Shown here in pieces: positions 1-64,000 of a stretch of 64,000 bases of DNA. Within the stretch, counting starts at the first letter, position 1, and each line of letters opens with the position of its first letter. Position numbers and translations under genes: made by a program. Source of the stretch: Amphiura filiformis (taxonomy: Eukaryota > Echinodermata > Ophiuroidea > Amphilepidida > Amphiuridae); NCBI RefSeq assembly GCF_039555335.1, contig NC_092642.1, positions 20,960,382-21,024,381 of the forward strand. Direction: 5' to 3'. The notes below the pieces were generated by a model. It saw nothing but the letters and a program-made list of their open reading frames with translations, was not told where the DNA came from and did not search any database.

Positions 1-1
1 A

Positions 2-292
2 CTGTGCGAACAATTCCATGCGTATTCACGACTAGATAAAGATGGCAACAAGGTACAGATTCATTACACTTTCTCCGATGCTCATTTTGTGATATCTCCG
101 TATAATCAATATCATTTACCCCAAACCGTTTTGATGCAGGAAATCATGAATATGGGGTTCAGAGTTCATAACACAATGCCCGACTACCAGGAACTGGATT
201 ATAATAACGTTAAACAATGGTTTATTAAAGATAAAGAGAGTTCACAACACAATGCCGGTCTACCAGCAATTAAAGACAAAGAACGTTCGTAA
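2..292 (+). CDS. KCTD-like BTB protein, type A, 3' end only (5' truncated by window edge)
   Basis: The reading frame is open from position 2 to the TAA at 290-292 and is identical to the C-terminal 96 codons of the complete gene at 12224-12949. Only the variable C-terminal region is present, including the LPQTVLMQEIMNMGF segment that corresponds to the conserved ALKLELLNLGF segment of the other copies, and the tail KQWFIKDKESS. The BTB half would lie left of the window. The last 20 or so codons are a read-through: the family stop after ESS (TCA TAA in later repeat units) is TCA CAA here, so translation runs into the next repeat unit and ends in KDKERS. Nothing in the sequence shows whether it is expressed. 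Confidence 0.8.
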   Translation: MCEQFHAYSRLDKDGNKVQIHYTFSDAHFVISPYNQYHLPQTVLMQEIMNMGFRVHNTMPDYQELDYNNVKQWFIKDKESSQHNAGLPAIKDKERS

Positions 293-1232
293 TACAATGC
301 CGGTCTACCAGCAATTGGATCATAGTCAACAATGGTTTATTAAAGACAAAGAGAGTTCACAACACAATGCCGGTCTACAAAGAACGTTCGTAACACTATG
401 CCGGTCTCACCAGCAATTGGATCATAGTAACATAAAACAATGGTTTATTAAAGATAAAGTGAGTTCATAACTCAATGCCGGTCTACCAGCAATTGGATCG
501 AATGCGAGACGTCTCACCCCGAAACACCATTGGATCATAGTAACGTAAAACAATGGTTTATTAAAGATAAAGAGAGTTCATAACACAATGCCGGTCTACC
601 AACAATCGGATCATAGTAACATAAAACAATGGTTTATTAAAGATAAAGAGAGTTCATAACTCAATGCCGGTCTACTAGCAATTGGATCATAGTAACATAA
701 AACAATGGTTTATTAAAGATAAAGAGAGTTCATAACACAATGCCGGTCTACCAGCAATTGGATCATAGTAACATAAAACAATGGTTTATTAAAGATAAAG
801 AGAGTTCATAACACAATGCCGGTCTGCCAGCAATTGGATCATAGTAATATAAAACAACGGTTTATTAAAGATAAAGAGAGTTCATAACACAATGCCGGTC
901 TGCCAGCAATTGGATCATAGTAACATAAAACAATGGTTTATTAAAGATAAAGAGAGTTCATAACACAATGCCGGTCTACCAGCAATTGGAGCATAGTAAC
1001 GTAAAACAATGGTTTATTAAAGATAAAGAGAGTTCACAGCACAATGCCGGTCTACCAGCAATTGGAGCATAGTAACATAAAACAATGGTTTATTAAAGAT
1101 AAAGAGAGTTCATAACACTATGGCTGACAACCAGGAGATGGATCCAAATAATATAAAACAATGGTTTATCAAAGACAAAGTAAATTCATAACACAATGTC
1201 TTAATAACAGGATCTGGATCATCATGATCATA
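172..1232 (+). repeat. 76-bp minisatellite derived from the C-terminal codons of the type A gene
   Basis: About 13 units of a 76-bp repeat; successive copies of the CAATGG word lie 76 bp apart between 627 and 931. The first unit is the coding tail of the gene ending at 292. Most later units read ATG, 22 further codons (MPVYQQLDHSN... to ...IKDKESS) and TAA, followed by 4 nt and the next ATG. The units around 300-520 are rearranged, with deletions and a short insertion near 500-520. The array is interrupted at 1232 by an inverted-repeat transposon and continues as decayed units to about 2080. The same array occurs at 12829-13889. Confidence 0.9.
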
Positions 1233-1940
1233 AACGCATTCCAAAAAGAAAGTATCCAGTTTGATTTTGGTCCATAAATCAAAGATGGTGTCTTAAATCA
1301 AGACCTACCAAACGTATGGTACAGATGAATTTATTCCGCACAGTTTGATACCTCATTTGTCCAATTCGATGAAGAATTGATGACACAGTGACCTTTTAAA
1401 TGCAATCACCTCAATTTTAAAAGTTGCAGTAATCCCTATGTGGTTTTCTTCCTGCTTCTAGTCAAGATTCTTCATAAAGGTACACAATAATAAAGACGGT
1501 ATAAGACTGTTTGACTTCACTTCATGTGTTTTATTCAATACAGATGCTCTTTTATTCCTTCCGCAATGTTTTACTCTTCACAGTCAATATCTGGTATGTC
1601 CTCCTAGCTCCTGCTGCATCAATGACTGCCAAACAGACATCTGTGGCGCATGCTTTTAGTGAGACGCCTGATGCGCCCTGGCCTTGATCTATCGCTGCCC
1701 ATATTGAGCATGTTGAGTAGCAGGACCAAATCAATAGAAATTTACTGCAACTTTTAAAATTGAGGCGATTGCATTCAAAAGATCATTGTGTCATCAATTC
1801 TGCATCGATTTAGACAAATGAGGTACCAAAATGTGCGGAATAAATTTATCGGTAACATACTTTTGGAAGGTCTTGATTTAAGACCCCATCTTTGACTTAT
1901 GGACCAAAATCAAACTGGATACTTTCTTTTGGGATGCGTT
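1233..1940. mobile_element. Non-autonomous inverted-repeat transposon, TA target site
   Basis: Long inverted arms (about 1233-1436 and 1740-1940) begin AACGCATTCC and end GGGATGCGTT, flanked by TA on both sides (1231-1232 and 1941-1942). It interrupts a 76-bp repeat unit: uninterrupted units read GATCATAGTAAC at the junction, so the empty site carries one TA. This fits a Tc1/mariner-like target preference. The roughly 300-bp middle has no recognisable transposase. Confidence 0.8.
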
Positions 1941-2628
1941 TAGTAACATACAATAATGGTTTATTAAAGCCACAGTCATGACAGTGAGCTTATGACACAA
2001 TATCTGAATACCAGTAACTGGATCCTTGTAACATAAAACAATGGGTTTTTTAAGACAAAGAGGCCGGGGTTCAATATTGTTTGCATTAGTAATTTGAATT
2101 GAATACGATTTCATAATAAATTATACATCAATGTCTTGCGTTTTTGAAATATTTTGTTAATCATCCGCATCGCAATGTATCGATATGCATTGTTCTCTTT
2201 CTCTCCCTCTCCCTCTAGAATATTTGTGCGCCCATGGTGTATTTTGGCTTCTATTTTGGAATTATGTCTTGATAAGAGATTTTAATGCCTTATGTTAAGA
2301 GAGTAACTAAAAATATTCTCATAGACAGCACTGTTAAGTGGCCAAGATACTAAGTGAAATTTCATTCATTGTACCTAAGTATTTCGGCTTAAAATAACCA
2401 GACAACCTTCTTGACAGTGTTATTTGTATTATTCCATATTTAGCAAATAACAAAAAAATGAAACTGGACCAAAATCGTACATTATTATGGCTTTAAAGCA
2501 GCATTAACCATTTAACTTGCACCATCACATTGCTTTGATTTAGACTTGTTAAACAATTTGGGTGAAAGAATTAACTTTATTTTGTAATGTTCTGAAATAT
2601 TGTACCGGTGTTATAGTTGCCTTACGTT
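1941..2628. other. Decayed 76-bp units, then shared spacer
   Basis: Positions 1941-2080 hold two decayed 76-bp units. The rest is a non-coding spacer that recurs at 8480-8718 joined to 9173-9460, and in part at 25230-25420 and 27090-27370. It contains short pyrimidine runs near 2197-2216 and no gene that can be supported. Confidence 0.6.
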
Positions 2629-2808
2629 CAGGCCCGTACGCAGGGGGAGGGGGGTGCTGGCCCCAATTTGTAAAAGTATACAAAAGTCCCAAAAATTGCA
2701 GAATTTGCGAGCGTAGTTTTTTGTCCACTTTTCACAAAATCGCCCCCCCTGGAAAAAGATCCACTTTTCAAAATCAGCACCCCAAATGAAATCCTGCATA
2801 CGGGCCTG
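2629..2808. mobile_element. hAT-like MITE with 8-bp target-site duplication
   Basis: A 180-bp element with terminal inverted repeats CAGGCCCGTACGCAGG and CCTGCATACGGGCCTG. It is flanked by the 8-bp direct repeat CTTACGTT at 2621-2628 and 2809-2816. The paralogous spacer near 9460 has the same flanks with a single copy of that word and no element. An 8-bp duplication and CAG-type ends are typical of the hAT superfamily. The inside is rich in G and C homopolymers and codes for nothing. Confidence 0.88.
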
Positions 2809-3924
2809 CTTACGTTACCTTCTTGCATTACGTCATTGACAGTAGCGTGCCCCTCTGACCAAAGGGCAAAGGAAAAGAAAAAGGGCTAATTGCACGCATC
2901 GTCCCAATAAACATGATAAAGTCTTTTGAGGCTCGAAGACATGTAGGGCGAATTTCTCGACGGGTGGCTTAGCAATTGGCTTGTCTAGCCTCAAGGCTTA
3001 AGAGGTCGTAAGACCAGGCTTAACTGAAAACGTATTTTCCGAAGCACGGCTACCATAGCCTCGAGGCTTCGTTAGCACGTGGGCCAGGCTTGTAGGATTA
3101 GCCACAGGCTTCAGTAAAATTTGCATTTATCGAAATAAGTCTTCTGTAGCCGTAGTCTACGCAAGCCTGTTAGACCAGGCTTACAGCGGCTTTTCTTGGC
3201 CCTGCCTCAGAGCAGGTCTTATAGGTCGTAAGCCTTGGTCTATTTCAATTTACAAATTATTTAAATTGTAACGCAAAGTTTATCTTTGATATTTTTGACG
3301 GTATTTCAATTAACATGAGTAAGCAATCGCGTAACTGGGGGGGGGGGGCTCTTGCCCCCCCCCCCCCCCCCATGAAAAAGGTAAATTAGGCCTACTTCTG
3401 AGAGTTATTAATTAACCTCATATTTGGTCATTTTAACCTTAAAACTCAATTTTAATGTTAAATAAATTGCATTTATCCCACTTTTGTACCATTTTGTCAC
3501 CAGCTTTAATAGCTTAAATATGGAATTTGTACCATAATTTTTTCAAAACACAAAACACCAAAAAAAGTCAAAAAGAAATCTACGCCAATGTTCCGGGGAC
3601 ACATTCCAAGCAGATCCTATAACTCCTCAGACCCACTCCACCCTTTACAATCCCAAACAGCATGAACGATGCCTGCCCCTCATTTATTATGTTTGCCCCC
3701 GCTCTCCCCCACCCCCAAATGAAAATGTCTAGTTACGCCACTGTGGGTAAGTAATTGTTCGATTTAGTTGAACATTTCAGCATTTTATTTCAGTGTTCAT
3801 TTGAGTTAGTTGATTTTTTTAAGTAGCTGTTGCTATCATAAGACCTACTCATTTTGAATGATGATTTTTTTAACAACGAATATAATTTTAAAAAAATTCT
3901 TTCATCATCATCATGATCATCCGA
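2809..3924. other. Gene-free repeat segment with AGGCTT-rich stretch and G/C tracts
   Basis: No supportable gene. 2940-3240 is unusually rich in the words AGGCTT and AAGCCT in both orientations. 3340-3372 is a G run facing a C run, and it differs from the duplicate at 16003-16041, as does 3545-3580 from 16205-16235. The stretch begins near CAGTAGCGT and ends near ACGCCACTG (3735-3743), which may be degraded terminal repeats. Confidence 0.45.
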
Positions 3925-4223
3925 AACGTTTTGAAGATTTTGACCTGCTGAAGGAAGCTGATTTCTACAAGATTCCAGAACTGATTAGAGCAATTCGAAC
4001 AAAAAAGGAAAAGAACTGAGAAGTCAGTTTAATAATGATATCGTGAGTGGGAAGTATATCGCACTGGAGGTATTATATGCCAAGTCATTTTCCAGATCAA
4101 AAAGTGCACATTCTGGGCCACGAATTTGGATCAAAAACCTGCGAACGATTGCAATATCAAACAGTTCTCGTATTGTAAAAATAGACTATCAAGATGATAA
4201 ACAACACCAAGAAATGTGTACTT
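3925..4223 (+). pseudogene. Type A KCTD-like gene fragment
   Basis: Sequence from ...FEDFDLL through EADFYKIPELIRAIR and into the linker matches the middle of the type A gene at 12224-12949 (about 12447-12680). The BTB start is missing, the frame stops at KEKN-TGA near 4019, and small deletions follow. The right end is cut by the transposon at 4224, beyond which type A-like 3' flank continues at 4906. The identical fragment at 16587 keeps one codon lost here. It is a decayed internal piece of a paralogue, not a working gene. Confidence 0.8.
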
Positions 4224-4905
4224 CCCAGCAAACACAAAAACGTTTTAAATAAGTTATATTTTGGCTTTTGGTTTAGGTAAAAACGTTTTAATAACATTAA
4301 AATGTCGGGTTATATAAAGGTCATTATAACGTTTTAAACGTTTTGTATGAAAACACACTACAACAATATTTTTAGATGTTTTCAAAAAATGTTATTGTAA
4401 ACTATTTTTTGCAAACATTTTTGCCAAATATTTTGACAACACTTAAATAACATTATGTTAAAATATTTGAACCCAGCAAACACAGAAATGTTTTTAAAAT
4501 GTTTTTTTTTCAACAATTTTAATAACATTTAAATGTCGGGTTATATAAAGGTTATGAAAACGTTTTTAAAACGTTATTGCAAATATTTTGGGCAAACATT
4601 TTTCGTAAAATATTTTATCAACCCCAAAATAACATTCTGTTTAGAATGTTTTGTATCAAGTTTTCAATGTTTTTAGAATGTTATCAAAACGTTTTTATAC
4701 CCTTTATATAACCCGACATTTAAACGTTTTCTGTAAAACATTTTTGTTTGCTGAGCAGTAGATTATCAAAAAATGTTTTTTTAAGGTTATGAAACGGTTT
4801 TATACTCTTAATATAACCCTTTATATAACCCGACATTTAAACGTTTTCTGACAACCTTTTATAACCTTTTGCGAATGATGTCGAAAACGTTTTGTGTTTG
4901 CTGGG
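4224..4905. mobile_element. Inverted-repeat element with CCCAGCAAACAC ends
   Basis: The element starts CCCAGCAAACACAAAAACG and ends with the inverse GTTTGCTGGG. Its interior repeats AAACGTTTT and ATAACCCGACATTTAAACG-like words in both orientations. The diverged segment near 31040-31060 has the flanks joined without the element, so it is an insertion. Copies occur at 16888-17565 and 58288-58680, with a decayed relative at about 11500-11803. No coding capacity. Confidence 0.85.
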
Positions 4906-5813
4906 ATATGCTTTGATTTTAATCAGAAATCATGCCAGTAAAAGCTATCTTCTGAAATTGTGTAATATTCCATCCTTCAATTCTCTGCTGTCACAAGACT
5001 CCTGCACCAGGACTGTAAGAACATAACTCTTAATCGCAGTGGATGATGCGTGAAAGCCGGGGAGGTCTACATTGAACATAAGTGTCGTTCTTCACACTGT
5101 AACTGTGAACACAATGAAACAACCAGTTGTTTTATATTAAAAAGTATTCCAAAGTCGAGGCATATTCTAAATATTAATTGTCACATTTGATCTTCAGCTG
5201 GTGCTTCATCATCAGTGTGATCAGGACCAAGGTTGTAATTTCTATTTGAATATAAGCATTGTAAGATTGGTAATTCTATAAAGAAATGATTTCAATCTAT
5301 CATCATCAACCATATCATAACAGAATGAGATAAGATTTTTTTTCTTCGAATATTTACTAGAAAAGATGGTGGGGAGCGAAGTCTAAAAATCGATTTCATG
5401 ATACTAGTACTCAAAGAGAATCTGGTATTGACATGTCAGTATTAATGTATGTCTTATTAACGAAGGGAAATGTATCATGTTTAGTATCCTAATAATTGCA
5501 TGAATTTGCTCTTTTTTTAAATATGTATTTTGATTTTGATTTCCCCTCGGCTAATGCGCTAATCCTAGTGAAATATAAAACGGTTCAAATGGTATCGAGA
5601 CTTTTCGGACACCCTGTACAACCCCCGGGTACAACAATGGTTACAGCTACAGAGCCTCTACAGTGAGCTCATAACACTATGTCTGGATACCAGCAACTAA
5701 CTTGATCCTAATATAATATAAAACAAATGGGGGTTTTAAAAGACAAAGATGGTTCAATATTGTTTGCATTAGTTATTTGACTTGAATACGATCTTATAAT
5801 AAATTAAACATAA
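4906..5813. other. Shared intergenic spacer without genes
   Basis: A non-coding stretch that recurs, diverged, at 31050-31293, 32166-32365 and 32621-32830, where two insertions interrupt it. It includes one decayed 76-bp repeat unit at about 5665-5760. I see no gene. Confidence 0.6.
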
Positions 5814-5950
5814 TTTGGCGCCGATAAGACACCGTAGTGAAGGAAACACGTCCTGGGTCATAACCTCATGATTTGTGCATGATGATATATTGCGTGATCC
5901 GTCGTGCTTATATGCTCTCTAGACGGTTGAATGCTGCAATTTGGGGTGTG
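5814..5950 (+). promoter_or_regulatory. Conserved upstream module of the KCTD-like genes
   Basis: About 135 bp lying 317 bp before the ATG at 6131. The same module recurs before most B-type copies (18472, 22363, 27581, 29169, 59110, 62775; part of it at 38471) and once without a gene at 9633. Shared words include GGCGTCGATA, GACACCGTA, GGAAGGAA..TCCTG, TTGCGTGAT and CTAGACGG..GAATG. Position and conservation suggest a promoter or 5' UTR element; function is inferred. Confidence 0.5.
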
Positions 5951-6130
5951 AATATTTAAAATTGTAATAATTTGCCAACTGAACCTAAAGAATTTTGGGG
6001 AACTACTACTACAAGGATTAATATTATTGTTATGTTTGAAAAATAATAGAAACACTACTGTATGCATGTATTGGATGCTGAAGATCTGCAATAGCACATT
6101 GATCTACTCGTATCCAGTAGAATTGGCAAA

Positions 6131-6810
6131 ATGGCTGAAATCGTTAAGCTTAACGTTGGAGGTGTTATTTACACTACATCACGGTCAACATTGACTAAAT
6201 ATCCTAACTCTATGCTCGGTACTATGTTCAGTGGACGCTTACCAACAACGAAAGATGAACACGGTAACTATTGGATCGATAGCAATGGAGAAATATTCCG
6301 CTATGTGCTGGAATTCTTACGGCGTGGTTGCCTGGTGGTTCCAGATCATTTTCAGGATTTTGAACTTCTGGAAAAAGATGCTGATTTTTATCAGATTCCT
6401 GAATTATCCGAAGCAGTGAAAGCAAGAAGGTGTGCACAATATGGGAACCAGGCCACTGAAGAACGTCTTGTAGTCAAAATTAAAATGGATGCGACGGCTT
6501 ATAAAGACCACTTGTTGCAAATCTTTGGTTCAAAAGATGCAATTGGTAGATTACAATTGACCCTTCATCAGTATCAACGCGAACAAGTCAATAAGATGAA
6601 ATGTGGTGAAAGCAGCATCGTAATTAAGAAGTATCGTCCCTTATTCTTCCGCTGGCTGCCTTGAAACTTGAACTGCTCAATTTAGGCTTCAATATGTGTC
6701 AGGATATGCCTGATGATGTGCCCGATTTAGACCTGCAGAGCGTGTCCGATTTAGACCTGCAGAGCGTGATAGGACCCACTTATACATACTGGTGTATGAA
6801 ACAAAAGTAA
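6131..6810 (+). pseudogene. KCTD-like BTB protein, type B copy 1, frame broken by 1-nt deletion
   Basis: The ATG sits in CAAAATGG, with A at -3 and G at +4. The BTB/T1 domain spans residues 1-95 with LNVGGVIYTTS, TLTKYPNSMLGTMFSG, GNYWID and FRYVLEFLRRG. The C-terminal domain follows, but one C missing from a CCCC run near 6636 shifts the frame, and the track ends at a TGA near 6664 (177 codons). The old frame resumes to TAA at 6810 with the normal family ending TYWCMKQK. The near-identical copy at 18789 lacks this deletion but carries a different 1-nt change. A sequencing error in a homopolymer is as likely as true inactivation. Confidence 0.8.
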
Positions 6811-7098
6811 TGGGCAGTGGCAATGGAAAATCGTGCTACAAGTGAGGGGCATCTAGAGGTACGGAGCCAGGACCCACTGAAGACCTCCGGTGAATTTTAA
6901 TAATGATGATTTTAACTTCTTCGCGGTCATTTCTTTAAACATCAAAATGGTGGATTTTAGAATTAAATTATAACCAGATAACATAAAAATGATGCTGTTA
7001 ATTCAATCCTGGGGAATGTGACATAAGTTTATCTCATGGCTCTGATTGTCTAGACCTGCTTTTTCCCAAGAATTTGAATTAAGCTTTAATACGATACC

Positions 7099-7104
7099 AA
7101 TAAA
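7099..7104 (+). terminator. Candidate polyadenylation signal AATAAA
   Basis: AATAAA about 290 bp after the family stop at 6810. The same position and context are kept at 19759-19764 and 24537-24542 after the sister genes, which supports it as the shared 3' processing signal. Confidence 0.5.
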
Positions 7105-7196
7105 GCTATTATCTCGCTTAAGTGCTCGGATAGCAACGTTTGCACAGTGTTTTTCTGGGACATGAGAGCACATCAGACATATGAATTCTGAATACG

Positions 7197-8330
7197 GGAT
7201 CATAGTAACATAAAACAATGGTTTATTAAAGATAAAGAGAGTTCATAACTCAATGCCGGTCTACCAACAATTGGATCATAGTAACATAAAACAATGGTTT
7301 AATAAAGATAAAGAGGGTTCATAACACAATGCCGGTCTACCAGCAATTGGAGCATAGTAACATAAAACAATGGTTTATTAAAGACAAAGAGAGTTCCTAA
7401 CACAGTGCCGGTCTACCAGCAATTGGATCATAGTAACATAAAACAATGGTTTATTAAAGATAAAGAGAGTTCACAACACTATGCCGGTCTATCAGCAATT
7501 GGATCATAGTAACATAAAACAATGGTTTTTAAAGATAAAGAGAGTTCTTAACACAACGACGGTCTACCAGCGATTTGGATCATAGTAACATAAAACAACG
7601 GTTTATTAAAGATAAAGAGAGTTCACAACACAATGCCGGTCTACCAGCAATTGGATCATAGTAACATAAAATAACGGTTTATTAAAGATAAAGAGAGTTT
7701 CTAACTCAATGCCAGTCTACCAGCAATTGGATCATAGTAACATAAAACAATGGTTTATTAAAGATAAAGAGAGTTCACAACACAATGCCGGTCTACCAGC
7801 AATTGGATCATAGTAACATAAAACAATGGTTTATTAAAGATAAAGAGAGTTCATAACTCAATGCCGGTCTACCAGCAATTGGATCATAATAACATAAAAC
7901 AATGGTTTAATAAAGATAAAGAGAGTTCATAACTCAATGCCGGTCTACCAGCAATTGGATCATAATAACATAAAACAATGGTTTAATAAAGATAAAGAGA
8001 GTTCATAACTCAATGCCGGTCTACCAGCAATTGGATTATAGTAACATAAAACAATGGTTTAATAAAGATAAAGAGAGTTCATAACTCAATGCCGGTCTAC
8101 CAGCAATTGGAGCATAGTAACATAAAACAATGGTTTAATAAAGATAAAGAGAGTTCATAACTCAATGCCGGTCTACCAGCAATTGGATCATAGTAACATA
8201 AAACAATGGTTTATTGAAGATAAAGAGAGTTCATAACACTATGGCTGACTACCAGGAGATGGATCCAAATAACATAAAACAATGGTTTATCAAAGACAAA
8301 GAAAATTCATAACACAATGTCTGAATAACA
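7197..8330 (+). repeat. 76-bp minisatellite array downstream of type B copy 1
   Basis: About 14 well-preserved units start 386 bp after the gene's stop and just beyond its AATAAA; two or three decayed units extend the array to about 8470. Most units keep ATG, frame and TAA. Exceptions include a 2-nt deletion near 7527 and an altered start near 7556. The last good unit (about 8241-8312) reads MADYQEMDPNN..., closer to a gene tail than the MPVYQQLDHSN units. The array is repeated at 19857-20990. Confidence 0.9.
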
Positions 8331-8718
8331 TGATCTGGATCATAGTAACATACAATAATGGTTTATTAAAGCCACAGTCGTGACAATGAGCCCATGACAC
8401 AATGTATGAAAACCAGTAACCATGGTAACTGGATCCTTGTAACATAAAACAATGGGGGGTTTTAAAAGACAAAGATGGTTCAATATTGTTTGCATTAGTA
8501 ATTTGAATGTCTTGTGTTTCTGAAATATTTTGTTAATCATCCGCAATTCCGCATCGCAATCTCGATATGCATTGCTCTCTTTCTCCCCTTCTCCATCTAG
8601 AATATTTGTGCGCCCATGTCGTATTTTGGCTTCTAATTTGTAATTAATGTCTTGATAAGAGATTTTAATGCCTTATGTTAAGACAGTAATTAATATCCCC
8701 ATAGAACAGCACAGTTAA
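8331..8718. other. Decayed repeat units and shared spacer
   Basis: Decayed 76-bp units to about 8470, then the same spacer found at 2080-2340. No gene seen. Confidence 0.55.
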
Positions 8719-9172
8719 GGGGTGGTGCAATAATTATGTGTACCCCGGGTGGTGAATTATAGGGGGGCAAAGATGCTTTGGCATTCAAAAGGGGGTCAAG
8801 CATTTTTGGCAGGTCAAAAGGGGGGGGGGGGCAAGCAATTTTTGGCACAGATATTTTGGGTACCATTTTATATTAAGCCCTAAAAAGGCGTAGGAAAACG
8901 TTAGGAACACGTTCAAATATGCAAAATATCCTGCTCGCTGCGCTCGCATTATATGATAAGACAATTTAAGGTTTTAAATTCGGGTTCCCCAAAATCTTGC
9001 ATGTGTAAGGGGGGGGAGATTTTTGGCACGTCAAAAGGGGGGGCAAAGTTTTTTGGCACGTCGAAGGGGGGGCAAAGATTTTTGGCACGGCCAAAGGGGG
9101 GGCAAGCGATTTTGGGCAGACCATTTTGAGAATTCACCACCCCAGGGGTACACATAATTATTGCACCACCCC
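8719..9172. mobile_element. Harbinger-like MITE, TAA target-site duplication
   Basis: The ends are GGGGTGGTGCAATAATTATG and its inverse, flanked by TAA at 8716-8718 and 9173-9175. The spacer copies near 2335 and 14993 read TTAAGTGGCC with a single TAA and no element. A 3-bp TAA duplication and GG-rich ends fit PIF/Harbinger. The interior is a set of G tracts separated by TTTTTGGCA-type words, also present in inverse orientation near the right end. It differs strongly from the duplicate at 21379-21901. No transposase. Confidence 0.82.
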
Positions 9173-9632
9173 TAAGCAGCCAAGATGCTAAGTGAAATTT
9201 CATTCATTTTACCTCAGTATTTCGGCTTACAATAACCAGACAACCTTCTTGACAGTGTTATTTGTATTATTCCATATTTAGCAAATAACAAAAAATGAAA
9301 CTGGACCAAAATCGTACATTATTATGGCTTTAAAGCAGCATTAACCATTTCACTTGCACCATCACATTGCTTTTATTTAGACTTGTTAAACAATTTGGGT
9401 GAAAGAATTAACTTTATTTTGTAATGTTCTGAAATATTGTACCGATGTTATAGTTGGCTTACGTTACCTTCATGCATTTGACAAAAATATGTGTACTTTC
9501 GTATACCTCTCCTTTTACTGTGAGAGATATATGGTGAAAAGAAGAAAAAATCCAATCAAACTCGATCTGCCTTGCATTAGTTATATCGAGAGTTGGGATA
9601 AGGAGGCTGCCTTTTCTTTGTTCTTATCAATT
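9173..9632. other. Shared upstream block with a doubtful small ORF
   Basis: This block recurs at 21902-22362, 27090-27580 and, diverged, 58090-58285, each time ahead of the upstream module. An 85-codon frame at 9399-9656 has a lysine/arginine-rich core (VKRRKNPIK.DLPCIS.IE.WDKEAA) also readable at 27355-27591. At 58190-58285 the start is out of frame with the core. It resembles no known family and may be untranslated. Confidence 0.4.
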
Positions 9633-9785
9633 GGCGTCGATAAGACACCGTACTGAAGGAAACACGTCCTGGGTCATATCGTCATAGCCTCGTGATTTCT
9701 GCATGATGATTTGCGTGATCTGTCGTGCTTATATGTGGTCTAGACGGTCGAATGTTGCAATTTGGCGTCATTCGATGTGAATATA
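9633..9785 (+). promoter_or_regulatory. Orphan copy of the conserved upstream module
   Basis: It matches the module that precedes the B-type genes, and its duplicate at 22363 does precede the gene at 23615. Here the duplicated segment ends 240 bp later and no KCTD-like gene follows within 2 kb; the next gene is the type A copy at 12224. Confidence 0.5.
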
Positions 9786-10023
9786 TTTTTGCTGAACCAG
9801 GAAATGGTATCAGCCTATTATGAGTGAATGTTACTAGGTTACTAGCTTACTAACTCACTAACCATTTGGTCTGAAATGGACATATCTCGAAATGCCACGA
9901 AGGTATGACCCCATGAGTGGTGTCATATGAAAGAGGAAAACATAAAGAATATAATAAAAATATTTCCAAATGTCAGAGATCATCCAGGGGTCACAGGGGT
10001 CAAAAAAAGGTAATTTTAACCAA

Positions 10024-10491
10024 AGCCTTGATGAATCCATTTGTGAGGTCAAGTTTGAGTTTGAGCAAAAATGCTTAGTTTTGGAGAAAATCACCCAAAT
10101 ATATTTTTCTCGAGGAACGTAACAAAAAAATTCGAGAGTGAACAAATTTTTTTAAACTAGATATTAATATCTAGGAACCGGGTTTTTTTTAATATTTTTT
10201 TTTTTAATTGTGATCAACTTCAACATTTTTATATGATTTTTGTGTTTGCTAAAGTTAACATTTTTAACCATTTTGAGGAAAATTTCTGAAAGTTTGTCAA
10301 AATTAAAAAAATAAATAAAACGAGTCTTAGATATTTATATCTAGTTTATACAAATATTTTACTCAGTAATTTTGTATTACGTTTCACAAAAACTATCTGG
10401 TAAAAAAAAGACAGTTTGGGGATTGTTTCCAACATTGTGCGTGCCTTTTTGCTCAAATTTGACCTCACAAATGGATTCACTATGTCTTTGC
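10024..10491. mobile_element. Fold-back repeat at the end of duplication copy 1
   Basis: Arms at about 10024-10075 and 10443-10491 are inverse copies, sharing AATCCATTTGTGAGGTCAA and a TTTGAGCAAAAA-type word. The stretch begins exactly where copies 1 and 2 of the duplication stop matching. The interior (10150-10330) is AT-rich with two TAGATATT..TATCTAG-like words. No coding capacity. Confidence 0.55.
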
Positions 10492-10646
10492 CATTCAAAA
10501 TATGCATACTTTTTTATACTTTAGACCAACAATTTAGCAGTTATGAGGCCCAAAGGTTTCTGTAATTCCAGGGTTTATAAGATCAACCTTTTAATACCAG
10601 TGAGTGTGTGAGTGAGTAATGAGTGAGTGAGATAAATTCATAGACG

Positions 10647-11368
10647 AGCTAAAATTATACCTGTACACTGTCCACGGGCAAGAACTATGTGATCTAGTCT
10701 ATACAAAAAGGTAGTTTTAAACAGCTTTAAGTTAAACCGAATGTCCATATTTGGCATTCCAAAATTCTTTGGTATGAAGCCCGAACCCTCCCCTACTTCT
10801 ACTACAAGCCTCCCCTCCCGACCAATCAATGTTGGGTGTCTCTGGCACGACCAAATAAACAGCTGGCAATGTTGAGCGGAGGAATCCGGGGAGGAAGGGG
10901 AGGGCATGACCATGTCAATGTGTCCCCACATTTTTTGCGGGATTGTAGTTTAACCCATGTGTAAGCCTATAAAATGATTCCGTTTCATGGTTAAGAGCAC
11001 AGATATATGTCTGCTTAGGTACCGTATGTGTTCAGAGTTAATTAGTAAAGGAAGACACATTCTAGACTAGAAGTGATATTTCCTTTAAGGTGACACTCAT
11101 GGTGTGTATTAGTATAGCACGGTAATGTCTGGACACTCCTACATTTTATAAATTAGTATAGCACGGTAATGTCAGGATACCCTTATATTTTGGTAGGGGA
11201 TGGTAGGCTTGTAGTAGAAGTAGGGAGGTTCAGATTTCACACCAAAGAAAGCAACATTTTGGAATGCCAAATATGGAAATTCGGTTTAAAGCTGTTTAAA
11301 ACTACCTTTTTGTATGGACTTGATCACATAATTATTGCCCGTGGACAGTGAATAGGTATGATTTTTAG
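10647..11368. mobile_element. Large inverted repeat (fold-back element)
   Basis: About 175 bp at 10647-10822 recurs in inverse orientation at about 11195-11368, for example CCCGTGGACAGTG against CACTGTCCACGGG and CTACCTTTTTGTAT against its inverse. Between the arms, the word TATAGCACGGTAATGTC occurs twice about 50 bp apart (11114, 11158). Open frames inside are accidental. Confidence 0.6.
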
Positions 11369-11804
11369 GGGTGGTGCAATGATTATGTGTACCCCCGGGG
11401 TGGTAAAATTTTAGTATTTAGGGCAGTTACAGTTGTTGTAATAAATAGTATTTACACGTTCAATGCCCTGTCATAAAAAAGCCTACATCTGTATCAACAC
11501 AAATATAGTTTTAAAACGTTTTAAAGGCTTTTTCCAACAAAAAAAAGTCAAATTGTTAGATTATGTAAAGATGATGAAACGTTTTTTTTTAACATTTTGT
11601 ATCCAATAATAATTCGACTTAAATTATTTTATTATGTTTTCAAAATGTAACTGTCAAAATTAATAATTTGTGCAAAACATTTCGAACGAAAAATGTTTGT
11701 CAACATTTTAATACAATTAGTTGTAAGGCACTGGCATCATTAAAATGTTACTGAAACATGTTCTAACCTTTTAATAACCCAACATTTAAATGTTTTCTGG
11801 CAAA
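11369..11804. other. Transposon debris before the type A gene
   Basis: 11369-11416 is one end of the Harbinger-like element of 8719 (GGGGTGGTGCAATGATTATG) with no matching right end nearby. About 11500-11803 is a decayed relative of the element at 4224, recognisable by its AAAACGTTTTAAA-like word and ATAACCCAACATTTAAATG. No gene. Confidence 0.5.
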
Positions 11805-11999
11805 GGGCTATTCCAATCCATACACCATCCATACACCCCCTGTGGAAGGCATGACCTTAATCTCCCACACATGTGTGTAGATTTCAAAATTAATGTAGTA
11901 ACCCATTGAGGTAATCCCATTTGAAATTCACACTCCCTGTGTGGAAGTTTAAAGGTCATGTCTTCCATAGGGGTGTATGAATTGTAACTGGAATAGCCC
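11805..11999. mobile_element. Short palindromic MITE with GGGCTATTCCA ends
   Basis: A 195-bp element starts GGGCTATTCCAATCC and ends with the inverse GGAATAGCCC. The arms share the CTCCCTGTGTGGAAG, ATGACCTT and CATACACCCC words in opposite orientation, so most of it folds into one hairpin. It lies 225 bp before the ATG of the type A gene. Confidence 0.7.
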
Positions 12000-12223
12000 A
12001 TCGGTCTAAGATAATTTCGAAGAATTAAATTGAACATGATGTTACAAGACAGTATGTGCCACCTTAAGAACTTCCTTCCCCAGTAAAGGAACTCGAGTTG
12101 ACTTCAAGATAGTTCATATTGAATGTGTACGTAGTTTGCACTATTTGCTCAAAACCGTGAAATCATTTTGATCTAATGCATCGTATTAGGTTAACGTACA
12201 GAAAGACGTTTAAAAAGCCAATT

Positions 12224-12949
12224 ATGTCTGATGAAATAGTGCAACTCAATATTGGAGGACATGTTTATACGTCGTCGCGATTTACGCTGACTCGCTTCCC
12301 AAAGTCTATGCTTGGAACCATGTTCAGCGATCAAAAATCGTTGACACAAGACAAAGATGGACAGTATTGGATTGACGGCAACGGGGAGATGTTCTGTTAT
12401 GTGTTGGATTTCTTACGACGTGGTTGCCTCATGCTCCCGGAACATTTTGAAGATTTTGACCTGCTGGAAAAGGAAGCTGATTTCTACAAGATTCCAGAAC
12501 TGATTAGAGCAATTCGAAGAAAAAAGGGAAAAGAATCGGGAAGTCAGTTAAATAATGATATCGTGAGTGGGGAGTATATCGCAGTGGAGTATTATATGCC
12601 AAGTCATTTTCCAGAACAAAAAGTACACATTTCTGGGCCACGAATTTGGATCGAAAAACTGTGCGAACAATTCCATGCGTATTCACGACTAGATAAAGAT
12701 GGCAACAAGGTACAGATTCATTACACTTTCTCCGATGCTCATTTTGTGATATCTCCGTATAATCAATATCATTTACCCCAAACCGTTTTGATGCAGGAAA
12801 TCATGAATATGGGGTTCAGAGTTCATAACACAATGCCCGACTACCAGGAACTGGATTATAATAACGTTAAACAATGGTTTATTAAAGATAAAGAGAGTTC
12901 ACAACACAATGCCGGTCTACCAGCAATTAAAGACAAAGAACGTTCGTAA
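12224..12949 (+). CDS. KCTD-like BTB protein, type A
   Basis: Complete single-exon gene of 241 codons if started at the MSDEIVQLNIGG methionine; an in-frame ATG 16 codons upstream (12176) is less likely because it adds a tail not seen in relatives. BTB/T1 domain at residues 1-95 with LNIGGHVYTSS, TLTRFPKSMLGTMFS, GQYWIDGNGEMF and LDFLRRG; then EADFYKIPEL and a C-terminal domain ending KQWFIKDK. KCTD proteins usually oligomerise and many serve as Cullin-3 ubiquitin-ligase adaptors; that role here is inferred. The normal stop is lost (TCA CAA for TCA TAA), so about 20 residues encoded by the adjoining 76-bp repeat are appended. No conserved upstream module was found before it, unlike the B-type copies. 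Confidence 0.85.
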   Translation: MSDEIVQLNIGGHVYTSSRFTLTRFPKSMLGTMFSDQKSLTQDKDGQYWIDGNGEMFCYVLDFLRRGCLMLPEHFEDFDLLEKEADFYKIPELIRAIRRKKGKESGSQLNNDIVSGEYIAVEYYMPSHFPEQKVHISGPRIWIEKLCEQFHAYSRLDKDGNKVQIHYTFSDAHFVISPYNQYHLPQTVLMQEIMNMGFRVHNTMPDYQELDYNNVKQWFIKDKESSQHNAGLPAIKDKERS

Positions 12950-13889
12950 TACAATGCCGGTCTACCAGCAATTGGATCATAGTCAACAATGGTTTATTAA
13001 AGACAAAGAGAGTTCACAACACAATGCCGGTCTACAAAGAACGTTCGTAACACTATGCCGGTCTCACCAGCAATTGGATCATAGTAACATAAAACAATGG
13101 TTTATTAAAGATAAAGTGAGTTCATAACTCAATGCCGGTCTACCAGCAATTGGATCGAATGCGAGACGTCTCACCCCGAAACACCATTGGATCATAGTAA
13201 CGTAAAACAATGGTTTATTAAAGATAAAGAGAGTTCATAACACAATGCCGGTCTACCAACAATCGGATCATAGTAACATAAAACAATGGTTTATTAAAGA
13301 TAAAGAGAGTTCATAACTCAATGCCGGTCTACTAGCAATTGGATCATAGTAACATAAAACAATGGTTTATTAAAGATAAAGAGAGTTCATAACACAATGC
13401 CGGTCTACCAGCAATTGGATCATAGTAACATAAAACAATGGTTTATTAAAGATAAAGAGAGTTCATAACACAATGCCGGTCTGCCAGCAATTGGATCATA
13501 GTAATATAAAACAACGGTTTATTAAAGATAAAGAGAGTTCATAACACAATGCCGGTCTGCCAGCAATTGGATCATAGTAACATAAAACAATGGTTTATTA
13601 AAGATAAAGAGAGTTCATAACACAATGCCGGTCTACCAGCAATTGGAGCATAGTAACGTAAAACAATGGTTTATTAAAGATAAAGAGAGTTCACAGCACA
13701 ATGCCGGTCTACCAGCAATTGGAGCATAGTAACATAAAACAATGGTTTATTAAAGATAAAGAGAGTTCATAACACTATGGCTGACAACCAGGAGATGGAT
13801 CCAAATAATATAAAACAATGGTTTATCAAAGACAAAGTAAATTCATAACACAATGTCTTAATAACAGGATCTGGATCATCATGATCATA
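12829..13889 (+). repeat. 76-bp minisatellite array (duplicate of 172-1232)
   Basis: Same unit order and same rearranged units as 172-1232. It begins inside the coding tail of the gene ending at 12949 and is interrupted by the TA-flanked element at 13890. Confidence 0.9.
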
Positions 13890-14597
13890 AACGCATTCCA
13901 AAAGAAAGTATCCAGTTTGATTTTGGTCCATAAATCAAAGATGGTGTCTTAAATCAAGACCTACCAAACGTATGGTACAGATGAATTTATTCCGCACAGT
14001 TTGATACCTCATTTGTCCAATTCGATGAAGAATTGATGACACAGTGACCTTTTAAATGCAATCACCTCAATTTTAAAAGTTGCAGTAATCCCTATGTGGT
14101 TTTCTTCCTGCTTCTAGTCAAGATTCTTCATAAAGGTACACAATAATAAAGACGGTATAAGACTGTTTGACTTCACTTCATGTGTTTTATTCAATACAGA
14201 TGCTCTTTTATTCCTTCCGCAATGTTTTACTCTTCACAGTCAATATCTGGTATGTCCTCCTAGCTCCTGCTGCATCAATGACTGCCAAACAGACATCTGT
14301 GGCGCATGCTTTTAGTGAGACGCCTGATGCGCCCTGGCCTTGATCTATCGCTGCCCATATTGAGCATGTTGAGTAGCAGGACCAAATCAATAGAAATTTA
14401 CTGCAACTTTTAAAATTGAGGCGATTGCATTCAAAAGATCATTGTGTCATCAATTCTGCATCGATTTAGACAAATGAGGTACCAAAATGTGCGGAATAAA
14501 TTTATCGGTAACATACTTTTGGAAGGTCTTGATTTAAGACCCCATCTTTGACTTATGGACCAAAATCAAACTGGATACTTTCTTTTTGGGATGCGTT
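13890..14597. mobile_element. TA-flanked inverted-repeat transposon (duplicate of 1233-1940)
   Basis: Same ends (AACGCATTCC and GATGCGTT) and the same flanking TA. Duplicated with the segment rather than inserted separately, since it interrupts the same repeat unit. Confidence 0.8.
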
Positions 14598-15286
14598 TAG
14601 TAACATACAATAATGGTTTATTAAAGCCACAGTCATGACAGTGAGCTTATGACACAATATCTGAATACCAGTAACTGGATCCTTGTAACATAAAACAATG
14701 GGTTTTTTTAAGACAAAGAGGCCGGGGTTCAATATTGTTTGCATTAGTAATTTGAATTGAATACGATTTCATAATAAATTATACATCAATGTCTTGCGTT
14801 TTTGAAATATTTTGTTAATCATCCGCATCGCAATGTATCGATATGCATTGTTCTCTTTCTCTCCTCTCCTCTAGAATATTTGTGCGCCCATGGTGTATTT
14901 TGGCTTCTATTTTGGAATTATGTCTTGATAAGAGATTTTAATGCCTTATGTTAAGAGAGTAACTAAAAATATTCTCATAGACAGCACTGTTAAGTGGCCA
15001 AGATACTAAGTGAAATTTCATTCATTGTACCTAAGTATTTCGGCTTAAAATAACCAGACAACCTTCTTGACAGTGTTATTTGTATTATTCCATATTTAGC
15101 AAATAACAAAAAAAAATGAAACTGGACCAAAATCGTACATTATTATGGCTTTAAAGCAGCATTAACCATTTAACTTGCACCATCACATTGCTTTGATTTA
15201 GACTTGTTAAACAATTTGGGTGAAAGAATTAACTTTATTTTGTAATGTTCTGAAATATTGTACCGGTGTTATAGTTGCCTTACGTT
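14598..15286. other. Shared spacer (duplicate of 1941-2628)
   Basis: Decayed 76-bp units, then non-coding spacer. It differs from copy 1 by small indels in a pyrimidine run (about 14858-14872) and an A run near 15108. Confidence 0.6.
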
Positions 15287-15474
15287 CAGGCCCGTACGCA
15301 GGGGGGAGGGGGGGGGGTGCTGGCCCCCCAATTTGTAAAAGGATACAAAAAGTGCCAAAAATTGCAGAATTTGCGAGCGTAGTTTTTTGTCCACTTTTCA
15401 CAAAATCGCCCCCCTTGGAAAAAGATCCACTTTTCAAAATCAGCACCCCCAAATGAAATCCTGCATACGGGCCT
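15287..15474. mobile_element. hAT-like MITE (duplicate of 2629-2808)
   Basis: Same ends and the same CTTACGTT duplication (15279-15286 and 15475-15482). It is 8 bp longer than copy 1, mostly through longer G runs. Confidence 0.86.
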
Positions 15475-16586
15475 GCTTACGTTACCTTCTTGCATTACGT
15501 CATTGACAGTAGCGTGCCCCTCTGACCAAAGGGCAAAGGAAAAGAAAAAGGGCTAATTGCACGCATCGTCCCAATAAACATGATAAAGTCTTTTGAGGCT
15601 CGAAGACATGTAGGGCGAATTTCTCGACGGGTGGCTTAGCAATTGGCTTGTCTAGCCTCAAGGCTTAAGAGGTCGTAAGATCAGGCTTAACTGAAAACGT
15701 ATTTCCCGAAGCACGGCTACCATAGCCTCGAGGCTTCGTTAGCACGTGGGCCAGGCTTGTAGGATTAGCCACAGGCTTCAGTAAAATTTGCATTTATCGA
15801 AATAAGTCTTCTGTAGCCGTAGTCTACGCAAGCCTGTTAGACCAGGCTTACAGCGGCTTTTCTTGGCCCTGCCTCAGAGCAGGTCTTATAGGTCGTAAGC
15901 CTTGGTCTATTTCAATTTACAAATTATTTAAATTGTAACGCAAAGTTTATCTTTGATATTTTTGACGGTATTTCAATTAACATGAGTAAGCAATCGCGTA
16001 ACTGGGGGGGCAGTGGTGGAGCTCTTGCCAAAAAAAAAAAAGGTAAATTAGGCCTACTTCTGAGAGTTATTAATTAACCTCATATTTGGTCATTTTAACC
16101 TTAAAAACTCAATTTTTAATGTTAAATAAATTGCATTTATCCCACTTTTGTACCATTTTGTCACCAGCTTTAATAGCTTAAATATGGAATTTGTACCATA
16201 ATTTTTTCAATTCCATCTCCCCCCCATGTCAAAAAGAAATCTACGCCAATGTTCCGGGGACACATTCCAAGCAGATCCTATAACTCCTCAGACCCACTCC
16301 ACCCTTTACAATCCCAAACAGCATGAACGATGCCTGCCCCTCATTTATTATGTTTGCCCCCGCCCTCCCCCACCCCCAAATGAAAATGTCTAGTTACGCC
16401 ACTGTGGGTAAGTAATTGTTCGATTTAGTTGAACATTTCAGCATTTTATTTCAGTGTTCATTTGAGTTAGTTGATTTTTTTTAAGTAGCTGTTGCTATCA
16501 TAAGACCTACTCATTTTGAATGATGATTTTTTTAACAACGAATATAATTTTAAAAAAATTCTTTCATCATCATCATGATCATCCGA
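15475..16586. other. Gene-free repeat segment (duplicate of 2809-3924)
   Basis: Includes the AGGCTT-rich stretch. At 16003-16041 the G/C hairpin-like tract of copy 1 is replaced by GGGGGGGCAGTGGTGGAGC and an A run. No gene. Confidence 0.45.
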
Positions 16587-16887
16587 AACGTTTTGAAGAT
16601 TTTGACCTGCTGGAAAAGGAAGCTGATTTCTACAAGATTCCAGAACTGATTAGAGCAATTCGAACAAAAAAGGAAAAGAACTGAGAAGTCAGTTTAATAA
16701 TGATATCGTGAGTGGGAAGTATATCGCACTGGAGGTATTATATGCCAAGTCATTTTCCAGATCAAAAGTGCACATTCTGGGCCACGAATTTGGATCAAAA
16801 ACCTGCGAACGATTGCAATATCAAACAGTTCTCGTATTGTAAAAATAGACTATCAAGATGATAAACAACACCAAGAAATGTGTACTT
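16587..16887 (+). pseudogene. Type A KCTD-like gene fragment (duplicate)
   Basis: Counterpart of 3925-4223. It retains the LLEKEADFYKIPELIRAIR stretch intact, including a codon lost in copy 1, but has the same TGA after KEKN and no BTB start. Cut at its right end by the transposon at 16888. Confidence 0.8.
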
Positions 16888-17565
16888 CCCAGCAAACACA
16901 AAAACGTTTTAAATAAGTTATATTTTGGCTTTTGGTTTAGGTAAAAACGTTTTAATAACATTAAAATGTCGGGTTATATAAAGGTCATTATAACGTTTTA
17001 AACGTTTTGTATGAAAACACACTACAACAATATTTTTAGATGTTTTCAAAAAATGTTATTGTAAACTATTTTTGCAAACATTTTTGCCAAATATTTTGTC
17101 AATACTTAAATAACATTATGTTAAAATATTTGAACCCAGCAAACACAGAAATGTTTTTAAATGTTTTTTTCAACAATTTTAATAACATTTAAATTTCGGG
17201 TTATATAAAGGTTATGAAAACGTTTTTAAAACGTTATTGCAAATATTTTGGGCAAACATTTTTCGTAAAATATTTTATCAACCCCAAAATAACATTCTGT
17301 TTAGAATGTTTTGTATCAAGTTTTCAATGTTTTTAGAATGTTATCAAAACGTTTTTATACCCTTTATATAACCCGACATTTAAACGTTTTCTGTAAAACA
17401 TTTTTGTTTGCTGAGCAGTAGATTATCAAAAAATGTTTTTTTAAGGTTATGAAACGGTTTTATACTCTTAATATAACCCTTTATATAACCCGACATTTAA
17501 ACGTTTTCTGACAACCTTTTATAACCTTTTGCGAATGATGTCGAAAACGTTTTGTGTTTGCTGGG
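16888..17565. mobile_element. CCCAGCAAACAC inverted-repeat element (duplicate of 4224-4905)
   Basis: Same ends and same insertion point in the type A-like flank as copy 1. Confidence 0.85.
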
Positions 17566-18471
17566 ATATGCTTTGATTTTAATCAGAAATCATGCCAGTA
17601 AAAGCTATCTTCTGAAATTGTGTAATATTCCATCCTTCAATTCTCTGCTGTCACAAGACTCCTGCACCAGGACTGTAAGAACATAACTCTTAATCGCAGT
17701 GGATGATGCGTGAAAGCCGGGGAGGTCTACATTGAACATAAGTGTCGTTCTTCACACTGTAACTGTGAACACAATGAAACAACCAGTTGTTTTATATTAA
17801 AAGTATTCCAAAGTCGAGGCATATTCTAAATATTAATTGTCACATTTGATCTTCAGCTGGTGCTTCATCATCAGTGTGATCAGGACCAAGGTTGTAATTT
17901 CTATTTGAATATAAGCATTGTAAGATTGGTAATTCTATAAAGAAATGATTTCAATCTATCATCATCAACCATATCATAACAGAATGAGATAAGATTTTTT
18001 TTCTTCGAATATTTACTAGAAAAGATGGTGGGGAGCGAAGTCTAAAAATCGATTTCATGATACTAGTACTCAAAGAGAATCTGGTATTGACATGTCAGTA
18101 TTAATGTATGTCTTATTAACGAAGGGAAATGTATCATGTTTAGTATCCTAATAATTGCATGAATTTGCTCTTTTTTTAAATATGTATTTTGATTTTGATT
18201 TCCCCTCGGCTAATGCGCTAATCCTAGTGAAATATAAAACGGTTCAAATGGTATCGAGACTTTTCGGACACCCTGTACAACCCCCGGTACAACAATGGTT
18301 ACAGCTACAGAGCCTCTACAGTGAGCTCATAACACTATGTCTGGATACCAGCAACTAACTTGATCCTAATATAATATAAAACAAATGGGGGTTTTAAAAG
18401 ACAAAGATGGTTCAATATTGTTTGCATTAGTTATTTGACTTGAATACGATCTTATAATAAATTAAACATAA
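17566..18471. other. Shared intergenic spacer (duplicate of 4906-5813)
   Basis: No gene. A decayed 76-bp unit lies at about 18325-18420. The 67-codon frame at 18155 depends on a 1-nt difference from copy 1 and is not supported. Confidence 0.6.
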
Positions 18472-18610
18472 TTTGGCGCCGATAAGACACCGTAGTGAAG
18501 GAAACACGTCCTGGGTCATAACCTCATGATTTGTGCATGATGATATATTGCGTGATCCGTCGTGCTTATATGCTCTCTAGACGGTTGAATGCTGCAATTT
18601 GGGGTGTGAA
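18472..18610 (+). promoter_or_regulatory. Conserved upstream module before type B copy 2
   Basis: Same sequence as 5814-5950, 317 bp ahead of the ATG at 18789. Confidence 0.5.
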
Positions 18611-18788
18611 TATTTAAAATTGTAATAATTTGCCAACTGAACCTAAAGAATTTTGGGGAACTACTACTACAAGGATTAATATTATTGTTATGTTTGAAAA
18701 ATAATAGAAACACTACTGTATGCATGTATTGGATGCTGAAGATCTGCAATAGCACATTGATCTACTCGTATCCAGTAGAATTGGCAAA

Positions 18789-19505
18789 ATGGCTGAAATC
18801 GTTAAGCTTAACGTTGGAGGTGTTATTTACACTACATCACGGTCAACATTGACTAAATATCCTAACTCTATGCTCGGTACTATGTTCAGTGGACGCTTAC
18901 CAACAACGAAAGATGAACACGGTAACTATTGGATCGATAGCAATGGAGAAATATTCCGCTATGTGCTGGAATTCTTACGGCGTGGTTGCCTGGTGGTTCC
19001 AGATCATTTTCAGGATTTTGAACTTCTGGAAAAAGATGCTGATTTTTATCAGATTCCTGAATTATCCGAAGCAGTGAAAGCAAGAAGGTGTGCACAATAT
19101 GGGAACCAGGCCACTGAAGAACGTCTTGTAGTCAAAATTAAAATGGATGCGACGGCTTATAAAGACCACTTGTTGCAAATCTTTGGTTCAAAAGATGCAA
19201 TTGGTAGATTACAATTGACCCTTCATCAGTATCAACGCGAACAAGTCAATAAGATGAAATGTGGTGAAAGCAGCATCGTAATTAAGAAGTATCGTCCCCT
19301 TATTCTTCCGCTGGCTGCCTTGAAACTTGAACTGCTCAATTTAGGCTTCAATATGTGTCAGGATATGCCTGATGATGTGCCCGATTTAGACCTGCAGAGC
19401 GTGTCCGATTTAGACCTGCAGAGCGTGATAGGGACCCACTTATACATACTGGTGTATGAAACAAAAGTAATGGGCAGTGGCAATGGAAAATCGTGCTACA
19501 AGTGA
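18789..19505 (+). CDS. KCTD-like BTB protein, type B copy 2 (altered C terminus)
   Basis: Single exon, 238 codons, start in CAAAATGG. BTB/T1 domain at residues 1-95 (LNVGGVIYTTS, SMLGTMFSG, NYWIDSNGEIFRYVLEFLRRG, EKDADFYQIPEL), then a linker (RRCAQYGNQATEE) and a C-terminal domain with LLQIFG and ALKLELLNLGFNMCQ. Near the end a 24-bp in-frame direct repeat encodes DLDLQSVS twice. Just after it, one extra G in GGG (copy 1 has GG) shifts the frame, so the family ending TYTYWCMKQK is replaced by HLYILVYETK... and the protein runs 23 codons past the usual stop. Either a sequencing error or a real change of the tail. Likely Cullin-3 adaptor type by family; untested. Confidence 0.82.
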   Translation: MAEIVKLNVGGVIYTTSRSTLTKYPNSMLGTMFSGRLPTTKDEHGNYWIDSNGEIFRYVLEFLRRGCLVVPDHFQDFELLEKDADFYQIPELSEAVKARRCAQYGNQATEERLVVKIKMDATAYKDHLLQIFGSKDAIGRLQLTLHQYQREQVNKMKCGESSIVIKKYRPLILPLAALKLELLNLGFNMCQDMPDDVPDLDLQSVSDLDLQSVIGTHLYILVYETKVMGSGNGKSCYK

Positions 19506-19856
19506 GGGGCATCTAGAGGTACGGAGCCAGGACCCACTGAAGACCTCCGGTGAATTTTAATAATGATGATTTTAACTTCTTCGCGGTCATTTCTTTAAAC
19601 ATCAAAATGGTGGATTTTAGAATTAAATTATAACCAGATAACATAAAAATGATGCTGTTAATTCAATCCTGGGGAATGTGACATAAGTTTATCTCATGGC
19701 TCTGATTGTCTAGACCTGCTTTTTCCCAAGAATTTGAATTAAGCTTTAATACGATACCAATAAAGCTATTATCTCGCTTAAGTGCTCGGATAGCAACGTT
19801 TGCACAGTGTTTTTCTGGGACATGAGAGCACATCAGACATATGAATTCTGAATACG

Positions 19857-20990
19857 GGATCATAGTAACATAAAACAATGGTTTATTAAAGATAAAGAGA
19901 GTTCATAACTCAATGCCGGTCTACCAACAATTGGATCATAGTAACATAAAACAATGGTTTAATAAAGATAAAGAGGGTTCATAACACAATGCCGGTCTAC
20001 CAGCAATTGGAGCATAGTAACATAAAACAATGGTTTATTAAAGACAAAGAGAGTTCCTAACACAGTGCCGGTCTACCAGCAATTGGATCATAGTAACATA
20101 AAACAATGGTTTATTAAAGATAAAGAGAGTTCACAACACTATGCCGGTCTATCAGCAATTGGATCATAGTAACATAAAACAATGGTTTTTAAAGATAAAG
20201 AGAGTTCTTAACACAACGACGGTCTACCAGCGATTTGGATCATAGTAACATAAAACAACGGTTTATTAAAGATAAAGAGAGTTCACAACACAATGCCGGT
20301 CTACCAGCAATTGGATCATAGTAACATAAAATAACGGTTTATTAAAGATAAAGAGAGTTTCTAACTCAATGCCAGTCTACCAGCAATTGGATCATAGTAA
20401 CATAAAACAATGGTTTATTAAAGATAAAGAGAGTTCACAACACAATGCCGGTCTACCAGCAATTGGATCATAGTAACATAAAACAATGGTTTATTAAAGA
20501 TAAAGAGAGTTCATAACTCAATGCCGGTCTACCAGCAATTGGATCATAATAACATAAAACAATGGTTTAATAAAGATAAAGAGAGTTCATAACTCAATGC
20601 CGGTCTACCAGCAATTGGATCATAATAACATAAAACAATGGTTTAATAAAGATAAAGAGAGTTCATAACTCAATGCCGGTCTACCAGCAATTGGATTATA
20701 GTAACATAAAACAATGGTTTAATAAAGATAAAGAGAGTTCATAACTCAATGCCGGTCTACCAGCAATTGGAGCATAGTAACATAAAACAATGGTTTAATA
20801 AAGATAAAGAGAGTTCATAACTCAATGCCGGTCTACCAGCAATTGGATCATAGTAACATAAAACAATGGTTTATTGAAGATAAAGAGAGTTCATAACACT
20901 ATGGCTGACTACCAGGAGATGGATCCAAATAACATAAAACAATGGTTTATCAAAGACAAAGAAAATTCATAACACAATGTCTGAATAACA
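19857..20990 (+). repeat. 76-bp minisatellite array (duplicate of 7197-8330)
   Basis: Unit-by-unit copy of the array at 7197, with the same mutated units, so no unit has been gained or lost since the duplication. Begins after the AATAAA at 19759-19764. Confidence 0.9.
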
Positions 20991-21378
20991 TGATCTGGAT
21001 CATAGTAACATACAATAATGGTTTATTAAAGCCACAGTCGTGACAATGAGCCCATGACACAATGTATGAAAACCAGTAACCATGGTAACTGGATCCTTGT
21101 AACATAAAACAATGGGGGGTTTTAAAAGACAAAGATGGTTCAATATTGTTTGCATTAGTAATTTGAATGTCTTGTGTTTCTGAAATATTTTGTTAATCAT
21201 CCGCAATTCCGCATCGCAATCTCGATATGCATTGCTCTCTTTCTCCCCTTCTCCATCTAGAATATTTGTGCGCCCATGTCGTATTTTGGCTTCTAATTTG
21301 TAATTAATGTCTTGATAAGAGATTTTAATGCCTTATGTTAAGACAGTAATTAATATCCCCATAGAACAGCACAGTTAA
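20991..21378. other. Decayed repeat units and shared spacer (duplicate)
   Basis: Counterpart of 8331-8718; no gene. Confidence 0.55.
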
Positions 21379-21901
21379 GGGGTGGTGCAATAATTATGTG
21401 TACCCCGGGGTGGTGAATTATAGGGGGGGGGGGCGCAAAGATTTTTTGGCCTGCGAAAGGGGGGAGCCTTTTTTGGCAGGTCGGCCGGGCTTGTCAACTA
21501 ATTTTTGGCAGGTCAAAAGGGGGTCAAGCGATTTTTGGCAGGTCGAAAAGGGGGGGCAAGCAATTTTTGGCACAGATATTTTGGGTACCATTTTATATTA
21601 AGCCCTAAAAAGGCGTAGGAAAACGTTAGGAACACGTTCAAATATGCAAAATATCCTGCTCGCTGCGCTCGCATTATATGATAAGACAATTTAAGGTTTT
21701 AAATTCGGGTTCCCCAAAATCTTGCATGTGTAAGGGGGGGGGGCAAAGATTTTTTGGCACGTAGAAGGGGGGGAAGGGTTTTTTGGCACGTCGAAGGGGG
21801 GCAAAGATTTTTGGCACGGCCAAAGGGGGGGCAAGCGATTTTGGGCAGACCATTTTGAGAATTCACCACCCCAGGGGTACACATAATTATTGCACCACCC
21901 C
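21379..21901. mobile_element. Harbinger-like MITE (duplicate of 8719-9172, different interior)
   Basis: Same ends and TAA flanks as copy 1 but about 70 bp longer. The G-tract interior (about 21420-21560) has extra and rearranged TTTTTGGCAGG-type units. Confidence 0.82.
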
Positions 21902-22362
21902 TAAGCAGCCAAGATGCTAAGTGAAATTTCATTCATTTTACCTCAGTATTTCGGCTTACAATAACCAGACAACCTTCTTGACAGTGTTATTTGTATTATT
22001 CCATATTTAGCAAATAACAAAAAAATAAAACTGGACCAAAATCGTACATTGTTGTTGCTTTAAAGCAGCATTAACCATTTCACTTGCACCATCACATTGC
22101 TTTTATTTAGACTTGTTAAACAATTTGGGTGAAAGAATTAACTTTATTTTGTAATGTTCTGAAATATTGTACCGATGTTATAGTTGGCTTACGTTACCTT
22201 CATGCATTTGACAAAAATATGTGTACTTTCGTATACCTCTCCTTTTACTGTGAGAGATATATGGTGAAAAGAAGAAAAAATCCAATCAAACTCGATCTGC
22301 CTTGCATTAGTTATATCGAGAGTTGGGATAAGGAGGCTGCCTTTTCTTTGTTCTTATCAATT
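21902..22362. other. Shared upstream block (duplicate of 9173-9632)
   Basis: Carries the same doubtful 85-codon frame (22129-22386) and leads into the upstream module. Confidence 0.4.
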
Positions 22363-22510
22363 GGCGTCGATAAGACACCGTACTGAAGGAAACACGTCCT
22401 GGGTCATATCGTCATAGCCTCGTGATTTCTGCATGATGATTTGCGTGATCTGTCGTGCTTATATGTGGTCTAGACGGTCGAATGTTGCAATTTGGCGTCA
22501 TTCGATGTGA
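22363..22510 (+). promoter_or_regulatory. Conserved upstream module before the gene at 23615
   Basis: Same module as elsewhere, but about 1.25 kb before the ATG because a repeat-filled stretch (about 22520-23400) separates them. Confidence 0.45.
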
Positions 22511-22751
22511 ATATATTTTTGCTGAACCAGGAAATGGTATCAGCCTATTATGAGTGAATGTTACTAGGTTACTAGCTTACTAACTCACTAACCATTTGGT
22601 CTGAAATGGACATATCTCGAAATGCCACGAAGGTATGACCCCATGAGTGGTGTCATATGAAAGAGGAAAACATAAAGAATATAATAAAAATATTTCCAAA
22701 TGTCAGAGATCATCCAGGGGTCACAGGGGTCAAAAAAAGGTAATTTTAACC

Positions 22752-23115
22752 AAAAATGCTCCGATTGAGCTTAAATTTAAATGCAATGATCCTTATGACA
22801 TTCTAAACATGTTTAAAACATTTAAAGGTCATTAAGGGGTCATAAAGGGGCCAAAGGTCAAGGTTTTCAAAATGCTCAAATTGAGCTGAAATTTAAATGC
22901 AATGATCCTTATGACATTCTAAACATGTTTAAAACATTTAAAGGTCATTAAGGGGTCATAAAGGGCCAAAGGTCAAGGTTTTCAAAATGCTCAAATTGAG
23001 CTGAAATTTAAATGCAATGATCCTTATGACATTCTTAACATGTTTGAAATATTTTAAAATTCATTTAAGGTCATTAAGGGGGTCATACAGAGGTCAAACG
23101 TCAAGTTTTCAAAAT
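22752..23115 (+). repeat. About 115-bp tandem repeat at the duplication end
   Basis: Three units begin at about 22754, 22869 and 22984, each with ATGCTC..ATTGAGC, AATGCAATGATCCTTATGAC, AACATGTTT and GGTCATTAAGGGG. The third is diverged at its end. Small open frames here are products of the repeat. The array starts where the similarity to copy 1 stops. Confidence 0.8.
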
Positions 23116-23614
23116 GCCAGCTTTCCACGATCAAGGTATATTAAAACAGCAATTAATGAAACAGTCTTATTAAAATTAATACTATCCAGCACAGTATTGC
23201 TGCTTGATCAGATCGTCACAGTCATCCGCCTAACTTACCTCGTGCCCTTACGAGGTTTATTTTATATTCTTTACTTTTCCTCTTTCATTAACACCACTCG
23301 GGCAGTCATACCTTTGTAGCATTTCGAGATTATGTCCATTACAGACTCCGGGTGACAGTGGTATAGGCCTACCACAATATACTGCAGAAACCACATGGTT
23401 CAGCTATGGTGCGGTTATCGCTCTAGTTAAATTGTAATAATTTGCAGATTGAACCCAAAGAAATTTGTGGAACTACTACTACAGCTACAGGGATTAAACA
23501 TTATTGTTGTGTTTGAAAAATAATAGAAATACTACTGTATGTATTATATATTGGATGGTGAAGATCTGCAATTAATAGCACATTGATCTACTCGTATCCA
23601 GTAGAATTGGCAAA
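23116..23614. other. 5' flank of the gene at 23615
   Basis: 23116-23430 is unrecognised. From about 23430 it matches the immediate 5' flanks of the other B-type genes (TTGTAATAATTTGCAGATTG, CTGTATG, TCGTATCCAGTAGAATTGG). Confidence 0.5.
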
Positions 23615-24271
23615 ATGGCTGAAATCGTCAAGCTTAATGTTGGAGGTGTTATTTACACTACATCCCTGTCAACATTGACTAAATATCACAACTCTATGCT
23701 CGGTTCCATGTTCAGTGGACGCGTACCAACAACGAAAGATGAACACGGTAACTATTGGATCGATAGCAATGGGGAAATATTCCGCTATGTGCTGGAATTC
23801 TTACGGCGTGGTTGCCTGGTGGTTCCAGATCATTTTCAGGAGTTTGAACTTCTGGAAAAAGATGCTGATTTTTATCAGATTCCTGAATTATCCGAAGCAG
23901 TGAAAGCAAGAAGGTGTGCACAATATGGGAACCAGGCCACTGAAGAACGTCTTGTAGTCAAAATTAAAATGGATGTGTCGGTATATAACGACCACTTGTT
24001 GCAAATCTTTGGTTCAAAAGATGCAATTGGTAGATTACAATTGACCCTTCATCAGTATCAACGCGAACAAGTCAATAAGATGAAATGTGGTGAAAGCAGC
24101 ATCGTAATTAAGAAATATCGTCCCCTTATTCTTCCACTGGCTGCCTTGAAACTTGAACTGCTCAATTTAGGCTTCAATATGTGTCAGGATATACCTGATG
24201 ATGTGCCCGAATCAGACCCGCAGGAAGTGTTTGGACAAACTTATACATACTGGTGTATGAAACAAAAGTAA
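23615..24271 (+). CDS. KCTD-like BTB protein, type B
   Basis: Complete single-exon gene, 218 codons, start in CAAAATGG. BTB/T1 domain at residues 1-95 with LNVGGVIYTTS, SMLGSMFSGRVPTTKD and FRYVLEFLRRG, then EKDADFYQIPEL. The C-terminal domain has LLQIFGSKDAIGRLQ and LPLAALKLELLNLGFNMCQ and ends TYTYWCMKQK, the family ending. It is very close to the copies at 6131 and 18789 but lacks their 24-bp repeat and both of their 1-nt indels, so it is the best reference for this subtype. AATAAA at 24537-24542, then a short 76-bp array. Cullin-3 adaptor function is a family-based inference. Confidence 0.88.
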   Translation: MAEIVKLNVGGVIYTTSLSTLTKYHNSMLGSMFSGRVPTTKDEHGNYWIDSNGEIFRYVLEFLRRGCLVVPDHFQEFELLEKDADFYQIPELSEAVKARRCAQYGNQATEERLVVKIKMDVSVYNDHLLQIFGSKDAIGRLQLTLHQYQREQVNKMKCGESSIVIKKYRPLILPLAALKLELLNLGFNMCQDIPDDVPESDPQEVFGQTYTYWCMKQK

Positions 24272-24536
24272 TTGGCAGTGTCAGTGGAAAATCGTGCTAC
24301 AAGTGAGTGGCATCTCGAGGTACTGAAGACCTCCGGTGAATTTTAATAATGAGGATTTTAACTTCTTTGCGGTCATTTCTTTAAACATCAAAATGGTGGA
24401 TTTTAGAATTAAATTATAACATAAAAATGATGCTGTTAATTCAATCCTGGGGAATGTGACATAAGTTTATCTCATGGCTCTGATTGTCTAGACCTGCTTT
24501 TTCCCAAGAATTTGAATTATGCTTTAATACGATACC

Positions 24537-24542
24537 AATAAA
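24537..24542 (+). terminator. Candidate polyadenylation signal AATAAA
   Basis: AATAAA 266 bp after the stop at 24271, in the same context (GATACCAATAAAGCTATT) as after the sister genes. Confidence 0.5.
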
Positions 24543-24637
24543 GCTATTATCTCGCTAAAGTGCTCGGATAGCAACGTTTGCATAGTGTTTTTCTGGGACA
24601 TGAGAGCACATCAGACATATGAATTCTGAATACGGGA

Positions 24638-25105
24638 TCATAGTAATATAAAACAATGGTTTATTAAAGATAAAGAGAGTTCATAACACAATGCCGGTCT
24701 ACCAGCAATTGGATCATAGTAACATAAAACAACGGTTTGTTAAAGATAAAGAGAGTTCATAACACTATGCCGGTCTACCAGCAATTGGATCATGTAGTAA
24801 CATAAAACAATGGTTTGTTAAAGATAAAGAGAGTTCCTAACTCAATGCTGGTCTACCAACAATTGGATCATAGTAACATTAAACAATGGTTTATGCAAGA
24901 TAAAGAGAGTTCATAACACAATGCCGGTCTACCAGCAATTGGATCATAGTAACGTAAAACAATGGTTTATTAAAGATAAAGAGAGTTCATAACACTATGC
25001 CGGTCTGCCAGCAATTGGATCATAGTAACATAAAACAATGGTTTATCAAAGACAAAGAAAATTCATAACACAGTGTCTGAATAACAGGATTTGGATCATA
25101 GTAAC
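24638..25105 (+). repeat. 76-bp minisatellite, short array
   Basis: About six recognisable units plus two decayed ones to about 25230. A 3-bp insertion occurs near 24794 and a substitution in the TTTATT word near 24890. It lies in the same place relative to its gene as the longer arrays at 7197 and 19857. Confidence 0.85.
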
Positions 25106-25704
25106 ATACAATAATAGTTTATTAAAGCCACAGTCATGACAGTGAGCTCATAACACAATATCTGAATACCAGTTACTGGATCCTTGTAACATAAAACAAT
25201 GGGGTTTTTTTAAGACAAAGAGGGTTCAATATTGTTTGCATTAGTACTTTGAATTGGATACGATTTCATAATAAATACATCAATGTCTTGCGTTTATGAA
25301 ATATTTTCTTAATCATCCGCAATTCCGCATCGCAATCTGTCGATATGCATCGTTCTGTTTCTCTCTCTCTCCCTCTAGAATATTTGTGCGCCCATGGCGT
25401 ATTTTGACTTCTATTTTGGATTCAGTTACTCTTACGACCCATTATTCAAAATCGCGCACTGTGATTTGTTAAAACACGTCACATGAGAGCCCATTATTCT
25501 GCAATAATGGGTCAAGCGCCGTAACACATTCTACGCACAGCATTACGCTTGATTGCGCGTGTAATATTTCCGCGATACGCGCTGTCACTTACGCGTACGC
25601 GCGCCTCCTTGATTTTTTTTCAATGAGGGAAATTTATTCAGTATATAAAGGCCTCCAGCCCTAAAATACATTGTAAATTACATAAACAATATTAACGTAT
25701 ACAT

Positions 25705-26181
25705 CTACTGACGAAAGTATAATATATCTCTCTTCTTACATGCATTAAATAGATATTTACACAGATTTTTCAAGATCCTGCTATCAGAAGTCTGCATGAA
25801 TTGGCAATACTTCAGTTCAGATGGGTTTTCACGATAGTATCTAGGATTAAAACGTTGCCGCTCATTCCTAAAATAATCACACACTAGAACAAAATGCAGT
25901 TCATCTTCGACCAATCCAGACTCACATAATTTACAGAGACGTTCATCGCGTGGTATACCTTCATATCTTCCTACAACTACTTCCAAATTCAAACTACGCA
26001 GTCGGAGTTTAGTCAACAAAATCTTCATCATAACATTTTCAATTATAAATAAATACTTTTCACATATGATCTCAGTCTTAAAGATTGAATAATATTTTAA
26101 CTTAGAATTAGTACGCATAGACTCATCAAAACGTTGTAGTTCTATGTCTGTACAACGTTGCTTAAAAAGTGAAGTAAACAA
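25705..26181 (-). pseudogene. C-terminal end of a non-LTR retrotransposon polyprotein
   Basis: A 158-codon frame with the LINE C-terminal pattern LRLRSLNLEVVVGRYEGIPR followed by ERLCKLCESGLVEDELHFVL and VCDYFRNER, i.e. a Cys-x2-Cys...His...Cys zinc-binding motif found after the reverse transcriptase in many LINEs. No polymerase or endonuclease domain remains, so it is a truncated relic. The clade cannot be set from this piece. Confidence 0.65.
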
Positions 26182-26250
26182 CTTAAAATATTTGTGCCAA
26201 AAAAGGATATTTTCTCTTTAATTAAATCGCACTATTTTCTGGTAATAGAA

Positions 26251-26417
26251 TAGAAATAAAGGGTGCAGCATTATCCTTTACACGCAGATATAAATGTGTC
26301 CTCGGCAGAAAAACGTTTAAATAATGGGTTCGGCTGCGCCTCACCCATTATTTACGTTTTTACTGCCTCGGACACATTATTTGGGTGTAAAGGATAATGC
26401 ATTACCCTTTATTTCTT
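26251..26417. mobile_element. Palindromic MITE, about 170 bp
   Basis: AGAAATAAAGGGT at the left pairs with ACCCTTTATTTCTT at the right. The arms continue through CATTATCCTTTACAC, TGTCC..GGCAG and AATAATGGGT, so nearly the whole element is one imperfect hairpin. Confidence 0.7.
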
Positions 26418-26458
26418 AAATTAATGTTTTGATAAGAGATTTTAATGCCTTATGTTAA

Positions 26459-27082
26459 GGGAAGGGGTATGAACGTTTGGACAGTATTTATTGTGGGACA
26501 TTAGAGCACATCAGACATATCGAATTGCATTCTGAATACGAAGAATGTCATTCTGATATCAAATAATTTTAATTTTTGAAATTCGCAATGTAATACACAT
26601 TTTATGGCAAATCATTAAAATTGATATATCTGATGATTTATACTTAACGTGTATGTAGATGGGATGAAAAGCCGACGATCAATTGAAAATTTTGACCTTT
26701 CGTATTGAAGATATGGATTTTTTTCCCCAAAACACCAAAACAAATTAGGTCTTTTTGGGACAAAAATCCATATCTTCAATATGAAAGGTCAAAATTTTCA
26801 ATTGATCGTCGGCTTTTCCTCCCAGCTACATACACTTTAAGAATATATCATTAGATTTATAAAATTTACTTCGAGAACTGTTATATATCAAAAATTTGAA
26901 AAATATCAATTTTTTATAATTTGTCATAAAATTTGTATTATATAGTGATTTTCAAAAAATGAAAATCATTTGATATCAGAAAGACATGCTTCGTATTCAG
27001 AATGCAATTCGATACGTCTGAGGTGCTCTCATGTCCCACAAAAAATACTGTCGAAACGCCATAAACGCTCATTCTAGATCCC
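26459..27082. mobile_element. piggyBac-like fold-back MITE, TTAA target site
   Basis: A 624-bp element with GGGA..TCCC ends, flanked by TTAA at 26455-26458 and 27083-27086. The related spacers at about 2299 and 8683 have a single TTAA at this point. The arms are inverse copies over most of the length: outer arms share TGGGACAT.AGAGCAC and GAATTGCATTCTGAATACGA, and inner arms share GACGATCAATTGAAAATTTT, leaving only a small loop near 26735-26760. A TTAA duplication is typical of piggyBac elements. No transposase. Confidence 0.82.
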
Positions 27083-27580
27083 TTAAGACATTAATTTCAA
27101 AGATACTAAGTGAAATTTCCTTCATTTTACCTCAGTATTTCGGCTTACAATAACCAGACAACCTTCTTGACAGTGTTATTAGTATTATTCCATTTTAGCA
27201 AAGAACAAAAAAAATGAAACTTGACAAAAATCGTACATTATTATGGCTTTAAAGCAGCAATAACCATTCACTTGCACCATCACATTACTTTGATTTAGAC
27301 TTGTGAAACAATTTGGGTGAAAGAATTAACTTCATTTTGTAATGTTCTGAAATATTGTACCGATGTTATAGTTGCTTTACGTTACCTTCATGCATTACGT
27401 CCCCGGATTACGTCATTGACAAAAATATGTGTACTTTCGTATACCTCTCCTTTTACTATAATAGATATATGGTGAAAAGAAGAAAAAATCCAATCAAACG
27501 CGATCTGCCTTGCATTAGTAATATCGAGGATTGGGATAAGGAGGCCGCCTTTTCTTATCATGTGCTGATAAACATAATTT
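27083..27580. other. Shared upstream block
   Basis: Equivalent of 9173-9632 without the MITE. The doubtful small frame at 27355-27591 shares the KRRKNPIKRDLPCIS core. No supported gene. Confidence 0.4.
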
Positions 27581-27722
27581 GGCGTCGATAGGGCACCGTA
27601 TTGAAGGAAACACGTTCTGGGTCATAACCTCATGATTTCTGCATGATGACTTGCGTGACCCGTCGTGCTTATATGTTGTCTAGACGGTCGAATGTTGCAA
27701 TTTGGCGTCATTCGCTGTTATG
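27581..27722 (+). promoter_or_regulatory. Conserved upstream module before 27920
   Basis: Same module, 340 bp before the ATG at 27920, with GGCGTCGATA, GGAAACACG..CTGGGTCAT and CTAGACGGTCGAATG. Confidence 0.5.
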
Positions 27723-27919
27723 TGAATATATTTTTAAATTGTAATAATTTAAAGATTGAACCCAAAGAAATTTGTGGAACTAGGGGGCCTACTACTACAG
27801 CTACAGGAATTAAACATTATTGTTGTGTTTGAAAAATAACTGTATGTATTATATATTGGATGGTGAAGATCTGCAATTAATAGCACATTGATCTACTCGT
27901 ATCCAGTAGAATTGGCAAA

Positions 27920-28596
27920 ATGGCTGAAATCGTCAAGCTTAATGTTGGAGGTATTATTTACACTACATCAGCTTACATCCCTGTCAACATTGACTAAATA
28001 TCACAACTCTATGCTCGGTACTATGTTCAGTGGACGCTTACCAACAACGAAAGATGAACACGGTAACTATTGGATCGATAGCAATGGGGAAATATTCCGC
28101 TATGTGCTGGAATTTTTACGACGTGGTTGTCTGATGGTTCCTGATCATTTTCAGGATTTTGAAATCTTGGAAAAAAGAGGCTGATTTTTATCAGATCCCT
28201 GAATTAACCAAGGTAGTTAAAACAGAAAGGCGTAAACGATATGGGAGTCAGGATGACACAGAGAATGGACCAAGGCAGTACATTGCAGTGAAATTCAATG
28301 TGACTGGATCTGCTAACGATAGAGTGCAAATATTTGCACACCCAGATCAAATCGCAGAGTTACGATATTCATTTGATCCGTACGAAATATTAGGTACCAA
28401 TGAAGTCGAAGTTAACAGAAACAACATTTTAATTAAGAATTATAATAATTACTACCTTCCTCTGGTTGCACTGAAAGTTGAAATACTTAATTTAGGCTTC
28501 AGCATTTGTCAGCATATGTGTGATGACATGGAGAGTCAAGAGGCAACGAACACGTTATGGTTTACTAAAAGAAATGATTCTCAAGATACTATGTAA
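27920..28596 (+). pseudogene. KCTD-like BTB gene with two frame disruptions
   Basis: ATG in CAAAATGG, then the MAEIVKLNVGG start. A 10-bp insertion (about 27969-27980, a near-repeat of CTTACATC/CTACATC) breaks the frame inside the BTB domain. The frame is recovered from TLTKYHNSMLGTMFSG through FRYVLEFLRRG, then broken again by an extra A in GAAAAAAGAGG near 28174. From 28177 the rest is open: EADFYQIPELTKVVKTERRK, a distinct C-terminal domain (QYIAVKF, LVALKVEILNLGFSICQ) and TAA at 28596. Apart from these two events it looks healthy, so it may be recently dead or carry sequence errors; the 10-bp insertion argues for real damage. Confidence 0.78.
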
Positions 28597-29168
28597 CAAA
28601 TGAAAAAAAAAAGACCCCGGAACAGACCAGAATTGTAAGGAGTTAATTCATTACATTTGCCGATGGTCAAGTGGCGACTTCGCCGAGCCCTGTTCTTATG
28701 CTGCTTTTACTATTCAGTCTCTGCATATGAATGTGTAATTGCTAAAAGATAGTCATCATTTAAACTTAAAGGCCCCTGGTGGATTTTAATCATATGGATT
28801 CTAATTTCTAGATGTCTTCTGTATGAGACAAGACCCTATTGACATGGTTTAGTACACAAAATGGGCCAACGTTCTGTCGCTGGATAAATTACACATTTTT
28901 TTCGTGGAAATCAAGTTCAACCCATTTTCACCAGCAATGCATTATGGGTAAAACCCACAAAATCCTTCCAGAAAGAAGAAATCGTACCGACCTTTTTCAC
29001 ATGTTTTTCATAGTTAATTAAAGCTACTTTGAGCTCATAACACTATGTCTGGATACCAGCAACTAACTGGATCCTAAAACAATGGGGGTTTTAAAAGACA
29101 AAGATGGTTCAATATTGTTTGCATTAGTTATTTGACTTGAATACGATTTCACAATAAATTAAACATAA
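28597..29168. other. 3' flank and spacer
   Basis: Non-coding. One decayed 76-bp unit at about 29030-29115 (CTATGTCTGGATACCAGCAA). No gene seen. Confidence 0.5.
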
Positions 29169-29310
29169 TTTGGCGTCGATAAGACACCGTAGTGAAGGAA
29201 ACACGTCCTGGGTCATGATGATTTGTGCATGATGATATATATTGCGTGATGTCACGAACCGTTATATGCTGTCTTGACGGTCGAATGCTGCAATTTGAGG
29301 TAATTCGCTA
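29169..29310 (+). promoter_or_regulatory. Conserved upstream module before 30131
   Basis: The module is present but two MITEs have been inserted between it and the ATG, pushing it about 960 bp upstream. Confidence 0.45.
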
Positions 29311-29346
29311 CGTGAATATTTAAAATTGTAATAATTTGCAGATTTA

Positions 29347-29604
29347 TGGAGCGATCGTTATTTATGGCAAGGGGGATGGGTAAATTTAGGGGGGAACACG
29401 AATTTTTTTGTGGTCTTGAGGGGGGAACCTGACATTTTTTAGTTGAACCAGGAGGGGGGATTGTTAAATTTTAAATGGAGAACATTGGGAAAACAAGGGG
29501 GAACGCGAAAATTTTGAGCGGACGCGAGGGGGGAACGCAAATTTTTTGTCGATATTTTTGCCAAAACACCCATTCCCCCCGTGCCGTAAATAACGATCGG
29601 TCCC
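29347..29604. mobile_element. MITE with CGATCGTTATTTA ends
   Basis: The ends TGGAGCGATCGTTATTTA and TAAATAACGATCGGTCCC are inverse copies, flanked by TTA (29344-29346, 29605-29607). Sister promoters (for example 23450-23470) run GCAGATTGAACCCAAA without it. The interior is G-rich with AATTTTT words. The 3-bp TTA suggests a Harbinger-like target site, less clean than at 29711. Confidence 0.65.
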
Positions 29605-29710
29605 TTAGTGAACCCAAATAAATTTTGGGAACTACTACTACAAGGATTAATATTATTGTTAGAAATACTACTGTATGTGCATGTATTGGATGGTGAAGAT
29701 CTGCAATTAA

Positions 29711-30088
29711 GGCCGGGTAAAAAAACAAACATGTTTCTCGTCCGCGCCCTCCTCATTTTTTTGAAGATTTTTCAAATTTCTTTTTATTTTGTAAACTTTC
29801 AGTTATAACTTGTAGAAAAAGATTTTACGGTTTTGTAAATGCATAATACATCATTTAAGAAGAGTTTATAGGCCTAGTTTGTGATCACTAGAGGGGTCTA
29901 CCTCTCAAAACAATAAAATAAAAAGGGCCTCCTCCTTTTTCTCAGATATCAATGTGTATGTCGAATACCCGAAACATTGTGCCAAATACAGGTATTTAGC
30001 ATCGTTTTCCAATAAAAAATAAAAAGCCCCTCATTCTCCTAATTTTTAAAAACCCGGACGAGAAACATGTTTTTATTTTTACTTGGCC
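29711..30088. mobile_element. MITE with TAA target-site duplication, 43 bp before a gene start
   Basis: The ends GGCCGGGTAAAAAAAC and TTTTTACTTGGCC, with the inner AAACATGTTTCTCGTCCG against CGGACGAGAAACATGTTT, are inverse copies. TAA flanks both sides (29708-29710, 30089-30091). The sister gene flank at 23570 reads GCAATTAATAGCAC with a single TAA and no element. Confidence 0.85.
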
Positions 30089-30130
30089 TAATAGCACATT
30101 GATCTACTCGTATCCAGTAGAATTGGCAAA

Positions 30131-30808
30131 ATGGCTGAAATCGTCAAGCTTAATGTTGGAGGTGTTATTTACACTACATCCCTGTCAACACTGACTAAAT
30201 ACCCAAACTCTATGCTCGGTACTATGTTCAGTGGACGCTTACCAACAACGAAAGATGAACACGGTAACTATTGGATCGATGCTAATGGCCAGATATTTGG
30301 ATATGTGCTTGAATCCGGGGCTTGAATTCTTACGGCGTGGTTGCCTGGTGGTTCCAGATCATTTTCAGGAGTTTGATCTTCTGGAAAAAGATGCTGATTT
30401 TTATCTGATCACTGGATTGACCGAAGCAGTGAATGCAAGAAGATGTGCACAATATGGGAACCAGGCCACTGAAGAACACCTTCTAGTCAAAATTAAAATG
30501 GAATGTTCGATAAGAAAAGTACTTTCGACAGATCGAGAGCATTATACGCCAAATCATGTGTTGCAAATCTTTGGTTCAAAAGATGCAATTGGTAGATTAC
30601 ATACAATTGATCCTTTCTCAGTATCAACGCGAAGACGTTAATAAGATGAAATGTGGTGAAAGCAACATATCGTCCCCGTATTCTTCCCGTGGTTGTCTTG
30701 AAACTTGAACTGCTCAATTTAGGCTTCAATGTGTGTCAGGATATACCTGATGATGTGACATTTCGAAATGGAGGAGCATACACATACTGGTTTACGAAGC
30801 ACAAATAA
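30131..30808 (+). pseudogene. KCTD-like BTB gene, several frame disruptions
   Basis: Starts MAEIVKLNVGGVIYTTS as in the other copies. After GQIFGYVLE a 13-bp insertion (around 30313-30326, creating a second CTTGAAT) ends the frame at 30325. The remaining BTB part continues in another frame (EFLRRGCLVVPDHFQEF). Further indels near 30602 and 30655-30670 destroy the C-terminal domain, though VVVLKLELLNLGFNVCQ-like sequence and a family-type end (YTYWFTKHK, TAA at 30806-30808) are visible. It lies just behind two inserted MITEs. Confidence 0.8.
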
Positions 30809-30856
30809 TTGGCAGTGGACAAGTGGGACATGATTATTAGCTATTATTCCGATTGA

Positions 30857-31050
30857 AAAACTGTGCGAACGATTCCAGGCGTATTCACGAATAGACAAAG
30901 ATGGCAACAAGGTACAGATTCATTACACTTTCTCCGATGTTCATTTTGTGATATCTCCGTATAGTCCCGGGCGTATAATCAATATCATTTACCCAAAACT
31001 GTTTTGATGCAGGCGATCATAAAACATATACATATACAACACTAAGAAAT
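30857..31050 (+). pseudogene. Type A KCTD-like gene fragment
   Basis: AAACTGTGCGAACGATTCC through the CTCCGATG and ATATCTCCGTAT words matches codons of the type A gene around 12656-12800, with a short insertion (GTCCCGGGCGTATA) near 30964. It starts 48 bp after the end of the previous pseudogene, so a B-type end and a type A middle are now joined. The flank after 31050 matches 4906 onward. Confidence 0.75.
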
Positions 31051-31293
31051 GTATACTTTATATGCTTTGATTTTATTCAGAAATCAAGCCAGTAAAAACT
31101 ATCTTCTGAAATCGTGTAATATTCCATCCTTCAATTCTCTGCTGTCACAAGACTCCTGCACCAGGACTGTAAGAACATAACTCTTAATAATTCGTAGTGG
31201 AGGTCAACATTGAACATAAGTGTCGTTTTTCACACTGTAACTGTAAACCCAATGAAACAAGCAGTTGTTTTATATTAAAGGTATTCCAAAGTA

Positions 31294-32165
31294 CATGATG
31301 CAGTCATGTCTACAGTAGAATTCATTTCGACCTTTGCAGGACTTAAACCCCATTTAAAGCTATTAAACCAAGATAACACTCATTGAAACAGCTCAACTGA
31401 TTAAATCGGATCTTCTCTGGTTGTGCACATGTGTCTGTTTTATATGTGCGGTATCGCTGAGCTGCTATAATACAGCTTCAGTTGGGTAACCGATTATAAA
31501 GGAAATGCAAGGAAACAATGGTATGTGGACCTTTGTTCACGAAATGAGACAATGGCCTGCTTTTTGTTAACCAGCATTCTTGAAAATGAGCAACATAATG
31601 ATTGTTGACTTAACACGGTTTGGAAATAATTTCTTCATATTTTTGGTGTTATCTGTCGTTTACATATCCTTCCTAAAACACAAAAGTGCGACTATTTCCA
31701 AACACCTAAATTAGCTAAAAATTTAGGACATGTTACAAAACTATATTTTCTAGAATTTCATAGAATACTTTAAATGTAGCTTGTACCGTTTTTTTGTTGC
31801 ATCCTTCAGAACGGAGCGGTCCGTTACTAATATAGCTCAATATTTTCGGTTAAATCTCCATTCAATTAACACGGGGAGTTGGCTAGCTATGAGCTAGCTA
31901 TGCCTTGCCCTCACTCATAATCTACGAAAGTGCGACTATTTCTGAACATCTAACCTAGCTGTAATTTTAGGTCATGTTAGAGAAATATATTTGCTAGAAG
32001 TTTGGAGAATACTTTAAATATTGGCCGGTTATTTTTCACACAGTGATCATAACTAGGCAAATGCAATATACTTCTAACATACACTATTTGTAAAGGTCGC
32101 GCGTCAATGGTGAGAGCACTGTGTATTGTGTATAGGAAAACGGACAGTAACTTAACTGCAGTATG
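31294..32165. mobile_element. Dispersed DNA element, about 870 bp
   Basis: The same sequence occurs in inverse orientation at 48554-50886, where another transposon interrupts it. Its ends carry related inverse words (CATGATGCAGTCATGTCTAC and, inverted, CATACTGCAGTTA..TTACTGTC). The homologous spacers at about 5150 and 17808 read CCAAAGTCGAGGC without it. It also has an internal AGTGCGACTATTTC.AAACA/GAACA repeat (31687, 31929). Non-coding. Confidence 0.8.
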
Positions 32166-32365
32166 CGAGGCATATTGCCATATTCTAAACATTAATTGTC
32201 ACATTTGATCTTCAGCTGGTGCTTCATCATCAGTGTGATCAGGACCAAGGTTGTAATTTCTATTTGAATACCATTGTTAGATTGGTAATTCTATAAAGAT
32301 ATGATTTCAATCTATCATCATCAACCATGTCATAACAGATTGAGGTAAGATTTTTTCTTCGAATA

Positions 32366-32620
32366 TATAAATAAATGAAATATATAATAAATTTTGGATT
32401 TATAAAGCGCCTTTCTCCAGATCTTAGAGGACTCAAAGCGCTGTAATTTCGCTGCAATGTTGAATCATCACCATCAGATCGCATCAACTAGGCCAGTTGC
32501 TGCCGAACGACGCACACCTATCCGCATTTAGATTGTAACATCCACCAATTATCTGTGCAGCTCCCCAAATTCCATTGTGTGAAGGAAGTTTTTGATAACC
32601 AAACAACTAATCACCAATTT
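32366..32620. mobile_element. Short dispersed repeat with paired AAAGCGC words
   Basis: The spacer copy at about 5350 runs TTCGAATATTTACTAG uninterrupted, while here about 255 bp lie between. The insert contains TATAAAGCGCCTTTCTCC and CTCAAAGCGCTG about 45 bp apart, a pattern common in short dispersed repeats of marine animals. Class not determined. Confidence 0.55.
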
Positions 32621-33819
32621 ATTTACCAGAAAAGATGATGAAGAGCGAATTCTAAAAATCGTATGTATGTCTTATTAACGAAGGGAAATGTATCATGTTT
32701 GGTATCCAAATAATTGCATGAATTTACTCTTTTTTTTAAAATATGTATTTTGATTTTGATTTCCCCTCGGCTAATCCTAGTGAAATATATGACGGTTCAA
32801 ATGGTATCGAGACTTTTCGGACACTCAATTCATATAGACATTCCACAGTTCACACAAGAAATTGATAGTTGGGGTGGAGATGGGGGGATGGGTGAGGTCA
32901 TTAAATAATGCCTAAATATTAGATGTAATTTTTATTAGACTTTTCTTTATTTGTAACTTAAACTGGTTTACTGATTTTGCCATCTTTATATATTTATCAG
33001 TAATATTCCATTTCCTAGGACCGGCAGTTCACCGGAAGCCCGTGTTGTGAGGGCCACAAACTGCGGCTACGTACATATACGCGAACGCTGGCTTGTTTTG
33101 TTCTTTATGACCAGAGGAAAAGTTCGACATATGACACGACTCTTTATGATATTTGATTTAAAAGATACAGGGTTATTGCACAAAGTACAACGAATTGGTT
33201 TGTGACAGAATGCAAGACATCAAGGCATCTAAATATACAGATTTGGTGTAAAAACAACGGATATGGAGAAAATCACGAAATAGTTCAATTTGGCCAACTT
33301 TTTTTGTACATCAATATACAGGGTTCGAATTGGCATGTGGGCGAATTGGTTTGGGGCTGAATTGACGAATGGTTTTGATATCGATATTGATATTTTTACA
33401 GAGCACGTGATATTTCGATATGATGATTCGAATTGTCACGTGATCGTCAAACCTGCAGGAACGGACACAAAAATGTCACCAATTCTAGTTTTATCCTTTG
33501 AGCAGTAAGGATGCCAAAAAACATTGGTTCCACTATAATGTAGGAAAACTAGATGCTAACTCAAAAATATCCCAATAGCGCCCTGTACTATCTGGTGGAT
33601 TTTAATCACATGCATTTTAATTTCTAGCTTTCGGGGGTCATTCAAGTTTCGAACTAATTTATAATTTCAGGAGTGGGGAGTGAATTTCAAGGGGGAGGGA
33701 TTGACGCAAAAAGTTGAAATTTTCGCAATGTTGGGTTTTACAGGGGCATTCCCACATGGGGGGGGGGGGGGGGCGCGTTTTTTCATAGGCCTAGTGATAG
33801 TTATTATTCTTACACCTCA
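32621..33819. other. Unrecognised intergenic DNA
   Basis: Up to about 32830 it matches the spacer at 5350-5600. The rest shows no gene: short frames only, a G run at 33759-33774 and a GC-richer patch at 33015-33090. Confidence 0.5.
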
Positions 33820-34257
33820 TACACACTTAAAACGACGGGTCAAAATATTAACCCTTTTATGGGGTCAATTTTATTTAACCCTATTCGTGGATAAATCAAC
33901 CACTGTCGGGGTCATTTTCAGTTGTTGACATCATATTAAATTGACCCCTAAAAGGGTCATATTTAAATGACCCCAAATATAGTCATTTTTCGACCCACGT
34001 TCCGGTTCATTTTCTAATCGGGACCCCTGAATGTAGTCATTTCAACTACGTTAGGGGTAATTTTCTTATCATGACCCCCAGATATAGTCATTTTTTGACA
34101 TTAATATGGTTATTTTTCAACTGACTCTATTAGGGGTCAAATCATTTTTGACCCTATTAAATGTAGTCATTTTTAACTACAACTTCGGTGTGTATAGTTG
34201 ATCCTGAAAATGGGGTCAAAATGGGGTCACTTTTGACTACCTATTTTTAAGTGTGTA
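33820..34257. mobile_element. MITE with TACACACTTAAAA ends and GGGGTCA/TAGTCATTTT repeats
   Basis: TACACACTTAAAA at 33820 and TTTTTAAGTGTGTA at 34244-34257 are inverse copies. The inside is built from repeated GACCCC/GGGGTCA and TAGTCATTTTT words at irregular 40-60 bp spacing, in both orientations. Confidence 0.65.
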
Positions 34258-36225
34258 CATCTTCATGAGAGAATGACATCAATTCATTGGTCAATCGCAA
34301 CATGGCACAATCCAAGTAGATTAACCTATCCCGTGTATGACCTATATTACCGTTTTCCCTCCTATGCACGATATCATCATCCTTAGAGAGAAAAGTTCGT
34401 ACCCCTTTCTTAAGCGTACTGTTTTTGATCCGCAAAGGTAGCCCTAGGCATTTTACATTGTATCATGATTCTCAGTATAATAAAACAGGAATTAAATATT
34501 TGATTAATGTTATGAATGAATTGGTGTCATTCTCTCATAAATATAAAATAAAACAAATACTACGTGGTATTTTCAGGGAAATAGAGTCACTATTTTCCCC
34601 TTAGTACTGGCTACTAAGGGGAAAATACCTACAAATGCCGGCTAAGTCACTGGGTTATGGGGGTCAAGGTCATTCAACAATATAGTATGTCATGAAATCG
34701 GACCATCCTCCTTTGATACTTTTGTATATTGCTTCACTTTAATTCGTTAAGGCACTTTATAGGCCCTATACGTGTAAAGTTGTTAAACAAAAAATAATAC
34801 ATATATTAGTAAATCGGGGTAAGCTTGTCATCTTTCACACTAGTTTATTGTTTAATGGACACCTGCATTTAAATATGTTTGTATATTATATATTTTAAAC
34901 GTATTCTTATTTGATTTTATGTTATTTGATATAGACCTCATATGTATCTTTAAATAGATTAATGTTACAAGTAGAAAGATTATTGTTAGCCTTTTTGGAA
35001 ATTAAAGGCCTATTCAGAGATTTACTCATCCGGACAATCGTAAAAATCATCGAGATTCAGATTTTGTACCTTTGTCATTGACATAGATGTGCTAACATAG
35101 CCTGGTACTAGGCATATCACCTTAAAAATAAGAGAAGCAGAAACACGTTATTTAATGTTTAAGCTTTATGAAAGCATCAAAAACAGAATTGAAATCGGTC
35201 AATGCATTGTGATGTAGTGTCAATTTTAAGATTGTCGTAAATGGAATAAAAACCTGCCCCAGATGTCTATAGGCCTAATGACAAAATTGGCACATTTCAA
35301 GATTTTGAAGGCTTATTTGGACGTTTGCTTGAAAAAGCAGCATTAATTCAAGTACCACAGGTTAAATGCCTCGCTTTCCTGAATTCGTTAAGGAAAACAA
35401 AATCTGTCATTGAATAATTATAATGAATTAACCAAATTATTCTATTTTAGCACTTTCGGTACATGATAGCAGGGTACGGTGTTTTTTGTTTTTTTTTGTT
35501 TTTTGCACACATACGAGGGTCGGTCAGTATGTAATAAGAGTTGACATGTGACCCCATGGATTGTTTTCATGGCATTTCTCAATGATTACATAAACACTGT
35601 ACCTTTGTCTTTCAAACAACACATGTAAAAATTGCACTAGGGACACTGTCAAATCACGCAAAAAGGCGGGCCTTTTAAATTACAACAAAGGCACGTGTTT
35701 AAAATGTCCGAGAACAGCAAAAGTACATGGTGCAAATGGCTAGTTTTGGACAGGAATAAACACTAGACCCTTGGTTTGCCTTTGGTAAAAATGAGACCTG
35801 GCATTAAATTTGTATGGAAATGGGCCGTCTTTGAACTTCAACAATTTTAGGGCTTGAAGGGAAGCAACATTATTCTGCAAAAATGTCGAAAATGATAAAG
35901 CAGTTATTACACATGACATATATTAATCATCTCCAAAACGAAAGAGAGGAAAATATAATGACTGGTCTCAAGTGAGAGCTGGTACTCAGGACCAACGCAC
36001 TGAATGGTCTATTGTTCTATTGTGTCCGATTTGAGCGCTGACATATTGGAAAATGTTGCCAATCAATATTCATGAGACTGTACATTCAACGTCCAATTTT
36101 CGAAATTGGGTGACTTGTGCTTGGCAGGTGTAAAATACACCTGACTGGGCGTTTTAAATACGTAACGCATAAAGGCATTGGCATCATCGAATGGCTGCCT
36201 ATAGTGCTGTTAGTGTAAGGCCTAT
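34258..36225. other. Unrecognised intergenic DNA
   Basis: No supportable gene. A perfect 13-bp stem with 9-nt loop lies at 34592-34626 (ATTTTCCCCTTAG/CTAAGGGGAAAAT). CGAGGGTCGGTCAGTATGTA at 35514 resembles a mariner terminal repeat, but no partner end or transposase was found. Confidence 0.4.
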
Positions 36226-36279
36226 GTGTGTGTGAGGTGGGGGGCTGTGTTTAGTTTCTATAATAATTATTATAAGGCC

Positions 36280-36608
36280 TACATTTATTTGTCATTCCTT
36301 TCTTTTCCTTTCTCTGTACTTGCTGAAGTATCACTCCCTCTTCTTATCTCCCCGGCCCTTCTCCACCCCCTCTTTACGTTTTATCCCCTCTCATTCCTAT
36401 CATTTTCCTTACCTTTCTATTTATTTACGTCTATTTATTTATTTCTCTTTATTTCTTCCTCTTTCTCTCTTCCTCCAGTCCCCTCTCATTCTGCATATCC
36501 CCTCCTCCACCCTCATCCCCTCCCAAGACCGCTCACAGAAGAGCTGCCCCCTTCAGTACGCCACTGTTTATGACATTCTCCTTAAAATAAAATAAAATAA
36601 AATAAAAT
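36280..36608. repeat. Pyrimidine-rich low-complexity tract and AAAAT microsatellite
   Basis: 36290-36535 is almost all C and T. 36585-36608 is (AAAAT)n. The open frames across it are composition artefacts. Confidence 0.75.
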
Positions 36609-38470
36609 GTCAATTTGTGAAACAACTTTTATATAGGCCTATACCGGTATACTTATTATATGTTACATGTATACGTAGCTATTTAATACCATTATTATAC
36701 TATAGATATGCATAGGCCTACATGGCAGCATTGATGTGTAATCATGCAGCAAGCGCATTCAATTTATTTAAATGAAGCACCTAATGTCAGTGGGTGACAA
36801 CGAACTATACATTAGCGGCTAATGTGTGCCTTTTGTGCTTACGGCTACTCAATCACACCCTTGGGTTCTATGGTTACAATAGGTACTTTTCGTTCCATTA
36901 GGCGCTTTCACACGACTTTCATTTGATCACTTATTGACAGTAGTCTGCTAGGTAAAGCGTTAATACACTGTCGGGTCAGCTTACCGATTTAATGGCGGAA
37001 GCCCTTTGTCCCAAACAAAAGGTACCTTTCGATGAATAGCTTGTCAGATTTCAAATCGGCACAAGGTTTCAATGCGTTACGTAATCTATTTCTTCTCCTT
37101 CCTATATAAGCTCCTTGCTCAGGACAATGTTAACTGATGCAAATCAAACAACAATCTGCGCATGCGTAGGTGGGATGACCGATACAATATGCTGGAAATG
37201 CACGAAAATTGTCAAATTTTATGTAAATAGGTCCTAAAATATTACAAAATGCTATGAAAATTATAATTTAATAATTCAGATGAATTTTTATGGATGATCT
37301 CAACCTCAAATGAACAGAAATGTTTTAAAAATAAATGTCTCATTCAAACGATGGACTCTCTCTCTATCTCTCTCTCTACCACTACTTTTTGTACAAATGT
37401 AACAATAGTAGAATAACAGTTATATTTTACAGCTACATTAAATTGACCGGTGTTGTATTGTTTTCTGGGCTATCGTATCAAATGAGGTGTCAAAATCCGC
37501 AGAAATAAATTCTGCTTCCAACGCATTTTACAGATTTGTAATACAATAGCCCGTTTTTGAATAATAGCCAATATTTAAGGGAGTAATTACTTTTTGGGCG
37601 AAAAACGCGAAAAACGCGGAGTAATTACTTTTTTGTTAACAATATTGCTAGTATGTCAACAAATGAAAGTTCTGTAATTTGTTGAAATTCTTCAATACTA
37701 AATTATTTTGAATGTCATCAAATTGTAAATCTCTAGTCACATTTTCGATGTATTAACAACTAGCTATGTAGCAAAGACGTTAACTTCATGTACAAAACAT
37801 TAACGCTCTTATTTTGTAAACATTGTATACCCATAGCTACTTTAATCAATAAATGTTCTGTAATTGTTCATTATCCTTCATTTCTATTAGACTTTCAGTG
37901 TATTAGCAAGTAAATGTATATATGTATAACAGATCTTATTCGTTTGTAAACACTTTTTTCATAACATAGGATACCCAAAGCTACTTATTATGCTAACAAT
38001 GAACGTTACAGGATAATATGTATTCAAATTCTGCCTCAAGGTTCCTGCTTAAATTGTGTTCAAGAATCAAGAAGATTTATTTGGCCCACCTTTTGCCAGT
38101 AAATAGGCTGTCATGAATTATCCAGTGTATTTTTATTATACGTGCCCGGTCTTATCACTTGGTACACAATAGCTCACCAAATGAAAGCCTGTTTTAATCA
38201 CAATGGTCAGAATTAAATAGTCAAAATGATGAGACAAATAGGCTACACTGTCCATACACTGAGTACAGTCTCGTTGCAAGATCATGGGCTAAGTACCGTA
38301 GTCCTTGTCATTTGAGGTACGTAAAAACATACTCATTATGATCGATGCGAATTATAGAAACAGTTCAAACAATAAAATAACTACACCTTTATCTTATGAC
38401 ACTTCCTCATTTGCTCGTCCTGTTCCTTTTTAAAGGAATTTTTATTTTGAGATGTTTACCTTGATATTAT
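36609..38470. other. Unrecognised intergenic DNA upstream of the gene at 38741
   Basis: AT-rich, without a recognisable gene. A CT microsatellite lies at 37361-37378. A GGAGTAATTACTTTTT.G word occurs twice (37580 and 37618) around AAAAACGCGAAAAACGCG. Confidence 0.45.
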
Positions 38471-38530
38471 GCTATTGCGTGATGTCAGGAAGCGACGATT
38501 GTGCTGTGTAGACGTATGTTGCAATGTCAA
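38471..38530 (+). promoter_or_regulatory. Part of the conserved upstream module
   Basis: TTGCGTGATGTCAGGAAGC and GTGCTGTGTAGACGTATG..GCAATGT match the right half of the module, closest to the copies at 59110 and 62775, about 270 bp before the ATG. The left half (GGCGTCGATA..GACACCGTA) was not found. Confidence 0.45.
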
Positions 38531-38740
38531 ATGTTCCACGGCTCAACTGTTTATGCTGAATCGCTATTCGCTACATGTATGATTTCTCTCGTTGAATTTT
38601 CTCAAATTAAAACCGGAGATTGTTACTATATTATAGAGGATAAACTATTACTGGCTACAGAGGTCGAACATAATTTTGGTAACGACTTCACGAAGAAACT
38701 CAGTTTATTTTCTCAATAATATTCCAGCAGAATTGGTAAA

Positions 38741-39394
38741 ATGGCTGAAATCGTTAAGCTTAATGTTGGAGGTGTTATTTACACTACATCACGGTCAACA
38801 TTGACTAAATATCCTAACTCAATGCTCGGTACTATGTTCAGTGGACGATTACCAACAACGAAAGATGAACACGGTAACTATTGGATTGATAGTAATGGAG
38901 AGATCTTCCGATATGTGCTGGATTTCTTACGTCATGGCTGTCTCACAATTCCGGAACATTTTAAGGATTTTGAACTTCTGGAAAAAGAAGCTGATTTTTA
39001 TCAGCTCCCTGAATTAACCAAGGCAGTGAAAACAAGAAGCTGCACACAGTGTGGGAAGCAGATAAACGACACTGAAGAGAAAGAACATCTTGTAGTAAAA
39101 GTGAGCACTCGGTCTTATGACTCGTATGTGCAAATTTTTGGAGCAAATGAGACAATTCGTAAGTTACAATCGAGCCTTTCGCCATATAAAAACGGACAGA
39201 TCAATGATATGCAATGTGGTGAAAAAAATATCGTAATTCATAAGTATTGCCAACGTTCTCTTCCACCGGCTGCCTTGAAACTTGAACTACTCAATTTAGG
39301 TTTCAATATGTGTCAGAATGTACCTGATGAAGCAGAACCTGAAAAGACTGCATCATATTGGTTTATGAAGCAAAAGTCAGGGGCAGCAGAGTAA
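38741..39394 (+). CDS. KCTD-like BTB protein, intact
   Basis: Complete single-exon gene, 217 codons, start in TAAAATGG. BTB/T1 domain at residues 1-95: LNVGGVIYTTS, TLTKYPNSMLGTMFSGRLPTT, GNYWIDSNGEIFRYVLDFLRHG, LLEKEADFYQLPEL. The linker has a Cys pair (RSCTQCGKQ). The C-terminal domain (HLVVKVSTR, YVQIFGANETIRKLQ, LPPAALKLELLNLGFNMCQ) ends SYWFMKQK plus six residues. Its BTB DNA is nearly identical to the B-type copies while the C-terminal half is clearly diverged. Likely Cullin-3/BTB adaptor by family; substrate unknown. Downstream DNA is shared, diverged, with the gene at 59372. Confidence 0.9.
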   Translation: MAEIVKLNVGGVIYTTSRSTLTKYPNSMLGTMFSGRLPTTKDEHGNYWIDSNGEIFRYVLDFLRHGCLTIPEHFKDFELLEKEADFYQLPELTKAVKTRSCTQCGKQINDTEEKEHLVVKVSTRSYDSYVQIFGANETIRKLQSSLSPYKNGQINDMQCGEKNIVIHKYCQRSLPPAALKLELLNLGFNMCQNVPDEAEPEKTASYWFMKQKSGAAE

Positions 39395-41089
39395 TATGCG
39401 CTTAATGGGATAGTCTAAAGTTTCTGCTAAAGTTTGGTGAACGATTGATAGCCTCATAACTCGGGCTCGTTAAACTGAACTCTCTCAAAATCCATCCATA
39501 TAAGATGTTTAACTTTCATATTTCTGTTCACACTGTTAAATATTAAATGATTACAATCAATTTGTAGATACTATCTATAATTATGTAGCAATTTTAAAGA
39601 AATACATAAATTTGTTTGTTTAAAACATGCCCTCATTCAAGTGTAATTGTGAAACAAATTCTCCCTACAATAATGATCATATGAATCATTTACTACTGGT
39701 CCATAGGACCATCTGTTTACGCAAGGTATTGTTACATATATTTTTTCATAATGTTACTATTACACGTTACTTCTATTGTTTTACTGTTTGATGTTAATTT
39801 TCCATCATGATCATGTGTAGCCTGTAGCCATATATCTATACAATCTTGTTTACGAGTTTTAGAGGAAGAATTGTTTTACAAATTGATTGTTTTATGACAA
39901 TTACTGTAGATATGTTACAAAGTTAACCTAGTTGTTAGTTGTTGTTATATATATGAACACTTTGTATGAAACAACATTTTCCCGTTTTGTCTATTGCCTC
40001 TTTCTGATTCGGAAGTTTTCTCAATAAATTGTATAAATAAACGCAAAAGTTATCAGTGATGTGATTGTGAATTGATAAATCTTGCGATGTTGGTTTTGGT
40101 CGACTGCTCTCAACAACTGCAGGATCCGACAGTAAACCATTTAGTTGTCAATGATGCTATTTTTTTCTTCTAACGTTTTGTCACAATGTTTTACTGGTAG
40201 AATATAAAGCTATTAGGTTTTGGTTCAAACATCCTTTAAATTCAAGGTCAATTATTATAAGACTTCAACAAAAATGGACCATCTATAATTATTTGCATAA
40301 ATAAAATGAAAATGGTGCATCATTAATTTTCATAAAATCATGTAGTTTCTAAATGTATAATTATTTGTCAATCCAAATCTAAATGCAGCAATATTTTTCT
40401 CCAATCGTTGATGTTAAAATGAATGTTCCTTTGTCTTTGGGTACGAATGTACGGTACATGATGCGATGGAGCGAAAGAAAGACACTTTTAACATGTTTAA
40501 TCAGACCAAATATTTAACCAAGAACGTGTAGTTTAACATTGTCTTAATAGCATTCGTTGTTTTTGTAAATACCGTATTGCTGTACAACTGATGAAATTGC
40601 ATCATGCAGTTATTGTTAACTACATGTATGCACACAACACAGGGGCACCCACATAGACCCGTACTAGTAGAGCTGTGCTGTGGGTATAGGAGATGAACTA
40701 GTTAGCGTCATATATCAAAAAGTATAAAAGCTCTGATTTTAGTACTTGCTCTATGTTTCAATTACTTATTCTTTTCAAAATATCTGAATTTTTAATCCGG
40801 TACAAGCTTTAATAACGGGGGAGCATGCATTTGTATAAAGGAAATCTACCATCTTATCCAAACTCCCGTGTTAATCCAATGCACATTTTGCTTCACCGGA
40901 GAGGAGTGCCACCAAACCGTAATAGGTACAAATTTAGTACTTTCTGTCAATCAAGTATGGTTTATTTTCTACATGTCAATCTTTAAATTATTAGCATAGT
41001 CCTTATAATAACGGTGGACCGCCTTGATGAGTAAATGATAGCAAACCAGTGAAAATCCCCAAAACTCAGTCAGTGGAGCTCCACCCGTA
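39395..41089. other. 3' flank and intergenic DNA
   Basis: AATAAA occurs at 40023-40028 and 40036-40041, about 630 bp after the stop, as candidate polyadenylation signals. The rest is AT-rich with no recognised gene. Confidence 0.45.
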
Positions 41090-41200
41090 CATGTCAATAT
41101 TTATTTATTTATTTATTTAATCTTTCTTTAACCAGGGTAGCCCCTTCAGGAACTAGTACTGATCTCCAAGGGGGCCCTGAGTGACAATTCGCAATATACA
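41090..41200. repeat. Dispersed-repeat end with (TTTA)n
   Basis: (TTTA)n followed by TCTTTCTTTAACCAGGGTAG and CTGATCTCCAAGGGGGCCCT. This looks like the inverted 3' end of a retroposed repeat; the source family was not identified. Confidence 0.45.
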
Positions 41201-42598
41201 TATACATTGTACAATTTCATAACAGAGGTTAATATAAATTAAATTAAAAGCAATGCATGGAATCAAAAGTTACATGATACATTAGTTACATTGTACATCA
41301 GGTTCATTTTTACACCAGGTTTGGTAACACCAATAGTTACATGATTAAATACTGATAATATTATAACAATGTACATGTTTGGCAATCAGATATAAAGAAA
41401 AGACAAAAAGTTGAATAAATTTGTGGAAATTGATAAAATCTAATCACAAATCTGAAATACAGGTTTTAAAAGTATTAAGGGTCATGGAAGAAAAAAGTAT
41501 TAAGGGTCATGGACGTCATTATCGATTGGATTAGTCAACCGTAGCGGACAATTCGATAGCTCATTGGATTAATATTATCACGTGGTAAGAAATGTGCATT
41601 GGACAATCGATTACTATAATGGTTTAGTACTGCATATTTCGGTTTAATCTTCACTAAGCTGGTTTATGGCTGAATTAATGAAAAGGTCACGGTGAATTTG
41701 CCGTGGACAAAACTGCACTATGGTTGCATTGATTTTGTTCAGAGGTTCCCTATCATGCTATTGCATAGCAGTAGTTTCGGCAATTAAGGCCTATCAATGC
41801 AAATTTGATAGACATTCCATATATTAAAGGAAGATTTCGTGATCCTACCATCCTCTTTTTATGACATTTTTCAGTAGATATCCACGAAAAAAGCTTATTC
41901 CCCAAATTTCAGTTGATTTCGATTTTGCGTTAAGTTGCGAGTTGTAATTTCGTTCTTGTATACCAGAACGAAATTCAAATTTGACGATATTTTTGCTAAA
42001 CGAATTTATCTGCAAGAAATGTTTGCTACATAAACATTATGTAACCAGAGGTTTCCAGTGGTATAAAAATCCCAACCTTTTTTTGAGGCTGTGGATCACG
42101 AAATGCTCTTTTAAGAAGCCCAAATGTAATTTAAAAAGCTCTTGTGAAATAGAAATACGAATAAACAACTATCAGAATGTTGTTTGAACCGGGCGCATGT
42201 AAAGAGCTCAAAGATAATCTAAGATAATATGGACAATTTTATGAGACTTACATATCCATGTAAAGGAACAGATAAGGAATGTTGCTTTTATTGTAACACA
42301 ACCTCAGAACATTTTGAAAGTCTAGTCTGGGAATTAAAATGAAAACATGTATAAATACAAAAATGGCCCAGAACATGTATTTTAAAAGGAGTTACGTATG
42401 TTAGAGTCATTTTTCTATGGAATTACATTACCACATGCATAGTATGAGGAGTGGTCAGTATGTTTTGAAAGTTTGTGGTATCAATTATTTATACATATGA
42501 GATTTGAACATTCAAATAAAATTTTTCATCAACAAAATCCATACGTAGGGTAAAAGGTCAAAATATATGCTGACCGCTCTTCGTATAGTATAGCACAT
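41201..42598. other. Diverged downstream block (related to 60650-61200)
   Basis: GCTATTGCATAGCAGTAGTTTC at 41757 and GAATGTTGCTTTTATTGTAA at 42276 recur near 60670 and 60885. About 41822-42105 is extra here. No gene. Confidence 0.5.
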
Positions 42599-43556
42599 AG
42601 GGAGTATTCATAAATATTTTGTTGGGGTTGGAAAATATGGGGGATCAAAAACATTTTGGGTCCTAAAAAGGGGGATCAAACAAACATCAGTCCTTATTAG
42701 GGGGGATCAAAAACATTTGAGGATAAAAGTCCGGGGTAACATGACAAGGTATGCTCATTCCAATTTTTTTTGCGCGCTCGCATGAATGTTTAAGTATTCA
42801 ACTCCGTACTCTCAAGCTTCAAATTAATAAAATTTGCGCACTTTACAATTTGGGTGTAACATTATGACTCCAATGAGTCATTTTTAGCTAATGAGTTAAT
42901 AACATATATTTTTGGAGTTTTTTAGGACATGAAGGGGGATAAAAAAAAATTAGACGATAAAAAGGGGATAAAAAAAAAAAAAAAAAAAATCTCCGCTCTC
43001 CCCGTGGTTCATCTGGTTATGGCGGGGCAGATGATCCATGATAAAAGACCTCGTTTACAGGCGGTTCCGATCAGGGTAACGCCCGATTGTCGGTTACACT
43101 TGCCTGTCCTGTAAAAATACCCCGACCAGCTATCTACGGCGACCCCCTTCGTTCACCAGGTCACTTGTGCCTGGCCGAAGTTTCGTCAGCGTTATCTCCT
43201 AGATTTCAGCTGTTAATGCCTACACACTCAATTACAAGGATTTAAAAATAAATCCTTAAGACTGTAGTTAGGGACCAATCAATTTTAGATTTAAAATTAA
43301 TCTTATAGATTTGAATTTTAAATCTTAAAGATTTAATTTTAAATCTTAATGATTTAATTTTAAATCTAACACTTGATTGGTCCCTAACAACAGTCCCTTG
43401 GGATTTATTTTAAATCCTTGAAATTTAGAGTGTAGATATGCACGATATTAAAAAAAAAAAAAAAAAAAAAATCCACCTTTTTTAGGGGGTCATCAATTTT
43501 TTTGATGTCCGAGGTTTCAACTTTTCCAACCCCCACCAAAGTATGAACACTCCCTT
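42599..43556. mobile_element. Transposon with GGGAGTRTTCATA ends, containing another MITE
   Basis: AGGGAGTATTCATA..TTGGGGTTGGAAA at the left is the inverse of TTTCCAACCCCC..GTATGAACACTCCCT at the right. A GGGGGATCAAAAA-type word is repeated near the left end. A GC-rich stretch (42991-43210) and a second palindromic element (43221-43434) sit inside it, next to long A runs at 42971-42989 and 43450-43471. Confidence 0.6.
43221..43434. mobile_element. Palindromic MITE nested in 42599-43556
   Basis: TACACACTCAATTACAAGG and CCTTGAAATTTAGAGTGTA are inverse ends. The interior repeats AGATTTAAAATTA and its inverse, and ACCAATCAA..TTGATTGGT closes the inner stem. Confidence 0.68.
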
Positions 43557-44430
43557 CGTAGTAGTAGCATGGGATGTATTGGTACATCTGTATAATCATA
43601 CATAAAAATTGCGCATAGATCAAAATCTTGTGGAATGCTATTTACTTTTTGGGACTACAAAAAATTAATATGAAAAATTGCGCATTAATTCATTTCCAAA
43701 TATTATTACGATCTTACGGTCTTGTCTTATGACCGTATTAAATGTAAATTAAATATTAAAAGGTGAAATGGAAGAGTTTAAAGAATCAAATGGTGACAAT
43801 TACTTTTTATATACATCTTTATTTTATTAAACATTATTTTGAAAGGTCAAAAATCATTGTAACGACAAACAATCTGTATATATGTTACCTCATGTATATG
43901 ATATTAAAACAGCAAGAATAAACTGGTAAAATATTGTGTTTCCTTTCATCTTGACGCTTAATTGCGGTAAGTAGATTGGTCTTACAATAGCATTTGTTTG
44001 TATATGTTTGTATCGGTAATTAATTTGCTCAAACTCCATAATATTATAATTATGTCGATGGATGGCGTCTGGATTAATTTAGCTTTCATCAAAAGCACTA
44101 TTATGCTTGTAAACGAAGTTTTACGGTATATTCTGAAATTTTCAGCTTTTTATCACTTTTTGTTTGGCTGTACAAGTGCTAATTTTTAATATGGGGAGTA
44201 ACCTGCCCATGAGAATATACAGGGGTCAACAAACCTGCAAAACCATGTAAATTATCATTAAAATCCAACAAACAACAAAGAAAATGCCCATACTTGTCAA
44301 AATTGTAAAAAAAAAGAGGGGTCACTAGTAATGCCCCCTTATGCATTATGTTTTGGCCAATACGTTCCCATTTTTTAACCGATTTTTTGAAGGTGTCAAA
44401 TGCTCAGGAGGATGAGCTGCTTCAAATCAG
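43557..44430. other. Diverged downstream block
   Basis: 43800-43960 matches 61380-61540 (ACGACAAACA, ATTAAAACAG words). No gene. Confidence 0.45.
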
Positions 44431-44695
44431 CAGTGGCGTAGATTTCTTTTTGACATGGGGGGATGGGTTTAGAAAAAAATCTTGAAGTATAGTGAATGCA
44501 GCACCTTTTGGCGATGGTACAAATGCGCCCGAAAAATTTTGCCATATTGAAGCTAAACTGGTGATCATTAATTTGATCAAAAACCCACATACAGGGGGTC
44601 AACATTGGGGGGGACGATTGTATAGACTATGCCCCTGGCAAAATATTGGGGGGGGGGGGGATTTATCCCCCATCCCCCTGGGATCTACGCCTATG
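44431..44695. mobile_element. MITE with CAGTGGCGTAGAT ends
   Basis: CAGTGGCGTAGATTTC at the left and ATCTACGCCTATG at the right are inverse. G runs lie inside (44598-44606, 44648-44660). The same terminal word appears at 3580 and 16230 in the G/C tract region. Confidence 0.55.
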
Positions 44696-45289
44696 CAAAT
44701 CAGCTGGTACCCTAAGCTTTTTAAAACATAAGGTATACATGTATTTGAGTGGGGCTTCAACATTGTCAATATTGTTGTTTTCCTCGGGGTTTTTTTGTGT
44801 CACATTTTTCATTTCGAAAATACTGTCAATTTTAATGACTTATTCTTCACTTTATACACAACTTTAATTTGTCTACACTTTCGCTTGGATCACTGAATGG
44901 ACCTTTAAATATAATTCTATATCAGAGGTGCAGATATTTCTGTGTAAGCCTATCACACAAAGACAGCCTCTTAAGTATTTTACATAACGCTGAATAACAG
45001 ATACCTATAAATCTTCCGCATCTATATAACACGTAAATTGCTTTACGATTCGCCGGGCGCTATTAGCGACCAACATAAAATCGGTAACATCGCCCTCTGT
45101 AGACAGAATATGATATCAAAACGGATGCTGATGTGAACGGTTTATGTGGATCATGCTATTACACATGTTTGTCAATATGTGTGGATCACGATGAGAAGAT
45201 AATTTATTACTAGCAGTTTCAAATCTGTCATTTATAGACCCCTCTTTTTTTCTGTAAATATCTGGGATTTCCCCCCCCCCCAGCTCCAT
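44696..45289. other. Diverged downstream block
   Basis: 44900-45290 matches 61590-61975 (AGAGGTGCAG, CTATCACACAAAGA, GCTGAATAACAGAT, GTGTGGATCACGATGAGAAG-type words). No gene. Confidence 0.5.
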
Positions 45290-45860
45290 ATCCATTGATA
45301 GCACTGTGGATGAAGTATATTACCTCTGAAAGCACCGTGGATGAATTATATCTACCTTTGATAGCACCGTGGATGGATTAGATCTACCTTTGATAGCACC
45401 GTGGATGGATTAGATCTACCTTTGATAGCATCGTGGATGAAGTAGAACTACCTCTGATAGCACTGCGGATGAAGTAGAACTACCTCTGATAGCACTGTGG
45501 ATGAAGTAGAACTACCTCTGATATCACTGTGGATGAAGTAGAACTACCTCTGATAGCACTGTGGATGAAGTAGAACTACCTCTGATAGCACTGTGGATGA
45601 AGTAGAACTACCTCTGATAGCACTGTGGATGAAGTAGAACTACCTCTGATAGCACTGTGGATGAAGTAGAACTACCTCTGATAGCACTGTGGATGAAGTA
45701 GAACTACCTCTGATAGCACTAGCTATGGATGAATTAGATCTACCTTTGATAGCACCGTGGATGAAGTATATTACCTCTGAAAGCACCGTGGATGAATTAT
45801 ATCTACCTTTGACAGCACCGTGGATGGATTAGATCTACCTTTGATAGCATCGTGGATGAA
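45290..45860 (+). repeat. 32-bp minisatellite, left part
   Basis: About 18 units of a 32-bp repeat with GATAGCACTGTGGATGAAG and TAGAACTACCTC. The central units are nearly uniform and the edge units diverged (GATTAGATCTACC, GAATTATATCTACC). The array resumes at 46474 after a LINE insertion. Related arrays lie at 48330-48535 and 61979-62395. Confidence 0.9.
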
Positions 45861-46473
45861 CATAACATAACATAACATAACAGAAAACTTTTGGTGCGCT
45901 GTTCCTTATGACAAGCTCGTAGCGCTTACAAAGTAAAAATAAAAACATCTTAAGGTACACAAGCAAAACCTTAAATAAATAACATTATAGAGTACAAACC
46001 TTAAATTTACATAATACAAGTCTTAAATATAATGATTAACAAAGTAAAGCACATCATGGAAAAAGATAGGTCTTAATTGACTTTTTAAAACTCGCGTTGG
46101 AAGAGGATTCTCTTATTGTGATAGGAAGTTTATTCCATTCCCGTGAAGCACATAAAGTAAATGTCCTGTCTCCTGCTCTAAGGTGAGCCTTGGGGTAATC
46201 CAAACGAAGGAAATCATTGACGGATCTGAGATTACGGGTTGGATGATAAATATGAAGACAAGTATTCAGATAATCTGGTGCTAAGTGGTTTAGAGTCTTG
46301 TAGACGTAGAGGAGCAGTTTGTAGATAATACGCTGTTGGACAGGTAGCCAATGAAGAGCAGACAACAATGGTTGCGATTCGTGCTTGCGAGGTACATTAA
46401 AAACAAGTCGAGCTGCCCAGTTTTGAAGACGAAGACGAAGGACATGTTTATGTGGAATTGAAGACAAGAGACC
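45861..46473 (-). mobile_element. 5'-truncated LINE (L2/CR1-like) inserted in the 32-bp array
   Basis: Minus-strand frame 46054-46500 encodes a LINE C-terminal tail: QNWAARLVFNVPR, LLSALHWLPVQQRI, LNHLAPDYL, NLRSVNDFLRLDYPK and SREWNKLP, ending TYLFP. Behind it comes a short 3' UTR with a (TTATG)n tail (45861-45882 read in reverse). The 5-bp word ATGAA flanks both ends (45856-45860, 46474-46478), and array units contain it once. This is a classic dead-on-arrival target-primed insertion. The start codon of that frame falls in the flanking repeat and is accidental. Confidence 0.85.
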
Positions 46474-46670
46474 ATGAAGTAGAACTACCTCTGATAGCAC
46501 TGTGGATGAAGTAGAACTACCTCTGATAGCACTGCGGATGAAGTAGAACTACCTCTGATAGCACTGTGGATGAAGTAGAACTACCTCAGATAGCACTGAA
46601 GATGAAGTAGAACTACCTTTGTATATAGCACTGTGAATGAAATTAAACTACCTCTGATAAACATGTAGAT
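46474..46670 (+). repeat. 32-bp minisatellite, right part
   Basis: About six units continuing the array at 45290, with decayed units at the right end (AAACTACCTCTGATAAACATG), a pattern repeated near 62350-62390. Confidence 0.88.
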
Positions 46671-48329
46671 GAAGTTGAAAAGCAAAATGCTCAAGCCAAA
46701 CTTAAAAGCTTATATAAGCATGCTGGCCTGTATGAAGAGAAAGGAAAGAAACAACGTGTTAATAATAGGAAGTCTACAGCAGTTTTTAAGTTTTAATGGT
46801 CAAAATACTGTACTGGAGCAATATGGCTACTGTCATCCCGTTCGCTCTAACAATCTTTCATAGCAACTGCATGTACAGATGTGGACATATGTGACCGTCC
46901 ACGGCGAATGAGCCGTAAATTCCTCCCCCGGTCAATTTTGTTTTATTTCGTGTTTAAAAAATAAACATCATAAACTTAAAAATGGTATATCATTTGACTT
47001 CAAATGATATCCAGAAGCGGGGTTATGGTTTGTTAAACTTTGCTCCTTCAACAAAATTATAGCTTTTTTCGTTTCTACGTGTGTCTCTTTTTCCACATTG
47101 TTGGCAATAAATATCAAACAGTCATAATTGGCGGTCATTTCAAATCATCCCCAAGTCAAAGAGGTTTAAGAAGGTTCTCTCATTATTTATTGTTGGTTAT
47201 GCATAAATATGCAAAATACAATGCCTGGTAACCCACCACTTGAAAAGGATTTAGCAAAAGCAAACAAAGACCAGAGCTATTAAATGTTCTATAGCCATCT
47301 AAGGTAGAAGCTTATTATCCACTTCAATAATAGGATTATTGATTGGTGTTGTGACTATCAAAATAAGACGGATGTCGCGCCAGCTTAAGTGACCGATGAA
47401 TACGACCTTCGTACACATTTTACACTGTAACTCAGAATACAATTTAGGGAATTTACGGCTCGTTTGTGCTGCCGGGTCACATATTTTGATATTGATGATC
47501 AGTACATGTGGCAATAGGGCACGTGAAGTGACATACATACAAAAGATAATAGTAGCTTGAAATCAAATTGATCAGTTTACAGTTCCTGTGACACGTTGGA
47601 GCTACTAGAAGACAAAGAATCCTCGCCATAATCCAGCAACGTGTCATCATGGTCATAGTCTTGCTAATGATCACCATCAGTTGTTGAAGGTGCGTTGTTC
47701 CCGCCATTCGGTTCTTAAAAGTTAATGATGACTCGTGACAAATATTGTCTTCCACATCTTCGAGGCAGTATGGTTTTTTTTTTATTATATCTCTAAAAAG
47801 GTAATGATGATATTTATATAAAAGTATACATTTTCAGGAAAGGACGCAAGGAATCCAACTAGCATAACAGACTGCAAAAATGTGCAGTTTTTTAGAAAAC
47901 AAAATCACAAAACAATTATTTAACTTTACTGCCTCGACGAAGACAGTATAGTAAAAGCTAATAAAAGTAGCGTCTGAAAAACATATAGACAATATCCACA
48001 TTCTCAAAATAGCATAACACTGTCATGACTGCTGTGCTTGTCGTTTGCCATTTTTCGTGAACAAATACCACGAAGTTCTGAAACATTGAAAGTTTTTCCA
48101 CTATTGTATCGCAGTGATGCCCACTCTGGAGTCCTACATCAATACACACTACTTTTGCAACGCATAATGTATCTCATTATGATTACATAACCTTCAATTT
48201 AGAAATGGGACTTATTTATTAGGGTAAACTTAACTTACGGACTGATACCTGCGTAAGATACAAAATATTTCCCATGCCAAAAAAGTAGTGGTTCAAAATT
48301 ATAACATAGATAAGATGTAGCAAACCTAC
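46671..48329. other. Diverged downstream block and unrecognised DNA
   Basis: 46670-46880 and 47480-47600 match 62395-62580 and 62600-62750. The rest is unrecognised. Short frames have no family resemblance. Confidence 0.45.
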
Positions 48330-48535
48330 TTCTGACAGCACATTGAATAAAGTAGAATTACTTTTGGTAGCACTCTAGATGACCTGATAGCACTCTGGAT
48401 GAAGTAGAACCTCTAATTAGCACTTTGAGTGAATTAGAACTACAGCGGATAAAACTACCCCTCGTAGCACTGTTGGTGAATAGAACTACCTCTAAAATCA
48501 CTCAGAATGAAACAGAACTACCTCTGAAGACAATT
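48330..48535 (+). repeat. Decayed 32-bp minisatellite
   Basis: Five or six diverged units (for example CTGATAGCACTCTGGATGAA). A single further remnant, GATGAATTAGAACTACCTCT, lies at 57820, so the transposon pile at 48554-57770 probably sits inside this array. Confidence 0.65.
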
Positions 48536-48553
48536 GAATGACCGTGCTGTTTA

Positions 48554-50886
48554 CATACTGCAGTTACTGTCCATTTTCCTATACACAATACACAGTGCTC
48601 TCACCATTGACGCGCGACCTATACAAATAGTGTATGTTAGAAGTATATTGCATTTGCCTAGTTAACATCACTGTGTGAAAAATAACTGGCCAATATTTAA
48701 AGTATTCTCCAAACTTCTAGCAAATATGTTTCTCTAACATGACCTAAAATTACAGCTAGGTTAGATGTTCAGAAATAGTCGCACTTTCGTAAAATATGAG
48801 TGAGGGCAAGGCATAGCTAGCTCATAGCTAGCCAACTCCCCGTGTTAATTGAATGGAGATTTGACCGAAAATATTGAGCTATATTGGTAACGGACCGCTC
48901 CGTTCTGAAGGATGCCACAAAAAAACGGTACAAGCTACATTTAAAGTATTCTATGACATTCTAGAAAATATAGTTTTGTAACATGTCCTAAATTTTTAGC
49001 TAATTTAGGTGTTTGGAAATAGTCGCACTTTTGTGTTTTAGGAAGGATATGTAAACGACAGATAACACCAAAAATATGAAGACATTATTTCCAAACCGTG
49101 TTAAGTCAACAATCATTATGTTGCTCATTTTCAAGAATGCTGGTTAACAAAAAGCAGGCCATTGTCTCATTTCGTGAACAAAGGTCCACATACCATTGTT
49201 TCCTTGCGTTTCCTTTATAATCGGTTACCCAACTGAAGCTGTATTATAGCAGTTCATTGCGATACCGCACATATAAAACAGACACATGTGCACAACCAGA
49301 GAAGATCCGATTTAATCAGTTGAGCTGTTTCAATGAGTGTTATCTTGGTTTAATATAGGTTTTCTCAGTTAATTTAACACATTTTTCGTTATATTTAATA
49401 TCCCGTTAAGTTTGAATTCGTCCATAAAATGTTGAAGTGTCTATTTGTAAACTTAAATTTCGTCTTTGGTCAAATGTATTCATATTTTGATCAAACATAT
49501 TCATACAATGTTCATTTAATTTCGTCCAATGTAGGGGTTATCAACTTAATGTGTAAATATATTTCGTCTTTGGTCAAATCTTTTGATATTCGGGTCATTT
49601 AATTTCGTCTTTAACATAAAGCATGTAGAAGTAGGCCTGCTTATTTTCCTTTTATTTCTGTTTATCTTTCCATTTATATATATTTCATATTTCTTTATTT
49701 TCTTTATTTTGTTTTCTTTCTTTTGGTATTTCTTTATTTTCTTTTATTTTTTTTTTCTGTTTTGTTGTTGTTGTTTTTTGTTGTTGTTGTTTGTTTTTGT
49801 TTTGTTTTTTATATCATTTTATATTTCAAACGTGGTTGTAAGGCCCTCTTTGTCTCGCTCCCATATTATTGTGATAACTGTTATCTGGTCAGAATAAATT
49901 TAGACACGTCTGTTCGGATTTATATCAGCAAGGTGAGAACTAGTGTTATTTCAATGCATTGGAATAGGAATTGAATTGAATTTAATTTAGGCAATTTTTC
50001 ATTTCAATTTAGTGAAGTGAATCGAAATGGTTTTTTTTTTGTGTTTTTTTCATTTGAATTCATTAAATTAATTAAATTCAATGTTTTTATTCTTTCATTT
50101 CAATTCAATGCATTGAATTGAAATGTATTTTTTGTTCATTTCATTTCAATTCATTGAATCGAAAATGCATACAATAAGTATTTGATTCTACCATTTCACC
50201 TGTATTGTCAGCTTATCAGTTACAATAAACCTTCTCCCTGAACTGCTCTTAGCCATATGCCCGGTGAAATATATCAGTGTTGGAAAAGAATTGAATTTGA
50301 ATATGAATTGAAATGAAATTAAATTGGTTAGCAGTTATTTTCAATGCATTGAATTGGAATTGAATAAAAATGATTTAAGTAGAGAAGAATTGAATTGAAA
50401 TTGCATCAAAATGATTTTATATAATAAAAAAGTGAATCTGAATTGAATTGAAATTCATTTTCTGAATCGAAATAGTGAGAACTCTATACCAGTGGTTGAA
50501 ATCTAAGATGTAATTAATGAAGGCCTACAATGCATTATGGAGGACGAATTGATTTGATCAAAGCATAACAATTAATGAACAAAGACGAATTATATTTGTG
50601 CAAGTACTGTCAATGCAGCAGGTGAGACGATTTCAATGCTCTCTAGGACGAAATCAAATGAACATTGTATGAATCTTTTTGATCAAAATATGAATTTATT
50701 TGACCAAAGACGAAATTTAAGTTTACAAATAGACACTTCCAATTTTTTAGGACGAATTCAAACTTAACGGGATACTAAATATAACGAAAAATGTGTTAAA
50801 TTAACTGAGAAAACCTATAGTTTTTAATGGGGTTTAAGTCCTGCAAAGGTCGAGTTGAATTCTACTGTAGACATGACTGCATCATG
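48554..50886. mobile_element. Dispersed DNA element, inverted relative to 31294, interrupted
   Basis: 48554-49353 and 50820-50886 are inverse to 32165-31294. The gap corresponds exactly to an inserted transposon. GTGTTATCTTGGTTTAATA before the insert and TAATGGGGTTTAAGTCC after it join directly in the uninterrupted copy near 31350-31380. Confidence 0.82.
49356..50817. mobile_element. Non-autonomous Tc1/mariner-like transposon, long TIRs, TA target
   Basis: A 1462-bp element with inverse ends TAGGTTTTCTCAGTTAATTT and AATTAACTGAGAAAACCTA; the match extends about 180 bp inward (TTGAATTCGTCC, ACTTAAATTTCGTCTTTGGTC). TA flanks both sides (49354-49355, 50818-50819); the copy at 31294-32165 supplies the empty site with one TA. 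The interior is a T-rich tract (49640-49815) and repeated TTGAATTGAAAT words (49960-50480), with no transposase. The poly-Phe frame at 49583 is a composition artefact. Confidence 0.85.
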
Positions 50887-50929
50887 ACCAAAGAAGATTG
50901 GATAGAAACTGGTTTGGAAAAAGTCCAAG

Positions 50930-53008
50930 ATGGCGGACACGAAAGTAAACAAAGGCGTTCGTACGAGATCGAATACAAGTTTGAAGTTTAAGCTAACTCA
51001 ACTCAGCCCACTCCAAACAAATCCAAACGTTACAGGATATCCCAACTTTGATAGTAGACTTGTGATAATGCAGAACTGAATACAGAAATATGTGGGAAGT
51101 GTGACATGGCAATATACTCAGAATCAGAGTCAGAGATTGGTGATGATGGAACAGGGACCCTGTAGTACAGTGTGACATAATTATGCCAAATGTTTTACCA
51201 CCAGAAGTGTGCTAAAGTAAATGTTGAACTATACAGAATTAATTATAGTTAAGTATGGGAAACCAGGAACTGGAGATATACCGTGGCATTGTCAATTGTG
51301 TAGAAGATTATGCAAAAGTCCTAGTAGGCGAAGTTACAGGTTTATAAAGATGCACTGGAAGTAGAAGATCCGAAGTTGTGTTATGGAAGAGAATGTACAG
51401 AAAGTGGTAAAAGAAGTAATGGAGCAGGAAAAGAGGAAATTAGCGGCCATTGTCAGCAACTTGCCAATCGATGAGAGTGAGCCTGATCAAGAACGTGAAA
51501 TAGGCAATAAAGTGAGGTTCCTACTGACAGAAGTTGAGGAAGAATATATAGAAAAGACAACGAAATTACCAAATGCCGAGGGAGAGCTAGTTTGAGTAGA
51601 ATTGAAAACCAAAACTGTAAAGATGAAGGTGTTAGCAAACGCTAAGAAATTGTATAAAGATCAAGAGTTCAAAGAAGACTACATCCGCCCTGATCTAACA
51701 TACGAGCAAAGAAAAAAAAGACTACGAACTACGTCAAATGTTGAAGGAAAGAAGAGATCACGGAGAAAAAACCTCAAAGATCACAAGAGGGAAGATAGTG
51801 CAGACACAGTCATCCCCATAGCTCGCCACACCAAAAAAACATGGAAAGCACAGCCCTGTAAATAAAAACAGCACCCAAAGAACAGCACGGCACTACAGAG
51901 CATAGGCGAATCACCTTAACTATGATAAAGATGGAGGAAACCAAGATGTACATGTAAGAGAAAATTACCATAAGGCAGAGGAAAGCCACCTCAGCTGTAC
52001 TGATGGTAGACAGAGACAACAAGTGCAAGTTTATGTAGAGGAAATTCACCCCGAGACAGAGGAAAGTCGCCTCAGCTGTACAGATGATAGACAGATCCAA
52101 GAAGTAGGGGAACGTCTCCCCAATATAGAGGAAAGTCACCTCAGATGTACTGATGGAAAGAGATTTCAATTTTAGAGAGATAGATTGGGATCTTCTACAA
52201 GCTACAAGATATGAACAAGAAAGGGAAATGAATTCCTAGAACTAGTACAAGACAACCTATGGACATAGCACGTGTTAGAATCCACAAGGGAAGATGCAAA
52301 TCTAGCCCTGGTGCTGAGTTTGGAGCCAGATATGATTGATGACTTACAAGTGAATGTTAGGCACTAGTGACCACCAGATTGTCACATGGAACATGATGTG
52401 TAGCATCAAGGCTGGAACTGTTGCCCACTCAAGAAACTACGGCAAAAGAAACTAAGAAATGAGGAAGAGGTTAAATAACACTGGGAAGAAGAGTACAGAA
52501 ATAAATGCACACAAGAAGCATAGACTTGTTTGAAAAACGAACTAGATTCCTTAGCAGAAGAGTACATACCTATGAAGAGAATCCAGCAACAAACAAAGCC
52601 AAAATGGATGGTAAGAGCAACCATGAAAGCAGTCTGGAAAAGAAGAAGGCATGGCAGAAATTTAAGACAACCAAAAGTGAAGCAGACGAAGAGAACTGCC
52701 GAGATTGTGAGAAGGCAGCAAAGAAGAAAATACGTGAGGCAAAGTATAAGTATGAGAAGAGTATCGCTAACTCAATCAGAAGAAAATCCTAAGGGATTTT
52801 ACGCATACACCAGATCCAAAAGGAAAGTGAAAGTATAATACCGCCAGGCAAAGAAACGGCTGAAGATCTACATTTTTTTCACATCAGTCTTCACAGAAGA
52901 AGGCGATGAGCCACCAGAAGCGCCGAGAATGTTCATTGGTGAAGAAAGCGAAAAATTCAGAATTATGATCATCATAATCATTGAGCCAGAACACATTGAG
53001 AAACATTT
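50930..53008 (+). pseudogene. CR1-like LINE, 5' part: PHD-type ORF1 and start of ORF2, decayed
   Basis: Starts in a MADTKVNKGVRTRS context. Fragments in several frames show a PHD-like zinc finger (ICGKCDMA..., CQMFYHQKCAKVNVELY, IPWHCQLC), then a helical charged ORF1 segment (51383-51595) and the YIRPDLTYEQRKKR-type segment (51602-51865). An in-frame repeated EESHLSCTDGRQ region follows (51978-52172), then the linker between endonuclease and reverse transcriptase (WNCCPLKKLR, KPKWMVRATMKAVWKR, NPKGFYAYTRSKRKVK, FTSVFTEE). Multiple stops and frameshifts make it dead. It breaks off at EPEHIEKHF near 53008, and what looks like its continuation is at 56735. Confidence 0.72.
51978..52172 (+). repeat. 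In-frame tandem repeat within LINE ORF remains
   Basis: GAGGAAAG.C.CCTCAG.TGTAC.GATG is repeated three times at roughly 75-100 bp spacing, translating as EES(H/R)L(S/R)CTD(G/D). It lies between the ORF1 segment and the ORF2 linker. Confidence 0.6.
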
Positions 53009-53009
53009 T

Positions 53010-54383
53010 GCTCGGGCTAAACCCCAGCAAAGGCATCCCTCTCTACAAAAAGAAGAGCCGGCTGGATGCAGGTAATTATAGACCTGTTAGCATTCTCCCA
53101 GTTGTGTCCAAAATTTTAGAAAAGGCTGTCTTTTTCCAATTGAACAAATTCCTGGTTGAAAATAAACTCCTTTATGAACTCCAATCTGGCTTCAGAGGAT
53201 CATACTCAACTGACACTTGCCTCATTCACCTTCAAGATCATATCAGGAAAAAACCTGCTGCTAGATATCCAGAAGGCATTTGACAGTGTTGACCATAAAA
53301 TCTTGTGTAACAAACTGTCTGCCATGGGTGTTAAGTCCACAGCCTGGTTTGAATCTTATCTTTGTGATCGTAAACAAATTGTTCAAATTGATGGGGTTGA
53401 GTCTGATCCTCTTGTCATAACATGTGGAGTTCCCCAAGGCAGTATTTTAGGTCCTCTTTTATTCGTATGCTATGTTAATGACATGTCCACTTCTATTAAT
53501 TGTATTATGTTGCTGTATGCTGATGATAGTGCTTTGATATATTCCGACAAAGATCCAGAGAGAATCAGTCATGTTCTTCGTGATAACTTGGAGAGCTGCA
53601 ATTAATGGCTTATAGAAAATAATCTCTCTCTGCACACAGGCAAAACTGAACTGATTCTCTTTGGATCGAAGCGTAAGGTCAATAATGTTTCTGATTTTTC
53701 TATCATTCTTAACAATGGTCAAATAATTAAATCTAAGCATACTGTTGTTTATCTTGGTCTAGAACTTAACCAGTTTCTTGATGGTGAGGAAATTGCAACC
53801 AAAATTGTGAAACAAAGTTAACTCTCGTTTGAAATTCCTCTACACACAAGCAAATTTTTTAAATCAAAAAGTGAAAAAAAAATGGTCTGCTCAGCTCTTG
53901 TTTTGTGCCTGTTTGAATATTCTATTTCCCCCTGGTATTGTGCCATTTCTAAATATCATTCGATCAGATTGCAGCGAGCTCAGAACAAAGTTATCAGATT
54001 TATTCTGGGCAAAGATCACATGTATCATATTAACAAAGCTGACTTTGTTAGGCATTTCAAATATCAGGACAAAGGCTGAGCAGCTCCGTTTGAACCATGT
54101 TTTTAATATTTTTCATGATGTTTGCCCAAGCTATATGAAAGAAAACTTTGTCGAATTATCTCATCTTCATCGTTATAACACTAGGGGTAGCAATTTTAAC
54201 TTCCAAGTTCCAAAAATCAAAACAGCAGATTCTGCTTCCTTTTTTTACAATGCAATCCATGATGGGAACAAACTTCCCGAAAATGTAAAATTGTGCAATA
54301 TAAAAGCAAGGTTTAAAAAAGATGCTAAAATTATCCTCTTAGACCACATGGTTATATATATAGTTTTTAATATTGTAATTTAG
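53010..54383 (+). pseudogene. Second LINE, reverse-transcriptase portion (YADD type), decayed
   Basis: Frames 53028-53283, 53156-53605, onward to 53820 and 53829-54383 give successive RT blocks: NYRPVSILPVVSKILEK, LLYELQSGFR, the D-bearing LLDIQKAFDSVDHK, CGVPQGSILGPLLF, and the catalytic LLYADDSALI. After it come KTELILFGSKRK, YLGLEL, the WY..ISKYH..LQRAQNKVIRFI region and a C-terminal RYNTRGSNFNFQVP. At least four frameshifts or stops. It lacks any 5' ORF and begins abruptly where the CR1-like element stops, so it is probably a 5'-truncated insertion. An A run lies at 54441-54459. Confidence 0.78.
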
Positions 54384-56734
54384 AACATGATTTTTTCTCG
54401 AAGTGGACCAGAAAAAGTTCATTTTTTAAGTTAAAAGTTAAAAAAAAAAAAAAAAAAAGGAATCAGTGCACACATGCTAAATGCATGGGTGCTGTATAAT
54501 ATTATACCATGGATCAGTGCACTACATCACAGTATATGCTGTATTGCTGTATAATATTATACCAGCATCAGTGCATGCACACATGCTATGCATGGGTGCT
54601 GTATAATATTTGTGTTGGGGTTCGGACATAGAGTTAGAGTTTATCGACGACGACGATGTCGTCGTTCTACCGACGCGCGCACGGCGGCGCGGAAGCGGAA
54701 CGATGGGAGTTATACGCGTTTCGTGATTTTTGCTGGACGCGTCTCTGTCGTCTCGCTTTCGACGTTATTCTAGACGTACGCTTTTGTCATTTCGCGACGT
54801 CGGGCGTCGACTTCAAAATTAGGTTAGGGTTTAGAATTAGGGACGGCTATACGTTAGAAGTACATATAGGATTTAGGGTTATTGCGATGGTTAGATTAGG
54901 GGTATGATTGTGGGTGTAATTTTAGGGTACCCCCCCCCCATTTATAAAACATTCTTCCATTTAGACAACATGGGATATTTTTAGCATGCAATAACAAGAT
55001 CCATTGTGCAAAATCACAGGTCCATTGCAATGCAAACAGACAATGTAAACAGCTAGCCCTCATTTCATATTCATAACCTTGGATTAAGGGTGTAAATTAC
55101 AAAAGGTGTTACATAACAAGCATCTATATGGCCATGCAGAATCATAGGTTATGTGTGTACTAGTACATTGTAGCATTGGGAAATTTGCCTACTGAATAGA
55201 ATGCTAAAATGCACAAAAATTAAATGAACATCTGGGAAAAGTTAAATTATATATTTTTTTAAATTAAATGCAGGCTTTTTGCTAATCAATGGTTCGTTGG
55301 ATGTGTTCGCCATCTCACGATGCGTCGCAAATTACAAATAATTGACGCGTCATTTCAAACGGCATGCGTATTTAGCCGATAAAATTCAGTATGCATAAAA
55401 TTTCATTTTAAAAAGGCTTAATCTTGTATATGTTGTTGCTACCCTATGGCGATTACAGATATGGCAATGGCATGCATGCGCTCAGCTACATACAGTTTCG
55501 GTCAAAGAAGAACGGCACTTGTTTACATTTTGAGAGCGTGCACAGTGTAAACACGGACGTGTGTTTCTGATCGGTGATTCAATCGTCTGACCATCATAAC
55601 AACATACGCGGTAATCTGATTGGCCGATTAAGCGTCAAAATGTCGCTCATAAACAGGGCGCTTGCGTCAATCTGAGTAAGGGACTGCCGTTCTTCTCTGA
55701 AACTGAGTGTGGTTCAACATGCATGCACGTACATGTATGTCATGTATGTATGTGTACTGTGTAAGTAAGCTTAAACAAATTTTTGTGTACTCACTTCATC
55801 AAAATTGAATTCACTATAAATCCATTATAACTTGACTTCGACGAAAACATGTAATTGAATCAGGCCTTATAGTTAAATATATAGACCTAGCCTTTCAAGC
55901 ACATGACACTGTTCACTTTCAAGTTTCAACTCTTATTATTGATAAAACCGCCACTTTGCAATAGATAGGATGTCGCCATTCTTATTTGATTTGTTTTTCT
56001 TGTTGCACACCACTATACATGCAAAAATCCTCATTGAACGACATGTTCATATTGATGATTTTGTCAATGCTGATGGGAACTACAAATGAAATTTGGTATC
56101 AAAATAAAGCTATTCATAAGTGATAATGTTATTATATTATCTGTATACCATGCTAATCATCAACTTCTTTTAACCATCAACCTTACAACCCCCTCCCCAC
56201 CCCACCCCCATTTTTTTCCATTAAATCAACCTGGTGTGGTTCTCAGAATAAAACACTGAGTTTGGAGTTTGATTCGAACCCGATTTGGTGGTGTGTAAAA
56301 TCAAGATTTGTTCAAGTCTACTCACCACATACTCACAACAAGTATGCATTTCTCAATGGGCTAACTTTTTAGCCTGATTACAAGTCTGTCCTTTTAAGCA
56401 ACAATTTCTCATTCAATTAAAGCATCAAAATAAATTGCAATTTTTTTTATTTTTTTTTTTATGAAACAATATGGACTTTTCATAGTCCGTTTCGAAAAAA
56501 AATCCTCTTTAGGTGTTTCATGTTTTAAATAGTTGTAATATATATATATATATATATATATTCATTGTTATTTATAAGCACCCCTTTGGAAATAAGTCGC
56601 TGACTTTAAGGGATATCCTTGGCATATTATCGTGTCAATTTTTATGTTTTAATTTGTATTTTATAACAACTATGTTTTTGTATATATGTTCTGTGCAATA
56701 TGTTATTTGACTCTTATGATGATATGCTTAATAA
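54384..56734. other. Non-coding tail region between the two LINE remnants
   Basis: 54470-54605 carries two imperfect copies of a GCATGGGTGCTGTATAATAT unit. 54640-54800 is strikingly CpG-rich. 55491-55709 is bounded by inverse words (AGTTTCGGTCAAAGAAGAAC and its near-inverse), probably another MITE. 56539-56561 is (TA)n. 56560-56734 looks like a LINE 3' UTR ending ATGCTTAATAAATTCAAATC. No gene is supported. Confidence 0.45.
55491..55709. mobile_element. Possible MITE with AGAAGAACGGCA arms
   Basis: ACAGTTTCGGTCAAAGAAGAACGGCA-like left end (given in part) pairs with TGCCGTTCTTCTCTGAAACTG at the right. The interior is CpG-rich compared with its surroundings. Flanking ATGCATGC words lie on both sides (55470, 55721). 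Confidence 0.5.
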
Positions 56735-57770
56735 ATTCAAATCAAATCAAGCCGCAGGACCAGACAATGTTTCCCCAAGGCTGTTACGGCAGCTTGCAAG
56801 TGAACTTTCTGAACCGTTAGCAATAATATTCAACCACTCCCTAGAAGAAGGTTACGTACCAGAAGAATGGAGGATGGCAAATGTAACACCTGTGTACTAG
56901 AAGGGGCCAAGATCATCTGCTGGAAATTACAGACCGATTAGTCTCACATCCGTAGTCTGCAAAATAATGGAGAAACTAATCAAAGACCAAGTAACTACTC
57001 ATCTTGACCAACATAACCTCATCAGAGACACTCAACATGGCTTTATGAAAGGCAAATCTTGTACTACAAACCTACTGATGCACTTAGAAACAGTAACCAA
57101 GTATATTGCTGAAGAGCACCCTGTTGATGTCAGCTATCTAGACCTGGAAAAAAGCCTTCGACAAAGTACCGCTAAAAAGACTGTTGCAAAAACTAAAATC
57201 TCACGGCATAGAAGGCCAAGTACTGAGATGGATACAAGCGTGGCTATATGCAGAAAGCAGTTATTCAGTTGTTCAGTCCAAGACAAGTGATGTATCAAGC
57301 TCAGTTGTACAGGAATCTGTCCTAGGCCCACTCTGCTTCCCCATATTCATGAATTACTTGGAGATAAATATCAACTCAGAGATAAGTAAATTTGCGGACG
57401 ACACCAAGATGACAAGCAAGGTTGGCTTAGATGAAGAGATCCAGAAACTGCAAGAAGACTTAGACAAGCTCATGGACTGGTCTGACAAGTGGAACATGAG
57501 TTTTAATGTAGACAAATGCTCAGTCATGCACCTTGGATACAACAATCCGCAATACCAGTACCAAATGAAGAATAAAGCGTTAGCAAGTACAACAGAAGAA
57601 AAAGACTTATGCGTCTGGATGGAAAATACACTGAGAGTAGGGAAACAGTTATATAGTTTCAACCATCAACGACTTCAAAACCAAACTCCAATCCTTTTTG
57701 GGTTACTAAGGGCGAAAAGCCCACTCACCAAACCACATTATGACCCTACCCTCCCCTAAAAGGATCTTGC
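56735..57770 (+). pseudogene. CR1-like LINE, reverse-transcriptase portion (FADD type), decayed
   Basis: Blocks in order: SNQAAGPDNVSPRLLRQLAS, PLAIIFNHSLEEGYVPEEWR, NYRPISLTSVVCKIMEK, LIRDTQHGFMKGKSCTTNLL, VSYLDLEK with KAFDKVP in the next frame, a damaged VLGPLCFPIFMN (normally GSVLGP), the catalytic ISKFADDTKM, then WSDKWNMSFNVDKCSVMHLG. Frames shift near 56900 and 57160-57180. FADD plus this wording is typical of CR1-group LINEs. It fits as the downstream continuation of the element that stops at 53008. Confidence 0.78.
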
Positions 57771-58287
57771 AACAAAGTGAGAAGAGGGGGAATGGTGTGG
57801 CACTTCATGTAATTTCAATTGATGAATTAGAACTACCTCTGATTGATTGAAAATGGTCAGAATTTAGGTAAACACTTCTATCGCCATTTTAATGTCACTA
57901 GGGTCTGTAAAGGGTGATGCAGGTCAAAATAGAGCAGCTTTTGTAATATTCAAGGTCATCCGATGTAACATGAGTAAAATCTGCTATCTTTTAATTAATG
58001 AAACTTGTTGAAAGGTAATCAGCATTATGTTTGCAAATGTTCAAAGCATATTTAAGATCATCAGAAGTCCGGTTATACAGCATTAATCTTCTCACTACTC
58101 GCATTGTTACACGTTGTTTGTCAAACAATTTGGGTGGACAAATCATTTTGATCAAATATTGTAACGATGTTACCTTCTTGCATTATTTCCTTGGCAAAAA
58201 TATTCTACTGAAAGAGATGTGGTACGTGAATAGAAAAAGAGGAAAATCCCACCAAACGCGATCCGCCGTGCATCAGTAATATAGAGG
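57771..58287. other. Spacer and diverged upstream block
   Basis: A 32-bp repeat remnant at 57820. 58090-58287 is the diverged equivalent of the block at 9360-9630 (CAAACAATTTGGGTG, ATTGTAACGATGTTA). No gene. Confidence 0.45.
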
Positions 58288-58680
58288 CCCAGCAAGCACA
58301 AAACGTTTTTAAAACATTTTAAACAGGTTATAGTTTAGGTTCTGGGTTTGGTAAAAAGGTTTTATAATAACATGAAAAGTCGGATTATATAAAGGCCGTG
58401 AAAACGTTTTAAAATGTTGTTTTGTATGAAAACAAACTACACAAAATATTTTTTAAATGTTTTCAAAATGTTACTTTAAAATATTTTTGCATATATTTTT
58501 AATAAATATTTTGTCAACACTTCAACAACATTATGTTAGAATATTTGCATTAATTATCATTAAATGTTTTTGAATGTTACGAAAGCGTTTTATACCCTTT
58601 ATATAACCCGACATTTAAACGATTCCTGACAACCTTAAAACCTTTGCAAATGATGTCGAAAATGTTTTGTGTTTGCTGGG
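58288..58680. mobile_element. CCCAGCAAGCAC inverted-repeat element
   Basis: Shorter relative of 4224-4905 with inverse ends CCCAGCAAGCACAAAACG and GTTTTGTGTTTGCTGGG and the shared ATAACCCGACATTTAAACG word. It lies between the upstream block and the module at 59110. Confidence 0.8.
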
Positions 58681-58767
58681 GGTCAGGACAAGAAGGTGGC
58701 ATTTGCTAGAGCTGCTCTACTCGTCATGAATAGTAGGCTTTAAGCGACAGGCAAAAAACTTATACTA

Positions 58768-58954
58768 GGCAGTGGCGGCGCCACGGGGGGCTTGGGGCAA
58801 ATTCCGCAAGTCAGAACTCTTTCCCCTGTTCCCCAGTAAAAACTCAAAATTACGAAAATTTCCACTTTGACTTTTTGCAGCAATTTTGGGCAAAATTTGT
58901 TTATTTTATCCCCCCCATGCCCTCCGAAAAGAATCCTGGCGCCACCGCTGATAC
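58768..58954. mobile_element. MITE with CAGTGGCGGCGCCA ends
   Basis: AGTGGCGGCGCCACGGGGGG at the left and CTGGCGCCACCGCTG at the right are inverse. The inside is simple and non-coding, about 190 bp. Confidence 0.65.
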
Positions 58955-59109
58955 AGGGCCTAAAGTTGCTCAAGGTAACGTTGCCCAAAAATGTTATTTA
59001 TATTTCCAGTATTTCAGGATTTAAAATAATATCTATACCCTCCGGTATTTGGATTCGTGTCGCGGGGTCGTGAGTTCAATGTTGCAAAATAATTTGAATT
59101 GGGCACAAT

Positions 59110-59215
59110 GTGGCGTCGATAGCACACCATACGGAAGGAATTACTTCCTGAATAATTATGTTGCGTGATGTTAGGAAGCCGTGCATGTGCTGTCTAGATA
59201 TATGCTGCAATGTGT
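59110..59215 (+). promoter_or_regulatory. Conserved upstream module before 59372
   Basis: GGCGTCGATAGCACACC, ACGGAAGGAA..ACTTCCTGA, TTGCGTGATGTTAGGAAGCC and GTGCTGTCTAGA, about 260 bp before the ATG. Compared with the left-hand copies it keeps a GGAAGGAA/TTCCT inverse pair. Confidence 0.5.
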
Positions 59216-59371
59216 TTCACGACTCAACTGACTCGGTATATAATTTTTATCGTTATAGAAATTACCTCTGTAGTATTGCAGCGATTGGACATATTTTGCA
59301 AACGAATTCGTGTAGAAACGTTCGGGTTCTAAGTCTATGTATCCACATTGATATCCAGCAGAATTGGCAAA

Positions 59372-60022
59372 ATGGCTGAAATCGTTAAGCTTAACGTTGG
59401 AGGTGTCATTTACACTACATCACGGTCAACATTGACTAAATATCCCAACTCAATGCTCGGTACTATGTTCAGTGGACGCTTACCAACAACGAGAGATGAA
59501 CACGGTAACTATTGGATCGATGCTAATGGCCAGATATTCGGATATGTGCTTGAATTCTTACGACGTGGTTGTCTCATGGTTCCAGATCACTTTCAGCATT
59601 TTGAAATCCTCGAAAAGGAGGCCGATTTTTATCAGATCAATGAACTGACCAAAGTATTGAAAAGATATCGAAACCAGCCTGTAATTCCGGATGACCAGTA
59701 TCTAGTTGTTGAGGTTCATCAACGTCAGAGGGTGCGAATATTTGGACCCAAAGATGCAATACATCAGTTGAGTTTGCGTTTTTCTGAGTATCGGCCTGCG
59801 CCGCGTATCAAACTATCATCTGGTCAACATACCCAGACACTCACGATCAATAACTACTTCGAGTGCGATAAGCGTCTTCCCGTGGTTGCACTGCAAGTTG
59901 AAATACTCAATATAGGTTTCAGTGTCAGTGATATCCATGATGGTACGGAGAGTCAAGATGAGTATGCAACAGACGTTTTCTGGTTTGTTAGAAAAGGAAA
60001 GTTAACCACAGAAAATCAATGA
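59372..60022 (+). CDS. KCTD-like BTB protein, intact, distinct C terminus
   Basis: Complete single-exon gene. The ATG at 59372 (CAAAATGG) gives 216 codons and is preferred over an in-frame ATG 8 codons earlier because all sister genes start MAEIVKL. BTB/T1 domain at residues 1-95 (LNVGGVIYTTS, SMLGTMFSG, DANGQIFGYVLEFLRRG, LEKEADFYQINEL). The C-terminal domain differs most from its sisters: DDQYLVVEVHQ, VRIFGPKDAIHQLSLRF, RLPVVALQVEILNIGFSV, and the ending DVFWFVRK plus nine residues. The linker is shorter and lacks the Cys-rich CAQYGNQ segment. Family-based role: BTB adaptor for ubiquitin ligase or other complexes; unproven. Confidence 0.9.
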   Translation: MAEIVKLNVGGVIYTTSRSTLTKYPNSMLGTMFSGRLPTTRDEHGNYWIDANGQIFGYVLEFLRRGCLMVPDHFQHFEILEKEADFYQINELTKVLKRYRNQPVIPDDQYLVVEVHQRQRVRIFGPKDAIHQLSLRFSEYRPAPRIKLSSGQHTQTLTINNYFECDKRLPVVALQVEILNIGFSVSDIHDGTESQDEYATDVFWFVRKGKLTTENQ

Positions 60023-60089
60023 TTAATACAAGCAACTGTTCGGCTGTACGGTTCAGGTGGAAAATGTAGAAATCATAAACTGAACGGCA

Positions 60090-60300
60090 GGTCACAAAAC
60101 TGATCACAGATTACCGATTGCTGATCACTGAATGTCCCGCGGATTGCTGATTGATTGGTAGCTGATTACTGATTGTTCAGTCACTGGCCACTGATTGCTG
60201 ATTAACTGTTAAATGGTTATCTGATTACTGATTGTGCAGTAACTGATTACTGAATGGTTAGCTGACGGGTTTGCTGATTACTTATTGGTCAGGAGCAATA
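60090..60300 (+). repeat. Cryptic CTGATTACTGATTG repeat
   Basis: Irregular repetition of CTGATTACTGATTG-like words with GGT(T)AGCTGA interspersed, 60-270 bp after the stop of the gene at 59372. Unit length is not constant. Confidence 0.7.
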
Positions 60301-60334
60301 ATGGATTGCAAATTTGCTGAATGACCCGTTATAT

Positions 60335-60545
60335 TTGTAACTTTGAAGTTAATCTAAATTAAAGGAACATTAAATGAGTTGTTGATTGACTTGTTTAGAG
60401 GGACATTTGCAGCTTTGGAGTTATGAATCTAAATTAAAGGAATGTTAAATGAGTTGCAGATTGACTTGTTTAAAGGAGCATTTGCAGCTTTGGATTTATG
60501 AATCTAAATTAAAGGAACATTAAATGAATTGTTGATTGACTTGTT
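60335..60545 (+). repeat. 75-bp tandem repeat, three units
   Basis: AATCTAAATTAAAGGAA.. occurs at about 60351, 60426 and 60501, each followed by TTAAATGA.TTG..GATTGACTTGTTTA. Differences between units are few. Confidence 0.8.
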
Positions 60546-61978
60546 CAATCATAATTGACCTAGGGTTTTTCTTCACTCTTGCTCTGACCCAGAAATCCTC
60601 GACCAACATTACTTAGTCAACCCTTAATCTGTCAAAATATTTGCATTGACTTTGTTCAAATGTTCCTTATTGCATAGCAATAGTTTCGGCAATTTATTAA
60701 TTCAAATTTGATAAATATGTCATAAGAAGCCCGATATGTAATTTAAAAACCTATTGTCGTGATTGTGTAACACGAATAAACAACAATAAGTCATGAGAAC
60801 GGTGTTTGAACATGTTGACCGGGCCCACTGTATACCTGTAAAGATGTGGACAATTTGATGACACTTACATGTAAGAATAAGAAATGTTGCGTTTATTGTA
60901 GCGCTCCCTGAGAACATTTTGAAAGTATTTTGGGAATTAAAATGAAAATATGTAATGTAAGATAAAAATGACCCCCAACATATATCTAAAAAGGCTTACG
61001 TCATGTACGTAGAGCCATTTTGTTTCCATGGAATTATACACAGGAGGGGTGTTGTTCTGTATTTAAAGTTTATATTTTGAATGGCAAATATGCAGTCATT
61101 TATGCGATCATAAACATATTTCAAAACAATCATAACATAGTGTAAAAGGTCAAAATATGATGACCACCCCTCGCATAGCATGTAGTGGTAGTAATCATAA
61201 TACATGAAAAATATACTATGACAATTTAAAAGACTTATATTAGATCATGTCCGAATGTTTTTGAGGGTTTTTTTTAAAATTATTTTCGAGTGTGAAACAA
61301 AATTTACTTGTTTGGGACTGAAATATTAACGTTATCTATATAATTTTTATATACATATACATGTAAAATGAAGAATTTAAGAATAAATAGTGATAATTTG
61401 CTTGTTATGTTTATGTCGAATATCATTACAACGACAAACACCCTGTATTTTTATCTGTAGATTTGCCTCATGTACATGTTATTAAAACAGGAATATTAAA
61501 TGGCGAAATATTTCATGCACTTGTAATGCATTTTCTTTAAAGTGAAGCTTGATTGCTTGATTTGTTATATACAATTCTATATTAGAGGTGCAGCAATTTC
61601 TATGAATACCCTATCACACAAAGATCTCTTAAATAATAAATCGTCGGGAATTTTGCATAATGCTGAATAACAGATTACTCCAAACTGTTCCTATCTAACA
61701 CGTAGAGTACGGGTCGCCGAGTGCGATTAGCGATCAACACAAACGACTTTTTGCTGCAAACCATCAATCGGGAACATCACCCGCTGTTAACAGAATATAA
61801 TATAAAAACGTATGCTAATGTGAACGGTTTACAGGTGGATCATGCTATTTCACATGTTTGTCAATATGTGGGGATCACGATGAGAAGTTATTTATTACTC
61901 ACAATTTCAAAGCCCTGTCATTCATAGACCCCTCCTTTTGCAAATATCTGGGATTTCCCCCCAAAGCTCTATATCCAT
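60546..61978. other. Downstream block related to 41740-45290
   Basis: Non-coding. Segments match, in order, those downstream of the gene at 38741, but without the transposons found there. No gene seen. Confidence 0.5.
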
Positions 61979-62395
61979 TGATAGCACTGTGGATGAAGTA
62001 TATTACCTCTGAAAGCACCGTGGATGAATTATATCTATCTTTGATAGCACCGTGGATGAAGTAGAACTACCTCTGATAGCACTGTGGATGAAGTAGAACT
62101 ACCTCTGCTAACACTGTGAATGAAGTATAATGTATACCTCTGAAAGCACTAGCTGTGGATGAGTTAGATCTACCTTTGATAGCACCGTGGATGAAGTAGA
62201 GCGACCTCTGATAGCACTACAGATAAACTTAAACTACATTTGTTGCACTCTGAATGAAGTAGAATTACCTCTGATAGCACTGAAGATGAAGTAGAACTAC
62301 CTCTGATAGCATTGAAGATGAAGTAGAACTACTACATGTATAGCACTGTGAAGGAAATTAAACTACCGCTGATAAACATGTAGATGAAGTAGAAA
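61979..62395 (+). repeat. 32-bp minisatellite (right-hand array)
   Basis: About 12 units of the same 32-bp repeat as at 45290, more diverged (GATAGCACTGTGGATGAAG, GAAAGCACCGTGGATGAAT). Followed by the same flank (AAATGCTCAAGCCAAACT) as at 46687. Confidence 0.85.
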
Positions 62396-62774
62396 AGCAA
62401 AATGCTCAAGCCAAACTAAAAGCTTATGTAAGCAAGCTGCCTGTATATATGAAGAGAAAGGAAAGAAACAACGTAAATATGAAGTCCAGCACTTTTTAAG
62501 TTTCAATGGCTTAAACTGGAACAATGGATCCTGTCATCCCATTCGCTAACAACCTTTCATAGCAACTGCGTTATACAGATAGATATGGACATATTTGATA
62601 TTTGATGATTAGTACATGTGGCAATAGGGCACTTGAAGTGACATACAAAAGCGCAAGAAAACTTGAGAGAATAATGATAGTAGTATTGGTAGTAGCTTCA
62701 ATTAAAATTAATCAGTTTTGAGTTCCTGTGGCACATTGGAGCAATTGTGCCCTATTTGAATTGGGCATAATTTG
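62396..62774. other. Spacer between the array and the last gene
   Basis: Matches parts of 46670-47600 (GAAGAGAAAGGAAAGAAACA, GTACATGTGGCAATAGGGCA). No gene. Confidence 0.5.
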
Positions 62775-62885
62775 GCGTCGATAGGACACCGTACGGAAGG
62801 AACTACTTCCTGAGTCATACCATCATTGATGCTAAGAAGGCGGCATGTGCTGTTTTATAGATGTATGTGTGCTGTTGTGTGCTCA
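62775..62885 (+). promoter_or_regulatory. Conserved upstream module before 63018
   Basis: GGCGTCGATAGGACACCGTA, CGGAAGGAACTACTTCCTGA (an inverse pair), GATGCTAAGAAGGCGGC and GTGCTGTTTTATAGATGTATG, 243 bp before the ATG. Confidence 0.5.
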
Positions 62886-63017
62886 CCACTCAATTCACTG
62901 ATTTGTTATATTATATAAATTATAATTTCTCTCTTATCCCCAATTGAAACAGAAGTATATTTCTAGAGGATCTACTACTCAGAGATCGAACATTTATTAA
63001 TGACTCAAATTTGTAAA

Positions 63018-63647
63018 ATGGCTGAAATCGTTAAGCTTAACGTTGGAGGTGTCATTTACACTACATCACGGTCAACATTGACTAAATATCCAAACTCTAT
63101 GCTCGGTACTATGTTCAGTGGACGCTTACCAACAACAAAAGATGAATACGGTAACTATTGGATTGATGGAAATGGAGATATATTCCGCTATGTGCTTGAA
63201 TTTTTACGACGTGGTTGTCTGATGGTTCCAGATCACTTTCAGGATTTTGAAATCCTGGAAAAAGAGGCTGATTTTTATCAGCTCCCTGAATTAATCCAGG
63301 CAGTGAATGCAATTAAATGTAAAAATGCTGACACAGAGGAAGGACCATTGCAGTACCTTGTAGTCAAGACTAGTGAATTTAATTCACGTTATCCTTGTGT
63401 AAACATTTTTGGACCAACAGACGAACTTGAGAAATTAGTTACATCATTTTCTCAGTATGACGCAGGTGAGGTATCATCTAATGGTTCAAAGATCAAATTT
63501 AGCGGCTATAGTAATTACAGTATTCCCTTGATTGCTATGAAAGTTGAAATACTTAATTTAGGCTTCAGTATCTGTCAGAACATGAATGGTGATATTGAAA
63601 GCCACGATCTAGAACAGGGAAAGGTGTTTTGGTTTGTCAAGAAGTGA
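63018..63647 (+). CDS. KCTD-like BTB protein, intact
   Basis: Complete single-exon gene. The ATG at 63018 (TAAAATGG) gives 209 codons, chosen by homology over an in-frame ATG 6 codons earlier. BTB/T1 domain at residues 1-95: LNVGGVIYTTS, TLTKYPNSMLGTMFSGRLPTT, DGNGDIFRYVLEFLRRG, LEKEADFYQLPEL. The C-terminal domain (LQYLVVKTSEF, VNIFGPTDELEKLVTSF, IPLIAMKVEILNLGFSICQ) ends VFWFVKK at the stop. In its C-terminal half it is closer to the broken copy at 27920 (same EILNLGFSICQ and VKVEI wording) than to the B-type genes. Function by family: BTB oligomer and probable Cullin-3 adaptor; unproven. Confidence 0.9.
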   Translation: MAEIVKLNVGGVIYTTSRSTLTKYPNSMLGTMFSGRLPTTKDEYGNYWIDGNGDIFRYVLEFLRRGCLMVPDHFQDFEILEKEADFYQLPELIQAVNAIKCKNADTEEGPLQYLVVKTSEFNSRYPCVNIFGPTDELEKLVTSFSQYDAGEVSSNGSKIKFSGYSNYSIPLIAMKVEILNLGFSICQNMNGDIESHDLEQGKVFWFVKK

Positions 63648-64000
63648 ATCTCAGAACATGGACCATATTATAGAGACAAGAGACCAACAGGCCGAGGGAT
63701 TAAAAAGACAATTGTACAAAGCTGAATCATCAAATGAACATATACATGTACTCCAGGAAAGTACTTCTTTGGCATGTACATGGTCGAATCCAACCAAAAG
63801 TGTCCACGGGCCAAAAATAAAAGTCCGAAATAAAAATGTCTCCACAATTTTTTCCTTTTGCCCATTGATTGATGACAAATTGGCCTTATAGGAACCAAAA
63901 GTGCCATTACTAATCTTGAAAAATAAATCCAGGACGTGTGATAGTAAATGTGATATCAAAACCCAATGTTACCTACGAATACCACTAGGATGCTTTCACT
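63648..64000. other. 3' flank of the last gene
   Basis: AATAAA at 63922-63927, 275 bp after the stop, is a candidate polyadenylation signal. The 85-codon frame at 63634-63891 starts inside the gene's end and has no family resemblance. Confidence 0.45.

Follow-up and report, generated by a model that had tools for sequence, protein, structure and literature searches.

Why should a tandem repeat whose period is not a multiple of three look, unit after unit, like a row of complete small genes? This question is raised by a series of 76-bp units in the window (the whole stretch of 64,000 nucleotides analysed here), which follow one another behind a KCTD-like BTB gene and whose consensus has a start and a stop codon of its own. 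The first-pass annotation left two readings side by side: a simple recent amplification of a gene end, or a series of translated micropeptides whose sequence mimics the BTB protein's C-terminal tail. Here it is argued, with a probability of about 0.87, that the arrays are a coding-derived minisatellite born of an out-of-frame 76-bp duplication between GTTCA repeats, that the mini-ORFs are by-products of that duplication, and that a coding function is most likely absent.

Tandem Repeats Finder reports a 76-bp array at 529-1198 (8.8 copies, 93% matches, score 1123), and profile matches run head to tail from one end of array A1 to the other, with older or degenerate matches continuing to 2063; the array thus lies where it had been annotated. 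The consensus unit reads M-P-V-Y-Q-Q-L-D-H-S-N-I-K-Q-W-F-I-K-D-K-E-S-S-stop followed by 4 nt (that is, ATG, 22 codons and TAA), an ORF of 23 residues with an A at -3 of its ATG. It matches the tail of the type A BTB gene at 12224-12949, which bears out the proposed derivation of the unit from that gene's C-terminal tail. The further claim that most units keep the frame is too strong: an intact 23-codon frame occurs in only 6 of the 13 unit matches of A1 and, once redundant copies are removed, in 17 of the 31 core units (defined below); it is absent from the other 14, four of which are array edges or truncated. Similarly, the units had been said to differ mainly by substitutions, which is true insofar as 22 of the 31 core units are free of indels and truncation, whereas five carry indels (four of them frame-breaking) and four are truncated.

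Each array in the window has a 76-bp period and comprises 7 to 16 unit matches, degenerate ones counted (Table 1). Where five arrays had been counted, only three are distinct, because A1 and A3 (13 of 13 unit matches) and A2 and A4 (16 of 16) are base-identical within a duplicated block. This block, 1-10024, recurs at 12658-22754 with an offset of ~12.66 kb, in two pieces that are 98.9% and 97.9% identical; many of the 121 listed differences between the copies (among which events past 10024 fall outside the block) are, as judged by eye, short indels or lie in homopolymer or low-complexity runs. The block repeat may be a very recent duplication or may be two haplotypes joined in assembly. Between the block copies of the type B gene there is a one-base length difference near 6637, and the type B frame at 6095-6664 is shorter than its block copy at 18753-19505 (189 versus 250 codons, stop to stop). 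The inverted-repeat element of A1 and A3 sits within a degenerate unit, and none is present at the equivalent site in A2 or A5. Elsewhere, at 4200-4910, the motifs AACGTTTT and AAAACGTT are abundant by eye in both orientations, and this region may be a non-autonomous element of palindromic form. Units of 32 bp make up a second minisatellite, which occupies 45296-45860, 46474-46679 and 61979-62394; its array at 46474 overlaps a minus-strand ORF (46054-46548) that we take to resemble the end of a LINE reverse transcriptase and for which a Pfam search gave no match.

Table 1. Positions within the window of the 76-bp arrays, of the type A gene and of the features bearing on their origin.
Feature	Position	Strand	Remarks
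Type A gene copy 1, 3' end	1-292	+	Start cut by window edge; CDS ends with TAA at 290-292
AGAGTTCATAACACAATGCC within the gene	161-180	+	Codons R-V-H-N-T-M-P; at unit junctions reads ..SS-stop, CACA, ATG
Array A1	177-1194	+	13 unit matches; the first is the gene tail, the last (1121) a divergent terminal unit, MADNQEMDPNN...
Inverted-repeat (MITE-like) element	1231-1942; copy 13888-14599		Arms ~202 bp, 91% alike
Degenerate tail of A1	1940-2120	+	Two more degenerate units, damaged relic of old gene end, AATAAA at 2115-2120
Relic of inferred ancestral type A C-terminus, KDKDGSILFALVI-stop	5739-5780	+	Holds GTTCA
Array A2	7195-8482	+	Downstream of type B KCTD gene; divergent terminal unit 8242; degenerate units 8323, 8425
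Relic of ancestral type A 3' end	8465-8499	+	Distal edge of A2; GTTCA aligns with junction GTTCA
Type A KCTD-like gene	12224-12949	+	Unbroken ORF, 241 aa; KCTD1 match over residues 1-200
GTTCA pair	12821-12825; 12897-12901	+	Gene body and first unit junction; one repeat period apart
Array A3	12834-13851	+	Base-identical to A1 in its unit matches
Array A4	19855-21142	+	Unit matches 19855-21037 base-identical to A2; degenerate unit 21085
Array A5	24633-25228	+	Six core units plus degenerate 25077, 25164; chimera 24998-25071

BTB genes whose reading frames are uninterrupted form a cluster in the window, and the Pfam domain BTB_2 was found in all four of the gene ORFs tested; among the titles listed by a literature search on KCTD expansions, none concerned such a cluster. 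In the parent, the type A gene (gene A), the domain is of the BTB_2 (T1-like BTB) type (PF02214, E 3.8e-17), and the closest solved relatives are KCTD15 and KCTD1, which points to an animal as the source of the DNA. A phmmer comparison with KCTD1 aligns residues 1-200, a span that may take in a C-terminal domain of the KCTD1 type, with a score not above that of the BTB part alone against KCTD15. Among viral contigs the gene A protein had seven pattern matches, none of which was confirmed as a relative. In gene A copy 1 the CDS crosses the first unit, whose own stop is replaced by CAA (245-247), and the protein extends 15 residues into the next, shortened unit before reaching TAA. Because the first unit has CAA and not TAA, gene A now ends in repeat-derived residues (QHNAGLPAIKDKERS); it has lost its old C-terminus, and this is the sole visible effect of the arrays on a protein. 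The altered end falls beyond the stretch with a KCTD1 match, since that homology reaches to residue 200 and R199 is the first residue of the duplicated segment.

The neighbouring genes are themselves unevenly related along their length. The BTB halves of the KCTD genes at 18753, 23579, 38720, 59333 and 62967 are alike even at silent sites (dS 0.11-0.44), and the C halves of the same five genes are mostly far apart (dS 0.13-1.8, dN up to 0.74). Pair by pair, dS is clearly lower in the BTB half in nine of ten comparisons; in the recent pair 18753/23579 the BTB and C halves have nearly equal values (0.112 and 0.132). This pattern suggests gene conversion in the BTB halves of neighbouring KCTD genes.

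The source of the start and stop codons can be read from a single 20-mer, AGAGTTCATAACACAATGCC, which has 14 exact matches in the window and none in 100 shuffles. Two of these sites lie in the gene (at 161 and 12818) and 12 at unit junctions of A1, A3 and A5; no exact match falls in A2 or A4, whose junctions are at least one base off. Gene A reads ..GF-R-V-H-N-T-M-P-D-Y-Q-E-L-D-Y-N-N-V-K-Q-W-F-I-K-D-K.. through this site, and paralogues are coding at the equivalent position as well (LNLGF-NMCQN-VPDEAEPEK.. and LNLGF-NMCQD-IPDDVPE..); hence the coding reading, R-V-H-N-T-M-P, is the older one. At the junctions the same 20-mer comes after ..GATAAAG and is read one base off, as GAG-AGT-TCA-TAA, CACA, ATG. 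By this correspondence the ATG of a unit is the gene's internal Met codon, and the stop of a unit is the gene's caT AAc (its H and N codons) taken out of frame, which it is because the duplicated stretch measures 76 (= 3 × 25 + 1) bp. Given a tandem copy of a 76-base stretch such as this, the start and stop pattern must arise, and the best account of every start and stop is an incidental effect of copying with a one-base offset. That each unit restarts its own frame is likewise a by-product of offset copying, the start and stop being pieces of internal codons of the gene.

A passage of PMC3389668, crediting Haber and Louis (1998), describes how slippage or unequal crossing-over duplicates a stretch that lies between direct repeats of 5-10 bp, after which the stretch multiplies, and another, crediting Taylor and Breden (2000), holds that slipped-strand mispairing at non-contiguous repeats can found arrays; passages of PMC2820488 were drawn on as well. 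For the present arrays we infer, as the founding act, slippage or unequal crossing-over between two 5-bp direct repeats, GTTCA, one within the R-V-H codons and the other just past ...K-D-K-D, ahead of the old stop, which would have yielded the 76-bp unit. The second copy would then have been read one base off, such that ..caT AAc.. became a stop and the internal Met became the ATG of the first mini-ORF. After this, further unequal exchange would have added units, leaving the original C-terminus, together with older and divergent units, cut off on the distal side, and one array would also have ended up behind a type B gene.

What remains of the former gene end is as would be expected of such a founding act. 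The inferred old end, ..AAAGACAAAGATGGTTCAATATTGTTTGCATTAGTTATTTGA, would have encoded K-D-K-D-G-S-I-L-F-A-L-V-I-stop. Its conserved core is found at 5739, at 29094 and, past A2, at 8465 (with block copies at 18397 and 21125), and again, with one mismatch, past A5 at 25211; a damaged old gene end lies past A1, near 2069. The ancestral end ...AAAGACAAAGATGGTTCAATATTG... has its GTTCA aligned under the GTTCA of the junction ...AAAGATAAAGAGAGTTCATAAC..., and in a profile alignment of 8425-8482 and 25164-25228 the relic GTTCA likewise falls under that of the junction, with the preceding bases in step. (The spacing from GTTCA to GTTCA within the gene, where copy 1 has the pair at 164 and 240, is no separate evidence, since it follows from the period itself.) Both the exact breakpoint and the ancestral distance are placed by alignment, because two bases beside the founding GTTCA are not those of the relics (GAGA versus GATG), indels occur in the relic units, and a type A gene free of the array was not encountered. 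The simpler of the two original readings, amplification of a gene end, is thus supported, and a founding event can be proposed for it in the form of a 76-bp out-of-frame duplication between GTTCA repeats.

The later history of the units can be followed in part. The consensus of the three arrays is a derived form, MPVYQQLDHS. Terminal units 1121 (MADNQEMDPNN) and 8242 (MADYQEMDPNN), which are 21% and 17% off the consensus, share with the gene tail the residues D3, E6 and N10. Unit 24998-25071 of A5 is a clean chimera of a core unit with a terminal unit and points to unequal exchange, as do the different unit numbers of the homologous arrays A2 and A5. Mean differences between units are 6.2-8.1% between arrays and 5.4-9.3% within them, and this near equality implies that much of the spread predates, or cuts across, the separation of the arrays.

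If the mini-ORFs encode functional peptides, then their substitutions may be expected to carry a trace of it. A core set of 31 units (11 from A1, 14 from A2 and 6 from A5) was used for the substitution tests; set aside were the identical copies A3 and A4, the gene-tail unit 177, the terminal units 1121 and 8242, the degenerate units 8323 and 25077, and matches outside the arrays. The test was repeated on 30 and on 26 units, and distinct changes were treated as independent. Forty-two distinct changes were found: 23 non-silent, 11 silent, 2 nonsense, 2 start losses, 1 stop loss (which by itself occurs in five units), 1 silent stop change and 2 in the spacer. Over the 31 units they are spread almost evenly across codon positions (14/13/13). 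Silent changes total 11 where 8.6 would be expected (P 0.17), or 12 where 9.2 would be (P 0.13) once the silent stop change is counted, and non-silent changes 28 against 30.4 expected, a ratio of 0.70, or 0.78 without the chimera; for these counts (N 28, S 12), P ranges from 0.13 to 0.36 across the three unit sets. Nor does the true frame stand out when silent changes are counted in all six frames; coding on the reverse strand was dropped as a candidate on the same counts, none of the six being distinguished. Disruptive distinct changes number 5 against 5.9 expected (P 0.42), such that, within the available power, frame-destroying changes are about as frequent as expected, which the first-pass annotation had itself named, beside an absence of transcripts, as speaking against translated units. 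Frame integrity is slightly but not significantly above neutral, 17 of the 22 indel-free units being intact versus 14.7 and 14.6 expected (P 0.19 and 0.33); unit 7558, whose start is lost (ACG), carries an indel and so stands outside this intact-frame test. In simulations with a true ratio of 0.3, a non-silent count as high as that seen arose in 1% of trials, and with a true ratio of 0.5 in 24%. Strong constraint on the mini-ORFs (a ratio of 0.3 or stronger) is therefore unlikely, and weak constraint (a ratio of about 0.5 or above) may be present. As a yardstick, dN/dS is ~0.13-0.22 for BTB halves and 0.35-0.74 for C halves over ten pairs of the genes B2, B3, E, F and G; gene A pairs were left out of the yardstick, their dS being saturated or >2. 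By this measure the arrays cannot be clearly told apart from a C half, for which reason the case against translation leans more on the origin of the start and stop codons and on the broken units (14 of 31) than on the ratio.

These results bear most directly upon the proposal that the units form a row of translated micropeptides mimicking the BTB protein tail, whether as separate small genes or as re-initiated downstream ORFs. In its favor are the 23-residue consensus ORF with its A at -3, the frame retained by 17 core units, the slight shortfall of non-silent changes (not significant at a ratio of 0.70), and the position of A1 between the gene and an AATAAA, by which the array may be 3' UTR. 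The out-of-frame duplication already accounts for both start and stop, however, and across the 31 core units the stop is lost in five, the start is lost by substitution in two, two have nonsense changes, four have frame-breaking indels and four are affected by edges or truncation (some units being counted twice); integrity does not significantly exceed the neutral null, and it is unlikely that constraint is as strong as 0.3 or stronger (P 0.01). With a parental Met as ATG, an out-of-frame TAA and 14 of 31 frames absent, the micropeptide proposal has found no positive support apart from the existence of the frame, and it seems exceedingly improbable that the units are translated in this way. 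The same very low probability attaches to the narrower form in which some of the mini-ORFs, with their good start contexts, yield tail-mimicking peptides by translation of the gene A 3' UTR and are under weak constraint; were it true, then new small genes could originate in bulk through the birth of a frame-shifting minisatellite. In-frame polyprotein repeats were also considered and were dropped, the period not being a multiple of three and a stop being part of the consensus unit.

Somewhat less remote, yet still very improbable, is the notion that the arrays hold C-terminal tails in reserve, from which exchange with the gene end swaps both stop and tail in a fast-changing family of adaptors. 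Such exchange would fit the repeat-derived end that gene A has acquired through CAA in place of TAA, and the rapid divergence of paralogue C halves while most BTB halves stay alike. Against it, a single gene tail of this kind was seen, the same in both copies; the homology to KCTD1 stops before the tail and nothing shows that the tail matters; and loss of the old C-terminus is equally well regarded as a degenerative effect. It is more doubtful still, by a little, that the units are repeated regulatory elements of a 3' region, such as poly(A) signals or RNA structures. ATTAAA and AATAAA are the usual poly(A) signals, and the former occurs in 20 and the latter in 5 of the 31 core units, but the bases of the hexamer vary among units and are inherited from the F-I-K codons; moreover, the longest invariant run is 5, no longer than chance would give (P 0.83), and the fold of the single unit tried (741-816, one base off the ATG) is ordinary (z -0.71). 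Across the window no Rfam family reached its gathering score and a tRNA search (bacterial code) found none; in prokaryote genome contigs the unit pattern had no exact match. A by-product of out-of-frame duplication remains the preferred reading.

How, then, does this array compare with known systems? Polyubiquitin is an in-frame coding tandem repeat, and the present arrays resemble it in that a coding stretch has been multiplied in tandem; they differ in that their period is not divisible by three, their consensus unit carries a stop and no long frame extends from one end of the array to the other. With regard to KCTD1 and KCTD15, the likeness lies in the parent gene, which matches KCTD1 over residues 1-200, and the difference in the repeated tail, all but two residues of which lie beyond the matching part. 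A search of the literature combining minisatellites with last exon, stop codon, unequal crossing and repeat unit found no paper, and others gave nothing closer. As in the minisatellites of Haber and Louis, to the extent that PMC3389668 outlines them, short direct repeats would have flanked the founding stretch, here GTTCA on either side of a 76-bp unit; unlike in that outline, the unit is coding, and the shifted frame makes the units look like complete small genes. As in the slipped-strand model of Taylor and Breden, outlined in the same source, scattered short repeats would found the array and the end units differ from the inner ones; unlike in that model as outlined there, the terminal units are older and divergent and not simply shorter. 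The array is real, its likely origin is legible in the sequence, and it belongs to a known kind of minisatellite, made instructive by its frame shift. It offers a readable example of minisatellite birth in a gene, in which the parent, the likely founding repeats, the frame shift, a chimera and the stranded old end are all present, and it illustrates how an array resembling many small genes can arise without selection, which is a trap for the annotation of small ORFs.
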